From Begonia masoniana (lineage: Eukaryota > Streptophyta > Magnoliopsida > Cucurbitales > Begoniaceae), in assembly GCA_022432975.1 (NCBI GenBank), contig CM039505.1, positions 21,831,338 to 21,895,337 of the forward strand: a DNA stretch of 64,000 nucleotides, in the 5' to 3' direction. The position numbers and the translations under genes are program-made. Shown here piece after piece: positions 1 to 64,000 of the stretch. How positions within the stretch are numbered: the first letter of the stretch is position 1; the number at the start of each line of letters is the position of its first letter. The notes beneath the pieces were generated by a model. The model had not been told where the DNA came from. It made no database searches and saw only the letters and a program-made list of their open reading frames with translations.

Positions 1-272
1 TCTCGGCAGAATTTTTTCCCAGAGGCAGAAACACAATGCCGGGAACGGGGTTTGGCCACCTTCTTCTGCTTTCCAGCTTCAAGAAGCTTGGAGAGAAGGA
101 TGGAAATGTAAGAAACTTGCAAGCAACCGTGAGCTTGAAGGTAATGGAGGCGCTCTCCTGTCGGGATGATCAACCAAGGATGGTTTTTCTAATATGCCAC
201 AGCTTATAAATTATCAATCCAAAATCCAAAATCAACCTTTACACGAGTTCAGAGCAAGCTTAATTAGAGCTT
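1..272. other. Flanking sequence, no gene recognised
   Basis: No convincing coding frame or RNA gene is visible. With 16613-17800 it forms the DNA into which the tandem copia element inserted. It may be part of an older repeat, but I cannot assign a family. Confidence 0.4.
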
Positions 273-670
273 GAAGCTCTCAGTTCATCAGCAGAAAGAA
301 GGAGAAACAAAATGGAAAATAGCCGTTATGGCAACTAGCCATTTAAAAAGCTGCGGCGTCGCTGTCGCTGGCGTTCCACGCGCGCGCGCTGCTTCGTCGC
401 TCAACGACATGCGCTGCTCTCACGTGCGCCTGATGCGCATGTTGGGAATAATGTGCCCAACAAGCAAATGTGAAGCTCTCAGTTCATCAGCAGAAAGAAG
501 GAGAAACAAAATGGAAAATAGCCGTTATGGCAACTAGCCATTTAAAAAGCTGCGGCGTCGCTGTCGCTGGCGTTCCACGCGCGCGCGCTGCTTCGTCGCT
601 CAACGACAGGCGCTGCTCTAACGTGCGCCTGAGGCGCATGTTGGGAATAATGTGCCCAACAAGCAAATGT
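273..670. repeat. Tandem duplication of a 199-bp segment spanning the copia insertion edge
   Basis: Positions 273-471 and 472-670 are two head-to-tail copies differing at about three sites. Each copy includes the GC-rich flank, the GCGCA target site and the first ~32 bases of the copia LTR. In the first copy the LTR stops after ~32 bases and the second copy starts; in the second the LTR continues. The duplication therefore arose after the retrotransposon landed. The short frames starting at 271 and 470 are products of this duplication, not genes. Confidence 0.9.
634..638. repeat. Target-site duplication GCGCA (left)
   Basis: GCGCA directly precedes the first LTR and matches GCGCA at 16608-16612 directly after the third LTR. 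This shows that the whole 639-16607 block occupies one insertion site. Confidence 0.9.
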
Positions 671-2767
671 TATGAACATTTTTATTGCTGTAATTAATAA
701 ATAAATTTTATGATTAATTTTTATGTTTGCATTATTCGATATGCTTTATAAATTCAAAGAAAATCCTTGATTATTTGTGCAATTTTAAATTTACATATAC
801 GTTGATATATGTGGGATTAAATTTAAAAAGAAATAATCACAATAGTCCATGACTTATATTTGAAGTATAGGATCTTCAAATTAATAAAGTTATAAATATA
901 GTTCACTTCGTTGAGAACGTATAGTCAAATCCCGACTATATATGTAGTGACATAAAGTGATTGTATTTTATAATATGATTATATAGGACTGGACCAGATG
1001 AAATTATATTGTTCTTATAATATCCGTTGAATGAAGAACAATTAATTTTATCATAATGATGGTCATATATGTATGATCTTAATTCATTGTATTTAGTAGA
1101 CTCCTATTTTATTATAATTTATTCTTTGATTTACTCGGTACAGTTTTGTATGAGTTACATTACATAAACCTTGTATTTTGGGAATAAATTAAATGAGTAG
1201 CTGGGAATGCTAACATTGATACAATGAAATCCATAATACAAGATTCCTTTGTTTGTTAGTTTAGGGATTGAATAATTAGCGCGCAAATTCATAAATGTTA
1301 TGAATTAATTATTCAATCAAGAACTAATGGTAGTAAAGGATAAAGATGTAATATGAGAAGTTAACGGATTTTTATACCTTACTCTATTACGAATCTTAAT
1401 GGAGGATTAATACATATGTAATGACTATATCAATGGACATTACTTTGAGTAAATATACTCTATAGTTCTAAGAGTGCAACTCTAGGTATTTAGTGGAATT
1501 ACTCTAGAGTTAATAATTGTGTTATTTAATATAAAGAGTTTATATTAATTAACAAATATTATTGGAGCTTAGAACTATAGGTCCATCGGTCCCTCTGTTA
1601 TCTTATATCACTATTTAATTTCCATGTTATAAGAATAAATATATAAATGATTAATAATGATTAATCATTTATAAACACTCAAATGAATATATTGTTATTC
1701 AAAATATATAAATAGTTTTTATATTTTGAATTCAAAATAAAATATCTCATTAGATGAGATATTTTTAAGGGATTTGAATTAGATTTGAAGAATCTTATCA
1801 GATGAGATTTGAATTAGATTTAAAGAATCTCATCAGATGAGATTTGATCTTCAAATTTAAAGTGGTTATTTAACAAACTATCAAATCAGAGTTTTTGAAG
1901 TTTGAATAAAAGTAGATCTGAAAAATCTGATTAGATTAGATTTGATCTACGATTGACTTATAGTTTGTTTAATATTTAAAAGTAGATCTGAATAATCTCA
2001 TAAGATGAGATTATCTTGAAAAGTAGTTTTCATAAATATATTCTAAAAACTGTTTTTAGATTATATGATTAATTGATAAATTGATTTATTAGATAAATCA
2101 ACTGCTAATCAAATTAGATTTGATTAGATATGATTTATTTTTTAAAAAATTAGTTTTTATTAAAATAAATCTAAAAAATTAATTTCAAAACAGATCTATA
2201 AAAATTGTCAAATGTGATTTGATAGGTAGGACAACGAACGACTGAAAAACAAATCCCTAGAGAGAAAATGTGTGACCTTTCCTTTCCGTATTCGATTTTA
2301 GAAAAACGTTTTCTAAGATCGAAGAGAGACGTCTCATGTGTTGAAAACACGTCTCTCCAGAAATATAAGAGTGTATTGTTCTTGTAAGAGAGACGCCCAC
2401 ACGTCAGGAGATTTAAGTGTAAAGATCTTCAGAGAAGACTCGACGGTATCAAAGTCTTCGGGAAAAACACCTGATCCTGAGTTAAAGCTGTTAAGACAAG
2501 ACGGGAGTACCTGAGTAAAAGCGTTGCTCCAAAAAGGTATTTTCTTTTATTATTTCTCAATCTAAATTCTAATAATTTTTCTCCATGTAAATTGTTTACA
2601 TTTTGAAAAATTACATATTTCTCAAAAATAATATCTTTTAGACTAACGATCCAACTTATGATTTTTTGATGATTTTAAAATAGTTTTAAAGTCACAGGGT
2701 AACGCATGTCACTATTATTATGAATAATAGTGAATTCCGCCATGCGTAGGGACCTCGAAAACCAACA
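639..2767 (+). repeat. Copia LTR 1 (5', outer)
   Basis: It begins TGTTGGGAATAATG and ends AACCAACA just before the primer-binding site. It is AT-rich and contains four near-palindromes built on ATCTCAT/ATGAGAT (1739-1765, 1791-1809, 1826-1844, 1993-2013). It differs from LTR 3 at roughly 20 substitutions plus small indels. Confidence 0.93.
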
Positions 2768-2769
2768 AA

Positions 2770-2781
2770 TGGTATCAGAGA
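2770..2781 (+). promoter_or_regulatory. Primer-binding site, copia body A
   Basis: TGGTATCAGAGA lies two bases after LTR 1 and is complementary to the 3' end of initiator tRNA-Met, the usual copia minus-strand primer. The last base departs from the commoner TGGTATCAGAGC. Confidence 0.9.
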
Positions 2782-4186
2782 CATTAGTTTTATTAGTCTA
2801 AAAATATTTTTGATGATACAATTTAATGTAAAATGTGATGTGTTAGAATTAAATTTTATGCATTATATATTTATGAATATATATTGTGAATGTATGATTT
2901 GCATGGCATGAAATAGTGATCGAAATTAAGTCGGTTGTTTGGGCATGGCATGAAATAGTGATCGAAATTAAGTCGGTTGTTTGGGTTAGGATTTTTTTTT
3001 TTTTTTAATTATGCATTTTTATCATATTTGTAATCTTGCGATGGAGATTTGAGACTTCAAGGCCATGGATGGAGTTTTCGTCAAAGATTTGATCTATTGA
3101 CGAAAACTGATGATGTTGCCCAATCGGATATGAATTCACAAATTTGATTTGTGAATTTTTGAAGCTGATCATTTGGATGAGGCGGTTACGAAAAGACGAA
3201 GATTAGGAATCTTAGTTTTATTTTTTTAATTTTGGGCTTGTAATTTTAGAAATACCCAAAGGTCAACCCGGTCACTATTTCATTTATTTTATATGTTGAT
3301 ATAATTTGTTATATTGTCATGCATTCACATGTCATATAGATTATGCATGTTTAGGTTTATTTTAAATTTCTCACATGTCATGCATTTTATTTTATTTAAA
3401 TTGCATATTGATAAAGAGTTTATTAAATAAATTAGTTTTAATTTGATTAAAACTAATATTAATTCATTTTATTGAATGATGTGAGAATGAAAAATAAAAT
3501 AATTTTTAATTTGTTAAAAATTTATTTTATTTTAGAAAATTCAAATAATTTGATTATTTCAAATTATTAATTTTATAATATGATTATAAGATTAATAATT
3601 AAGTATTGATAAATTAATATGATTAATTTATCGATATAAGGGAATATTTGATATTCTTATAATCACTAATTCAAAATAATGAGTGGGAGCGGGAAGTTAG
3701 GCGTAACATCCCATGGTCTCCCCTGTTGGCACAACACCGTGAGATCTAAGTGGGGCTCCGAGATGACTTTGATTTTCATCCTCCCTACGGAGAGTGTTCA
3801 CTTAGGTCAATACCAAGGTTGGTCTCTTAGAGATAGGATATATGAAATGTATTTTATAGTTGTCCGACCCTACGGCGGTGACTATAAGTTAAGTTTCATA
3901 AATCCAAAACAATGGGTCACACTCATGAAAATATAACTAAACGTGTTAGTTATATTTTGACCAAAATTTTCAGTAAGTTAATAAATTTCGAAAATATGAG
4001 ATATTTTGAGTAAATTTATTAATTGATAATATTTCTACCATAAGGTGATTTATTATGTTATCGAGGCTATAGTAGCATTTACATATTTTTGTAATTAGCA
4101 TGTTCATGCTTCATACTAGCATGCCATAACATTTTGAATTTTAAAGCATAAAATCAATTATAATTTTATTTATTTATTACAGCATC
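2782..4186 (+). other. Copia body A leader with 42-bp direct repeat
   Basis: About 1.4 kb of AT-rich sequence separates the primer site from the gag ATG. It contains a perfect 42-bp direct repeat (2901-2942 and 2943-2984) and a GC-richer island at 3680-3935 that can be read as 85 codons. I see no known domain in that frame. Confidence 0.6.
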
Positions 4187-7100
4187 ATGTCTCAATTAAT
4201 GATAAATTTGCTTGCGACTGAAAAGTTAGACGGCGACAATTTTGTTAAGTGGAAAATGAATTTAAATCTCATTTTCGTGCATGACAACTTGAAATGTGTA
4301 CTGATGGAGGAATGTCTTCCTACTCCTGTGACTAATACTCAAAGAGTTAAGAATCTCATGAAAAAGAACAAGTCAAACATGAAAGGCTCAGACCTTCTAA
4401 AGCTCAAAGGAAAATGTTTCCATTATGGGATAGATGGTCATCGGAAGAGAAACTGCAGGCAGTATCTCGAGGAGCTTAAAATGAAAAACAGTAAATTTGA
4501 TTTACTAGTTACTGAATCTTGTTTGGTAGAAAGTGATTTATCACCCTGGATAATTGATTCAGGAGCGACTAATCATGTTTGTTGTTCTTTGCATATGCTA
4601 AACTCCTACATGAGACTAGCTGATGGAGAGTTCACTCTCAGAGTTGGCAACGGGGCGGTTGTTTCAGCTTCAGCAGTGGGAGAAGCCAAAATTTATTTTG
4701 AGAATAATAAATATTTGTTTTTAGAAAACATTTATTTTATTCCAGGGTTTACTAAAAACCTCATTTCTGTTTCTCGAATAATTGAACAATTATATGCTAT
4801 TTCTTTTAATAAAAATTCAGTTATTATTTCTCGAAATGGTTTAAATATTTGTTCAGGCTCAATGGAAAATGGGCTTTATATGATAAGACCCATTATAAAT
4901 TCATCACTGTTGAATACTGAAATGTTCAAAGTTGAATTGCCTAAATCCAAGAAGCAAAAGATTTCTCATACTGATGATACATATCTTTGGCACCTACGAC
5001 TTGGTCATATTAATCTTGATAGAATTAACAGACTTGTTAAGGATGGTCCTTTAAAAGATCTAACCGTTCGATCTTTACCTGTTTGTGAATCATATCTAGA
5101 AGGTAAAATGACCAAGAGGTCCTTTATTGGAAAGGGCCAAAGGGCTCAAGAAACACTTGAGCTCATACATTCAGATGTATGTGGCCCAATATCTACACGG
5201 GCCAGAGGTGGCTATGAGTACTTTGTGACATTCATAGATGATTACTCAAGATATAGATATACTTACCTGATTCAGTTTAAATATGAAACTTTTAGAAAGT
5301 TTCAAGATTTTAAAGCTGAAGTTGAGAACAAATTAGGTAAGACAATCAAGTGTCTTCGATCAGATCGAGGTGGTGAGTACCTTGACAGTGAATTCAAGGA
5401 TTATATGTTAGAAAATGGGATAGTATTCCAACTAACAGCACCAGGCACGCCTCAGCAAAATGGTGTTGCTGAAAGAAGAAATCGAACATGCTTAATATGG
5501 TAAGATCCATGATGAGCTATTCCTCTCTTCCAAAATCGTTTGGGGTTATGCTTTACAAACAGCAACCTACATAGTTAATGTAGTTCCATCTAAGTCCATA
5601 CCTAATACACCCTTATAGTTGTGGAGTGGTCACAAACCTAGTTTGAGACACTTTCGCATATGGGGTTGTCCAGCACATGTGCTAGTAGGTAAGACCGGGA
5701 AGTTGGAACCAAGAACTGAGGTTTGCTTGTTTGTTGGATATGCAGTAGGCACGATAGGAGGTTTGTTTTATAGTCCTCCGGATAATAAGGTATTTGTATC
5801 GACAAATGCCACATTTCTTGAACATGACTATATAACAAATTACAAACCTCATAGTAAGATTGTCTTACAAGAGATTCAATCTGACAAGGTTAGACCGGTT
5901 ACAACAACAGTTGTTGATCCACAAGTTACAAGAAACACCACTCTTTCTAATCAACCTATCATTACACTTCGTCGTAGCGATAGGATAGTGCGACTACCAT
6001 CTCGATATCGACATGATGGTGAAGCACAAGTTGCTATCACCGATGATGGGAAGGATGATCCTTGACATATAGATGTGCAATGGAAGACTCTGACAAAGAA
6101 GCATGGCTTGAAGCTATGAAACTTGAAATGGAATCTATGTATTCCAACTCAGTCTGAGATCTTGTAGATTTACCTGAAGGGGTAAAACCCATTGGGTGTA
6201 AATGGATCTACAAGAGAAAACTTGGAATAGATGGGAATGTAGAGACATTCAAAGCTAGACTGGTGGCTAAGGGTTATACCCAAAAAGAAGGGATTGACTA
6301 TGAAGAAACCTTCTCACCAGTAGCAATGCTTAAGTCTATTCGTATTCTGCTTTCCATAGCTGCTCATTATGATTATGAGATTTGGCAGATGGACGTCAAG
6401 ACAGCTTTTTTGAATGGCTATCTTGAGGAGACTATTTATATGAGCAGCCAGAGGGTTTCATAGCACAGGATGCAAAACAAAAGGTTTGTAATTGCATAGG
6501 TCTATTTATGGACTCAAGCAAGCATCTAGGTCATGGAATATGAGATTTGATGATGCGATCAAATCTTATGGATTTGTGCAATGTCTTGATGAGTCTTGTG
6601 TATACAAGCTCTTCAAGGAGAAGCAAGTGGGTTTTCTAATTCTTTATGTCGATGATATTCTACTTATTGGGAATAATGTAGGATTATTATCAGATATAAA
6701 AGCTTGTTGGCTAAGCAATTCCAAATGAAAGATTGGGAGAAGCGAGCTATATTCTTGGGATTCGTATATTTAGAGATCGCAAGAATAAGTTGTTAGCCTT
6801 GTCTCAGGCATTGTATATTGACAAGATGCTTGTCAGATATTCAATGCAGAACTCCAAGAAAGGTAATTTACCTTCTCGTCATGGAGTTACTCTTTCTAAG
6901 AAGCAGTGTCCTGACACGCCTCAAAAGGAAGAGGATATGAGACGCTATCCATATGCATCAGTAGTTGGTAGCTTGATGTATGCTATGTTATGCACAAGAC
7001 CTGACATTTACTATGCAGTAGGGATAGTTAGCCGTTTTCAGTCTAATCCAGGATTAGATCACTGGATAGCAGTCAAGCACATTCTCAAGTATCTTAGGAG

Positions 7101-7550
7101 AACGAGAAATTATATGCTTGTATATTCTGGTAGGGATTTGATTCCTACAGGATATACGGATTCTGATTTCAATCTGATATAGATGATCGAAAGTCGATAT
7201 CTGGATTATTATTTACTCTTGGTGGTGGAGCCATTGTTTGGAGAAGTACCAAACAAGGAGGAGTTTCTGATTCGACTATGAAAGCCGAGTACATAGCTGC
7301 TTCAGAAGCAGCTAAAGAAGCTGTTTGGCTCCACAAGTTCTTTAATGATCTGGAAGTTGTTCTAGATATGAATAAACCACTCACACTTTATTATGATAAT
7401 AATGGTGCAGTGATGAATTCTAAAGAACCGAGAAGCCACAAAAGATCAATGCATATAGAAAGAAATCCCTTGACCAAGACGTTGTCTGCAAAGAGTTTTG
7501 ATAAACATCTTGAACGACTAGGGATTAGAGACATGTCTCATTTGCTTTAG
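4187..7550 (+). pseudogene. Ty1/copia gag-pol, copy A (broken)
   Basis: The frame opens with MSQLMINLLATEKLDGDNF, a copia gag start, but most of gag is missing before a zinc-knuckle-like CFHYGIDGHRKRNC whose second Cys is Tyr. Protease follows (DSGAT near 4558), then the pre-integrase WHLRLGH, then integrase with Asp, Asp, Glu in HSDVCGP, SDRGGEY and AERRNRT. RT contains AFLNGYLEE and YVDDILLIGN, and RNase H contains EYIAASEAAKEAVWL. Breaks shared with copy B are TAG at 5616, TGA at 6155, a frameshift near 6440 and a C-terminal deletion in RNase H. Copy A alone has further single-base losses near 5490, 5540, 6060, 6495, 6705, 6735 and 7170. It cannot make a polyprotein. Confidence 0.93.
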
Positions 7551-7564
7551 GGCAAGTGGGAGAT
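7549..7564 (+). promoter_or_regulatory. Polypurine tract, copia body A
   Basis: GGGCAAGTGGGAGAT directly precedes the middle LTR, the expected place and composition for the plus-strand primer. Confidence 0.8.
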
Positions 7565-9688
7565 TGTTGGAAATAATGTGCCCAACAAGCAAATGTTATG
7601 AACATTTTTATTGCTGTAATTAATAAATAAATTTTATGATTAATTTTTATGTTTGCATTATTCGATATGCTTTATAAATTCAAAGAAAATCCTTGATTAT
7701 TTGTGCAATTTTAAATTTACATATATGTTGATATATGTGGGATTAAATTTAAAAAGAAATAATCACAATAGTCCATGACTTATATTTGAAGTATAGGATC
7801 TTCAAATTAATAAAGTCATAAATACAGTTCACTTCGTTGAGAAAGTATAGTCAAATCCCGACTATATATGTAGTGACATAAAGTGATTGTATTTTATAAT
7901 ATGATTATATAGGACTGGACCAGATGAAATTATATTGTTCTTATAATATCCGTTGAATGAAGAACAATTAATTTTATCATAATGATGGTCATATATGTAT
8001 GATCTTAATTCATTGTATTTAGTAGACTCCTATTTTATTATAATTTATTCTTTGATTTACTCGGTACAGTTTGTATGAGTTACATTACATAAACCTTGTA
8101 TTTTGGGAATAAATTAAATGAGTAGCTGGGAATGCTAACATTGATACAATGAAATCCATAATACAAGATTCCTTCGTTTGTTAGTTAGGGATTGAATAAT
8201 TAGCGCGCAAATTCATAAATGTTATGAATTAATTATTCAATCAAGAACTAATGGTAGTAAAGGATAAAGATGTAATATGAGAAGTTAACGGATTTTTATA
8301 CCTTACTCTATTACGAATCTTAATGGAGGATTAATACATATGTAATGACTATATCAATGGACATTACTTTGAGTAATATACTCTATAGTTCTAAGAGTGC
8401 AACTCTAGGTATTTAGTGGAATTACTCTAGAGTTAATAATTGTGTTATTTAATATAAAGAGTTTATATTAATTAACAAATATTATTGGAGCTTAGAACTA
8501 TAGGTCCATCGGTCCCTCTGTTATCTTATATCACTATTTAATTTCCATGTTATAAGAATAAATATATAAATGATTAATAATGATTAATCATTTATAAACA
8601 CTCAAATGAATATATTGTTATTCAAAATATATAAATAGTTTTTATATTTTGAATTCAAAATAAAATATCTCATTAGATGAGATATTTTTAAGGGATTTGA
8701 ATTAGATTTGAAGAATCTTATCAGATGAGATTTGAATTAGATTTAAAGAATCTCATCAGATGAGATTTGATCTTCAAATTTAAAGTGGTTATTTAACAAA
8801 CTATCAAATCAGAGTTTTTGAAGTTTGAATAAAAGTAGATCTGAAAATCTGATTAGATTAGATTTGATCTACGATTGACTTATAGTTTGTTTAATATTTA
8901 AAAGTAGATCTGAATAATCTCATAAGATGAGATTATCTTGAAAAGTAGTTTTCATAAATATATTCTAAAAACTGTTTTTAGATTATATGATTAATTGATA
9001 AATTGATTTATTAGATAAATCAACTGCTAATCAAATTAGATTTGATTAGATATGATTTATTTTTTAAAAAATTAGTTTTTATTAAAATAAATCTAAAAAA
9101 TTAATTTCAAAACAGATCTATAAAAATTGTCAAATGTGATTTGATAGGTAGGACAACGAACGACTGAAAAACAAATCCCTAGAGAGAAAATGTGTGACCT
9201 TTCCTTTCCGTATTCGATTTTAGAAAAACGTTTTCTAAGATCGAAGAGAGACGTCTCATGTGTTGAAAACACGTCTCTCCAGAAATATAAGAGTGTATTG
9301 TTCTTGTAAGAGAGACGCCCACACGTCAGGAGATTTAAGTGTAAAGATCTTCAGAGAAGACTCGACGGTATCAAAGTCTTCGGGAAAAACACCTGATCCT
9401 GAGTTAAAGCTGTTAAGACAAGACGGGAGTACCTGAGTAAAAGCGTTGCTCCAAAAAGGTATTTTCTTTTATTATTTCTCAATCTAAATTCTAATAATTT
9501 TTCTCCATGTAAATTGTTTACATTTTGAAAAATTACATATTTCTCAAAATAATATCTTTTAGACTAACGATCCAACTTATGATTTTTTGATGATTTTAAA
9601 ATAGTTTTAAAGTCACAGGGTAACGCATGTCACTATTATTATGAATAATAGTGAATTCCGCCATGCGTAGGGACCTCGAAAACCAACA
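7565..9688 (+). repeat. Copia LTR 2 (shared middle LTR, recombinant)
   Basis: It starts TGTTGGAAATAATG and ends AACCAACA. Up to 7844 its variants match LTR 3; from 7926 on they match LTR 1. The intervening 81 bases are identical in all three LTRs. No target-site duplication flanks it. Confidence 0.93.
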
Positions 9689-9690
9689 AA

Positions 9691-9702
9691 TGGTATCAGA
9701 GA
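9691..9702 (+). promoter_or_regulatory. Primer-binding site, copia body B
   Basis: TGGTATCAGAGA again lies two bases after an LTR end, so the middle LTR is also in 5'-LTR context for body B. Confidence 0.9.
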
Positions 9703-11102
9703 CATTAGTTTATTAGTCTAAAAATATTTTTGATGATACAATTTAATGTAAAATGTGATGTGTTAGAATTAAATTTTATGCATTATATATTTATGAATAT
9801 ATATTGTGAATGTATGATTTGCATGGCATGAAATAGTGATCGAAATTAAGTCGGTTGTTTGGGCATGGCATGAAATAGTGATCGAAATTAAGTCGGTTGT
9901 TTGGGTTAGGATTTTTTTTTTTTTTAATTATGCATTTTTATCATATTTGTAATCTTGCGATGGAGATTTGAGACTTCAAGGCCATGGATGGAGTTTTCGT
10001 CAAAGATTTGATCTATTGACGAAAACTGATGATGTTGCCCAATCGGATATGAATTCACAAATTTGATTTGTGAATTTTTGAAGCTGATCATTTGGATGAG
10101 GCGGTTACGAAAAGACGAAGATTAGGAATCTTAGTTTTATTTTTTTTAATTTTGGGCTTGTAATTTTAGAAATACCCAAAGGTCAACCCGGTCACTATTT
10201 CATTTATTTTATATGTTGATATAATTTGTTATATTGTCATGCATTCACATGTCATATAGATTATGCATGTTTAGGTTTATTTTAAATTTCTCACATGTCA
10301 TGCATTTTATTTTATTTAAATTGCATATTGATAAAGAGTTTATTAAATAAATTAGTTTTAATTTGATTAAAACTAATATTAATTCATTTTATTGAATGAT
10401 GTGAGAATGAAAAATAAATAATTTTTAATTTGTTAAAATTTATTTTATTTTAGAAAATTCAAATAATTTGATTATTTCAAATTATTAATTTTATAATATG
10501 ATTATAAGATTAATAATTAAGTATTGATAAATTAATATGATTAATTTATCGATATAAGGGAATATTTGATATTCTTATAATCACTAATTCAAAATAATGA
10601 GTGGGAGCGGGAAGTTAGGCGTAACATCCCATGGTCTCCCCTGTTGGCACAACACCGTGAGATCTAAGTGGGGCTCCGAGATGACTTTGATTTTCATCCT
10701 CCCTACGGAGAGTGTTCACTTAGGTCAATACCAAGGTTGGTCTCTTAGAGATAGGATATATGAAATGTATTTTATAGTTGTCCGACCCTACGGCGGTGAC
10801 TATAAGTTAAGTTTCATAAATCCAAAACAATGGGTCACACTCATGAAAATATAACTAAACGTGTTAGTTATATTTTGACCAAAATTTTCAGTAAGTTAAT
10901 AAATTTCGAAAATATGAGATATTTTGAGTAAATTTATTAATTGATCATATTTCTACCATAAGGTGATTTATTATGTTATCGAGGCTATAGTCGCATTACA
11001 TATTTTTGTAATTAGCATGTTCATGCTTCATACTAGCATGCCATAACATTTTGAATTTTAAAGCATAAAATCAATTATAATTTATTTATTTATTACAGCA
11101 TC
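9703..11102 (+). other. Copia body B leader
   Basis: Almost identical to the body A leader, including the 42-bp direct repeat (9821-9862 and 9863-9904) and the 85-codon frame at 10597. Differences are mostly single-base indels in A/T runs. Confidence 0.6.
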
Positions 11103-14100
11103 ATGTCTCAATTAATGATAAATTTGCTTGCGACTGAAAAGTTAGACGGCGACAATTTTGTTAAGTGGAAAATGAATTTAAATCTCATTTTCGTGCATGA
11201 CAACTTGAAATGTGTACTGATGGAGGAATGTCTTCCTACTCCTGTGACTATACTCAAGAGTTAAGAATCTCATGAAAAAGAACAAGTCAAACATGAAAGG
11301 CTCAGACCTTCTAAAGCTCAAAGGAAAATGTTTCCATTATGGGATAGATGGTCATCGGAAGAGAAACTGCAGGCAGTATCTCGAGGAGCTTAAAATGAAA
11401 AACAGTAAATTTGATTTACTAGTTACTGAATCTTGTTTGGTAGAAAGTGATTTATCACCCTGGATAATTGATTCAGGAGCGACTAATCATGTTTGTTGTT
11501 CTTTGCATATGCTAAACTCCTACATGAGACTAGCTGATGGAGAGTTCACTCTCAGAGTTGGCAACGGGGCGGTTGTTTCAGCTTCAGCAGTGGGAGAAGC
11601 CAAAATTTATTTTGAGAATAATAAATATTTGTTTTAGAAAACATTTATTTTATTCCAGGGTTTACTAAAACCTCATTTCTGTTTCTCGAATAATTGAACA
11701 ATTATATGCTATTTCTTTTAATAAAAATTCAGTTATTATTTCTCGAAATGGTTTAAATATTTGTTCAGGCTCAATGGAAAATGGGCTTTATATGATAAGA
11801 CCCATTATAAATTCATCACTGTTGAATACTGAAATGTTCAAAGTTGAATTGCCTAAATCCAAGAAGCAAAAGATTTCTCATACTGATGATACATATCTTT
11901 GGCACCTACGACTTGGTCATATTAATCTTGATAGAATTAACAGACTTGTTAAGGATGGTCCTTTAAAAGATCTAACCGTTCGATCTTTACCTGTTTGTGA
12001 ATCATATCTAGAAGGTAAAATGACCAAGAGGTCCTTTATTGGAAAGGGCCAAAGGGCTCAAGAAACACTTGAGCTCATACATTCAGATGTATGTGGCCCA
12101 ATATCTACACGGGCCAGAGGTGGCTATGAGTACTTTGTGACATTCATAGATGATTACTCAAGATATAGATATACTTACCTGATTCAGTTTAAATATGAAA
12201 CTTTTAGAAAGTTTCAAGATTTTAAAGCTGAAGTTGAGAACAAATTAGGTAAGACAATCAAGTGTCTTCGATCAGATCGAGGTGGTGAGTACCTTGACAG
12301 TGAATTCAAGGATTATATGTTAGAAAATGGGATAGTATTCCAACTAACAGCACCAGGCACGCCTCAGCAAAATGGTGTTGCTGAAAGAAGAAATCGAACA
12401 TTGCTTAATATGGTAAGATCCATGATGAGCTATTCCTCTCTTCCAAAATCGTTTTGGGGTTATGCTTTACAAACAGCAACCTACATAGTTAATGTAGTTC
12501 CATCTAAGTCCATACCTAATACACCCTTATAGTTGTGGAGTGGTCACAAACCTAGTTTGAGACACTTTCGCATATGGGGTTGTCCAGCACATGTGCTAGT
12601 AGGTAAGACCGGGAAGTTGGAACCAAGAACTGAGGTTTGCTTGTTTGTTGGATATGCAGTAGGCACGATAGGAGGTTTGTTTTATAGTCCTCCGGATAAT
12701 AAGGTATTTGTATCGACAAATGCCACATTTCTTGAACATGACTATATAACAAATTACAAACCTCATAGTAAGATTGTCTTACAAGAGATTCAATCTGACA
12801 AGGTTAGACCGGTTACAACAACAGTTGTTGATCCACAAGTTACAAGAAACACCACTCTTTCTAATCAACCTATCATTACACTTCGTCGTAGCGATAGGAT
12901 AGTGCGACTACCATCTCGATATCGACATGATGGTGAAGCACAAGTTGCTATCACCGATGATGGGAAGGATGATCCATTGACATATAGATGTGCAATGGAA
13001 GACTCTGACAAAGAAGCATGGCTTGAAGCTATGAAACTTGAAATGGAATCTATGTATTCCAACTCAGTCTGAGATCTTGTAGATTTACCTGAAGGGGTAA
13101 AACCCATTGGGTGTAAATGGATCTACAAGAGAAAACTTGGAATAGATGGGAATGTAGAGACATTCAAAGCTAGACTGGTGGCTAAGGGTTATACCCAAAA
13201 AGAAGGGATTGACTATGAAGAAACCTTCTCACCAGTAGCAATGCTTAAGTCTATTCGTATTCTGCTTTCCATAGCTGCTCATTATGATTATGAGATTTGG
13301 CAGATGGACGTCAAGACAGCTTTTTTTGAATGGCTATCTTGAGGAGACTATTTATATGAGCAGCCAGAGGGTTTCATAGCACAGGATGCAAAACAAAAGG
13401 TTTGTAAATTGCATAGGTCTATTTATGGACTCAAGCAAGCATCTAGGTCATGGAATATGAGATTTGATGATGCGATCAAATCTTATGGATTTGTGCAATG
13501 TCTTGATGAGTCTTGTGTATACAAGCTCTTCAAGGAGAAGCAAGTGGTTTTTCTAATTCTTTATGTCGATGATATTCTACTTATTGGGAATAATGTAGGA
13601 TTATTATCAGATATAAAAGCTTGGTTGGCTAAGCAATTCCAAATGAAAGATTTGGGAGAAGCGAGCTATATTCTTGGGATTCGTATATTTAGAGATCGCA
13701 AGAATAAGTTGTTAGCCTTGTCTCAGGCATTGTATATTGACAAGATGCTTGTCAGATATTCAATGCAGAACTCCAAGAAAGGTAATTTACCTTCTCGTCA
13801 TGGAGTTACTCTTTCTAAGAAGCAGTGTCCTGACACGCCTCAAAAGGAAGAGGATATGAGACGCTATCCATATGCATCAGTAGTTGGTAGCTTGATGTAT
13901 GCTATGTTATGCACAAGACCTGACATTTACTATGCAGTAGGGATAGTTAGCCGTTTTCAGTCTAATCCAGGATTAGATCACTGGATAGCAGTCAAGCACA
14001 TTCTCAAGTATCTTAGGAGAACGAGAAATTATATGCTTGTATATTCTGGTAGGGATTTGATTCCTACAGGATATACGGATTCTGATTTTCAATCTGATAT

Positions 14101-14470
14101 AGATGATCGAAAGTCGATATCTGGATTATTATTTACTCTTGGTGGTGGAGCCATTGTTTGGAGAAGTACCAAACAAGGAGGAGTTTCTGATTCGACTATG
14201 AAAGCCGAGTACATAGCTGCTTCAGAAGCAGCTAAAGAAGCTGTTTGGCTCCACAAGTTCTTTAATGATCTGGAAGTTGTTCTAGATATGAATAAACCAC
14301 TCACACTTTATTATGATAATAATGGTGCAGTGATGAATTCTAAAGAACCGAGAAGCCACAAAAGATCAATGCATATAGAAAGAAATCCCTTGACCAAGAC
14401 GTTGTCTGCAAAGAGTTTTGATAAACATCTTGAACGACTAGGGATTAGAGACATGTCTCATTTGCTTTAG
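11103..14470 (+). pseudogene. Ty1/copia gag-pol, copy B (broken)
   Basis: Same gene as copy A. Gag starts at 11103 and loses frame near 11250. The zinc-knuckle-like motif is near 11329, protease WIIDSGATNHVC at 11461, and integrase occupies an open stretch at 11774-12529 ending at TAG 12530. The frame resumes to TGA at 13070, and RT shifts near 13321 (one extra T) and 13357. A long open stretch at 13409-14470 carries the rest of RT (YVDDILLIGN near 13561) and RNase H. The TAG, TGA, the RT shift near 13357, the gag deletion and the RNase H deletion are shared with copy A. The RNase H end jumps from HIERN to PLTKTL where family members normally have a few dozen more residues. Confidence 0.93.
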
Positions 14471-14484
14471 GGCAAGTGGGAGAT
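14469..14484 (+). promoter_or_regulatory. Polypurine tract, copia body B
   Basis: GGGCAAGTGGGAGAT sits directly before LTR 3, identical to the tract before LTR 2. Confidence 0.8.
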
Positions 14485-16607
14485 TGTTGGAAATAATGTG
14501 CCCAACAAGCAAATGTTATGAACATTTTTATTGCTGTAATTAATAAATAAATTTTATGATTAATTTTTATGTTTGCATTATTCGATATGCTTTATAAATT
14601 CAAAGAAAATCCTTGATTATTTGTGCAATTTTAAATTTACATATATGTTGATATATGTGGGATTAAATTTAAAAAGAAATAATCACAATAGTCCATGACT
14701 TATATTTGAAGTATAGGATCTTCAAATTAATAAAGTCATAAATACAGTTCACTTCGTTGAGAAAGTATAGTCAAATCCCGACTATATATGTAGTGACATA
14801 AAGTGATTGTATTTTATAATATGATTATATAGGACTGGACCAGATAAAATTATATTGTTCTTATAATATCCGTTGAATGAAGAACAATTAATTTTATCAT
14901 AATGATGGTCATATATGTATGATCTTAATTCATTGTATTTAGTAGACTCCTATTTCATTATAATTTATTCTTTGATTTACTCGGTACAGTTTTGTATGAG
15001 TTACATTACATAAACCTTGTATTTTGGGAATAAATTAAATGAGTAGCTGGGAATGCTAACATTGATACAATAAAATCCATAATACAAGATTCCCTTCTTT
15101 GTTAGTTCAGGGATTGAATAATTAGCGCGCAAATTCATAAATGTTATGAATTAATTATTCAATCAAGAACTAATGGTAGTAAAGGATAAAGATGTAATAT
15201 GAGAAGTTAACGGATTTTATACCTAACTCTATTACGAATCTTAATGGAGGATTAATACATATGTAATGACTATATCAATGGACATTACTTTGAGTAAATA
15301 TACTCTATAGTTCTAAGAGTGCAACTCTAGGTATTTAGTTGAATTACTCTAGAGTTAATAATTGTGTTATTTAATATAAAGAGTTTATATTAATTAACAA
15401 ATATTATTGGAGCTTAGAACTATAGGTCCATCGGTCCCTCTGTTATCTTATATCACTATTTAATTTCCATGTTATAAGAATAAATATATAAATGATTAAT
15501 AATGATTAATCATTTATAAACACTCAAATGAATATATTGTTATTCAAAATATATAAATAGTTTTTATATTTTGAATTCAAAATAAAATATCTCATTAGAT
15601 GAGATATTTTTAAGGGATTTGAATTAGCTTTGAAGAATCTCATCAGATGAGATTTGAATTAGATTTAAAGAATCTCATCAGATGAGATTTGATCTTCAAA
15701 TTTAAAGTGGTTATTTAACAAACTATCAAATCAGATTTTTTGAAGTTTGAATAAAAGTAGATCTGGAAAATCTGATTAGATTAGATTTGATCTACGATTG
15801 ACTTATAGTTTGTTTAATATTTAAAAGTAGATCTGAATAATCTCATAAGATGAGATTATCTTGAAAAGTAGTTTTCATAAATATATTCTAAAAACTGTTT
15901 TTAGATTATATGATTAATTGATAAATTGATTTATTAGATAAATCAACTGCTAATCAAATTAGATTTGATTAGATATGATTTATTTTTAAAAAAATTAGTT
16001 TTTATTAAAATAAATCTAAAAAATTAATTTCAAAACAGATCTATAAAAATTGTCAAATGTGATTTGATAGGTAGGACAACGAACGACTGAAAAACAAATC
16101 CCTAGAGAGAAAATGTGTGACCTTTCCGTATTCGATTTTAGAAAAACGTTTTCTAAGATCGAAGAGAGACGTCTCATGTGTTGAGAACACGTCTCTCCAG
16201 AAATATAAGAGTGTATTGTTCTTGTAAGAGAGACGCCCACACGTCAGGAGATTTAAGTGTAAAGATCTTCAGAGAAGACTCGACGGTATCAAAGTCTTCG
16301 GGAAAAACACCTGATCCTGAGTTAAAGCTGTTAAGACCAGACGGGAGTACCTGAGTAAAAGCGTTGCTCCAAAAAGGTATTTTCTTTTATTATTTCCCAA
16401 TCTAAATTCTAATAATTTTTCTCAATGTAAATTGTTTACATTTTGAAAAATTACATATTTCTCAAAAATAATATCTTTTAGACTAACGATCCAACTTATA
16501 GTTTTTTGATGATTTTAAAATAGTTTTAAAGTCACAGGGTAACGCATGTCACTATTATTATGAATAATAGTGAATTCTGCCATGCGTAGGGACCTCGAAA
16601 ACCAACA
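14485..16607 (+). repeat. Copia LTR 3 (3', outer)
   Basis: It starts TGTTGGAAATAATG and ends ACCAACA followed by GCGCA. It carries private variants absent from LTRs 1 and 2, including a 5-bp deletion near 16122, which allow the middle LTR to be dissected. Confidence 0.93.
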
Positions 16608-16612
16608 GCGCA
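16608..16612. repeat. Target-site duplication GCGCA (right)
   Basis: Directly follows LTR 3 and pairs with 634-638. Confidence 0.9.
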
Positions 16613-17817
16613 GCCATCGCTAGGCTGGGCTCTCCTGCTGCGCGCCTGCTGGTGTATTAGTGCACGCACCTTGGGCGCTGGATCCTCTCTTGCACGCTCC
16701 AACTTCTGCACCGAGACTCTCCTACGCGCGCCAGTTGTTGCATATGGTCTTCCTCTCTCTCGTGCGTGCTGATGCTTCTCGCCATGCTCTGTCATGCGCG
16801 CGTCATCCTTGATCCATGTCGTAGCCATGCCTTTCTTTGCGTGCCATCCTCCTTCTTTATGTGCACCATCCCGATCCAAGCAATCCGAAGGTCATTGCCT
16901 ACAAAATAAACATACGTTTTAGTGAAAGAACTCAACTGATCATTTACCTTAATTTGAACTTGAGTCTCTAGCCTTCGGGGCATATCACACCTTCACTCAC
17001 AAAGGGTGGAACCAAATAACACACACTTAACAATTGGATATTACTCGCCAGTACAGGTGGCAACTTGAAGAAAAATTTCAAGTGGAAGAAGAAACTTCTA
17101 CACAATTTTGATTCAATGTTTGTTGAAGATTACAAGCCATAAGATTGGCTTAAATACCACCTCCAAGAGAGCTAGGGTTTGCACCCGAGAAGAGACGTCA
17201 CATGATTCAAAAAGCAAAAGGAAGAAAAAGGTACTCAGCTAGGTCAAAGGCCGAGTACCTAGAATTACCAATTTGGGAAGTTTGACTTCCTAACCCAAAA
17301 AGTAAGTCCTTTCTAATACCTACTACATCAAGGATCATTTTATAATATTTCTTGGACTTCCTAAAATAGAACAAAACCCTTGAGTAGCTTCCTTTAAATC
17401 TGCTAGGTTAGGTTCTTTCCATGTGCAAGTGTTGTGACCAAGGTGAAGGCTCTATTCCGGAGTTGCCATTCCAACACATCAATCTTTGACTTCTCTTATT
17501 TCTTGGTCATAGCATTGGAATAATATCTATCTTCGTAGATTTGTCTTCTAATGGAATTGGGCTTCAAGATAAAGAGAAAATAACTTAAGTTTATTTCATG
17601 AATGATGTTGCATGTGAGGAAGACTTTGAAGTTAGATGTCGCTTCTATGCTCCTAACATCCGAATATTTTAACTCCCATTTGTTTAATGCACCTTCATTT
17701 GCCTCCAAGCTAGCTAGGAAAATAAAACCTACATAATTAACAAAAAGGTTAGAAAATTGTTTGGTTTGATTTGTTGTAAGGTGATCTCGAGACACATGAG
17801 CCTCTCAATCAAAGAAG
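16613..17817. other. Right flank of copia insertion, no gene recognised
   Basis: A GC-richer stretch to about 16870 continues the left flank interrupted at 638. The rest is AT-rich. Open frames on the minus strand (16532-16879, 17496-17795) cross the LTR edge or carry no motif I recognise, so I do not call genes. Confidence 0.4.
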
Positions 17818-18606
17818 TGAATATTCCTCTCACAAAGGAAATAAGCTATGGAAATTATAAAGGATGGTGGACACTTGGTAGCTAAAACTGCAAATTTTTC
17901 TATGAAACAAAATTTGAAACTAACAGTCGAAAGCGCATTATTAAAGGATCCATCTTTGTACAGGCATTTTGTATGGTGACTAATTTTTTTGACGCCCAAA
18001 CATTACCGATTCATTCCACATATTGAGCAGGTTCATGCATGCTCCACATAAACCTCATATGGAAGCTGCCCTAAATGTATTACGATATTTAAAGAGTAAT
18101 CTAGGCTAGGGTTTATTTTTCCCTTCACAAAATGATTTATCCTTAAGAGTTTTTTGTGATTCAAATTGGATTGTCTAGTGTCTTGAAAATCAACTATATT
18201 GCATTTGGAACTTCTCTTGTATCTTGGAGAACAAAAAGACAATAGACAATTTTGTTATTCTTGACAAAAGCTGAATATAGAGCTATGACTAGTGCATGCT
18301 GTGAATTATCTTCGATACGATCATTATTGAAAGAATTGCGGATATGTCATCGAAAGCCAACATTATTGTACTGCAACAATTAGGTAGCTTTACAAATAGC
18401 AGTAAATCCCGTATTTTATTAAAGAACCAGACATAGAAATGGATTGTCATTTTATTCGAGACTAAATTTAAGATGGTTCAATCACTACTGAATATGTCCC
18501 TCCAACCGAACAACTATCTTATATATGTACAAAACCACTTGGAAAGGAAACCTTCACAGTAATGAGAAGCAAGTTGGGAGTTTTTGACATTCACTCTCCA
18601 ACTTGA
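17818..18606 (+). pseudogene. Ty1/copia RT-RNase H 3' remnant, different family
   Basis: Reading across several frames gives a recognisable copia RT and RNase H end. It runs through LTVESALLKDPSLY and HMEAALNVLRYLKSN, then LRVFCDSNW, SLVSWRTKRQ and TKAEYRAMTSACCEL, and ends FTVMRSKLGVFDIHSPT with a stop near 18604. Frameshifts and stops are scattered throughout. The order and C-terminal signature identify copia, but the sequence is unlike the 639-16607 element. Everything upstream of late RT is gone. Confidence 0.8.
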
Positions 18607-18718
18607 GGGGTAGTGTTAAAAGATAATGGTTTAATCATAGAAACATATATATTGTATAATATAATTATCATTTTTGGAACAACTTGATTGTAGGAGTTAC
18701 AATAATTCTGTAACGCCC
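18607..18718 (+). repeat. Copia polypurine tract and truncated 3' LTR
   Basis: GAGGGGTAGTG follows the remnant's stop codon and leads into TGTTAAAAGATAATGG, a typical 3'-LTR start. The LTR is cut after about 100 bases by the family Y LTR at 18719. Confidence 0.65.
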
Positions 18719-19694
18719 CCGAACCCACCCTGGCTCGGTGCGCTACTTGGCTCACTCTACCCCAAGAATTCTTATAAACACCTAGGTATAAATAAAACTG
18801 ACATAGCGGAATTTAAAACTAAATTACCCTAAGCTTTCTCTCAGGTCATACCTAACTGCCTAGACTCGTTGATTTTCCTTAATTCTAACCGTTAAGCACC
18901 ACGGCGTCCTTCCCGAAAATTTCGGCAAAGTAACGCCTGAAAATGGCGCATCTAAAATGCTAAAAACCTGCATAAAATCCAATCCCAACAAGACCAGAAT
19001 ATTCCAACTATCTAACCAACCTACGAAATCTCCAACAGCAGTAAAGAGGGAAACTAAAATGCTAACATCCCTACGTAAAGAAAGTCCACAGTACAGGGCG
19101 ATACATCACCCTTAACTATGACTATATACCACAAATACACATAGCTATACCACAACCATTAAAACATCAACTAAAAAGAGATACATATTCCCAACATTTC
19201 TACAAACAGACATTACAATAAACTACTAAATACAAAGCCCCACATCTCCGAAGACCATGGTGGAGTCGCCCCGACAACTGCCCGCACCGGCACGCCCCGT
19301 GCATCTCCGACTGCTCCCAAGTCTTGGCTGACTCACATAGCTCACCTGTACTCCAGTCGTCACCTACACCACAGAACACACACACACACGTAAGCTTACG
19401 CTTAGCAAGTAGGGAGTAACAAATAATAACAATAACAATGCACACACCATCCTACCCTAACACAACAACACAACACCACCCAATGCAACTCAACAAACTG
19501 ACTCAACATAACACGACAACACACAATGCAATCAACCTAATACATGCAGTTTCTATCACTCAGTTGTGCTTATTTGTTGTTTGTTGCATTACTCTTGCTT
19601 TAATCTTTTTTTAAGCCGTGTGGAACGAGTTGGCACACATCCCATAACCGTCTAGGATGGCCACACTCGAACCACCATCCTTCATAGTGGACCC

Positions 19695-19962
19695 CTCGGG
19701 GTGCTACTGCCAGCAACCTCAGCCCGACAAGGCACACTATTCAGGATTAAATGTTTTAGCCAACCATCTCTCATAGAGTACCTCTCGGGGTGCTACTACC
19801 AGCAACCTCAGCCCGACAAGGCACACTATTCGAAATGCAATACATGTTTTAGCAGGCCCTCTCTCATAGAGTACCCCTCGGGGTGCTACTGCCAGCAACC
19901 TCAGCCCGACAAGGCACCTATTCGAGATGCATTAAAATTTTCTTATCTGATTACATTCATAC
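19695..19962. repeat. Three ~90-bp tandem units in the family Y LTR
   Basis: CTCGGGGTGCTAC recurs at 19695, 19784 and 19877, each followed by CAGCAACCTCAGCCCGAC. A short frame at 19701 is an artefact of the repeat. Confidence 0.8.
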
Positions 19963-20632
19963 TCACAATGCCAACTATGCCAATGCTCGTACCTAGCGTG
20001 ATATACAATGATGCATGCTTCAAGTATGCCATACCGAACAAAACGACCAACACAACACCAAATGAAACAACCAACACAACCACAACAATGCTTGACCGAC
20101 AAAGAAGACAACAAAACATCAACAACAAAGAACCAACAAGGAAGACGGTCAAACAACAAACAAATAAATCCTACCGTTCCGTGGTGTAGGCCCGAAAGCA
20201 AAACAAACGTCCTCTACTTACCTGAACTCTGGCACTGCACTTACTCGCTTTGGCTATGTACATTTGCCCACTCGGTAACCTATCACATTCACAAAATTCA
20301 CTTAAACATCACCATTCACTTCTAAAGAATATTTAAACTAACTCTAACTACAATTAATCAAACTTCATTCAAATTAAGCTTACATTCACCAATTACCCTC
20401 AAACTACTATTTCTAGCCTAATCCAACAAAAACCTACTGAAACGGGCCACCAATTTGGGTTCGGTAAAACCCGACCCGAAACCTCAAACGTGCATAACTT
20501 TTGCGTCGGTTATCGGAATCGAACGATTCCAGCGGCCACGTACTCCTCTAATAACCTATTTTAACCTGGCAAAAGGAATTTGAAAACAAACGACTCTAGC
20601 TAGGTCAAATTGACAAAAACCCCCTTAACCCG

Positions 20633-20732
20633 NNNNNNNNNNNNNNNNNNNNNNNNNNNNNNNNNNNNNNNNNNNNNNNNNNNNNNNNNNNNNNNNNNNN
20701 NNNNNNNNNNNNNNNNNNNNNNNNNNNNNNNN
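20633..20732. other. Assembly gap (100 N)
   Basis: Exactly 100 N characters, the conventional placeholder for a gap of unknown size. Any sequence joined across it, including the P450 fragment on its right, is of uncertain adjacency. Confidence 0.97.
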
Positions 20733-21026
20733 TGAGTTTAAAAACTCGTACCGTACTTCTGCACTCTGTTTATGGTGAAAGGATCGACGCGAGGAACAAT
20801 CCGGTGGTCAAGATTGATGGGTTTGGACGATGCTTCTGTGCTCAAACTCATGAACTCTTTTATATCTCCAATCACTGGCTTGTAACCATTTCCCTTTATC
20901 CCTGCAGATTTAAACGCCTCTCCAGCGATTTGGGTTTCCACCAAATCGCGTAAAAACTCTTGCGAACCCAAAAAAGAGCAGAAGCAAAACACAGAGTGTT
21001 GAAGAAAAGAAAATTAAGTCATCCAT
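20733..21026 (-). pseudogene. Cytochrome P450 (CYP72-clan) N-terminal fragment
   Basis: The minus-strand ATG at 21026 gives MDDLIFFSSTLCVLLLLFFG, a hydrophobic ER membrane anchor. It is followed in shifted frames by IWWKPKSLERRL, then GIKGNGYKPVIGDIKEF, SKPINL and IVPRVDPF. This is the N-terminal layout of CYP72-type P450s: anchor, WW-P-K-LE hinge, and the region before helix A. Two frameshifts lie in a T run near 20963 and a G run near 20911; each looks like one missing base. About 98 codons remain before the gap, so the haem-binding Cys region is absent. A TATAAAA (plus 21062-21068) lies about 40 bases upstream. It could be a true gene cut by the gap, or a captured gene piece. Confidence 0.75.
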
Positions 21027-21061
21027 ACTTGTTGAGCTTGAATTCTGTAATCAGACTCTCG

Positions 21062-21068
21062 TTTTATA
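21062..21068 (-). promoter_or_regulatory. Candidate TATA box of the P450 fragment
   Basis: On the minus strand the sequence reads TATAAAA about 40 bases before the P450 ATG, a plausible plant core-promoter position. No other promoter element was assigned. Confidence 0.45.
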
Positions 21069-21370
21069 TTCAAAAGGGTGCGCATTATACAGGAAGGATT
21101 GGCTCGAAGCTGCCATTTTTGAAAGCTATGGTCAACAAGTTGTCCGTCTCCCACGCAAAAGACTTTTCAAAATTTCTGCCTTTGTTTTTGTGTTGCATAC
21201 GTAAAGAGTGCAAGGAAACTGTAACTGTTAGTATACAATGAGATTTCCTCAATTCTCGAATTAATTCTTAGAATGACTTCTACCTCTCATTCTATTATGG
21301 TATCAGAGTTCAAAATTCTTTCCGAATAAAAAATTGGAATAAGACCTAACCACAGTTAACCGTGAAAAGA

Positions 21371-21389
21371 TTTTTTTTTTTTTTTTTTT
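21371..21389. repeat. Poly(T) run of 19
   Basis: A 19-base T run marks the approximate boundary between the P450-associated segment and resumed family Y LTR. It could be an insertion scar or an ordinary microsatellite. Confidence 0.6.
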
Positions 21390-21922
21390 GCTGAAGACGG
21401 GCGGAAATGGCAGCCCTGGAATCGCTGACGTTGTCTGGCTGGAAAACGTCGAGGAATCGCGGTGGACGTCGGAGGAGAGTCGTCGCTCGGCTCTCTTTGT
21501 CGTCGGGAGCTCGGCAGCAGAATGGCTTCTTCGTGAAGCCATTCTGTTTTAAATAAAAATTATAATTTTTACTTACCAAATTACTTAAATGCCCTTCCCT
21601 CAATTCTATGCTTAATTCTTTAATTAGTCTATCGATTCGGTTTCTCTGCAATTTCTTTATTTCTCCAAATATTCCAAACCGTTCACAAAACGGACTTATT
21701 TTGCTATTTTTACGAATTAACATACTAAAAGGCTATAACGGGAAATCTAGCATTACTCTTTCGATTTGGATTTCTAAAATTTCATTTATTCCTCTAAAAA
21801 TTCCCATAAATTCCTAGGGCTCTAAAGAAACATCCCGCTCAAGAAAATACTTTAATTTACTATTTTACAAAAATAACCTAAGAAATTAGAAAACCCTAAG
21901 ATCCGAAAACCTGGGCGTTACA

Positions 21923-23263
21923 TCCTTCCCTCCTTAAATGAAATTTTGTCTGCAAAATTGTTGCTTAGTCAATCCTCTTATTTCTCACTCCAATTCTACC
22001 ACCGTAATTACTGTTGCAATACTAAATCTTGATTACACTATAGCCTTAATCACCTATCGGGAAATGACAATTCTTAGATTTTCAAAGTTGTGATTCTCCT
22101 AACTATGCATTTGTAACTCAATCACTCATACGTCCATTGCTTTCAACCTAATCCATCATCACTTAATCTCTCAAATCTCCCCCAACTCAACCTCCACTCT
22201 AGTTTTCCTCGAATTAAATTCAATCTTTTCCCTACTTTTCTCATACCACATCAATCTAATGCATCTATAGCCATCATAATTCCTCGAAGCTTCTTCTATT
22301 ACTTAATACGAAGGACCTAATACATAGCCTTCTTATCCTAATTCTTCCACTTCCAAGTCCTCCTATACCTTACCATCAAATTTCTAATCCATCACTCGCA
22401 CCCATACACCCATATACATTGGGCAAACATGACGTTCCATTAGTCACTCTAACACAATCCTAGTACTCGGGGCTCTGAATACTTAAATTTACCCCTTTTC
22501 TTTCAAAGTATTCTCTAAGTTGCTATACTTGTGTCCACTATGCTCGATTTATCCCACTTTCACCTTGGTTGTCACCAAACACTATCAAATTCTTAGGTCT
22601 ACTAATTCCTTAAACCATTCTTTCAATACTTCAACGGTGCAAAGACACTTCGACGTAACTTATGAGTCGCAATTTACCTAAACCTTTTGACTTATCTCAC
22701 ATGAAACACTAAACACCTAAATACTAACATTCTTATTTTAACTCTCAATTAAACCTAAAGGCCTTTACACTTACCCTTATAAATCTATACACAATTCTAA
22801 ATCTATCATATCATCCTTTTTACCTTACATCGCATAGTTCCTATTTTCCTCATTAAAAATTTCCTATATTTTCCCAATTTGCACACCACTAGATTCTAAT
22901 GAATTAAACCTCAACTTTCAACCTTCCTTTTTTCCTACTTCATAAACTACATAATACCAATTCTAATCATTTCCCTAAGTTTCTCAACACATAAACAAAT
23001 ATTTATTTCCTCTCAGGGTTTTCTCTAAAATTCACTAATTAATCTATCAACTTCTGCTTTCTCAAAACTCAGGTCCTAAGTATTCTCCTCAATCCTTTAC
23101 ATCAATTTCCTCAAACGGCTATCTTGTTAGCAAACTTATTACAGATAATTTAACGCCTTAAATCCAAATCTCCTTACCTCCCTAGTTCTTGAGTCTAGTT
23201 CAAACATGCTACATAACTTCTATACGACTTATCCTAACATTTCTACTTTAGAATCTTCTATAA
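21923..23263 (-). other. Y1 polypurine tract and non-coding post-gag spacer
   Basis: The minus strand next to the LTR reads a purine tract (AAGGAGGGAAGGA) preceded by AATTTTG-type repeats. The rest, up to the gag stop, has no coding domain although pol should lie here. The plus strand is extremely G-poor: 22141-22200 has 25 C and no G. The sense strand is therefore strongly C-poor. Confidence 0.8.
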
Positions 23264-24424
23264 TTAATTAAAATGAAACATACCTGCAACTACGGTAGGC
23301 TGCTCTTCGTTGTCTGCACTATTGAGGGAGAAGATTCTTGGCGATACTCTTGTGAGTCCTTTGTTCTGTGTCGGGCAGTCTCGAGCAAGATGGCCCTTCC
23401 TATTGCAAACAAAGCACTGCCCTTTACCTTTCTTAGGACAGTTCCTGGAAAGATGACCTACCTCTTGACACTTGAAACACCTTCCTAGATTCTTCTTTGG
23501 ACAGCCCGTAGAAATATGACCTTGCTCATTACAGATAAAACATCGGCCCGAACCTGCCTTGCACACCCCATCATGGAACTTCTTACACGTTGGGCATTGA
23601 GGGAACTGCGAATATCCCGAGGCACGTTTTCCATTTCCTTGACTAATTTCTTCATCACTCGTCATTTTTGTGCCCCTCGGTGGTTGTTGTTCTTCGTCAC
23701 TTTGTTGAGTCATAGATTCTCTGAAGGGCCTTCTCGACATTTCTCTTTGTCGTTGTAGTTTCATTTCAATATCATCCAGTTCTAACGCCTTGGCCACAAC
23801 CAAATGGTACGGCATGTCGTCGATGCCTGCAGTCTTTACTCCTTTCAGAATCTCCAACTTTAAACCTTCCACAAACTGAAAAACTTTGTCCTGATTGTTG
23901 CCAACCAAAGGACCTGCATAGCGAGATAAAGACTCAAACCTTTGTACATACTCGGCCACTGTTCCCGTTTGGCGTAGTTTGGAAAACTCTGCTCTCTTGT
24001 TGGCTCGGTGAGTGCGACTAAAATACTTGTTGTAGAATGTCGTCTTGAACTGTTCCCACGTCATAACCTTCGTATCCGTAGCGGCCATCACTGTATCCCA
24101 CCAGAAAATGGCATCCTTATCCAAGTTAAATACCGCACATGTTACCTTGTCGGTTTCCTCTACGTTAGCATAAGCAAACATGCTCTCGATCTTGCGAATC
24201 CACTCATCGGCGCAAGTGGGATCCGATGACTGTCCATCGAATGCCGGGGGCCTAAGTCGTCTAAACCTTTCTCCACCTTGGTTCTGAGAATCGTTACCTT
24301 GTCCATTTCGATTTAGCAAAACCCCTATCTGTTATTACTGTTGGCGTAATATGTCAAGAAACTGGCTATTGGGATCCATTCGAGGTTGCTTAGGTACTCA
24401 CGGCCTTTTCTTGTACCTAGACAT
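23264..24424 (-). pseudogene. gag: Ty3/gypsy gag of non-autonomous Y1 element
   Basis: Reading from the minus-strand ATG at 24424, in-frame stops occur at codons 9, 30 and 31. From codon 36 the frame is open for 351 codons to the end. It has the gypsy Gag core (RLRPPAFDGQSSDP, IFWWDTV, WEQFKTTFYNKYF, AEFSKLRQTGTVAEYVQRFE). This is followed by a Cys-rich CPTCKKFHDGVC and three CCHC knuckles: CFICNEQGHISTGC, CFKCQEVGHLSRNC and CFVCNRKGHLARDC. The protein ends at VVAGMFHFN, exactly where protease would begin. Gag binds and packages element RNA into cytoplasmic particles. The early stops are CGA/CAA-to-TGA/TAA type and may be post-insertion decay. Protease, RT and integrase are absent. Confidence 0.85.
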
Positions 24425-24551
24425 GTTAGAAAACACAAAACACTATAAACATCTATAGATCATTACTTAAACTTAAACACTTATAGTTGGCGAAGCACTT
24501 CCATGGGGCGAGTGGCATTGTTAGGTAATCAACGGAATGATTGCGACCACG

Positions 24552-24565
24552 TGTCTCTGATACCA
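24552..24565 (-). promoter_or_regulatory. Primer-binding site of Y1 element
   Basis: The minus strand reads TGGTATCAGAGAC five bases after the LTR end at 24570, matching initiator tRNA-Met. This fixes the element's orientation as minus. Confidence 0.9.
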
Positions 24566-24569
24566 TAAC

Positions 24570-26529
24570 TGTAACGACCCCAACCCCGTAGGGCCGTCAC
24601 AAGACTTGACTTTACATTGACATAACTTTGACCTAAGCCCTCGTATTTTTGCATAAGATTTTTCATTTTTACTTAACACTTTAAAAGAAAACGGACATAG
24701 ACAATTGACCCACCTCATTTTTTTTCCTACTTTTCTCCCTTTCTTTCAACTACACTTCTTCCATAAACTTACCCCGAACATTCTAAACATAAAATACCCC
24801 AACCCTCAAAATCCCAACTCAAAACGGAGTCCAAAAACATATCTGAAAACGTATTAAAATTCACGAAAACGAACTGCGTGGATCGCTCTAAAAATCGAGC
24901 ATATCCTTACCTGTTTTAAAATAACCAAACAGTTCCAGTATATTTCTAAAATTAAGACTCCACATTCTAAACGTTCTACTTCCACTACATATATATCAAA
25001 CTCAACTTTTCATACATTTTTCAAAAAAATCATCTATCCACATACATAGACACTTCCGTTCACTTTCTTAATCAAAATGACACGTAAACATACCCAAAAA
25101 AGACACGTCCGCATACTAACCACAGACACATACTAACCACGGTCGGAATCGCCCTAACAATATTGCCGGGTTGCCGCCATAGTCGTACTCCTCCAACCGC
25201 GTCCGTAATCTTTGTGTGCTCGTTGAAACTAACCGTACATGTTCTTCCCCACCTACATCACAGAACTCAAACTATAAGCCTAATTCTTAGCAAGTAGTGA
25301 CAATATGAATTTAAAACATTTTACTTAACATATGCAGTTTCTACAGTTTCATCGTACATAATCATTTTGTTTCAGTTTATATCGTTTCCATCGTACATAC
25401 ATGTAATCCTCTACCAATGGAGGGCGGATTAGTTTCTCCATCTCTAGACGTTCCACAACTTCATCTGAAGGGTGAACCACTTCCCTCAGACGTTCTGTAT
25501 TTTCTGGACGTTCCACACTTTACATCTGAGAGGTGAACCACTTCCCTCAGACACTATACATTTTTGTTTTACATCATTGTAGTTTCTACGTTCAAATCGT
25601 GAAAACATATGCTAAAACATTTTTGTACTTTTTCTAAAACATGATGCATAGTCTAAACATACTGAAAACATGCAAACAAATCCTAACGTCCTGTGATGTA
25701 GGCCAAAATGGCAACGCGTAAACATACACTACTTACCTGGCGTCCTTAGCAATTTGTCTCTATCTGAAATCTTAACCGTGGAACCTGAAAAACCTAAATA
25801 TCAAAACATTGCATTAGAACTCGCTCGGCATAACTAAACTCTCATTTTCGTGAAAACATCTCAAACTACTATTTCTAGCCTAATCCAACTAAAACCTAAC
25901 TAAACGGACCACTAATTTGGGTTCGGTAAAAACCGACCCGAAACTTCAAACGTGCATAACTTTTGCGTCGGTTGTCGGAATTGAACGATTCCAGCGGCCA
26001 CATACTCGTCTAATAATCTATTTTAACCTGCCAAAAGGAAATTTAAAACAAACAACCATAGCTAGGTCAAAATGGCAAAAACCTGATTCTGCCCTTTACC
26101 CGGAATTTCCCCCATTTTCGATTTTCTATCAATTCTCACTCATTTCCTCACCAATCGACGACATATACCCTCAATTAGAATAATCTAACCAAAAATTGAA
26201 GTTTCCAATTAAGAAAACCCTAGGCTCAAACTCGGGTCCTCTGCTTCCAGCTCAACCCGAGCACCATGCTGCTCGGCGATCTGCGCCGGCATTAAGCTCG
26301 GCAATACAACGCCGAGAGCAGCCAAAAATGGCCGGTGATCGGAGCTCAACGCAGTTCGTCACCCTCGGCCACAAACCGAGCAAGAACAGGGCCAAAAATC
26401 AAGCTTACCGTGTTATTTGTGTGCGAAGACAGTCGGAAATGGCAGCCCTGGAATCGCTGATGTTGTCTAGCCGGAAAATGTCGACGAATCACGGTGCATG
26501 TAGGAGGAGAGTCGTCGCTCGGCTCTCTC
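24570..26529 (-). repeat. Family Y right (5') LTR, first part
   Basis: This end reads GGGGTCGTTACA on the minus strand and adjoins the primer site. It is homologous to the left LTR only distantly over 24570-25850, then closely. It holds two ~65-bp units near 25438-25555 sharing GGTGAACCACTTCCCTCAGA. It is split at 26529 by Z1 and resumes at 34851. Confidence 0.85.
26525..26529. repeat. Target-site duplication CTCTC (Z1, left)
   Basis: Matches CTCTC at 34846-34850 on the other side of Z1. Confidence 0.9.
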
Positions 26530-28875
26530 TGTAATATCCGGCTTGTACGGATTTTAGAGTTAATATATTATATTATTATTTTATCATATAATGTCATTTT
26601 TCGTAAATATGTCAAATCAAATCAGTTTCGCAAACGGAAGGTGTCATTTCGATCCTAACGATTAATAGAAATTTTAAGGAAATTATGGGAATTTCGGAGA
26701 TTAAACGCTATATTCCGTGTAATTACATTTCTCGTAATATAAATGACGTTTTAGTAAAAATAGTAAACGAAGCCCAAACTGCGAACGGATAGTTTTGTTA
26801 AGTCCTAAATAATAGGTTGGACATGTTGGTGAAATAAGGAAGTTTGAGGAAACCGAATCGGTAGTTAATTAACGAAACAAAGGACGAAACAAGAGCTAAG
26901 GGCATTTTGGTAATCTACCAAACCAATTTTATAAAATCATAAGTGTTTCTCTTCTTCTTCATTTTCTTCTCTGGCCGTGAGAAACAGAACCTTCTCCCTC
27001 GCAATTTCTCTCTCGGCCGTGGGCGATTCTCCTCCGATTCGCGCTCCGTTTTGTTTCGTTTTCTTCGTGATTCTTCCTCCTCTCGCTACCCTAGGTATGA
27101 ACCTACGATCTTAGAGTGTTTACTTCGATTTCTACGGAGTTGGAATAAATAGGGTTTCGTTTAGGTTTCGTTAAAAATCAAGATTTAGGGTTCGAAATTG
27201 ACAGGTTGTTATAGTTTAAGGACGTATTGAACGTATTAAACGTTATTGGACGAAGTTAAATTGAATTGTGGAAAAATGTTAAATTTGAGAATTTAGGGAT
27301 TTTCAGGAAAAGTTCGTAAGTTGTGGTTTTGAACTATCGAGCATGAATTGGTCGTTTAAACGTCTCGATTAGTTAAGTTAGAACTTTAGGAAAGTTCCTT
27401 AGTCAAGGTTTTGTTGAATTCGGACGATTAGAAGTTTAAACACGTGATATTGATGATCGTTGTGTTTTGCCTCAGACAAACAACGCTCATGGACGGAGCT
27501 TGAGCTGCAACAGACGCGAGGTAAGTTCTCGTGATCTTCTCTGGCCGATTGGCCTACACCGTACTTCGATGTAGCGTCGAGGATCTCAATGGATTGTTTG
27601 TTTTAAATTGCTTTGGTCGGGTAGATAGGTTTATAATTGTTGTAGGTTATTCCATTTTAGTCTTGATGGTATGCATGTTGATTGTTTATTTTATGTTCAT
27701 ATCTGTTCATGCATCACGTATTTCAAATGTCATGAAAACGAATTTCTGAACGACGTTTTAAAGTGAATGCAAAGAAATTATATCCCTACGGTATACAGTT
27801 TAAATGACCCTACGGTATATAGTTTAAATGGCCCTTCGGTATACAGTTTATAGCAAAGCAAAGAAAAGCAAAGTAAAGTGAATGCAAAGAAATGATGTCC
27901 CTACGGTATACAGTTTAAATGACCCTACGGTATATAGTTTAAATGGCCCTTCGGTATACAGTTTGTAGCAAAGCAAAGCAAAGTAAAGAAAACAAAGCAT
28001 TATTTGTAAAGTCACATGCACAACATGCATTTGCATTTACTAGAGCTTACTGAGATTTTTATCTCATAGATGTCTGTATGGTGTAGGTGTTTACGAGGAA
28101 ACAGGTGAGGAAGAGCTTCCTCCTCCCGAGGCATGAGTTCAGTTGACGAAGGATGGTTGCAGTGGTGTGCTGGCGCAGTCGATGCTTACCTGACCCGTGG
28201 GGATGTCTGTGTTAGTATTTTGTGGGATTTAATGGATGATACGTATGTATAGACGAACAAGTTAGGATGTTTGGATATGGTTAGATGTTAGGTCCATATT
28301 TGATGTTTTAAACGTTTTTTTGGAAATCTGTTTATAATCCGTGTTTTTATAGTTTTTACTGAAACTGCTTGGAATTTGAAACAGGAGGATTAGACAACTT
28401 TTAAACGTATCCATGCAGTTCGTTTTTACAACAGTTTAACGTATGTTTAGTTTGTTTAATTCATTGATTTATGACATTAGAAATGAGATAAGTTTTGTGG
28501 AGAATAGGTAAGGAAGAAAGTCTCTGGAGTCTCTCGGAATAGCTCTCTGGAATCTAGGATTCCAGAGAGGGATTTGGTCGCTGCACAAGGCAGCGACTGG
28601 TCGCTGCACAATGCAGCGATCGGGCGCTGCACAATGCAGCGATCGGGCGCTGCACACTGCTTCTCTTTTCCTATGCCTTCCGGTTTTACCCTTCACCGAT
28701 TGATAAATGTTTTAATTGTTTTATTAATTATTTTCAAATAGTTTTAAGTTATAAATGATTTTGTTTTAAGTGGTTTACAACGTAGACTTCAATTCCGAAT
28801 TGATTTCCTCTTAAAGTGTAAAATAAAATGAAAAATTTATACGGGTAAAATGAGTACAGTGTCTGGGGTGTTACA
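26530..28875 (+). repeat. Z1 5' LTR
   Basis: Starts TGTAATATCCGG and ends GGGGTGTTACA. TTTATAAAAT near 26928 is a TATA candidate followed by a C/T-rich leader. Repeats of CCCTACGGTATACAG occur in two blocks (27778-27965), whereas the 3' LTR has one block. A hairpin-rich segment lies at 28543-28660. Confidence 0.92.
28543..28660. repeat. Hairpin block in Z1 5' LTR
   Basis: A perfect 12-bp inverted repeat with a 3-base loop (28543-28569) is followed by three short hairpins: stems GTCGCTGC/GCAGCGAC (28577-28597), TCGCTGCA/TGCAGCGA (28601-28619) and CGCTGCA/TGCAGCG (28625-28641). Confidence 0.9.
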
Positions 28876-28879
28876 ATTA

Positions 28880-28891
28880 TGGTATCAGAGC
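28880..28891 (+). promoter_or_regulatory. Primer-binding site of Z1
   Basis: TGGTATCAGAGC four bases after the 5' LTR, complementary to initiator tRNA-Met. Confidence 0.92.
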
Positions 28892-29036
28892 CCCCGGGTT
28901 TTAAAATCGGTTCTGTAGAGTGCTCGACTGCACAGCCACTACGCGGACATCCTTCATTAACTGTAAGTCTGTTTATAGCTTTATTGATTTGGTTTCTTAG
29001 GATTATTGTTTTGATCTTTTATAGGATTTTTATAAA

Positions 29037-29636
29037 ATGGTTCGAGGAAGGGATCCTAGAGATGACGCGCTAGATCGATTTATGGAGTTGATAGATCGCC
29101 AGTCTCAGCATATGGACCGGCAAGCGCAGCAGATTGCGGACTTAGTAAATCGGGAGAACCAGAGGGCCCGGGATTTGATGGTTCCCAACAAGCAGGGCAT
29201 GTAGAAGTTTCAGGGCCTACGACCTCCAGTGTTCGATGGTCGATCATCAGATCCTACTGTTGCGGAGGAATGGATCCGAGTTATGGAGGATATGTTAGCT
29301 TATGCCGAGGTAGGGAACGGGAGCTTGGTGGCGTATGCTACCTTTCACTTAGCGATGGATGCCCGTTTCTGGTGGGATTCGATCAAAGCGACGACGGACG
29401 TATCAGTTATGACTTGGGATCGGTTCAATTTTGTATTTTTTGACAAGTATTTTAACCGCACAGTGAGAGTGGCAAAGAGGAATGAGTTCACGCAGCTGAA
29501 GCAGACAGGTTCAGTTGCGGAGTATATCCGGAAGTTTGAGGCTTTATCGCGATTTGCACCTCGTCTTGTCAACGATATGTATATGATAGCTAAAATATAT
29601 AGATCTGAAATTAGTAAAGAAGAGAGTAATAAGTGA
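29037..29636 (+). pseudogene. gag: Z1 gag, truncated and interrupted
   Basis: ATG at 29037 starts MVRGRDPRDDALDRF, the same N-terminus as the W gag. TAG at 29202 replaces a Gln codon (CAA in W). The frame then gives RPPVFDGRSSDP, ARFWWDSIKATTDVSVMTW, NEFTQLKQTGSVAEYIRKFE and RFAPRLVND. It then jumps into spacer-derived MYMIAKIYRSEISKE and stops at 29636. W continues at this point for over 150 residues including the zinc knuckle, so Z1 has lost the RNA-binding C-terminus through an internal deletion. It is not functional as read. Confidence 0.9.
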
Positions 29637-32065
29637 GTAAGAAGGATTTACTAGGCGAACCTCGAAGAGAAGATAATAGGACACACATATAACAATAAAC
29701 GCCATATAGAAATATAGTTATACATTAGTAGGATTAGTTTGATTTAATCAATGGAGTTTGCACACCTAGGGTTTAGTAACAATTAGAGGAATACACCCTA
29801 TGAGATATGGATTTTAAGTAGGTAGGGATTGTGTCTATATGACAACCTTTTGGAGTATTAGAATACGACTAGTCAAGAAAGATGAAAGTTGAGGAATAGA
29901 CCTATAAAGGGATACATAGATTGTTATAATACCTGAAGTGTGTTTAAATATATCAAGTACCGTAGGGCTCGTATATTGACGATTCGTATGAAGTTAGGAG
30001 TATCTAGATTAAGATAGAATTCAAGAGTTAAACTTAGAATGATTTTCGAGTAGAATAGTTGGAACCTGATTGGAAAGAGCGAACAAAAATAGATTAGTCG
30101 ATGAACTCAAAGTAGCATTGAGGAATTTAGTGAAGGTAAAGTAGATCGTTGGAATAAATGAGAGCTTAGATTGGCGTTTAAAGGATAACAAATTGAGAAA
30201 TTTGCGATTTATAGAATAAGGAGGGTGAGAATTATCACCGAAACCATCTAAGTAAACTTAGAGGTGAGATTAAGTTAGTAAATTTCTAGTGATCGACTCG
30301 TGTGTGGCAGGTCGAGACCAAGTAGTGCATGAATGGCTTAGGTTAGAATGACTAGTTTAGAGTGCATCAATGAGGAGATTTAGAGACTTGACCGTGCTTA
30401 GAGCAAATAGAGTTTAAGATAAACAAAGGAGTGTAACGTGAGCAGTGTGAGAACTTTAATTAAGAATATAGTGGTAGAATTTAAGGACAAAACTGAGAAT
30501 GGAAGCGATGTTTATAAGGAAACTCTGGTGACATAGTTCGAGGAGTATGACAGTGTAAGCTTAGTTGTAAAATCCGCCCTGAAGTAATTGGCGGGATTGG
30601 TAAGTTGCCCAGGAAAGTATGTGATCTAGGAGATTTAGTAAGAATTAATGTGTGAGTGAGGATATGTACAATCCAATTGAGAGTAGAGATTTCGAATTTA
30701 AGGCTAGTGTTGGAAGGTATAGTCGACGTTTTGGATTAGAATCGTAGAGATTGACCCTAGGGATGACGAGATCAGAGTTAATAAGAGGAAGTTCGAATTT
30801 TGAGGCTTTATCGCGATTTGCACCGCGTCTTGTCAACGATATGTATATGATAGATAAAATATTTAGATCTGAAATTAGTAAAGAAGAGAGTAATAAGTGA
30901 GTAAGAAGGATTTACTAGGCGAACCTCGAAGAGAAGATAATAGGACACACATATAACAATAAACGCCATATAGAAATATAGTTATACATTAGTAGGATTA
31001 GTTTGATTTAATCAACGGAGTTTGCACACCTAGGGTTTAGTAACAATTAGAGGAATACACCCTATGAGATATGGATTTTAAGTAGGTAGGGATTGTGTCT
31101 ATATGACAACCTTTTGGAGTATTAGAATACGACTAGTCAAGAAAGATGAAAGTTGAGGAATAAACCTATAAAGGGATACATAGATTGTTATAATACCTGA
31201 AGTGTGTTTAAATATATCAAGTACCGTAGGGCTCGTATATTGACGATTCGTATGAAGTTAGGAGTATCTAGATTAAGATAGAATTCAAGAGTTAAACTTA
31301 GAATGATTTTCGAGTAGAATAGTTGGAACCTGATTGGAAAGAGCGAACAAAAATAGATTAGTCGATGAACTCAAAGTAGCATTGAGGAATTTAGTGAAGG
31401 TAAAGTAGATCGTTGGAATAAATGAGAGCTTAGATTGGCGTTTAAAGGATAACAAATTGAGAAATTTTCGATTTATAGAATAAGGAGGGTGAGAATTATC
31501 ACCGAAACCATCTAAGTAAACTTAGAGGTGAGATTAAGTTAGTAAATTTCTAGTGATCGACTCGTGTGTGGCAGGTCGAGACCAAGTAGTGCATGAATGG
31601 CTTAGGTTAGAATGACTAGTTTAGAGTGCATCAATGAGGAGATTTAGAGACTTGACCGTGCTTAGAGCAAATAGAGTTTAAGATAAACAAAGGAGTGTAA
31701 CGTGAGCAGTGTGAGAACTTTAATTAAGAATATAGTGGTAGAATTTAAGGACAAAACTGAGAATGGAAGCGATGTTTATAAGGAAACTCTGGTGACATAG
31801 TTCGAGGAGTATGACAGTGTAAGCTTAGTTGTAAAATCCGCCCTGAAGTAATTGGCGGGATTGGTAAGTTGCCCAGGAAAGTATGTGATCTAGGAGATTT
31901 AGTAAGAATTAATGTGTGAGTGAGGATATGTACAATCCAATTGAGAGTAGAGATTTCGAATTTAAGGCTAGTGTTGGAAGGTATAGTCGACGTTTTGGAT
32001 TAGAATCGTAGAGATTGACCCTAGGGATGACGAGATCAGAGTTAATAAAAGGAAGTTCGAATTTT
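29538..32065 (+). repeat. 1264-bp tandem duplication spanning gag end and spacer
   Basis: Copies 29538-30801 and 30802-32065 start in GAGGCTTTATCGCG within gag and end at GAAGTTCGAATTTT. They differ at only a handful of substitutions. The breakpoints share TTTG, so microhomology-mediated duplication or slippage is plausible. Confidence 0.92.
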
Positions 32066-32615
32066 GTTAGAGATAAAGTTCTAAGTAAATAGCGACTGTA
32101 ACTCCTAGTTTGACTCACATAGACAAGGTAGTATTATAGTCGTATAGTTGCAGAGTATAACAATGAGGACTTAATTAGGAAACCCGTACCGAAATAGTCT
32201 CTGAAGGTCAATAGGTTACCCAGGAAGATAGGTGACAAGGAAATCCTATGGGTGAGGCAGTTACAAGGAATCGTTACCCGAGTGAATATAGAAATATGGG
32301 TCGACACGAGTCTCGACTACTGATGAAGCCAACGAAGTTATAGAGAAGTTTAGGTAAATCAATTGGAGATTTAAGGACTTAACTAAGCTCAGTATTTTAG
32401 TAAGGAAGTGTACGATCAGATCGAAGGTAGAGAATACAAGTTTAAGGCCGATATTGGAGAGTACAGTGGACAGTTTTGGTTGAGAACCACGAAGAGTGAC
32501 CGTAAGTACAAATGATAATCGAGGCGTAAGGCCGCGCGATATGAGACATTAACATCAAAGGCTATATAAGCTAAGTCAAATTTTGTGGACAAAATTCTAA
32601 ATAAGGTGGGTGGAC
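32066..32615 (+). other. Z1 distal spacer and polypurine tract
   Basis: No coding domain. It ends with AAATTTTGTGGACAAAATTC and the purine-rich AAGGTGGGTGGAC before the 3' LTR, matching U and W at the same place. Confidence 0.8.
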
Positions 32616-34845
32616 TGTAATATCCGGCTTGTACGGATTTTGGAGTTAATATATTATATTATTATTTTATCATATAATGGCATTTTTCGTAAATATGTCA
32701 AATCAAATCAGTTTCGCAAACGGAAAGCGTCATTTCGATCCTAACGATTAATAGAAATTTTAAGGAAATTATGGGAATTTCGGAGATTAAACGCTATATT
32801 CCGAGTAATTACATTTCTCGTAATATAAATGACATTTTAGTAAAAAATAGTAAACGAAGCCCAAACTGCGAACGGACAGTTTTGTTAAGTCCTAAATAAT
32901 AGGTTGGACATGTTGGTGAAATAAGGAAGTTTGAGGAAACCGAATCGGTAGTTAATTAACGAAACAAAGGACGAAACAAGAGCTAAGGGCATTTTGGTAA
33001 TCTACCAAACAAATTTTATAAAATCATAAGTGTTTCTCTTCTTCTTCATTTTCTTCTCTGGCCGCGAGAAACAGAACCTTCTCCCTCGCGATTTCTCTCT
33101 CGGCCGTCGGCGATTCTCCTCCGATTCGCGCTCCGTTCGTTTCGTTTTCTTCGTGATTCTTCCTCCTCTCGCTACCCTAGGTATGAATCTACGATCTTAG
33201 AGTGTTTATTTCGATTTCTACGGAGTTGGAATAATTAGGGTTTCGTTTAGGTTTCGTTAAAAATCAAGATTTAGGGTTCGAAATTGATAGGTTGTTATAG
33301 TTTAAGGACGTATTGAACGTATTAAACGTTATTGGACGAAGTTAAATTGAATTGTGAAAAAATGTTAAATTTGAGAATTTAGGGATTTTCAGGAAAAGTT
33401 CGTAAGTTATGATTTTGAACTATCGAGCATGAATTGGTCGTTTAAACGTCTCGATTAGTTAAGTTAGAACTTTAGGAAAGTTCCTTAGTTAAGGTTTTGT
33501 TGAATTCGGACGATTAGAAGTTTAAACACATGATATTGATGATTGTTGTGTTTTGCCTCAGACAAACAACGCTCGTGGACGGAGTTTGAGCTGCAACAGA
33601 CGCGAGGTAAGTTCTCGTGATCTTCTCTGGCCGATTGGCCTACACCGTACTTGTATGTAGCGTCGAGGATCTCAATGGATTGTTTGTTTTAAATTGCTTT
33701 GGTTGGGTAGATAGGTTTATAATTGTTGTAGGTTATTCCATTTTAGTCTTGATGGTATGCATGTTGATTGTTTATTTTATGTTCATATCTGTTCATGCAT
33801 CACGTATTTCAAATGTCATGAAAACGAATTTCCGCACGACGTTTTAAATTGAATGCAAAGAAATGATGTCCCTACGGTATACAGTTTAAATGACCCTACG
33901 GTATATAGTTTAAATGGCCCTTCGGTATACAGTTTGTAGCAAAGCAAAGCAAAGTAAAGAAAACAAAGCATTATTTGTAAAGTCACATGCACAACATGCA
34001 TTTGCATTTACTAGAGCTTACTGAGATTTTTATCTCATAGATGTCTGTATGGTGTAGGTGTTTACGAGGAAACAGGTGAGGAAGAGCTTCCTCCTCCCGA
34101 GGCATGAGTTCAGTTGACGAAGTATGGTTGCAGTGGTGTGCTGGCGCAGTCGATGCTTACCTGACCCGTGGGGATGTCTGTGTTAGTATTTTGTGGGATT
34201 TAATGGATGATACGTATGTATAGACGAACAAGTTAGGATGTTTGGATATGGTTAGATGTTAGGTCCATATTTGATGTTTTAAACGTTTTTTTGGAAATCT
34301 GTTTATAATCCGTGTTTTTATAGTTTTTACTGAAACTGCTTGGAATTTGAAACAGGAGGATTAGACAACTTTTAAACGTATCCATGCAGTTCGTTTTTAC
34401 AACAGTTTAACGTATGTTTAGTTCGTTTAATTCATTGATTTATGACATTAGAAATGAGATAAGTTTTGTGGAGAATAGGTAAGGAAGAAAGTCTCTGGAG
34501 TCTCTCGGAATAGCTCTCTGGAATCTAGGATTCCAAAGAGGGATTTGGTCGCTACAAGTGCAGCGACTGGTCGCTGCAAGTGCAGCGACTGGTCGCTGCA
34601 AGTGCAGCGACTACAGCAACTGATCGCTGCTTCTCTTTTCCTCTGCCTTCCAGTTTTACCCTTCACCTATTGATAAATGTTTTAATTGTTTTATTAATTA
34701 TTTTCAAATAGTTTTAAGTTATAAATGATTTTGTTTTAAGTGGTTTACAACGTAGACTTCAATTCCGAATTGATTTCCGCTTAAAGTGTAAAATATAATG
34801 AAAAATTTATACGGGTAAAATGGGTACAGTGTCTGGGGTATTACA
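32616..34845 (+). repeat. Z1 3' LTR
   Basis: Starts TGTAATATCCGG and ends GGGGTATTACA, followed by CTCTC. It has one CCCTACGGTATACAG block rather than two. Its hairpin block (34548-34630) has different units: GTCGCTGCA/TGCAGCGAC stems with 2-base loops at 34570-34589 and 34592-34611. Confidence 0.92.
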
Positions 34846-34850
34846 CTCTC
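34846..34850. repeat. Target-site duplication CTCTC (Z1, right)
   Basis: Pairs with 26525-26529. Confidence 0.9.
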
Positions 34851-35302
34851 TGTCGTCGGGAGCTTGGCAGCAGAATGGCTTCTTCGTGAAGCCATTCTGT
34901 TTTAAATAAAAATTATAATTTTTAATTACCAAATTACTTAAATGTCCTTCCCTCAATTCTATGCTTAATTCTTTAATTAGTCTATCGATTCGGTTTCTCT
35001 GCAATTTCTTTATTTCTCCAAATATTCCAATTTAATCTTAGAGTTCTAACAAAACTCACCGTTCACAAAACAGACTTATTTTGCTATTTTTACGAATTAA
35101 CATACTAAAAGGCTAAAACGGGAACTCTAGCATTACTCTTTCGATTTGGATTTCTAAAATTTCACTTATTCCTCTAAAAATTCCCATAAATTCCTAGGGC
35201 TCTAAAGAAACATCCCGCTCAAGAAAATACTTTAATTTGCTATTTTACGAAAATAACCTAAGAAATTAGAAAACCCTAAGATCCGAAAACCCGGGCGTTA
35301 CA
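34851..35302 (-). repeat. Family Y right (5') LTR, second part
   Basis: Continues the LTR interrupted at 26529; a family Y sequence at 21480 reads straight through the same junction. On the minus strand the LTR begins here with TGTAACGCCCGGG. Confidence 0.85.
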
Positions 35303-35818
35303 ATAGGATTTATGATTCAGCATTGCATTTCATATTTTGCTCTACTTATTTAGTGTTAGGCTAATAGATGAGTTTTATGAAGTAGGTGAAGAGGTGACCA
35401 CAGGTGTGTTCTCTGAGCATGTTGAGGATTAAGGGTAGTTGGAGGAGTGCAACCCGGCAACGACATTGGCAACTGATGAGGTGGTTTAACAAATGGTAGT
35501 AGGTGTGGAACTTAGTGGACAAATGTTTAATTAAAGTGTGCTGAGAATTTTAAAGACAGTGGTTGTTTTAGATGCTTTGATATGTTTTAGAAATCATTCT
35601 GATAATGAGACATGGTTGGTTTTTAACTGCATTCCTCCTTTCTGGATTTTGATTTATGGATTTAAGTTGTTTTGAATGGTTGCTGTGAAAATTTTATAAT
35701 TTCTCTTGTAGTCAGAATCGTCCACTGATTAGTGCAGAATCGATTAAAGTATTGTTTAGTTGTTGGGAATGTCGTCTAGAGTTGTGGATGAATTATCGTC
35801 CAAAGTCGTGGACGATGA
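35303..35818. other. Unassigned segment before truncated gag
   Basis: AT-rich, with no gene. It resembles an internal LTR stretch in style but matches no other LTR here. Around 35770-35815 a short imperfect repeat (GTCGTGGA/GTTGTGGA) runs into U gag. U's 5' LTR, primer site and gag N-terminus are missing, so a deletion or recombination junction lies here. Confidence 0.4.
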
Positions 35819-38800
35819 AGTCCTTCGTGAGATCCACCCACAGCTCAGGAATAAGGGCTGGCAACCGAGAGGACAGCCACAGCAACAACAACAAAGAGGC
35901 GTGACAAGGCCTTTAGAGGGAGGCACTGATCGAGGGAAAGGCAAGCAAGTGCAGGGGGCTTCTCAGATACCTTGGTGCCCTAAATGTCAGAGAAAATATA
36001 GTGGAGAGTGCCGGGTGGGCACTAACAAATGTTATAGATGTGGTGAAGTCGGCCATTTTGTCAAAGATTGGCCAAAGCCGGGCCGAGATCTGTTGGGCGG
36101 AGACCAGAGGAGAGTTATGCCTAGGATCTTTGCATTTATCGAGCCTGGTGATATCGACGATGAGGCTCAGCCCTCGGTGATAGCAGGTATTATATTGATT
36201 ATGGGCGTAGCGGTATTTTCTTTGATAGACATGGGGGCTACCCACTCTTTTATTTCCACTGCTTGCGTGTCTAGACTGAAGCTTGTGGCTGAGTTAGCAG
36301 AATGTGAATATAGTGTGATGCTACCTTCAGGAGAGCGTATGCAGTCAGGTCAAGTTGTCCAGGGCAATATTCTCTCAGTCGGGAACAGTACCCTCTATGC
36401 TCGCCTGATTGTTATGGGCATAGAGATCTACGATCTTATCTTAGGGATGGATTGACTATCACAGCACTTCGCCACCATCGATTGTCGATCCAGGATTGTG
36501 ACATTTCGACCCCCGGGTAAAGCAAAGTTTTCTTATCAGGTGATGAACCGATTGAGTGAGTCGCCTATCTCTTATTCCATGAAGGTCAACGAGCAGTTTA
36601 AAGGTGAGTGCTCTATTTATTTGGCCACGGTACTTGATACTCAGTTGCTCAACGGAGTAAAGCAGAGTGACATTCCTATAGTCAGAGAATTCTCTAAGAT
36701 ATTCCTTGATGATCTTCCCAGATTACCGCCAGACCGAGAGATAGAGTTTATCATTGATGTATATCCGAGCTCCGCTCCAATGTCTAAGAATCCATACAGA
36801 TTGGCGCCTGCTGAATTGAGAGAGTTGAAAACTCAGCTTGAGGAGTTGCTGGATAAGGGTTTCATCCGACCCAGTTTTTCACCTTGGGGTGCGCCCGTTC
36901 TATTCGTCAAGAAGAAAGACGGGACTCTCAGGATGTGCATGGATTACAGGGAGCTGAATAAGCTCACAGTGAAGAATAAGTATCCACTGCCTCGGATAGA
37001 TGATTTGTTTGATCAGCTGCAAGGTGCTCGAATGTTTTCCAGGATTGACCTACGCTCGGGTTACTATCAGTTGAAAGTCCGGAAGGAAGATGTTCAGAAG
37101 ACAGCGTTCCGAACGAGGTACGGGCATTATGAGTTCCTTGTTATGTCTTTTGGACTTACTAATGCCTCTACAGCGTTTATGGATTTGATGAACCGCGTCT
37201 TTAAGGATTATCTAAATAAGTTCGTTGTATTTTTCATCGACGACATTTTGATTTATTCTAAGACGAAGGAGGAGCATGAAGAGCAATTGCAGATTGTTCT
37301 AGGAATTTTATAGCGACACCAGTTATATCCCAAGTTCTCCAAATGCGAGTTTTGGCTGGATAGGGTCAGTTTTCTTGGCCATATTATATCACAGGAAGGG
37401 GTTTCTGTGAATCCGAGAAAATTCAGGTGGTCAGAGATTGGCCAAAGCCTAAGAACGTGCGAGAGGTACGTGGATTCCTCGAGTTGGCTGGTTATTATCG
37501 GAAGTTCATAGAGGAATTTTCGAAGATTGCAGTTCCTCTTTCACGCTTGACTCGGAAGAACGAGAAGTTTATATGGTCGGCTGCTTGTGACAACAGTTTT
37601 ATGGAGTTAAAGCAGAGATTGACCACAGCTCCAGTGTTGACATTGCCTATTGAAGGTGACAAGTTCAGCATATATTGTGATGCATCTGGAGTTGGGCTTG
37701 GATGCGTGCTTATGCAGGAAGGGAAGGTTATCGCGTATGCTTCTCGGCAGTTGAAGCCGTATGAGCAGAACTATCCTACGCATGATCTGGAGTTAGCAGC
37801 AGTGGTCTTCGCACTGAAGATTTGGAGACATTATTTATATGGGCAGCAGTGCGAGATATTTTCTGACCACAAAATTTTGAAGTATTTATTTACGCAAAAG
37901 GAGCTTAATATGCGACAGAGAAGGTAGCTAGAGTTCGTCATAGACTAGATTTTGATATTAAATACCACCTAGGAAAGGCGAACAAGGTCGCTGATGCTTT
38001 GAGCCAAATGCCTACTGCGAGTCAGCCTTCACTTGTAGCGATGTCGGTTATGTTGCGGTCTGAGATCGAGAAGTTTAATGTGGAGATTGTGGCAGAGTTG
38101 TCCAGTATGCTCACCAACATTTCTCTCAGGCCGACTATTATGGATAAGATACGTGAAGCTCAACAGAAAGATATGGAGTGTGAGGAGCTTCGATTGAGCA
38201 TGACATCTGGAGACGTGTCTGAATTCATCTTGTCAGATGACGGTATTCTGAAGTTCAGGCATAGGTGGTACGTGCCTAACGATGAGGAGCTAAAGAAGGA
38301 GATATTGGCCGAGGCACATTCTTCAGCATACTCTGTGCATCTAGGAAGCACTAAAATGTATAGAAACTTAAAGCAACACTTTTGGTGGCCGAACATGAAG
38401 AGAGAGGTCGCCAAGTACGTTGAAACCTGTTTAGTTTGTCAACAGGTAAAGGTAGAACACCAGAGGCCACCCGGAACACTACAGCCACTGCCGATTCCGG
38501 AGCAGAAATGGGAGCAGATCTCCATGGATTTTATTGTGGGGCTCCCGAGGATGACGAAAAGGCATGACGGCATCTGGGTGATTGTGGACCGATTGACAAA
38601 GTCGGCTCACTTCTTATCTGTGAAGATGGCGTCTTCTATGGATCAGCTCGCCGAGCTTTATGTGCAGGAGATTGTTAGATTACACGGAGTGCCAATTTCT
38701 GTTGTCACAGATCGAGATCCGAGATTTACGTCGAAGTTATGGAAGAGTCTGCACAAAGCTATGGGGACTCAGCTAAATTTCAGCACGACATTTCATCCTC

Positions 38801-39564
38801 AGACTGATGGTCAGATAGAGAGGACAAATCAGATTCTTGAGGATATGCTCAGAGCTTGTGTGTTAGAATTTCAGGGATCGTGGAGCAGGTATTTTCCACT
38901 GATCGAGTTCTCTTACAACAACAGCTTCCAGGCTACCATTGGTATGGCTCCGTATGAAGCTTTGTATGGTCGAAAGTGTAGATCTCCACTATATTGGGAT
39001 GAGGTCGGTGAAGCTAGTATTGTTGGTCTTGAGATTCTATAGCAAACGGCAGAGAAGATTGCCGTTATTCGACAACGTATCGAGATAGCTCAGAGTCGAC
39101 AGAAGAGCTATGCTGACACAAGACGGAGAGATCTGGAATTCAAAGAAGGTGATGAGGTTTATTTGAAGGTTTCTCCGTTTAAAGGTGTAATGCGATTCGG
39201 AAGGAAGGACAAGCTAAACCCTCGATATGTGGGGCCCTTTTCTATTTTGAAGAAGATCGGAAAGATGGCGTATCGACTGCAGCTTCCGGCTTCAATGGAA
39301 GGCATCCACGACGTATTTCACGTGTCTATGCTTCGAAAGTGTTTGCGTGATCTATCGCATATTGTGGAGGCAAGAGAGATCGAGGTACAGCCTACCTTGA
39401 TTTATGTGGAGAAGCCCGTACGTATTTTGGAGTCTTCCATCAAAGTATTGCGCAACAAAGAAATCCCGCTAGTTAAAGTCTTATGGCAGAATCACGAGGT
39501 AGAAGAAGCTACTTGGGAGTGACAGCAGGATATGATGGCTAAGTATTCTGAATTGTTTGTATGA
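35819..39564 (+). pseudogene. U: Tekay/Del-like chromovirus gag(3')-pol, broken
   Basis: Gag begins mid-protein at LREIHPQ, homologous to W gag residues ~240 on, with CYRCGEVGHFVKDW (last knuckle Cys is Trp). Protease has DMGATHSF where DSGATHSF is usual. RT has [34 protein letters not shown] and catalytic FIDDILIYS. RNase H includes [15 protein letters not shown]. Integrase has the HHCC finger (HLGSTKMY, CLVCQQ) and intact Asp-Asp-Glu in SMDFIVGLP, TDRDPRF and TDGQIERTNQ. The C-terminus reads LIYVEKPVRILESS to EEATWE, chromodomain-like, which could steer integration to heterochromatin. Breaks are TGA near 36453, TAG near 37311, a frameshift near 37417, and stops near 37925, 39040 and 39520. 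No product is possible as read. Confidence 0.92.
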
Positions 39565-39566
39565 TC

Positions 39567-39604
39567 AAATTTTGAGGACAAAATTTTAAATAAGGTGGAT
39601 GGAA
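39567..39604 (+). promoter_or_regulatory. U polypurine tract with AATTTTGAGGACAAAATT motif
   Basis: AAATTTTGAGGACAAAATTT, an imperfect inverted repeat, is followed by AAGGTGGATGGAA at the LTR. The same arrangement precedes the Z1 and W 3' LTRs. Confidence 0.8.
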
Positions 39605-40584
39605 TGTAACACCCGATTCTTTACGGGATTTTATAAATTAATAATGTAATGGTATTTTTGTAATTTTGTCAATTAGGTCGGTTTCGTGAAAAGAAAGCGT
39701 TATTACGATCCTAATAATTAATAAGGATTTTAAGAAAATTTTGGGAATTTTAGGAGTTTAATGCTAATTTTACGAGAATTACGTTTATCGTAATATAAAG
39801 GATACTCTGGTAAAAATAGTAAACGGGATCCGAATTGCGAACGGACAGTTTTAATGACTAATAATAAATTGGAGCTATTGGTGAAATAAGAGAATTAGGA
39901 GAAACCGAATCGTTAGCTAATTAACGAAACGAAGGACGAAACAAATAGAAAACAAAGGAAGGGCAAAATGGTAAATTGCCAAGTCAATTTTAATAAAATC
40001 ACATTTCTTTTCTTTTCCTTCTTCATTTTCTCTCTGCCCTGCGTGCTTCTCCCTGCGATTCCTCTCCTCTCACGGCGACTCTCTTCCTTCCAACGGCGAT
40101 TCCCCTCCGATCAACCTCCGTTCTTCACGTTTTCTTCATCAATCCTGACCCTAGCTACGATTCTAAGGTTTTAGGAAAGTTTATTTCAATTTTTACGGAG
40201 TTTAAACGATTAAGATTCGTTTAGGGTTTTGTGAAAAATGTGATTTAGGGTTTGAAATCGATAGGTTTACCGTAGTTGTGAATATAACGGACGTATCGAG
40301 CGTATTGGACGAAGGTTGGTCTATCCATTGTGGAATATTAAGGTTTGTTGAAATTTCGAGTTTTGGAAAACTTCGTTAATGGAGGTTTTGAGGTGTCGAG
40401 CGTGAATCGCTAGATAAAAATGCCTCAATGAGTTAAATTAGAGTTTTAGGAAATTTCTTTAGTTAAGAGTTTCATTGGTTTAGATGTTTATTGGTTTAGA
40501 CTCGTTTTAACAACGGATATTGTGAAATTGCCTTAGGTAAACGACGCTCGTGGACGGAGCTAGAAGTTCAACGCGCACGAGGTA
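39605..40584 (+). repeat. U 3' LTR, first part
   Basis: Starts TGTAACACCCG right after the polypurine tract. It is clearly homologous to the Z1 and W LTR starts but diverged. It is split at 40584 by W and continues at 46358, where the Z1 LTR at 27520-27560 reads through the same junction. Confidence 0.9.
40580..40584. repeat. Target-site duplication AGGTA (W, left)
   Basis: Pairs with AGGTA at 46353-46357. Confidence 0.92.
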
Positions 40585-40926
40585 TGTAATATCCGGCTCG
40601 TACGGATTTTGAAAATATTATTATTATATTATATATGACATTTTTGTAAATATGTCAAATCAGGTCCGTTTTACGAAGAGAAAGCATCATGACGATCCTA
40701 ACAATTAATAGGGATTTTAAAGAAATTTAGAGAATTTTCAGAATAATATCGATATATTCCGAGTAAATACGCTTTTCGTAATATAGTTTTAGTAAAAATA
40801 GTAAACGAGGTCCGATTTGCGAACGGACAGTTTTAATAGAACCCAGATAATAAGTTGGATTTATTGGCGAAATAAGAAATTTGAAATGGTCGGAAAAACG
40901 ATAAACGAGGATTAATTAATCGTTAG

Positions 40927-40927
<1 letters not shown>

Positions 40928-40967
<40 letters not shown>
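40928..40967. repeat. (TTA)n microsatellite in W 5' LTR
   Basis: About 13 TTA units. The 3' LTR has fewer (45295-45329). Poly-Asn or poly-Ile frames here are artefacts. Confidence 0.95.
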
Positions 40968-40969
<2 letters not shown>

Positions 40970-41404
40970 AAATAAATAAAAAACAAAAACAACACATTGT
41001 GTTGTTTCTTCACCGCGACCCGAGCACCCGCGACGAACGACGAACGCGAACGGCGAGCGGCATCCTTCCGACGACGACGCGGCTCCGACGACGAGCAGAC
41101 TCCGGCGAGCTGAAGCCAGAGTTCGGCTCGACATTTCCGCGCAAAAACCCGATCGAAAACCGGTGAGTTTATTCCCTGTTCTTGCTCGATTTCTGGCCGG
41201 GATTGGCGAGCTCTGTTGAGCTCCGATCGCCGACCCTTTGTGGCTGTTCTCGGCGTAGTCTTGCCGAGGTTCAAGTCGGCAATGATTGCCGAGCGTTGGT
41301 GTGCCCAATTTGGGCCGAAAACAGGGAATCCCGAATTGGGGATTTCGGGTTTTCGGTGAATAACATCTAAATTTTGGTTAGTTTATGTTAATTAGGTATA
41401 AGAG

Positions 41405-41542
41405 GGCTTCGGCGAGAGTAATTCCAGGTTGGGTGACCTTCCGGGAAGTGCTCTCGCCAAACAAAACCGTGAGGGGAGGATATTGGGTTGCGGCCCAATC
41501 TCCAGAGCGGACAATATCTTGCTGGGAACATGGGTCGTTACA
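41405..41542 (+). repeat. Truncated TRIM/Cassandra-like LTR fragment in W 5' LTR
   Basis: Starts abruptly inside 5S-like sequence (GCTTCGGCGAGAG at 41406) and runs to GGGTCGTTACA, followed by AATGGTATCAGAGCC. It repeats the end of the module at 41823-41991 with few changes. Confidence 0.85.
41406..41458 (+). promoter_or_regulatory. Partial 5S rRNA-derived segment (W 5' LTR)
   Basis: Covers the 3' part of the 5S internal promoter: GCTTCGGCGAGAG, then GGTTGGGTGACCTTCCGGGA, corresponding to the IE and C-box region. The A-box half is truncated. Confidence 0.8.
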
Positions 41543-41544
41543 AA

Positions 41545-41557
41545 TGGTATCAGAGCC
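41545..41557 (+). promoter_or_regulatory. Internal primer-binding site inside W 5' LTR
   Basis: TGGTATCAGAGCC follows the truncated TRIM LTR end inside the W LTR, so the element carries a second, vestigial tRNA-Met primer site. The counterpart in the 3' LTR is 45907-45919. Confidence 0.85.
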
Positions 41558-41614
41558 TGTACCCAACCGGAAATGTGGCCAACGAGGACGTTGGGCCCCC
41601 GAGGGGGGTGTGAT

Positions 41615-41991
41615 TGTGATGACCCAAATATGCACGTATGGATACGATGGCTGCACGAACCGGAACCCGGATGGCGGTACGTCCGCGCGGGCGAACCGGA
41701 AGGTGACAGGTTGTAAAAAGCGGGTCGTCACAATCCCACATCGCTTGGGGAAGTATGTGGAAATGAAACATATGTAAAGAGACCCTTCCAACATAGCAAG
41801 ACGCGTTTTGGAGCACAATTGACAACGGATCCCATAAGAACTCCGAAGTTAAAAGTGCTTCGGCGAGAGCAATTCCAGGTTGGGTGACCTTCCGGGAAGC
41901 TCTCGCCAAACAAAGCCGTGAGGGGAGGATATTGGGCTGCGGCCCAATCCCCAGAGCGGACAATATCTTGCTGGGAAATGGGGTCGTTACA
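41615..41991 (+). repeat. TRIM/Cassandra-like LTR forming the end of W 5' LTR
   Basis: Starts TGTGATGACCC and ends GGGTCGTTACA. The first 117 bases (41615-41731) have inverted ends, TGTGATGACCC and GGGTCGTCACA. Then come ATCCCACATCGCTTGGGG, typical of this TRIM class, and the full 5S-like core. Its terminus serves as the W LTR terminus. Confidence 0.8.
41823..41907 (+). promoter_or_regulatory. 5S rRNA-derived Pol III promoter region (W 5' LTR)
   Basis: The order matches plant 5S rRNA from about residue 30 onward: CGGATCCCAT, AGAACTCCGAAGTTAA (A-box region), GTGCTTCGGCGAGAG (IE), GGTTGGGTGACCTTCCGGGA (C-box) and CTCTCG. The 5S 5' end is absent and several bases differ, so it is not a 5S gene. 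Cassandra elements are known to carry such segments in their LTRs. Whether it binds TFIIIA or recruits Pol III here is inference. Confidence 0.88.
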
Positions 41992-41995
41992 GTTA

Positions 41996-42008
41996 TGGTA
42001 TCAGAGCC
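41996..42008 (+). promoter_or_regulatory. Primer-binding site of W
   Basis: TGGTATCAGAGCC four bases after the chimeric LTR. The sequence downstream (CCCGGGTTTTAAAATCG) matches Z1, so the body is Z-type although the LTR end is TRIM-type. Confidence 0.92.
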
Positions 42009-42155
42009 CCCGGGTTTTAAAATCGATTCTGTAGACTGCTCGACTGCACAGCCACTACGCGGACATCCTTCATCAACTGTAAGTCTGTTTACAACTTTAT
42101 TTGATTTTGTTTCTTAGAGATTATTTGTTTTAAATTTTATAGGAGTTTTATAGAT

Positions 42156-43286
42156 ATGGTTCGAGGAAGGGATCCTAGAGACGACGCGATGGATCGACTT
42201 ACGAAATTGTTGGACCGCCAGTCTCAGCATATGGACCGGCAAGCACAACAAATTACGGACTTGGTGAACCGAGAGAATCAGAGGGCCCAAGACTTGGTAG
42301 TTCCTGGTAATCAGGGTATGCAAAAGTTCCAAAGCCTGCGGCCTCCAGTATTCGACGGTCAATCGTCGGATCCGACACGTGCCGAGGAATGGATCCGGGT
42401 GATGGAAGATATGCTGAGTTATGCAGAGGTCGGCAACGGGAGCAAGGTGGCTTATGCTACCTTTCACTTGGCGATGGATGCCCGTTTCTGGTGGGACTCG
42501 ATCAAGTCGACGACGGATGTATCAGTTATGACTTGGGATCGGTTCAAGTTTCTATTCTTCGATAAGTATTTCAGCCGCACAGTGAGAGTGGCCAAGAGGA
42601 ATGAGTTCACGCAGCTGAAACAAACCGGTTCAGTTGCAGAGTATATCCGGAAGTTTGAGGCCTTGTCGCGATTTGCACCTCGCCTTGTCAGCGATAACGA
42701 GGAGAAGGTACACCAGTTTATGGAGGGCCTTAATTCAGAGATCCGGATGCACGTTGTTGTATCAGGTATTATCGATGTACCATATTCTGACATCACAGCT
42801 AGGGCTTTGGATATTGAGGCCGCCAGAGCTACTTGTGTTAGACCGAGGGAGCCGGCTAAGGGCTTCTTTCGTGAGCTCCATCCTCAGACCCAGAATCAAG
42901 ACTGGCAGCCGAGAGCACAGCAACAGCAACAACAACAAAGAGACGTTAAAAGGCCTCTAGAGGGAGGCAACGATCGAGGGAAAGGCAAGCAGGTACAAGG
43001 TGCTTCTCGGTTACCTCTTTGCCCTAAATGTCAGAGGGAGCACAGGGGACAGTGCAGAGTAGGCATGAATGTGTGCTATTGGTGTGGAGAACCAGGCCAT
43101 TTTGTTAAAGACTGCCCGAATCGAGGTCGAGATCAATCAGGCAGAGATCAACATGGCATGGATCAAAGAAAAGTTGTACCGAGGGTCTTTGCATTCATCG
43201 AGCCTGACAACGCCGACGATGGGGCCCAGCCTTCTACAATTGCAGGTATTATTTTTTTTATTACCTGTACATCGGTATGCATATGA
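42156..43286 (+). CDS. gag: Gag of non-autonomous element W (intact)
   Basis: An uninterrupted 376-residue frame from ATG 42156. The N-terminus MVRGRDPRDDAMDRL is followed by a Gln-rich helical stretch. The gypsy Gag core spans roughly residues 65-215 (RPPVFDGQSSDP, ARFWWDSIKSTTDVSVMTW, FFDKYFSRTVRVAKR, NEFTQLKQTGSVAEYIRKFE). A poly-Gln linker, the Cys-rich CPKCQREHRGQC and one perfect CCHC knuckle CYWCGEPGHFVKDC follow. It ends FAFIEPDNADDGAQPSTIAG plus a short spacer-encoded tail. U continues at the same point into protease. Gag would form particles and bind RNA in the cytoplasm; with no protease it could act only as an uncleaved or trans-processed protein. It is the only intact retrotransposon gene in the window. 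Confidence 0.92.
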   Translation: MVRGRDPRDDAMDRLTKLLDRQSQHMDRQAQQITDLVNRENQRAQDLVVPGNQGMQKFQSLRPPVFDGQSSDPTRAEEWIRVMEDMLSYAEVGNGSKVAYATFHLAMDARFWWDSIKSTTDVSVMTWDRFKFLFFDKYFSRTVRVAKRNEFTQLKQTGSVAEYIRKFEALSRFAPRLVSDNEEKVHQFMEGLNSEIRMHVVVSGIIDVPYSDITARALDIEAARATCVRPREPAKGFFRELHPQTQNQDWQPRAQQQQQQQRDVKRPLEGGNDRGKGKQVQGASRLPLCPKCQREHRGQCRVGMNVCYWCGEPGHFVKDCPNRGRDQSGRDQHGMDQRKVVPRVFAFIEPDNADDGAQPSTIAGIIFFITCTSVCI

Positions 43287-44930
43287 TAGATAAAATATTT
43301 AGAACTGAAATTAGTAAGGAAGAGAATAATAGATGAGTAAGATGAATTACTAGGCAAACCCCGAAGAGAAGACAATAGGACACACATATAACAATAAACG
43401 CCATATAGAAGTATCGTTCTACGTTAGTAGGATTAGTTCGATTTAATCAACGAAGTTTGTGCACTTAAGGTTTAGTAATAATTAGAGTGAATTTATGGCA
43501 GAAATCTTGTGATTCAATTGTGCTTAGAGTTGACAAGGAATTGAGTTAAACAAATGAGTGTAGCGTATGTAGTAAAGGAAAGTCAATTAGTGACTTAGCG
43601 ATAGAACTCATAAAGGTAGTTCAGAGTGAGACAAGATGGTTAAATGATCATCGCTACAATGGGACAAAGATCCTAAGTGGTTAGCGACTTTAGCTTCTGG
43701 TTTGACCCATCGAGACAAGGTATTCTAAGGACATCGTTGTAAAGTGTAGCAACACAAAAAATTAATTGAGAATTTATTAGGAACCGCGAGGTGCCCAAGG
43801 AAGTGTACGGTTTGGATACTGTTGATGGGGAAGTTCTGTGGGCACATTACTAGGGAAATGTACACTCGGGAAACTAGAGTTAAGGCCAACAAAATGATTT
43901 GTGAGGCTAGTTTTGCAACTCTGATGTTTATAAAGAAATTGTTATGACCAATAGGTGAATAAGGTTGGAGTGTAATAGAGATTTAGCGTTAGAATAAATA
44001 ATTTGAGAAGGCTTCGAGAGCGTGAAGTAATTAAGTACGTGTTCGATAGACACAAGATTTAAGGAAGTTAGAAACAAAAGGGACTTAATTCGCGGAATTG
44101 AAGTTGAAAATAAAGGGGAGTTTGGATTGCAACTTGGGTGTTGTTATGAGTCCTTGAACGATGGTCAACGCGATTGATGTCGGAAAGTTGAAGTTATTGC
44201 GAGGATTGAGGATAAGAGACAATCTTTAGTAGAAACAAATTAATAAGTGAGAGAGAGTTTAATGTTTGGGTGGCTAAATGCAAACCAACGCGTGCTCAGG
44301 ACGTCAGGTGACAGGTACACAGTTAGAGGTTATTTGATCAAGACTTAGAGATTTGGTACAATTTGATGCGTAAACTGAAAATGAAGACTATGATTAGGAA
44401 GTTAATGTAGGAACTCGGCTGGTGTGTATCCCGATTATGGGTAGGATTGAAGGAATTCCGTTAAAAATATGTGTTACAGTCCAGAAATTGGAGGAGATTG
44501 AAGGCATTCAATTTGACTGGCGTTAGGAAGCCTAGGTATAGTTCTGACCTAAAGGGACAGCAGAAGAAAGACGTTGATAAAGAATGAATTTTGAAGTTAT
44601 TAATACTAAGAGATTTAATTAGCGAGTGGTTAAGTGAAAGTTGAAAGTTGGTACATTCGCAAGTGTTGAAGTGACAAATATGTTGTCGGGTTAATTAATT
44701 GAGATTTGAGAGTTTGGATTATGCTTAGTACGTGAGAGAGGACGTGTGCGATCAAATCGAAAGTAAGAAATACGAATTTGGGGCCTATGTTGGAGAATAT
44801 AGTAGGATGTTGGTTTAGAACCACGAAAAAGGACCGTAAGTACAGACGATTAACCAAAGTAAAGATGCCACGAGACAGGAGACGTTAATGTCAAGAACTA
44901 TAAGCTGTGGCAAATTTTGTGGACAAAATT
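43287..44930 (+). other. W non-coding post-gag spacer
   Basis: About 1.6 kb without a coding domain. Its start (ATGCATATGATAGATAAAAT through ACACACATATAACAATAAAC) is homologous to the Z1 spacer at 29575. The sense strand is rich in A and G and poor in C, like the other spacers. Confidence 0.85.
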
Positions 44931-44949
44931 CTGAATAAGGAGGGTAGAA
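44915..44949 (+). promoter_or_regulatory. W polypurine tract
   Basis: AAATTTTGTGGACAAAATTC, then AAGGAGGGTAGAA directly before the 3' LTR, as in Z1 and U. Confidence 0.82.
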
Positions 44950-45291
44950 TGTAATATCCGGCTCGTACGGATTTTGAAAATATTACTATTATATTATATA
45001 TGACATTTTTGTAAATATGTCAAATCAGGTCCGTTTTACGAAGAGAAAGCGTCATGACGATCCTAACAATTAATAGGGATTTTAAAGAAATTTAGAGAAT
45101 TTTCAGAATAATATCGATATATTCCGAGTAAATACGCTTTTCGTAATATAGTTTTAGTAAAAATAGTAAACGAGGTCCGATTTGCGAACGGACAGTTTTA
45201 ATAGAACCCAGATAATAAGTTGGATTTATTGGCGAAATAAGAAATTCGAAATGGTCGGAAAAACGATAAACGAGGATTAATTAATCGTTAG

Positions 45292-45331
<40 letters not shown>

Positions 45332-45767
45332 AAATAAATAAAAAACAAAAAACAACACATTGTGTTGTTTCTTCACCGCGACCCGAGCACCCGCGACGAA
45401 CGACGAACGCGAACGGCGAGCGGCATCCTTCCGACGACGACGCGGCTCCGACGACGGCAGACTCCGGCGAGCTGAAGCCAGAGTTCGGCTCGACATTTCC
45501 GCGCAAAAACCCGATCGAAAACCGGTGAGTTTATTCCCTGTTCTTGCTCGATTTCTGGCCGGGATTGGCGAGCTCTGTTGAGCTCCGATCGCCGACCCTT
45601 TGTGGCTGTTCTCGGCGTAGTCTTGCCGAGGTTCAAGTCGGCAATGATTGCCGAGCGTTGGTGTGCCCAATTTGGGCCGAAAACAGGGAATCCCGAATTG
45701 GGGATTTCGGGTTTTCGGTGAATAACATCTAAATTTTGGTTAGTTTATGTTAATTAGGTATAAGAGG

Positions 45768-45820
45768 GCTTCGGCGAGAGTAATTCCAGGTTGGGTGACC
45801 TTCCGGGAAGTGCTCTCGCC
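45768..45820 (+). promoter_or_regulatory. Partial 5S rRNA-derived segment (W 3' LTR)
   Basis: Counterpart of 41406-41458, with the same truncation point inside the 5S promoter region. Confidence 0.8.
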
Positions 45821-46183
45821 AAACAAAACCGTGAGGGGAGGATATTGGGCTGCGGCCCAATCCCCAGAGCGGACAATATCTTGCTGGGAACATGGGTCGT
45901 TACAAATGGTATCAGAGCCTGTACCCAACCGGAAATGTGGCCAACGAGGACGTTGGGCCCCCGAGGGGGGGTGATTGTGATGACCCAAATATGCACGTAT
46001 GGATACGATGGCTGCACGAACCGGAACCCGGATGGCGGTACGTCCGCGCGGGCGAACCGGAAGGTGACGGGTTGTAAAAAGCGGGTCGTCACAATCCCAC
46101 ATCGCTTGGGGAAGTATGTGGAAATGAAACATATGTAAAGAGACCCTTCCAACATAGCAAGACGCGTTTTGGAGCACAATTGA

Positions 46184-46268
46184 CAACGGATCCCATAAGA
46201 ACTCCGAAGTTAAAAGTGCTTCGGCGAGAGCAATTCCAGGTTGGGTGACCTTCCGGGAAGCTCTCGCC
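46184..46268 (+). promoter_or_regulatory. 5S rRNA-derived Pol III promoter region (W 3' LTR)
   Basis: Counterpart of 41823-41907, with A-box, IE and C-box regions in order. A transcript starting here would read out into the flanking U LTR. Confidence 0.88.
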
Positions 46269-46352
46269 AAACAAAGCCGTGAGGGGAGGATATTGGGCTG
46301 CGGCCCAATCCCCAGAGCGGACAATATCTTGCTGGGAAATGGGGTCGTTACA

Positions 46353-46357
46353 AGGTA
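46353..46357. repeat. Target-site duplication AGGTA (W, right)
   Basis: Pairs with 40580-40584. Confidence 0.92.
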
Positions 46358-47379
46358 AGTTCTCGTAACTTACTCTGGCCGATTGGCCTACACCGTACGT
46401 CGAGGTCGCGTCGAGGATCATTGGAGTCTTGTTTGTTTAAATGTTTTGGTTGGGTAGTTAAGGTTATTTACTTTGATAGATTCTACTTTTTATTGTCTTG
46501 ATGGTATGCACGATATATGTTTACTTTAAGCATTTAACTGTTCATACATCACGTCTTTAAAAATAGCATGAAAACGGATTTTTGCACGTGTTTAAGAAAA
46601 TGAAATGAATGAACGAAATAAATCTACGTAATCTGTTATCTGGTCACACGAGGTGAGGCTCAGGCATGGCTGTACACGGATGTAAGCGTGTACCCCCTCC
46701 CCCGTTAGGTGAAGAGGATTGTCCAATCGCAGGACGTGTCCTCTCCATCTAATAGGCTGAGACCTCGGTGATATTCTGTCTGCGACGTAATGATAAGAAA
46801 ATGTTGCATGATTTCCGAAGCTCATTTGCACAGCATGCATTTACATTTACGAAACTTACCGAGCCTTTAGCTCATAGATTGTCTGTATGGTGTAGGTGAT
46901 TTCAAAACAGGTGAGGATGACGTTCCTCCACCAGATGTACAGGATGGTTGAAGAAGAACGACTGTGGTGGTGTGCATGGGCAGTCGACGCGTATCTTGAC
47001 CCGTGGGGGTAACAGTTAGGTATTTTGAGGGTTTTTTGGTGTAATGGGTTAATGGTGGATTATTTTATAGTTAGAAACATTTTAGGATGTTTGGTTCTGG
47101 ATAGTCGATAGGTTTATGTTTTGGATGTTTTTAAACGTTTTGGCAACTATTTTATAAACCGCTTGGTGATTTTGAGCAGGAGGAAATGTTAAGCTTTTAA
47201 ACGGATCCACGCGGTTTGTTTTTATGAAATCGGATTATGTTTTTAAACGTGTTTTTGAGTCGTTCATTTTGGGTGATTGGCAAAGTGGGAAATAGATGGG
47301 CTTATGAGTGAGTTTATGTTGATGTTTGTTGAAATGTTTACTGTGTATATGTGGTAAGGAGAATTGTGTACGCAGGGGA

Positions 47380-47411
<32 letters not shown>

Positions 47412-47845
47412 GAGAGGAGGCAGAGAACCTGCCGATCGATCGCCATCGATCGGTAGGGGTGGTCGCTGCTCCCTGGAAAATCCAGAGAGCATGGCGACCG
47501 ATCGCCCAAAAGCTGGGCGATCGATAGCCGGTGTGAGGGGCGAACGATCGCCCCTCCATTTTTCATGGATGGCGATCGATCGCCTGCCAAAGGGGCGATC
47601 AATCGCCCCTACATTTCTGGGGACAAATGTCCCTTCTGCCCTTTTATTCTCTGCCGATTGTAATTAAGTTTTAACTTAAGTTTTTTATTGTTTTAATAGT
47701 TGTTTTAAAGCATTGTTTATACAAATAGTTTTCGAACGATTTTAACGATTTAGTCTACGATTTAAAGTCCCCTCAAATGTCACAAAGTATTAAGGATAAA
47801 AAAAATAATACGAGAAAATAATGGTACAGTGTTAGGGTCGCTACA
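46358..47845 (+). repeat. U 3' LTR, second part
   Basis: Resumes with AGTTCTCGTAAC, homologous to the Z1 LTR after the same motif, and ends AGGGTCGCTACA. Contains a (GAAA)n run at 47380-47411 and a palindrome-rich block at 47432-47610. Confidence 0.9.
47432..47610. repeat. Palindrome block in U LTR
   Basis: Inverted repeats: CCGATCGAT/ATCGATCGG (47432-47453), CGATCGCCC/GGGCGATCG (47499-47523), the self-complementary GGCGATCGATCGCC (47571-47584) and AGGGGCGAT/ATCGCCCCT (47591-47610). Confidence 0.92.
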
Positions 47846-48070
47846 TCAGAGCCACTGCCTAATTAAAAATGTGACCGACGAGGACGTCTGGCCCTAAATG
47901 GGAGGAGATTGTGACAGTCTGCCATTTGGTGGCCAGGAGAGCTTTATGTGAAGGCTCAGCCCATACAATGGGGGTGCACAATCCTACATTGCTTGGAAGA
48001 GTGGAAAATGCATGGTTTATGAGTAGAAGTTCCCCTCCCTCTTTAGTAAAAAGTATTTTAGGCTAACCTC
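47846..48070 (+). repeat. Degenerate TRIM-like internal region and LTR start
   Basis: TCAGAGCCACTGCC begins as a primer site lacking its first five bases (TGGTA). GACGAGGACGTCTGGCCC, ATTGTGACAGTCTGCC and ACAATCCTACATTGCTTGG follow in the same order as the TRIM module within W (41550-41760). Confidence 0.7.
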
Positions 48071-48267
48071 AATAACAAATCTGTGCGGGCTCAGATCCAA
48101 ACTAGACCGTATTATACTATGAGCATTGAGCGACATTACAACATCTTCACAAAAGTGTGAACCTTTTAAAGTGTTGACCGACCTCTCATGGGGTTGACAC
48201 CTAAGAGCCTTGGTTTCCATAAATAGGATTTGAAGTTTCGACTGACCTTCCAAAGCGATCAAGATAT

Positions 48268-49070
48268 GCCAAAGGGACCATTGACACGATCCCGAGCCTA
48301 GGCCATGCCCTCGGCCAATTTTCTTTCTAACAAGTTTGTTATTTTTGTAAGAGACGACTATTTTGAAGACTTGAAGTGGAACTAAGCACCCAAGACTTAG
48401 ATAAGCCTCTCCATGTGCTAACTTGGGAGCAAACTCTCAGCCACACCAATTGCTGAAGGAGGAATTTGTCTTCTTTTTTGTAAAATGTTGTAACCGAGCC
48501 TAGTTTTTTTTTTCTGGCAAGAAACACTTAGTTTATTTTATGTTTGAATTGGATGCATGACTGAATACTTTTGGAAGGAGAGTGAGATGCATTTGGGAGA
48601 AGAAGGACCACATTGAAAGGGACATTTGGTGAGAGAAAATGGTTGCCAAAATTGGCAAACACTAGGTGTATCCGGCTAGGTGAAGTGGCCTAGCAGACCT
48701 TTTGGGTTGTCTTCTTTTTATACTATTTTGTAACCCTAACTTGTAAGAAGGGTTGAGGTATTGATGTGCTAAGGGGAGCTATGACACGATCCCGAGCCAA
48801 TTTCTTGGCCTCGGCCTAGCCCTGAACTAACAAGTTTGTTCTTTTTGTATGTGATGACTATTTTGATGACTTAAAGTGGGAGCCAAGCACCTTTGACATG
48901 GAGAAGCCTCTCCATTTGCTAACATGGGAGGAACCCTTGGCCATGGCTAGTGTTGAAGGAGGAATTTGTCTTCCTTGTGACAATTTATGTAATCGAGTTT
49001 TCCTTGCTTTCTTTTATGTTTACTTTTCAAAGACCTTAGTTTATTGTCTTGTTTAGGTGGCTTGACACGA
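48268..49070. repeat. Two diverged direct copies of a ~300-bp LTR/leader-like sequence
   Basis: 48268-48560 and 48780-49070 share TGACACGATCCCGAGCC, AACAAGTTTGTT, AAGCCTCTCCAT and GAAGGAGGAATTTGTCTTC, about 510 bases apart. A third TGACACGAGATCCC lies at 49062. No gene is seen. They resemble LTR ends on the minus strand (GGGATCGTGTCA), possibly belonging to R. Confidence 0.65.
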
Positions 49071-50229
49071 GATCCCTTAGAAAAAGGATACGTGTACAAC
49101 CCACAAAAGATAAGAAAAGTGCTCGGTGGTGAGTGTTGTGCAAAACTTAAATAAAGAGAAGAAAATGATGAAAATGAAATGCAATAAAAATAAAAATGGA
49201 GTGAGATTATGCAATGGCTGATTATCACATATTAAATGATAAAATGAATTATGAAGAAAAATAAAAGAAAATGGGATGAAGAGAAGAGAAGATGGTCGAA
49301 GTAATAAAGATGCAAAATAGATGAAAGAAATGGCAAATAAAATAAGTGAATGTGAGTGGAGTGTGGCCGAAATGTAAAGAGTGGAAGTGTGTGAAAGTGA
49401 TGGCAAGAAAGTAAGGAAAATACCCTTGGCGGACTCGTAGAGCAATCTTACGGGTTAAGCTCTCGAGTGAACAATTTTCTCAGAGGAAAAACGACCACCG
49501 TACGCCGGGATTTTCGTCCTCAACTCCTACTCCCAATGGAGAGGCGAGGGAAAAGTTAAGAGCTATCCTAGCAACCCAAGCTAGGTTAGCAATGGAGGGC
49601 TTCTCCACTTGGTTCAAGATAACCAAGGAAAACTCCTAAGGAAACCACCTTGGAAGAATAGGGAAATAGTAGTGTATAAATTTAGGCAAAAGTATTTTAC
49701 ACAGACCAATGCAATGCTTAAATAGGCAACCTAAGGTGGATGAGGGTTTGGCAAAATTTGGAGGAGAAAAAGGAGCCATTGATGGAGTGAAATCGGCGGC
49801 CCATGATGGAGTGAAATCGGCGGCCCATGATGAAGGAATCCGTACACGCCAATCCATGGCCAAGGGTGAGGCGCGCTGCTAAAGATGAGCGGTGGAGATG
49901 CGCCAGCTAGGCGATCCGTGGCGCGTGCCAAACGTGAAGCTGCTGCCCGCTGAAGGCGCCTGCTGATGAAGCCTTCACGCGCCTTACCGCTTAAGCCTTC
50001 CCTACCCCCGCGCGCGCCAGCAATGTTATCCACTTGATTTCGAGCCATCCCTTAATCAAAGGATGAGATTTCGCCAACTCTTTTATCCATGCCTCCACTA
50101 ACTCATGTACCTGCAAAATCATACCTTCACAAGTGGGCTCTTCTTTGGGCTAAGGCTTTCCTTGGGCTTGATTTGTTGAGGTTCTTTCCTTAGCTTGAAA
50201 ATTTGGTTGAATATTTCTTCAACCCAACA
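49071..50229 (-). repeat. Putative 3' LTR of minus-strand gypsy element R
   Basis: On the minus strand TGTTGGGTTGAAGAAATATT begins at 50229, after a purine-rich GTGGTGGA and shortly after the R pol stop. GGGATCTCGTGTCA near 49063 is a possible end. There is a 24-bp direct repeat at 49781-49828. No second LTR or duplication is available to confirm the ends. Confidence 0.45.
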
Positions 50230-50343
50230 TCCACCACATTCATTTAACCCTAACCACACAATCTAATGCATAATATGCAATTTATAAAATTCTTACAAAA
50301 AAGGCTAATGTACGCAATGAGTTTAAAAATTAAAATTACACGT

Positions 50344-51104
50344 TTAAGGCCTGGGAAGACAAATTCCCATAGGGCTGCCAGAATGCTCCGTGTGTATGCT
50401 CCAATGAATGACATGACAAGGTTTCTCCACATCTTCCGAGGTCGGCTCCCAAGTGAAGTTCATGATGGAATCAAAACTTGCAAAAAGAGACAATTCATTA
50501 GAACATTGAGTGATTAAATTTTGTGCCCGAGTTTGTGATCTTGTGACCCGCCTCCGAGGCATGTCATCCCCTCCGGGTGACTGAGGATTTGACCTTAAAT
50601 TCGTTAGCTCAACCTCCAATTCATGCCCCAATTGTCCAATGTAAGGGGACAAATCTTGCACATTGAAGGTAGATGATACTCCATAATTGCCAGGTAATTC
50701 TAATTTTAAGCGTTATTATTTATGCGTTCCAAAATTTTGAACGGGCCTTCAGCTATAGGCAATAATTTGAAGCGTATTTTGGCGGGAAATCGTTCCTTCC
50801 TAAGGGGAAACCTTACCAAATCTCCAACATTAAAAATTATCTCTTTTCTTCCTTTATTTGCATGCTTAGCATAATTGGCATTATTTTTCTCAATTGTTTG
50901 GCGAACTTTCTCATACAACTTCTTCATTTGCTTCGCTTCATTAGCTCCCGAAGGGTTTATTAGGTCTTGGGTTGGAATAGGAATAAGTGTCACGGGTGTG
51001 TTCGGATTAAATCCATAGATTACCTCAAATGGCGTTTGCTGGGTGCTGGAGTGAAGGCTTCGGTTGTAACCAAATTCAACTTGGGGTAGTACTATGTCCC
51101 AATT
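50344..51104 (-). pseudogene. R: gypsy integrase C-terminus, distal part
   Basis: Minus-strand frames read TLIPIPTQDLINPSGANEAK, GRKEIIFNVGDLVRFPLRKE, GPFKILERINNNA and then YGVSSTFNVQDLSPY. This is the integrase C-terminal domain (GPF/Y region) of a Ty3/gypsy element, ending near 50344 in a longer basic, Arg-rich tail. It continues 53988 and beyond across solo LTR X1: the frame through CCAATTGGT is restored when X1 and one CAATT are removed. One frame change lies near 50700. Confidence 0.85.
51100..51104. repeat. Target-site duplication CAATT (X1, left)
   Basis: Pairs with 53988-53992. Confidence 0.93.
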
Positions 51105-51264
51105 TGTAACACCCGAGTTAACGGCCAGGTGATTTTCCTAACTGTATTAACAGTCATGAATATTTAATCTTTGCAGTTTAGGACTTATACCAAGAATAAT
51201 TAATTTCATGTGGATTTAAACTAGGTTAGGTGGCAAAGTTGTAATAATGGAGGGTGATGACCAC

Positions 51265-51273
51265 TATATAAAG
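51265..51273 (+). promoter_or_regulatory. TATA box of X1 LTR
   Basis: TATATAAAG, about 160 bases into the LTR, followed by a C/T-rich leader. The X2 counterpart is TATTTAAAG near 59776. Confidence 0.7.
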
Positions 51274-52272
51274 AAAAAGGAAATGTTTTAAACCTCACTT
51301 GAACCACTGTAGCCGACATCTTCCTTTTCGGCGATTTCTTCTCTCCCAAGCTCTTGCTCTCTGCTTCCGGCATACTCTCTTCGACGATCGGTTTCTCTGC
51401 CACTACTCGACTACTCTGTGCCCGAGGTATGCGTTAGCCAATGTAGCTATCTGTCAGCTTGTTAGCCCTGTTTTCTACTCGGCATTGGAGTTTTGGATTT
51501 TCCGATGGCCGACTAATAATAAGAACATTTGGGATCTGTGAGTGGGAATGCTTTTATCAAATCGATTCTGGACATTTAGAACAACCACCCCTGAGTTATC
51601 GATAATAGAATCTGTCTGTTCTGGGATTTGGATTTCAAACTGCACAGGGCATTAGACTAAGGATTCGGGAATAACTTTAGCTATTAAATCTTAGGATAAC
51701 TTGAGATTAGAACTATTAGGATTTTGTTTTAACTACTGCAATGTAAATGTTTTAGGTAAAGAAGTTTGAAGAGAAAGGAGCTCAAGTGCTAAGGAGACCA
51801 GGTAAGTGAATGTATTAAGATTTTCGGCTAATAGAGCCCTGCATCGAGGGAGTACTAGGTTGAGATATCTAATGTTTACCTTATGATAATGAGCTTGTCT
51901 GCACTTGGAGAATTTATGTATGTTGCGAGTTATACTATTTGATGACCTGCTAGTGAATGTGAAGTTGTCTGCTCTGGTATGATTCTTGTCATAGTTTGAT
52001 GAGTTAAAAGTTCTCATGTTCATGCATCATGAATGTTTCTCAAGCATAAGAAAATGTTTTAACACATGTTTTCCATGAACAAGATATGTATGTATATATA
52101 TATATAAGACTTATGCAACGTGGGTTAAGTGAGGGTTGGGGGCGGTTCGGCGTATGTCACAGTCCAAAGAAGGACATATGAATACGACCTGCAGTAGGGA
52201 ACAAGATCAAACTCACTGTCGAACCCCCTTTACCGGCACAAATCCTCTCTTGATCCACACAACCTAAACAAA

Positions 52273-52505
52273 GAATATGATCAATGACTATGAATGATGA
52301 ATATGATCAATGACTATGAATGATGAATATGATCAATGACTATGAATGATGAATATGATCAATGACTATGAATGATGAATATGATCAATGACTATGAATG
52401 ATGAATATGATCAATGACTATGAATGATGAATATGATCAATGACTATGAATGATGAATATGATCAATGACTATGAATGATGAATAAGATCCATGACTATG
52501 AATGA
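52273..52505. repeat. 26-bp minisatellite in X1
   Basis: GATCAATGACTATGAAT recurs every 26 bases: eight essentially identical units, then one degenerate unit. X2 has a short, degenerate equivalent at 60740-60850. Confidence 0.95.
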
Positions 52506-53164
52506 TGATTACGAGCAAAGGCATGAACAAGAAAAGACTTATGAGCATGTGACTTTCCCAAATTATACATTCATGCATCCATGTTAGTGTTGCATTCCTT
52601 ACTAAGCATTAGGCTTATAGTTTAAACCTTATGATGTAGGTGACGAGTTTTCAGGTAAGGAACTCAAGGTTAATGAGGATGTCTAATCTTGGTTGCTGGA
52701 GGATGCTCAGTGTGACAGTGAAGGCTGGATAGGCGATTAAGTTCCCTGGTTATACTCATAGTAAGTCAGAAAAGTTTACGATGAACAGATGACTAAATAG
52801 AATAGAATTTCTTATAACAATGAGATTTGGATTTGAAGGGCTTGTCTTTAGAGTCTGAATACGATTTTAAGGATTAATGAATGGCTTGTTTTGTTTGAGT
52901 CTTCCGCTATACGTATTTTTTTTGAGTCAGTTTATGATCCATACTCTTCGAGGTTTATAGTTACTAAGTTAAGAATCGGGTGAGTGTGATATGTTCTATC
53001 GGATGAAGATGTTTGATGATTATAGTGTTTTGCTGCTGTATGATGGAGGCTGGATGAGGCAATCATCCGGCTGACGTCATCGGCGGAGGTCAATGATGGA
53101 AGATGAATGATTGAGTCTTCCGGATGACGTCACCGGAAGATGTAGTATGTTTCCTCGCCGATGA

Positions 53165-53505
53165 TGTAAATGTTAATTTGTCGTCTAGCGTTCGGTGGAT
53201 GAAGTCTATTTCTTCACCGGATGCTGGAAATGTTGATTTGTCATCTAGTGTTCGGTGGATGAAGTGTATTTCTCCACCAGATGATGGAAATGTTGATTTG
53301 TCGTCTAGTGTTCGGTGGATGAAGTATATTTCTTCATCGGATGCTAGGAATGTTATTTTGTCGTCTAGCGTTCGGTGGATGGAGCGTATTCCTTCACCGG
53401 GTGATGTAAATGTTATTTTGTCGTCTAGTGTTCGGTGGATGAAGTGTAATTCTTCACCGGATGATGTAGATGTTAAATTGTCGTCTAGTGACCGGATGAC
53501 GTGAG
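53165..53505. repeat. 60-bp minisatellite in X1
   Basis: TCGTCTAG (or TCATCTAG) recurs at 53181, 53241, 53301, 53361, 53421 and 53481, exactly 60 apart. Because 60 is divisible by 3 the array stays open in frame (53124-53504), with an LSSSVRWMK repeat. Confidence 0.95.
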
Positions 53506-53987
53506 TATTTTCTTATTGTTTAATGTCAGGAATTGTTTTAAATCGGTCACGTGAAGCACACATGACCACCGGTCGATATAGGGTAAATATGAACATCTAG
53601 TGGAGGATGTTCGGGATCGGGCAATGTCTTTAATTAGGCACGTGCAATGCCCGTGACCACCGGTGGATGTCTATTGCTGGTTGAGATCTGATGTGTCGCG
53701 TGGCGGACACATGATCATCAGTAGATGTGATTCATTCTTCTATCGGTGGATGCAGTCTATAACTTAAGGTTTTCCCTTCACTAGTCGATACACATTGTAC
53801 TGCCCGCCAGCAGATATGTAATGTTTTCATTTGCCGATTGAGGCTTAGCGAATCGCATATGACATCTTGAGTAAATTATGTTAAAAAAAAAAAAACACAC
53901 TGTTGATAATGAATCATGTGTGAGTAATAAGGATTAAATGATTAAGAAAGATACGGATTATGTGACGATCCCTCCTGGGTCGTTACA

Positions 53988-53992
53988 CAATT
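53988..53992. repeat. Target-site duplication CAATT (X1, right)
   Basis: Pairs with 51100-51104. Confidence 0.93.
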
Positions 53993-56930
53993 GGTGAGAT
54001 TTTTACCAATGACACTTCGAAGAAGGGTTCCCAAGGTTCTATTGACCACTTCCGTTTGGCCGTCCGTTTGGGGATGGAAAGATGTACTAAAACATAGCGT
54101 AGTCCCCAATTTCTTCTATAGAGTTTTCCAAAAAATGCTCAAGAACTTGGTATCGTGATCGGACACAATAGATTGGGGCACTCCATGGAGTTGAACTATT
54201 TCTTTGAAGAATAGGTCGGCTATAGCAGCAGAGTCGTCGGTTTTGTTGCAGGCGATAAAATGCGCCATTTTGGAGAATCTATCTACGACCACTAAAATGG
54301 AATCCTTATTGCGTCCCGTCCGTGGTAACCCTAAAATAAAGTTCATACTGATTTCTCGCCAAGGGTGCGTAGGAATAGGTAAAGGCAAGTAAAGTCCTTG
54401 GGGTAGAACTTTTCTTTTGGCCCTTTTACAAACAATGCACCTCTCAACATAGTGGTGTACGTCTTTCAACATGTGAGGCCAATAAATTCTCTCTTTTAAC
54501 AGTTCTAGGGTTTTCTTCTCTCCAAAATGACCAGACAATCCTCCTCCATGAGCTTCTTTAAGAAGACATTGTCTTAAACTGCAATCAGGAATACACAATT
54601 TTCCATTCTTGTGTAAAAATTCATCTACAAGAATATATCCCCCTTCAGCCTTATTTTGACAATCTTGATAAGTCATCCAAAAATCTTTAACGGATTTATA
54701 TAAAGTTTTGATCCATTCAAACCCAAAAAATTTAACGCTTAATTCCGTTAAGAGGATACGTCTTCGAGATAGAGCATCGACAACGGTATTTTCAGACCCT
54801 TTCAAATATTTTAAAATGTAGGAAAATCTTTCCAAGAATTCCACCCATTTTGCATGTCTCTTGTTGAGTTTGTGTTGGCTCTTAATATGCTTGAGGGATT
54901 GATGGTCGGAATGAATCACAAACTCTTTTGAAAGAAGGTAATGTTGCCAATGTTCTATAGCTCTAATCACAACATAGAATTCCTTGTCGCAAGTTGAATA
55001 GTTCAAAGCAACTCCTTTTAATTTTTCACTAAAATAAGCAAGAGGCTTGCCATCTTGCATCAATACAGCTCCAATGCCAATACTGGAGGCTTCACTCTTG
55101 ATCTCAAAAACCTTATTGAAATCGGGAAGTGTCAAAACTGGTGATTGACAAAGTTTTTCCTTTATTAGGTAGATGCTACTTTGGCATGCCGGAGTCCAAT
55201 GAAAGTCTACTCCTTTCTTGGTAAGATCCGTAATAAGAGCGACTAAAGAACTAAAGTCTTTAATGAACTTCCTATAAAAAGAGGCTAATCCGTGAAAACA
55301 ACGGACTTCAGTGATACTATTAGGAGTGGGCCACTCCTTGATGGCTTTAACCTTATCTTCATCCGCTTCCAAGCCATTCTTAGAAATTATGAAACCCAAA
55401 AAGTAAACTTTTTCTTGTCCAAAGGAGCATTTACCCAAATTCCCAAACAATTTAGCTCGACGGAGAGTTTGAAAAAGTATCCCGAGATGGTTGACATGTT
55501 GTGGAAGGTTGGGGCTATACACCAAGATGTCATCGAAGTATACGACAACAAACTTTCCAAGAAGATCCTTAAGAACATGGTGCATTAACCTCATGAAAGT
55601 GCTCGGGGCGTTGGTAAGTCTGAATGGCATAACCATCCACTCAAACAATCCGTATTTTGTTTTGAAAGCGGTTTTCCATTCATCACCTTCTTTCATCCGT
55701 ATTTGGTGATATCCGCTTTTCAAGTCTACTTTAGAGAATATTGATGCTCCGCTCAATTCGTCCAACATATCTTCGAGTCGAGGGATTGGATACCTATATT
55801 TAATGGTAATTTGGTTGATAGCTTGACTATCAACACACATTCGCATAGAGCCATCCTTTTTTGGTACTAACAAAGTAGGTACAGCGCATGGGCTCATCGA
55901 CTCTCTTATGTACCCTCTTCCAAACAACTCTTGGACTTGATCTTGCAATTCCTTTGCTTCTTCGGGCCTCATCCTATAGGCTGATCGATTTGGTAACATA
56001 GCTCCAGGTTAGAGGTCAATTTGACGTTCTATTCCTCTAATCGGTGGTAATCCGGGTGGTAGTTCTTTAGGAAAAACATCTTGATAAGTCTTAAGTAGGT
56101 TTTGGACCGGTAAGGGTATATCTCCAAGTTCCATAATACAGTCCCTAAATAAAACTAGAATCATAGCCTTTCCTTTCGTCACTGCAGCTCTTAATCCCTT
56201 TTTGGTCAAGAAAAGATTTTCCTTAATCTTTTCTTCCTTCCTAACTGCATCGTCATGGGCGATTTGCTCATGGGTCATGGGGAGTAACTTGATATTTCTA
56301 CCACCAAATTTCAAACTGTAATTGTTGAGGAATCCGTCACGTTGCACCATAGGGTCATAAAGCCATGGTCTACCAAGCAAATGATGACTTGCATTCATAG
56401 GTACGACATCGCAAAGAACCGCGTCCTTATACTTGCCAATAATGAAATTGACGATTATTTGCTTCGTCACCTTGATGTCATCCCTATCGTCCAAACATCT
56501 CAACTTATATGGCTTAGGGTGGCTAGTCGTCTCCAATTCAAGCTTTTTCACCATATCTTGGGAAGCCACGTTGACGCAATTTCCACTATCGATAATCATG
56601 GAACAAAACTTGTCCTTGACTGCACATCTACTTTGAAAAATATTTTCCTGTTGGCAGTCTTCCTTTACGTTCTTAGAAAAAAGGGTCCTACGAATGACCA
56701 TTAAAAGTGTTCCGTCTTGAGCAACACATTCATCTGACTCGTGCTCACTCTCGTCCTCTACCTCTTCTTCTTCTTCCTTTTCGAGGTATTGACCCTCATC
56801 GTTTTCACTCTCCCATTCTCCGGTCGAGTCTTTAATAACCATCACTCGGCGGTTAGAACATTAATTTGCGTAATGTCCCTTGCCTAAAAACTTGTAGCAT
56901 TGGACATCACGAGCTCTTTGCCCTTTAGAC
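53993..56930 (-). pseudogene. R: Ty3/gypsy gag(3')-protease-RT-RNase H-integrase, broken
   Basis: Read leftward from 56930. Gag's last knuckle, CYKFLGKGHYAN, has Phe for its second Cys and is followed by a stop near 56863. Protease has SMIIDSGNCVNVAS. After a TAA near 56001, a 627-codon open stretch (55999-54116) covers RT ([20 protein letters not shown], catalytic [19 protein letters not shown] with Arg for the usual Gly), RNase H ([20 protein letters not shown]) and integrase. Integrase has the zinc finger ([20 protein letters not shown]). The first catalytic Asp is Asn (SMNFILGLP), the second is present (VSDHDTKF), and the Glu lies past a TAG in [12 protein letters not shown]. It resembles CRM/Reina-type chromoviruses. 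The gag N-terminus was removed by Y3. Confidence 0.9.
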
Positions 56931-56973
56931 GTGTTCGCTTGATTTTTATCCGTCGGAGGGGGTTTGTTTTGGT

Positions 56974-56978
56974 GTAAG
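56974..56978. repeat. Presumed target site GTAAG of Y3 (left)
   Basis: Five bases before the Y3 LTR inside R gag. The matching right copy would lie beyond the window, so this is unconfirmed. Confidence 0.4.
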
Positions 56979-57933
56979 TGTAACGCCCCCGAACCCACCC
57001 CGGCTCGGTGCGCTACTTGGCTCACTCTAACCCCAATTAAAACGACGTTTAAAAGAATTTTCGATAAAATTTTGACTCTACAAAGTTAACGAAAACAAAA
57101 AGACAGTTGAAAACCGACGATGTTTATTTTTCGGAAAAAAAAATCAAGCAACATAACGATTAATTTTTATAAACCCCAAAACATAAAAATAAACAGACAC
57201 AACAGAATTTAAAGCTAAGTCTCCTGAAGCTCTTTTATGTCATACCTAGCTGCCTAGATTCACTATTTCCCTTAATCCTAAACGCTAAGCACGACGGCGT
57301 CTTGCCCGAAAATTTTGACAAAGTAACGCTTGAAAATGGCGCCTCCAAAATGCTAAGTACCTACAAACAAATCAATTCTCAACCAGATCCAGAATACTCT
57401 CACTCAACTATCCAACATACAAAATCTCCAAATAGAAGTAAAGAGGGAAAACTCACAGCATAGGGCGACACATCACCCTTAACTATGACTATATACAACC
57501 AATACACATAGCTATATAATAACTTTAAAAAACATCAACCAAAAAGAGTTATGCATTCCCATCACTTCCACAAACAGACATCTACAATAAACTACCAAAA
57601 TACAAAGTCCCACATCTCCCAAAGACCATGGTCGAGATGCCCCGACAACTGCCTGCACTGGCATGCCCCGTGCATCTCCGACTACTCCCAAGTCCTGGCT
57701 GACTCACTTAGCTCACCTGTAACCGCGTCGTTACCTACACCACAGAACACACACACACCCGTAAGCTTACGCTTAGCAAGTAATGAATAACGAATATAAA
57801 CATGCACACAACACTCACACACAACCCTAACACATGCTGTTTCTACTCGCTCAGTTGTGATCAATTCATTCTCATTTCCCGAATCGTAGACGTACGTCTC
57901 TCGTAGAATTCCATTCTACTCGAGATACCCAGC

Positions 57934-58033
57934 GTACGTCTCTCACGAGACACCCAGCGTACATCTCTCACGAGACACTTAGTGTACATCTCTTACGAGA
58001 CACTCAGCATACATCTCTTACGAGACACCCATG
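57934..58033. repeat. 25-bp minisatellite in Y3 LTR
   Basis: Four units of GTACGTCTCTCACGAGACAC type starting at 57934, 57959, 57984 and 58009, with a degenerate relative at 57890. Confidence 0.9.
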
Positions 58034-58060
58034 CCTTTCATACTCACAATTCAAACCATG

Positions 58061-58207
58061 CATGCCACTCACACAATACTCAAACACCAAACAACAAACA
58101 ACAACTAAGCATGCCACTCACACAATACTCAAACACCAAACAACAAACAACAACCAAGCATGCCCACTCACACAATACTCAAACACCAAACAACAACCAA
58201 GAATTCA
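58061..58207. repeat. 49-bp minisatellite in Y3 LTR
   Basis: Three units beginning CATGCCACTCACACAATACT or close to it, at 58061, 58110 and 58159. Thr/Asn-rich frames here are repeat artefacts. Confidence 0.9.
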
Positions 58208-59406
58208 CCAAACAACAACCAAGAAATTCATTTCCACCCTACTTAATACAAAACAAAGCAACTATCAAACAATAAATCCTACAGTTCCGTGGTGTAGGGC
58301 CGAAGGCGACAAAACACACAATCCATTACTTACCTGGCGTCCTAGCTCGCTGAGGATTCTCGGTTCCCTATCCACCTACAGCTCGACCTACGACAAATAT
58401 TCAAACTTCATTAAATCAAGCCTAAATTCACCAATTTACTCTCAAACTACTTTTCTAGCATAACCCAACTAAAACCTAACTAAAAGGCCCCTAATTTGGG
58501 TTCAGTAAAAACCGACCCGAAACTTCGAACGCGCGTAACTTTTGCGTCGAATATCGGAATCGAACGATTCCAACGGCCACGTACTCCTCTAATAACCTAG
58601 TTTAATCTGCCAAAAGAAAAGTTAAAACAAATAACCCTAGCTAGGTCAAAACTGGCAAAACCCAAACTGCCCTAAGTCTGAAATTTTCTCCTTCCTGATT
58701 TTCCATCAAATTTTTCTCGTTTTCTTACCAATCGACAACCCTCACACCCAATTAGTATAATCTAATGAGATTCTAAGGCTTTACATAGGAAAACCCGATT
58801 TCCCCACATTGGTGCCCTCGGTTTTTCACTCAATCCGAGCTCACCATTGCTCCGTAACCCTCGCCGGCGTTAAGCTCGGCCATTTGACGCCAAGAACGGC
58901 CAAAAGCAGCCAGTAAGCAAAGCTCAATCTAGCTCGTCCCTCTCGGCCTTAAACAGAGACAGAACAGGGCAAAACAAATCGAGCTTACCGTTCGGTTTGT
59001 GCACGGAGAGAACCAGAACGTCGCCGTTGTCTTGCCGGAGAACGTCAAAAATCGGCGGTGATTGCTCTGCCGATCGTCGCCCCTCTCTCCCTCCTCCGAT
59101 CGGGTCATTCGGCGCCTGGCGCTCGACCTTCGAACGACAGAATGGCAAAGCCATTCTGTCGTTTTGTTTTATTTATTTTTATTTTTTAATAATAACAATA
59201 ATAATACTAATAATAACAACAATAACATTATCATTTTGCCTTTCCAAACATTACCATTTTGCCCTTCCAAAAATTCTTGTTAAATCTCGTTCTTAAATTA
59301 GAAATTTTCGTAAATTGACTCTCATCTCGTTCTTTTAATTACTTTACCTTTTTATTATTTTCTTAAGATCCATAACTTTATTAAATCTAAAGCCTCGGGT
59401 GTTACA

Positions 59407-59614
59407 ATCCACCGTCCTTACAAAAATTTTGTCCTCAAAATTTTGGCCTAGATAATTCCTTAATTTACTCACTTCAATCTACCCTCCTAACTTTTTAGGC
59501 TGTAATGCTAACTTAGACTACGCTATGATCGTAATCATCTAAAGTTCTACGTATTCAAAGTTTCCAACTATTCACTTCATATCTTATATTCCCAAACCCC
59601 TCTAACTTCGTTTC
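59407..59614 (-). other. Y3 polypurine tract and proximal spacer
   Basis: The minus strand reads AAATTTTGAGGACAAAATTT, then TAAGGACGGTGGAT at the LTR. The spacer is homologous to 21923-22100 and continues at 62137 after X2. Confidence 0.8.
59610..59614. repeat. Target-site duplication GTTTC (X2, left)
   Basis: Pairs with 62132-62136. Confidence 0.93.
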
Positions 59615-62131
59615 TGTAACACCAGAGTTAACGGCCAGGTGATTTTCTTAACTATATTTGCGGTCATAAATATTTAATCTTCGTAGTTTAGGATTTATGC
59701 CAAGCTTAATTAATTACATGTGGATCTAAACTAGGTTGAGTGGCAAAATTGTAATAATGGAGGATTGAGGCCAGTATTTAAAGGAAAAGGAAAGGGATTT
59801 AAACCTCATTTAAACCACTGTAGCCGACACCTCCCTTTCTGGCAATTTCTTCTCTCCCAAGCCCCCGCTCACTGCTATCAGTGTCTTCCTCGCCGACGAC
59901 CGGTTTCTAGCCCGCATTCCTCTGCGAATCCACACCCGAGGTATGAAATGGACAATGTAGTTACCTGTTTGTGTTTGGAACTCTGTTTTCAACTCGACAT
60001 TTGAACTCGGATTTTATCAATGGCCGAGTAGTATTAGAACATTTTAGGATCCGAGAGTAGTAATGTCAACCCGAATCGATTCTGGACATTTTAAGTAATG
60101 AACTCAGATTTAATCGATAGTGGAACCTGTTTGTTTTATTTTGGATTTCTGATTTTGCACAGTATATCAAACCAAGGATTCGGGAATGACTTTAGCTAAT
60201 AGATCCTAGGATGATTTATGAGTAGAGTTTTAGGATTTTGATTTAACTACTGTAATGCACATGTTTTAGGTGAAGAAGTTGAAGAGAAGAGGTCCAGATT
60301 GCTAAGGAGACCAGGTAAGTGAATGTATAGGTTTCTCGGTCATTAGGACCCTACATCAGAGGATACTAAGTAGAATGTTATGTGATGATTAGAAACTCCC
60401 TTATGTGTATGTCTAGTGTTCTTGATGACGTTTAGTTCGAAAGTAATATTCCATGATGGATAATGCTCTGCTCTGTAGCTTGATGTTTTAAGAGTTTCCA
60501 TATTCACGCATCATGAAAGTTTTATGCATATGAAAATGTTTTAAAAGCATGTTTTCTCATGAACAAGATAAGATGATAAAATCCCTGCAACGTGGTTGAG
60601 TGAGGGTTGGGGGCGGTTCGGCGTATGTCACAGTCCAAAGAAGGACATATGTATACGACCCGCAGTAGGGACCATGATCAAAATCACTGTCGAACCCCCT
60701 TTACCGGCACAAATCCTCTCTCATTCCACACAACTGAAATGATGAATATGAACAATGATTATGAACAATGATTACGAATGATGAATATGATTCATGATTA
60801 TGAATGATGAATATGAACAAGAATATGAACAAGAATATGAACAAAAAATGATCTATGAGCATGTTTTCTCTGAATTATGCATTCATGCACTCATGTTAAT
60901 GTCGCATTCCTTACTAAGCATTAGGCTTATAGATGAACCTTATGATGTAGGCGAAGGGACTACAGGTGAAGAGACTAACTTCAAAGAGGATATTTAAAGC
61001 TGGTTGCTGGAGGATACTCAAAGTGACAGTGAGGGACTGGAGAGGCGATTATGACCCCTGGTTATTGCTCCCTTATGTCAGTAAGAATATAAGAACTGGA
61101 ATTATGTAGGATGGTGTTAGTATTGTTTGAGTTAACTTTTGAGTCTGGGATTGGATATGAGGATATGTTTCCTTTTAAAGGATTTATGTCATGCAAGTCT
61201 TCCGCTATTTATACTCTGAATGAATTTGTTATACCATTAAGAGCCTTTCTTAGCTAAGTTGTGTTATGTGAAAGTTGGATGATCCTTTTGGTAGGAGTTT
61301 CTACCGGAAGATGTGTTTTCTCCTATCGGTAGAGTGTTTAGCCATCGGATGATGAAAGTGCTATTTTGTCGTCTAGCGATCGGCAGATGTAGAGTGTTTA
61401 GCCATCGGATGATGAAAGTGCTATTTTGTCGTCTAGCGATCGGCAGATGTAGAGTGTTTAGCCATCGGATGATGAGAGTGCTATTTTGTTGTCTAGCGAT
61501 CGGCAGATGTAGAGTGTTTAGCCATCGGATGTTGAAAGTATAGTTTTGTCGTTTAGCGATCGGCAGATGTAGAGTGTTTAGTGATCGGATGATGTAAAGC
61601 TTGTAAGCTATCGGAAGATGTCTTAGATGAACACGCGAATTTCACATGTCTATCGGTAGATGTTTTCATGAGTCACGAGAGCTGCACGTGTCCATCGGTA
61701 GATGTCCACTACCGGATGATGTTTAAGTGATCACGTGAGAAGCACGTATCGGTAGATGTTTTCTGCCGGGCGTCGGTGAGAGAATTGTGTGAAGTGCACG
61801 ATACAAATCGGATGGTGCGAGCTCTGATGCATGCAAACCCATGCGATCCGAGATCGATGAAGTCGAGCGAATTGAGGGCAATTCATCTCTGCCCGACAAT
61901 GTCTTAGAATCGATGATCGTGTATGGTCGCTCGTGTCTGTGAGCGATTAAGTAAGTAATATCATTAAGAAGTCAGGTACAAGGGATTAATTCTCCATCAG
62001 ATAAGTTGAAGTCTTTAAGTCTGCTAGGTACACTGTTAAAAAAAAAAAAAAAGAGAGAAGAGAGTCCAATTATGAATTAAAGTTTTAAGTAAAGTCAAGA
62101 ATTTCGTGACGATCCTCCCCGGGTCGTTACA
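59615..62131 (+). mobile_element. X2: solo LTR inserted in Y3 spacer
   Basis: Starts TGTAACACCAGAG, ends GGTCGTTACA, and is flanked by GTTTC; 2517 bp with no body. Same family as X1, with matching order: TATA region, degenerate 26-bp area, 60-bp array (61331-61600), and CACGTG at 61685 and 61732. Confidence 0.95.
61331..61600. repeat. 60-bp minisatellite in X2
   Basis: GTCTAGCGAT (last unit GTTTAGCGAT) recurs at 61371, 61431, 61491 and 61551, exactly 60 apart. The period equals that of X1 but the unit sequence has diverged. Confidence 0.95.
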
Positions 62132-62136
62132 GTTTC
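62132..62136. repeat. Target-site duplication GTTTC (X2, right)
   Basis: Pairs with 59610-59614. Confidence 0.93.
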
Positions 62137-63552
62137 CAACTCTAGCTTTGCTACCCTAATCGAGTAATTCTAAGAACTTAATGAGTACACTTCTTACCTT
62201 AGGGTCTACTACCCTCTTAACGTCTGGGCTGCCTACTCAACTACACTAAGGCCTAAATTATCTAACGGGTGCCTCTAATTACCTCTCGGTAATAACAATG
62301 CCTACATCTCCAAAGTTTTGACTTCACCTAACTCTATCCTCTATGGCCTAAAGCATTCATCACTTAGACCCTTAAATCTCTCTAACTTAGTTCTCAACTC
62401 TAGCTTTTCCTCTAACTACGTTTACTTAATTATTTTTCTAATCTCATACTACTTAAATTATTAACTATCCTTTCAAAGTATATTATAAATTCTCAAACTT
62501 ATGATCACTAAACTCAATTTAGCCAACTACTACTTCAGTCAGCACCAAACACTCTCAAATCATGAGGTCTAAACTAACTCGTTCCCAACTTATTCCAATC
62601 CTCAAAGTATACTCACTCACATAAGACTAAAATCTACCGAGTAGACCTCTTATCTAAGTCCTCAATTTTAAAAATCCTTTCTATTTTACTATCTCATTTC
62701 TTAAGAATCTAAGCTTTCATACATCTCTCAAATTCAACTTACTTCCAAGTTCACTAACATCGTCTACATCATTCTATTTATATCTCTCAATACCCAATAG
62801 TTTGACCCTCTAATATCTCAAGGTCTAATGGCTTTCCAACTTGAAATAAATTTCTTCCTATTTCTATCCTCGATCTAATTAATATGAACACTCCTACATG
62901 ATTCCTCAGATTCCACAATCACCCTCTTACCTCAAACAATCACATCCTCTAAAAGTGATAATCACAATTTACTTAAACTAGACGCTCAAATGCAATATAC
63001 ATTTACAACAGTATAGGGTGTCTCCCAGTAACTTTATTTCCAACTTCAACTCTTGTCTGGTTACTCGTATTCTAGAACTCCAAGGGTTTGCTAACTAGAG
63101 TCAACTTTCTATCTATCCACTTTTAGCTTTCAGAAAAAAAAAAACTCTCCCTAAGATAAGGAATTCTAGGTATAGCATCTTTAATCCTACTAATTACTCA
63201 GTACATACCCCCCTCAATCATTCACTTAGACTAAACCTCTTGAATACAGTTCATTGTGACTAACTCTAAATATCCCACCGTGCTCTCTCATCTTATCCAC
63301 ATAACGTACGTGCTAAGGGTCTCTCTAAGGGTCTCTCTATGGTTTAGGACATCTCCCAAAATTTCGTTTCTACCCTTAAACTCTCCTATAACTCATCGCA
63401 CCACAAACCTTCAAGGGTTTACTAAAGGCCCCCATTCTATCTATTCTAATCTTTTATCGCATAAGATGTAACTCTCTAAGGGAAACTCATCCTATGTGTA
63501 TCCTTCTTATGTTATACCTTGTCCGTTTCGCTTTTACCATAAATTCCTAGCT
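62137..63552 (-). other. Y3 post-gag spacer, continued
   Basis: No gene. The plus strand is C/T/A-rich and G-poor, with local similarity to 22020-22260. The frame at 63256-63471 shows no domain. Interrupted at 63553 by LTR V. Confidence 0.75.
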
Positions 63553-63794
63553 TGTAACACCCCTAATACCATACCCGTATTCCCCATATTTATTTATATA
63601 TTTTTTTTTTTTGTTATACTTATTACTTTCCTTTACTTTAAATAAAACTTTGTGCGGAATAAAAACTGAAGTTGAAAACAGAACTGAAATCAGAATTAAG
63701 TTTGAACCTTAGAAGCATTTAAAACAAACTATAACAATTAATAAAAGTTTAAAAAACATTAATTAAAAACATTTAAAGATTCATTCAGAAAGGG

Positions 63795-63820
63795 GAGGGC
63801 AGATTCGGAAATCTGCCCTC
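63795..63820. repeat. Inverted repeat in V LTR
   Basis: Arms GAGGGCAGATT and AATCTGCCCTC, 11 bp each, perfect, with a 4-base loop. Confidence 0.95.
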
Positions 63821-63835
63821 AGAATGGGGCAGCGC

Positions 63836-63883
63836 ACGTGGGTCGCTACAATAAAAGGCGCCTTTTATTGTAGCGACCCACGT
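63836..63883. repeat. Perfect 48-bp palindrome
   Basis: Two 24-base arms with no spacer, centred between 63859 and 63860 on AAGGC/GCCTT. The arm ends read ACGTGGGTCGCTACAATA and its complement. It includes GGGTCGCTACA, the same bases that end the U LTR. Confidence 0.96.
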
Positions 63884-64000
63884 CCGAAACCCCGCCCAGC
63901 CCACGTCCCGAACCCCGGCCCAGCCCACGCCCTGCAACCCCGTCCCCGGCCCAGGTGCTCCTGGGTTTACACCGAGCGACGTGTCCAGCCACGTGTCCAG

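What the first reader, a model, noticed from the sequence alone, without database searches (positions are those of the whole stretch)
40585..46352. A gag-only retrotransposon whose LTRs end in a captured Cassandra/TRIM module with a 5S rRNA promoter region
Seen: each W LTR is U/Z-like for its first part, then carries ~590 bases with a truncated TRIM LTR, a TRIM primer site and leader, and a TRIM LTR containing 5S-derived A-box, IE and C-box regions. The body downstream (primer site, gag, spacer, polypurine tract) is Z-type. Both LTRs carry the module and differ by few changes, so the chimera has transposed as a unit. Known: Cassandra TRIMs carry 5S sequences in their LTRs. Inference: an intact Gag and a Pol III-type internal promoter are combined in one mobile unit. 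I know of no described element like this, but I could not search.
Basis: partly seen in the sequence, partly recalled or inferred. Interest (0 to 1): 0.93.

Follow-up and report, generated by a model that had tools for sequence, protein, structure and literature searches.

The report
Retrotransposon with a borrowed Cassandra LTR end
A plant jumping gene that carries only a coat-protein gene has had the ends of both its long repeats replaced by part of a small, unrelated jumping gene (Cassandra) with a 5S-ribosomal-RNA-like switch, apparently by a copying error made while both were being copied together, which points to the so far unknown helper of Cassandra.

Summary
W (40585-46352, TSD AGGTA) is a gag-only Ty3/gypsy element. 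The last 592-593 bp of each LTR are a Cassandra piece: half an LTR, PBS, internal domain and a full 377-bp LTR with a 5S domain (RF00001, 48.3 bits). The genome (795 Mb) holds both parents: a young gag-only family (LTR 2856 bp in one copy, body 99.7-99.8% identical to W in three copies) and an abundant Cassandra. The two junctions lie inside 8-nt (TAAGAGGG) and 11-nt (GGGTCGTTACA) words shared by the parents; random breakpoints give such overlaps at about 7e-5 and 5e-6 to 1e-5. The first junction occurs nowhere else in the assembly; 28 of 30 related loci read have normal LTRs, the other two being W. So W is most likely the founder product of reverse-transcriptase template switching, not a family that 'transposed as a unit'. 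Such joins recur: 9 of 13 further loci have a Cassandra LTR end running into a gypsy leader or gag, one with gag-RT-RH-INT homology. Two papers seen here call Cassandra's helper unknown; these chimeras nominate this gypsy clade. Pol III activity and co-packaging are inferred.

The parts
40580..40584 (.). target-site duplication AGGTA, left
   Evidence: read; same 5 bp at 46353-46357
40585..41991 (+). 5' LTR of W (1407 bp), chimeric
40585..41398 (+). gypsy-family (parental) part of the 5' LTR
   Evidence: 4-5 substitutions against four LTRs of L044/L045; 98-100% in 40 listed genome matches to 40950-41398
41399..41406 (+). junction 1: TAAGAGGG, shared by parental LTR and Cassandra LTR variant b (box A region)
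   Evidence: parents; Cassandra variant b
41407..41542 (+). 3' half of a Cassandra LTR (variant b)
41545..41556 (+). Cassandra primer binding site TGGTATCAGAGC
41543..41614 (+). Cassandra internal domain, with purine-rich end
   Evidence: 94-99% to the genomic Cassandra copies read
41615..41991 (+). complete Cassandra LTR (variant a, 377 bp)
   Evidence: full-length matches of 93-98% in the genomic copies read
41805..41917 (+). 5S-rRNA-derived region in the 5' LTR
   Evidence: RF00001, 48.3 bits; box A 41847 with 2 mismatches, box C with 1 mismatch, spacing 18
41981..41991 (+). junction 2: GGGTCGTTACA, shared LTR terminus
41996..42007 (+). W's own primer binding site TGGTATCAGAGC
42156..43286 (+). 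gag ORF, 376 aa
   Evidence: Pfam PF03732, PF19259, PF00098; 99.2-99.5% over 369 aa to three parental copies
43287..44949 (+). non-coding spacer and polypurine tract
44950..46352 (+). 3' LTR of W (1403 bp) with the same Cassandra piece (45761-46352)
46166..46278 (+). 5S-rRNA-derived region in the 3' LTR
   Evidence: RF00001, 48.3 bits
46353..46357 (.). target-site duplication AGGTA, right
   Evidence: read

Best explanation
W is a recent, single insertion made when reverse transcriptase switched templates between two co-packaged RNAs: that of a young gag-only Ty3/gypsy family and that of a Cassandra with at least two LTRs (variant b, then variant a). Minus-strand synthesis began at the gypsy PBS and copied the 11-nt LTR end GGGTCGTTACA. 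It moved to the identical end of the Cassandra LTR and copied that LTR, the internal domain and half of the next LTR. At the 8-nt word TAAGAGGG it moved back to the gypsy LTR. Completing the cycle put the chimera in both LTRs. The new LTR kept the shared LTR end, so it integrated with a 5-bp duplication. Shown: both parental families, both junctions and their shared words, twin LTRs, TSD, uniqueness at up to 3 mismatches. Inferred: co-packaging, order of switches, enzymes supplied by a gag-pol relative, any Pol III transcription.
For: Parents in the same genome: body 99.66-99.83% and gag 99.2-99.5% identical in three parental copies; listed Cassandra copies that match the whole module are 91-97%. 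28 of 30 loci related to 40950-41398 continue as a normal LTR after TAAGAGGG and the other 2 are W. The junction pattern is found only in W. Overlaps of 8 and 11 nt, against P(>=8) 6.5e-5 to 8e-5 and P(>=11) 5e-6 to 1e-5 for random breakpoint pairs between L044's LTR and arrays L003 or L011. Cassandra with variant b directly before variant a exists (L011; L003 has a, b, b-like, a). Similar joins with other gag lineages: 9 of the 13 other hits of the LTR-end pattern run into a gypsy leader or gag. Precedent in passages read: Onsen LTR recombinants mostly fit the first template switch of co-packaged RNAs (PMC5668417); Angela complexes (PMC1950507, part 1 of 2).
Against: No RNA, VLP or cDNA data. 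Junctions at short shared words also arise by DNA repair. The exact Cassandra donor was not identified: the best listed copies are 96-97%, and the b LTR of L011 has a base that W lacks. Loci L058-L060 show that Cassandra can carry a gypsy-like spacer without any gag, so the spacer alone is not a chimera mark. 10 of the 40 parental matches were not read. The assembly may lack other copies, and copies with more than 3 changes in the 36-nt pattern would be missed.
Confidence: 0.72

Rival explanations
1. The chimera arose earlier and W is one descendant of a small family that transposes with the Cassandra-tipped LTR.
For: Both LTRs carry the module and W has its own TSD. W's 5' LTR differs by 4-5 substitutions from the four parental LTRs compared.
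Against: Junction found only in W with up to 3 mismatches in 36 nt. W's body is 99.7-99.8% identical to three parental copies with normal LTRs. A single founding cycle gives the same twin LTRs.
Confidence: 0.14
2. DNA-level origin: a multi-LTR Cassandra inserted in a parental LTR, deletions at short shared words trimmed both sides, and one later retrotransposition copied the result into both LTRs.
For: Cassandra arrays are common here, and both junctions have short shared words.
Against: Needs an insertion, two deletions (one landing exactly on the functional LTR end) and a further cycle. No 5-bp duplication flanks the module (AGGTA before 41399, GTTAT after 41991). Recurrent joins at the LTR-end/PBS site in other gag lineages fit a replication hot spot better. 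Intermediates were not searched for systematically.
Confidence: 0.1
3. Assembly artefact: Cassandra and gypsy repeats were wrongly joined.
For: Both repeats are abundant and the region is nested.
Against: The same junction appears twice, 4.36 kb apart, in copies differing at 10 places, bounded by a TSD. Misjoined parental reads would not be expected to yield the same twin join.
Confidence: 0.04

Closest known systems
Cassandra TRIM (PMC7215508 and PMC10853983, passages read; Kalendar 2008, Yin 2014 and Maiwald 2021 not held)
   Same: 5S-derived region in the LTR, PBS TGGTATCAGAGC, short internal domain, multi-LTR arrays; the module is a piece of this genome's Cassandra (91-97% to listed copies that match it whole).
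   Different: Cassandra encodes nothing; here its LTR end is joined to a gag-bearing gypsy element and forms the end of that element's LTR.
Gag-only elements: TR-GAG (seen only in search listing, definition recalled) and RLG_Quinta (PMC11302176, passages read)
   Same: LTRs, PBS, gag with zinc knuckle, no pol; presumed to use a relative's enzymes.
   Different: No 5S/Cassandra part of their LTRs is mentioned in what I saw.
Template-switch complex insertions (Sabot and Schulman, PMC1950507, part 1 of 2 read), Onsen recombinants (PMC5668417, passages read) and tandem LTR elements (PMC11899658, passages read)
   Same: Single integration with TSD and near-identical outer LTRs (Sabot and Schulman); recombination during reverse transcription of two packaged RNAs (Onsen).
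   Different: In the cases I read the partners belong to one family; here a TRIM with a 5S domain and a gag-only gypsy element, whose longest shared word in the copies compared is 11 nt.
TRIMp3 (Helenus, Ajax, Cassandra; Kojima 2024, PMC10886601, abstract and discussion read)
   Same: Small-RNA-gene promoter in an LTR.
   Different: W is 5.8 kb and codes for Gag. The paper argues that long LTR sharing between a TRIMp3 and its autonomous partner is unlikely.

Membership tests
Cassandra TRIM | 5S-rRNA-derived region in the LTR | tested here: met
   RF00001 at 41805-41917 and 46166-46278, 48.3 bits
[quoted passage not shown]
   spacing 18; box A 2 mismatches, box C 1 mismatch; the same box A bases occur in genomic copies such as L006
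Cassandra TRIM | PBS TGGTATCAGAGC next to the LTR | tested here: met
   41545, 45907
Cassandra TRIM | no coding capacity, whole element under about 1 kb | tested here: not met
   W is 5768 bp with a 376-aa gag; only the 593-bp module is Cassandra
gag-only (TR-GAG-like) LTR retrotransposon | LTR pair, PBS, intact gag, no protease/RT/integrase | tested here: met
   (RT, RH and INT queries do not match inside W)
Ty3/gypsy lineage | gypsy-type Gag; RT before integrase | tested here: inconclusive
   Gag hits Ty3_capsid; W has no pol. In the related copy L057/L066 the order is gag, RT, RH, INT, and H gives protease, RT and integrase domains
template-switch complex LTR element (Sabot and Schulman) | flanking TSD and near-identical outer LTRs | tested here: met
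   AGGTA; 6 substitutions in 1402 aligned positions
template-switch complex LTR element (Sabot and Schulman) | third internal LTR shared by two complete elements | tested here: not met
   the Cassandra part is incomplete and lies inside W's LTRs
TRIMp3 | active Pol III promoter in the LTR | not testable with these tools
   needs RNA or Pol III occupancy data

The most novel reading that the evidence does not exclude
Cassandra RNA is packaged and copied by the machinery of this gypsy clade. The shared LTR end GGGTCGTTACA and the shared PBS form a hot spot at which Cassandra and gypsy elements repeatedly swap LTR ends, at least once in an element with gag-pol homology (L057), so Cassandra's long-sought helper is a Ty3/gypsy gag/gag-pol system and helper and parasite exchange LTR parts.
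Probability: 0.45. Interest if true: 0.86.

Novelty: new variant of a known kind. Interest (0 to 1): 0.74.

Why it matters
Two papers seen here state that the autonomous partner of Cassandra is unknown (PMC7215508, passages; PMC10886601, discussion section), and the second argues that LTR sharing with an autonomous partner is unlikely. W and the other joins look like physical traces of Cassandra and gypsy RNAs being copied together, so they name a testable helper clade. They also show that a 5S-type promoter module can enter the LTR of a protein-coding element at an 11-nt shared LTR end.

Tried and rejected
(1) 'The chimera is a transposing family': rejected as unproven, because the junction is unique at up to 3 mismatches. 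(2) Dating the capture by the divergence between the half LTR and the full LTR: rejected, because Cassandra variants a and b already differ in genomic arrays. (3) Box A/C motif as evidence: too weak alone; 20 Markov sequences gave 0-5 loose hits each. (4) A reciprocal-junction pattern (440 hits, controls 0) was not specific: many listed matches look like Cassandra's own LTR ends; not used, and its loci L067-L074 were not read. (5) Pattern for gypsy-type spacer followed by the Cassandra internal domain: 90 hits, controls 0. By hand count of the list 73 have an NTTATGG-type spacer (4 of them with one further change) and 17 do not. What lies upstream was seen for five of the 90: L049 has a gypsy LTR; L052 has no match to the parts I compared; L058, L059 and L060 have a Cassandra LTR. 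So it suggests but does not show many more joins. (6) Gag protein search: 3 hits only, uninformative for origin. (7) My 'L044 full' LTR-pair figure used wrong bounds and is ignored. (8) The idea that junction 1 is the 5' end of a Cassandra RNA was dropped once the parental LTR showed the shared word TAAGAGGG. (9) The species was not identified.
Full report

The LTR. The first 814 bp are gypsy-type. From 41399 to 41991 the LTR is Cassandra: the 3' half of an LTR, PBS, a 72-bp internal domain, and a complete 377-bp LTR with a 5S-derived region. A search of the window's own assembly (G000, 795,452,319 bases, 308 contigs) with 41405-41991 listed 85 matches from 40 scored of 3291 candidates. Apart from W they are 85-99% identical, and those that cover the whole module 91-97%. 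The six non-W loci read (L003-L008) are Cassandra elements or arrays without W's LTR part beside them in the joined position. Two main LTR variants were seen. W's half LTR corresponds to variant b (AAGAGGGCTTC) and its full LTR to variant a (AAAAGTGCTTC). Of four arrays or dimers read, L011 has b (with one base different from W) directly before a; L003 has a, b, a b-like LTR, a; L013 is all b where read; L012 shows a.

The parental gypsy family. A search with 40950-41398 listed 40 matches of 98-100% identity (40 scored of 3065 candidates). Loci were cut for 30. Two are W and 28 continue after the word TAAGAGGG as a normal LTR; the other 10 matches were not read. Three parental copies were fetched (L044-L046): body 99.66, 99.83 and 99.66% identical to W; gag 99.2-99.5% over 369 aa; 5' LTR 2856 bp in L044 (the 3' LTR of L044 and the 5' LTR of L046 are about 1 kb longer). 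The 5' LTRs end AAGGGTCGTTACA before GTTATGGTATCAGAGCC. Two have visible TSDs (GTACC in L044, CGTAG in L045).

The junctions. Junction 1 lies in TAAGAGGG, present in the parental LTR (GGTA-TAAGAGGG-ATTG) and in Cassandra variant b (AAGT-TAAGAGGG-CTTC). Junction 2 lies in GGGTCGTTACA, the terminus of both LTRs and the longest word shared by the parental LTR of L044 and the Cassandra arrays L003 and L011. For 200,000 random breakpoint pairs per array, overlaps of at least 8 nt occur at 6.5e-5 to 8e-5 and of at least 11 nt at 5e-6 to 1e-5. The second figure needs care, since LTR ends are constrained and a functional end had to be kept. The 36-nt junction pattern with up to 3 mismatches occurs only in W's two LTRs (2 hits, controls 0); older relatives with more changes would be missed.

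What this means. A single reverse-transcription cycle in which the minus strand switched from gypsy RNA to Cassandra RNA at the common LTR end and back at TAAGAGGG explains these features: identical chimeric LTRs, intact ends, TSD, parental body, and uniqueness. Insertion plus deletions at the DNA level is possible but needs more steps.

Recurrence. A 38-nt pattern (Cassandra LTR end plus gypsy-type PBS spacer, up to 3 mismatches) had 14 hits, controls 0. The 14 loci were compared with the parts of W: W itself; nine others in which a gypsy leader or gag follows (L048 to L055 and L057; gag matches of 35-79% identity in eight, the L048 match being fragmentary, and in L054 only the leader matched, 86% over 188 nt); three in which the Cassandra internal domain follows (L058, L059, L060; the first two from one array); and L056, unclear. 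The gags are far apart, while the Cassandra parts are 88-96% to W's, about as for listed genomic Cassandras, which suggests separate captures; no tree was built. In L049 a Cassandra internal domain and LTR (its first part unlike W's) lie between the 5' LTR and the gag leader; its 3' LTR lacks them and the two LTRs are 99.9% identical over the 861 bp compared, as a late switch would give. In L050 Cassandra LTR pieces lie at both ends of a gag element (92% identical over 196 bp). In L057 the last 65 nt of a Cassandra LTR lie between a gypsy LTR end and the PBS of an element with gag, RT, RNase H and integrase homology; whether its frames are all open was not tested, and no Cassandra part was found in the stretch of 3' LTR read. 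A second, older junction lies in the window itself: the host LTR ends at 47845 and runs into a TRIM internal domain.

Function. Not shown. Over the box A to IE stretch W's full LTR equals the genomic copy L006. Against the published motifs box A has 2 and box C 1 mismatch, with the usual spacing of 18. The first T-run after the 5S region in the 5' LTR is at 42015, beyond the PBS, so a Pol III transcript from there would include the primer site; this is a prediction. Each LTR holds a Cassandra PBS besides the element's own PBS downstream of the 5' LTR, so priming at the inner one could yield daughters with shorter LTRs; also a prediction, not tested.

Literature. The library was searched with TR-GAG, Cassandra/5S, Cassandra/gag, Cassandra/template switching, chimeric LTR/TRIM/gag, TRIM/co-packaging and Cassandra/chimer/Tekay terms (the last listed 20 of 40 papers). 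No description of a gag-bearing element with a Cassandra LTR end appeared in the titles, abstract beginnings and passages seen. The key Cassandra papers of 2008, 2014 and 2021 are not held, so priority is not established. Gao 2016 (section 18 read) reports larger coding relatives for 11 of 289 TRIM subfamilies; the section does not name Cassandra, and its Table S16 was not seen. The clade name Tekay/Del for H and W would be my recollection, not a result.

Noticed in passing
47846-48134: Directly after the end of the host (H) LTR stands TCAGAGCC plus a TRIM-type internal domain (73-74% over 69-70 nt to W's) and a TRIM-LTR-like stretch (its end judged by eye): an older gypsy-to-TRIM junction in the opposite order.
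   Followed up: partly
639-16607: Large tandem duplication: 639-9688 matches 7565-16607 at 99.3%.
   Followed up: no
20633-20732: 100-base run of N (assembly gap) in the region of the U element.
   Followed up: no
26530-34845: Z element with TSD CTCTC; its gag lacks the stretch matching W 42697-43269, and its spacer holds a 1272-bp tandem duplication (29531-32066).
   Followed up: partly
23270-24379 (minus): U element gag with several zinc knuckles where W has one, 40% identical to W's Gag, with two stops near its start; its LTR end GGGGTCGTTACA and spacer GTTATGG equal W's.
   Followed up: partly
L058/L059/L060: Cassandra copies without gag that carry the gypsy-like PBS spacer ATTATGG or ATTGTGG instead of AATGG, possibly marks of past exchange at the PBS.
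   Followed up: no
41615-41730: W's Cassandra LTR begins with a stretch of about 110 bp starting TGTGATGACCC and ending GGGTCGTCACA (imperfect inverted ends); copies L049, L056 and L058 show no match to the first 94-99 bp of this LTR, so it may be an insertion or an exchanged part.
   Followed up: no
L003:185-395: A piece of W-type leader (86%) on the opposite strand abuts a four-LTR Cassandra array.
   Followed up: no
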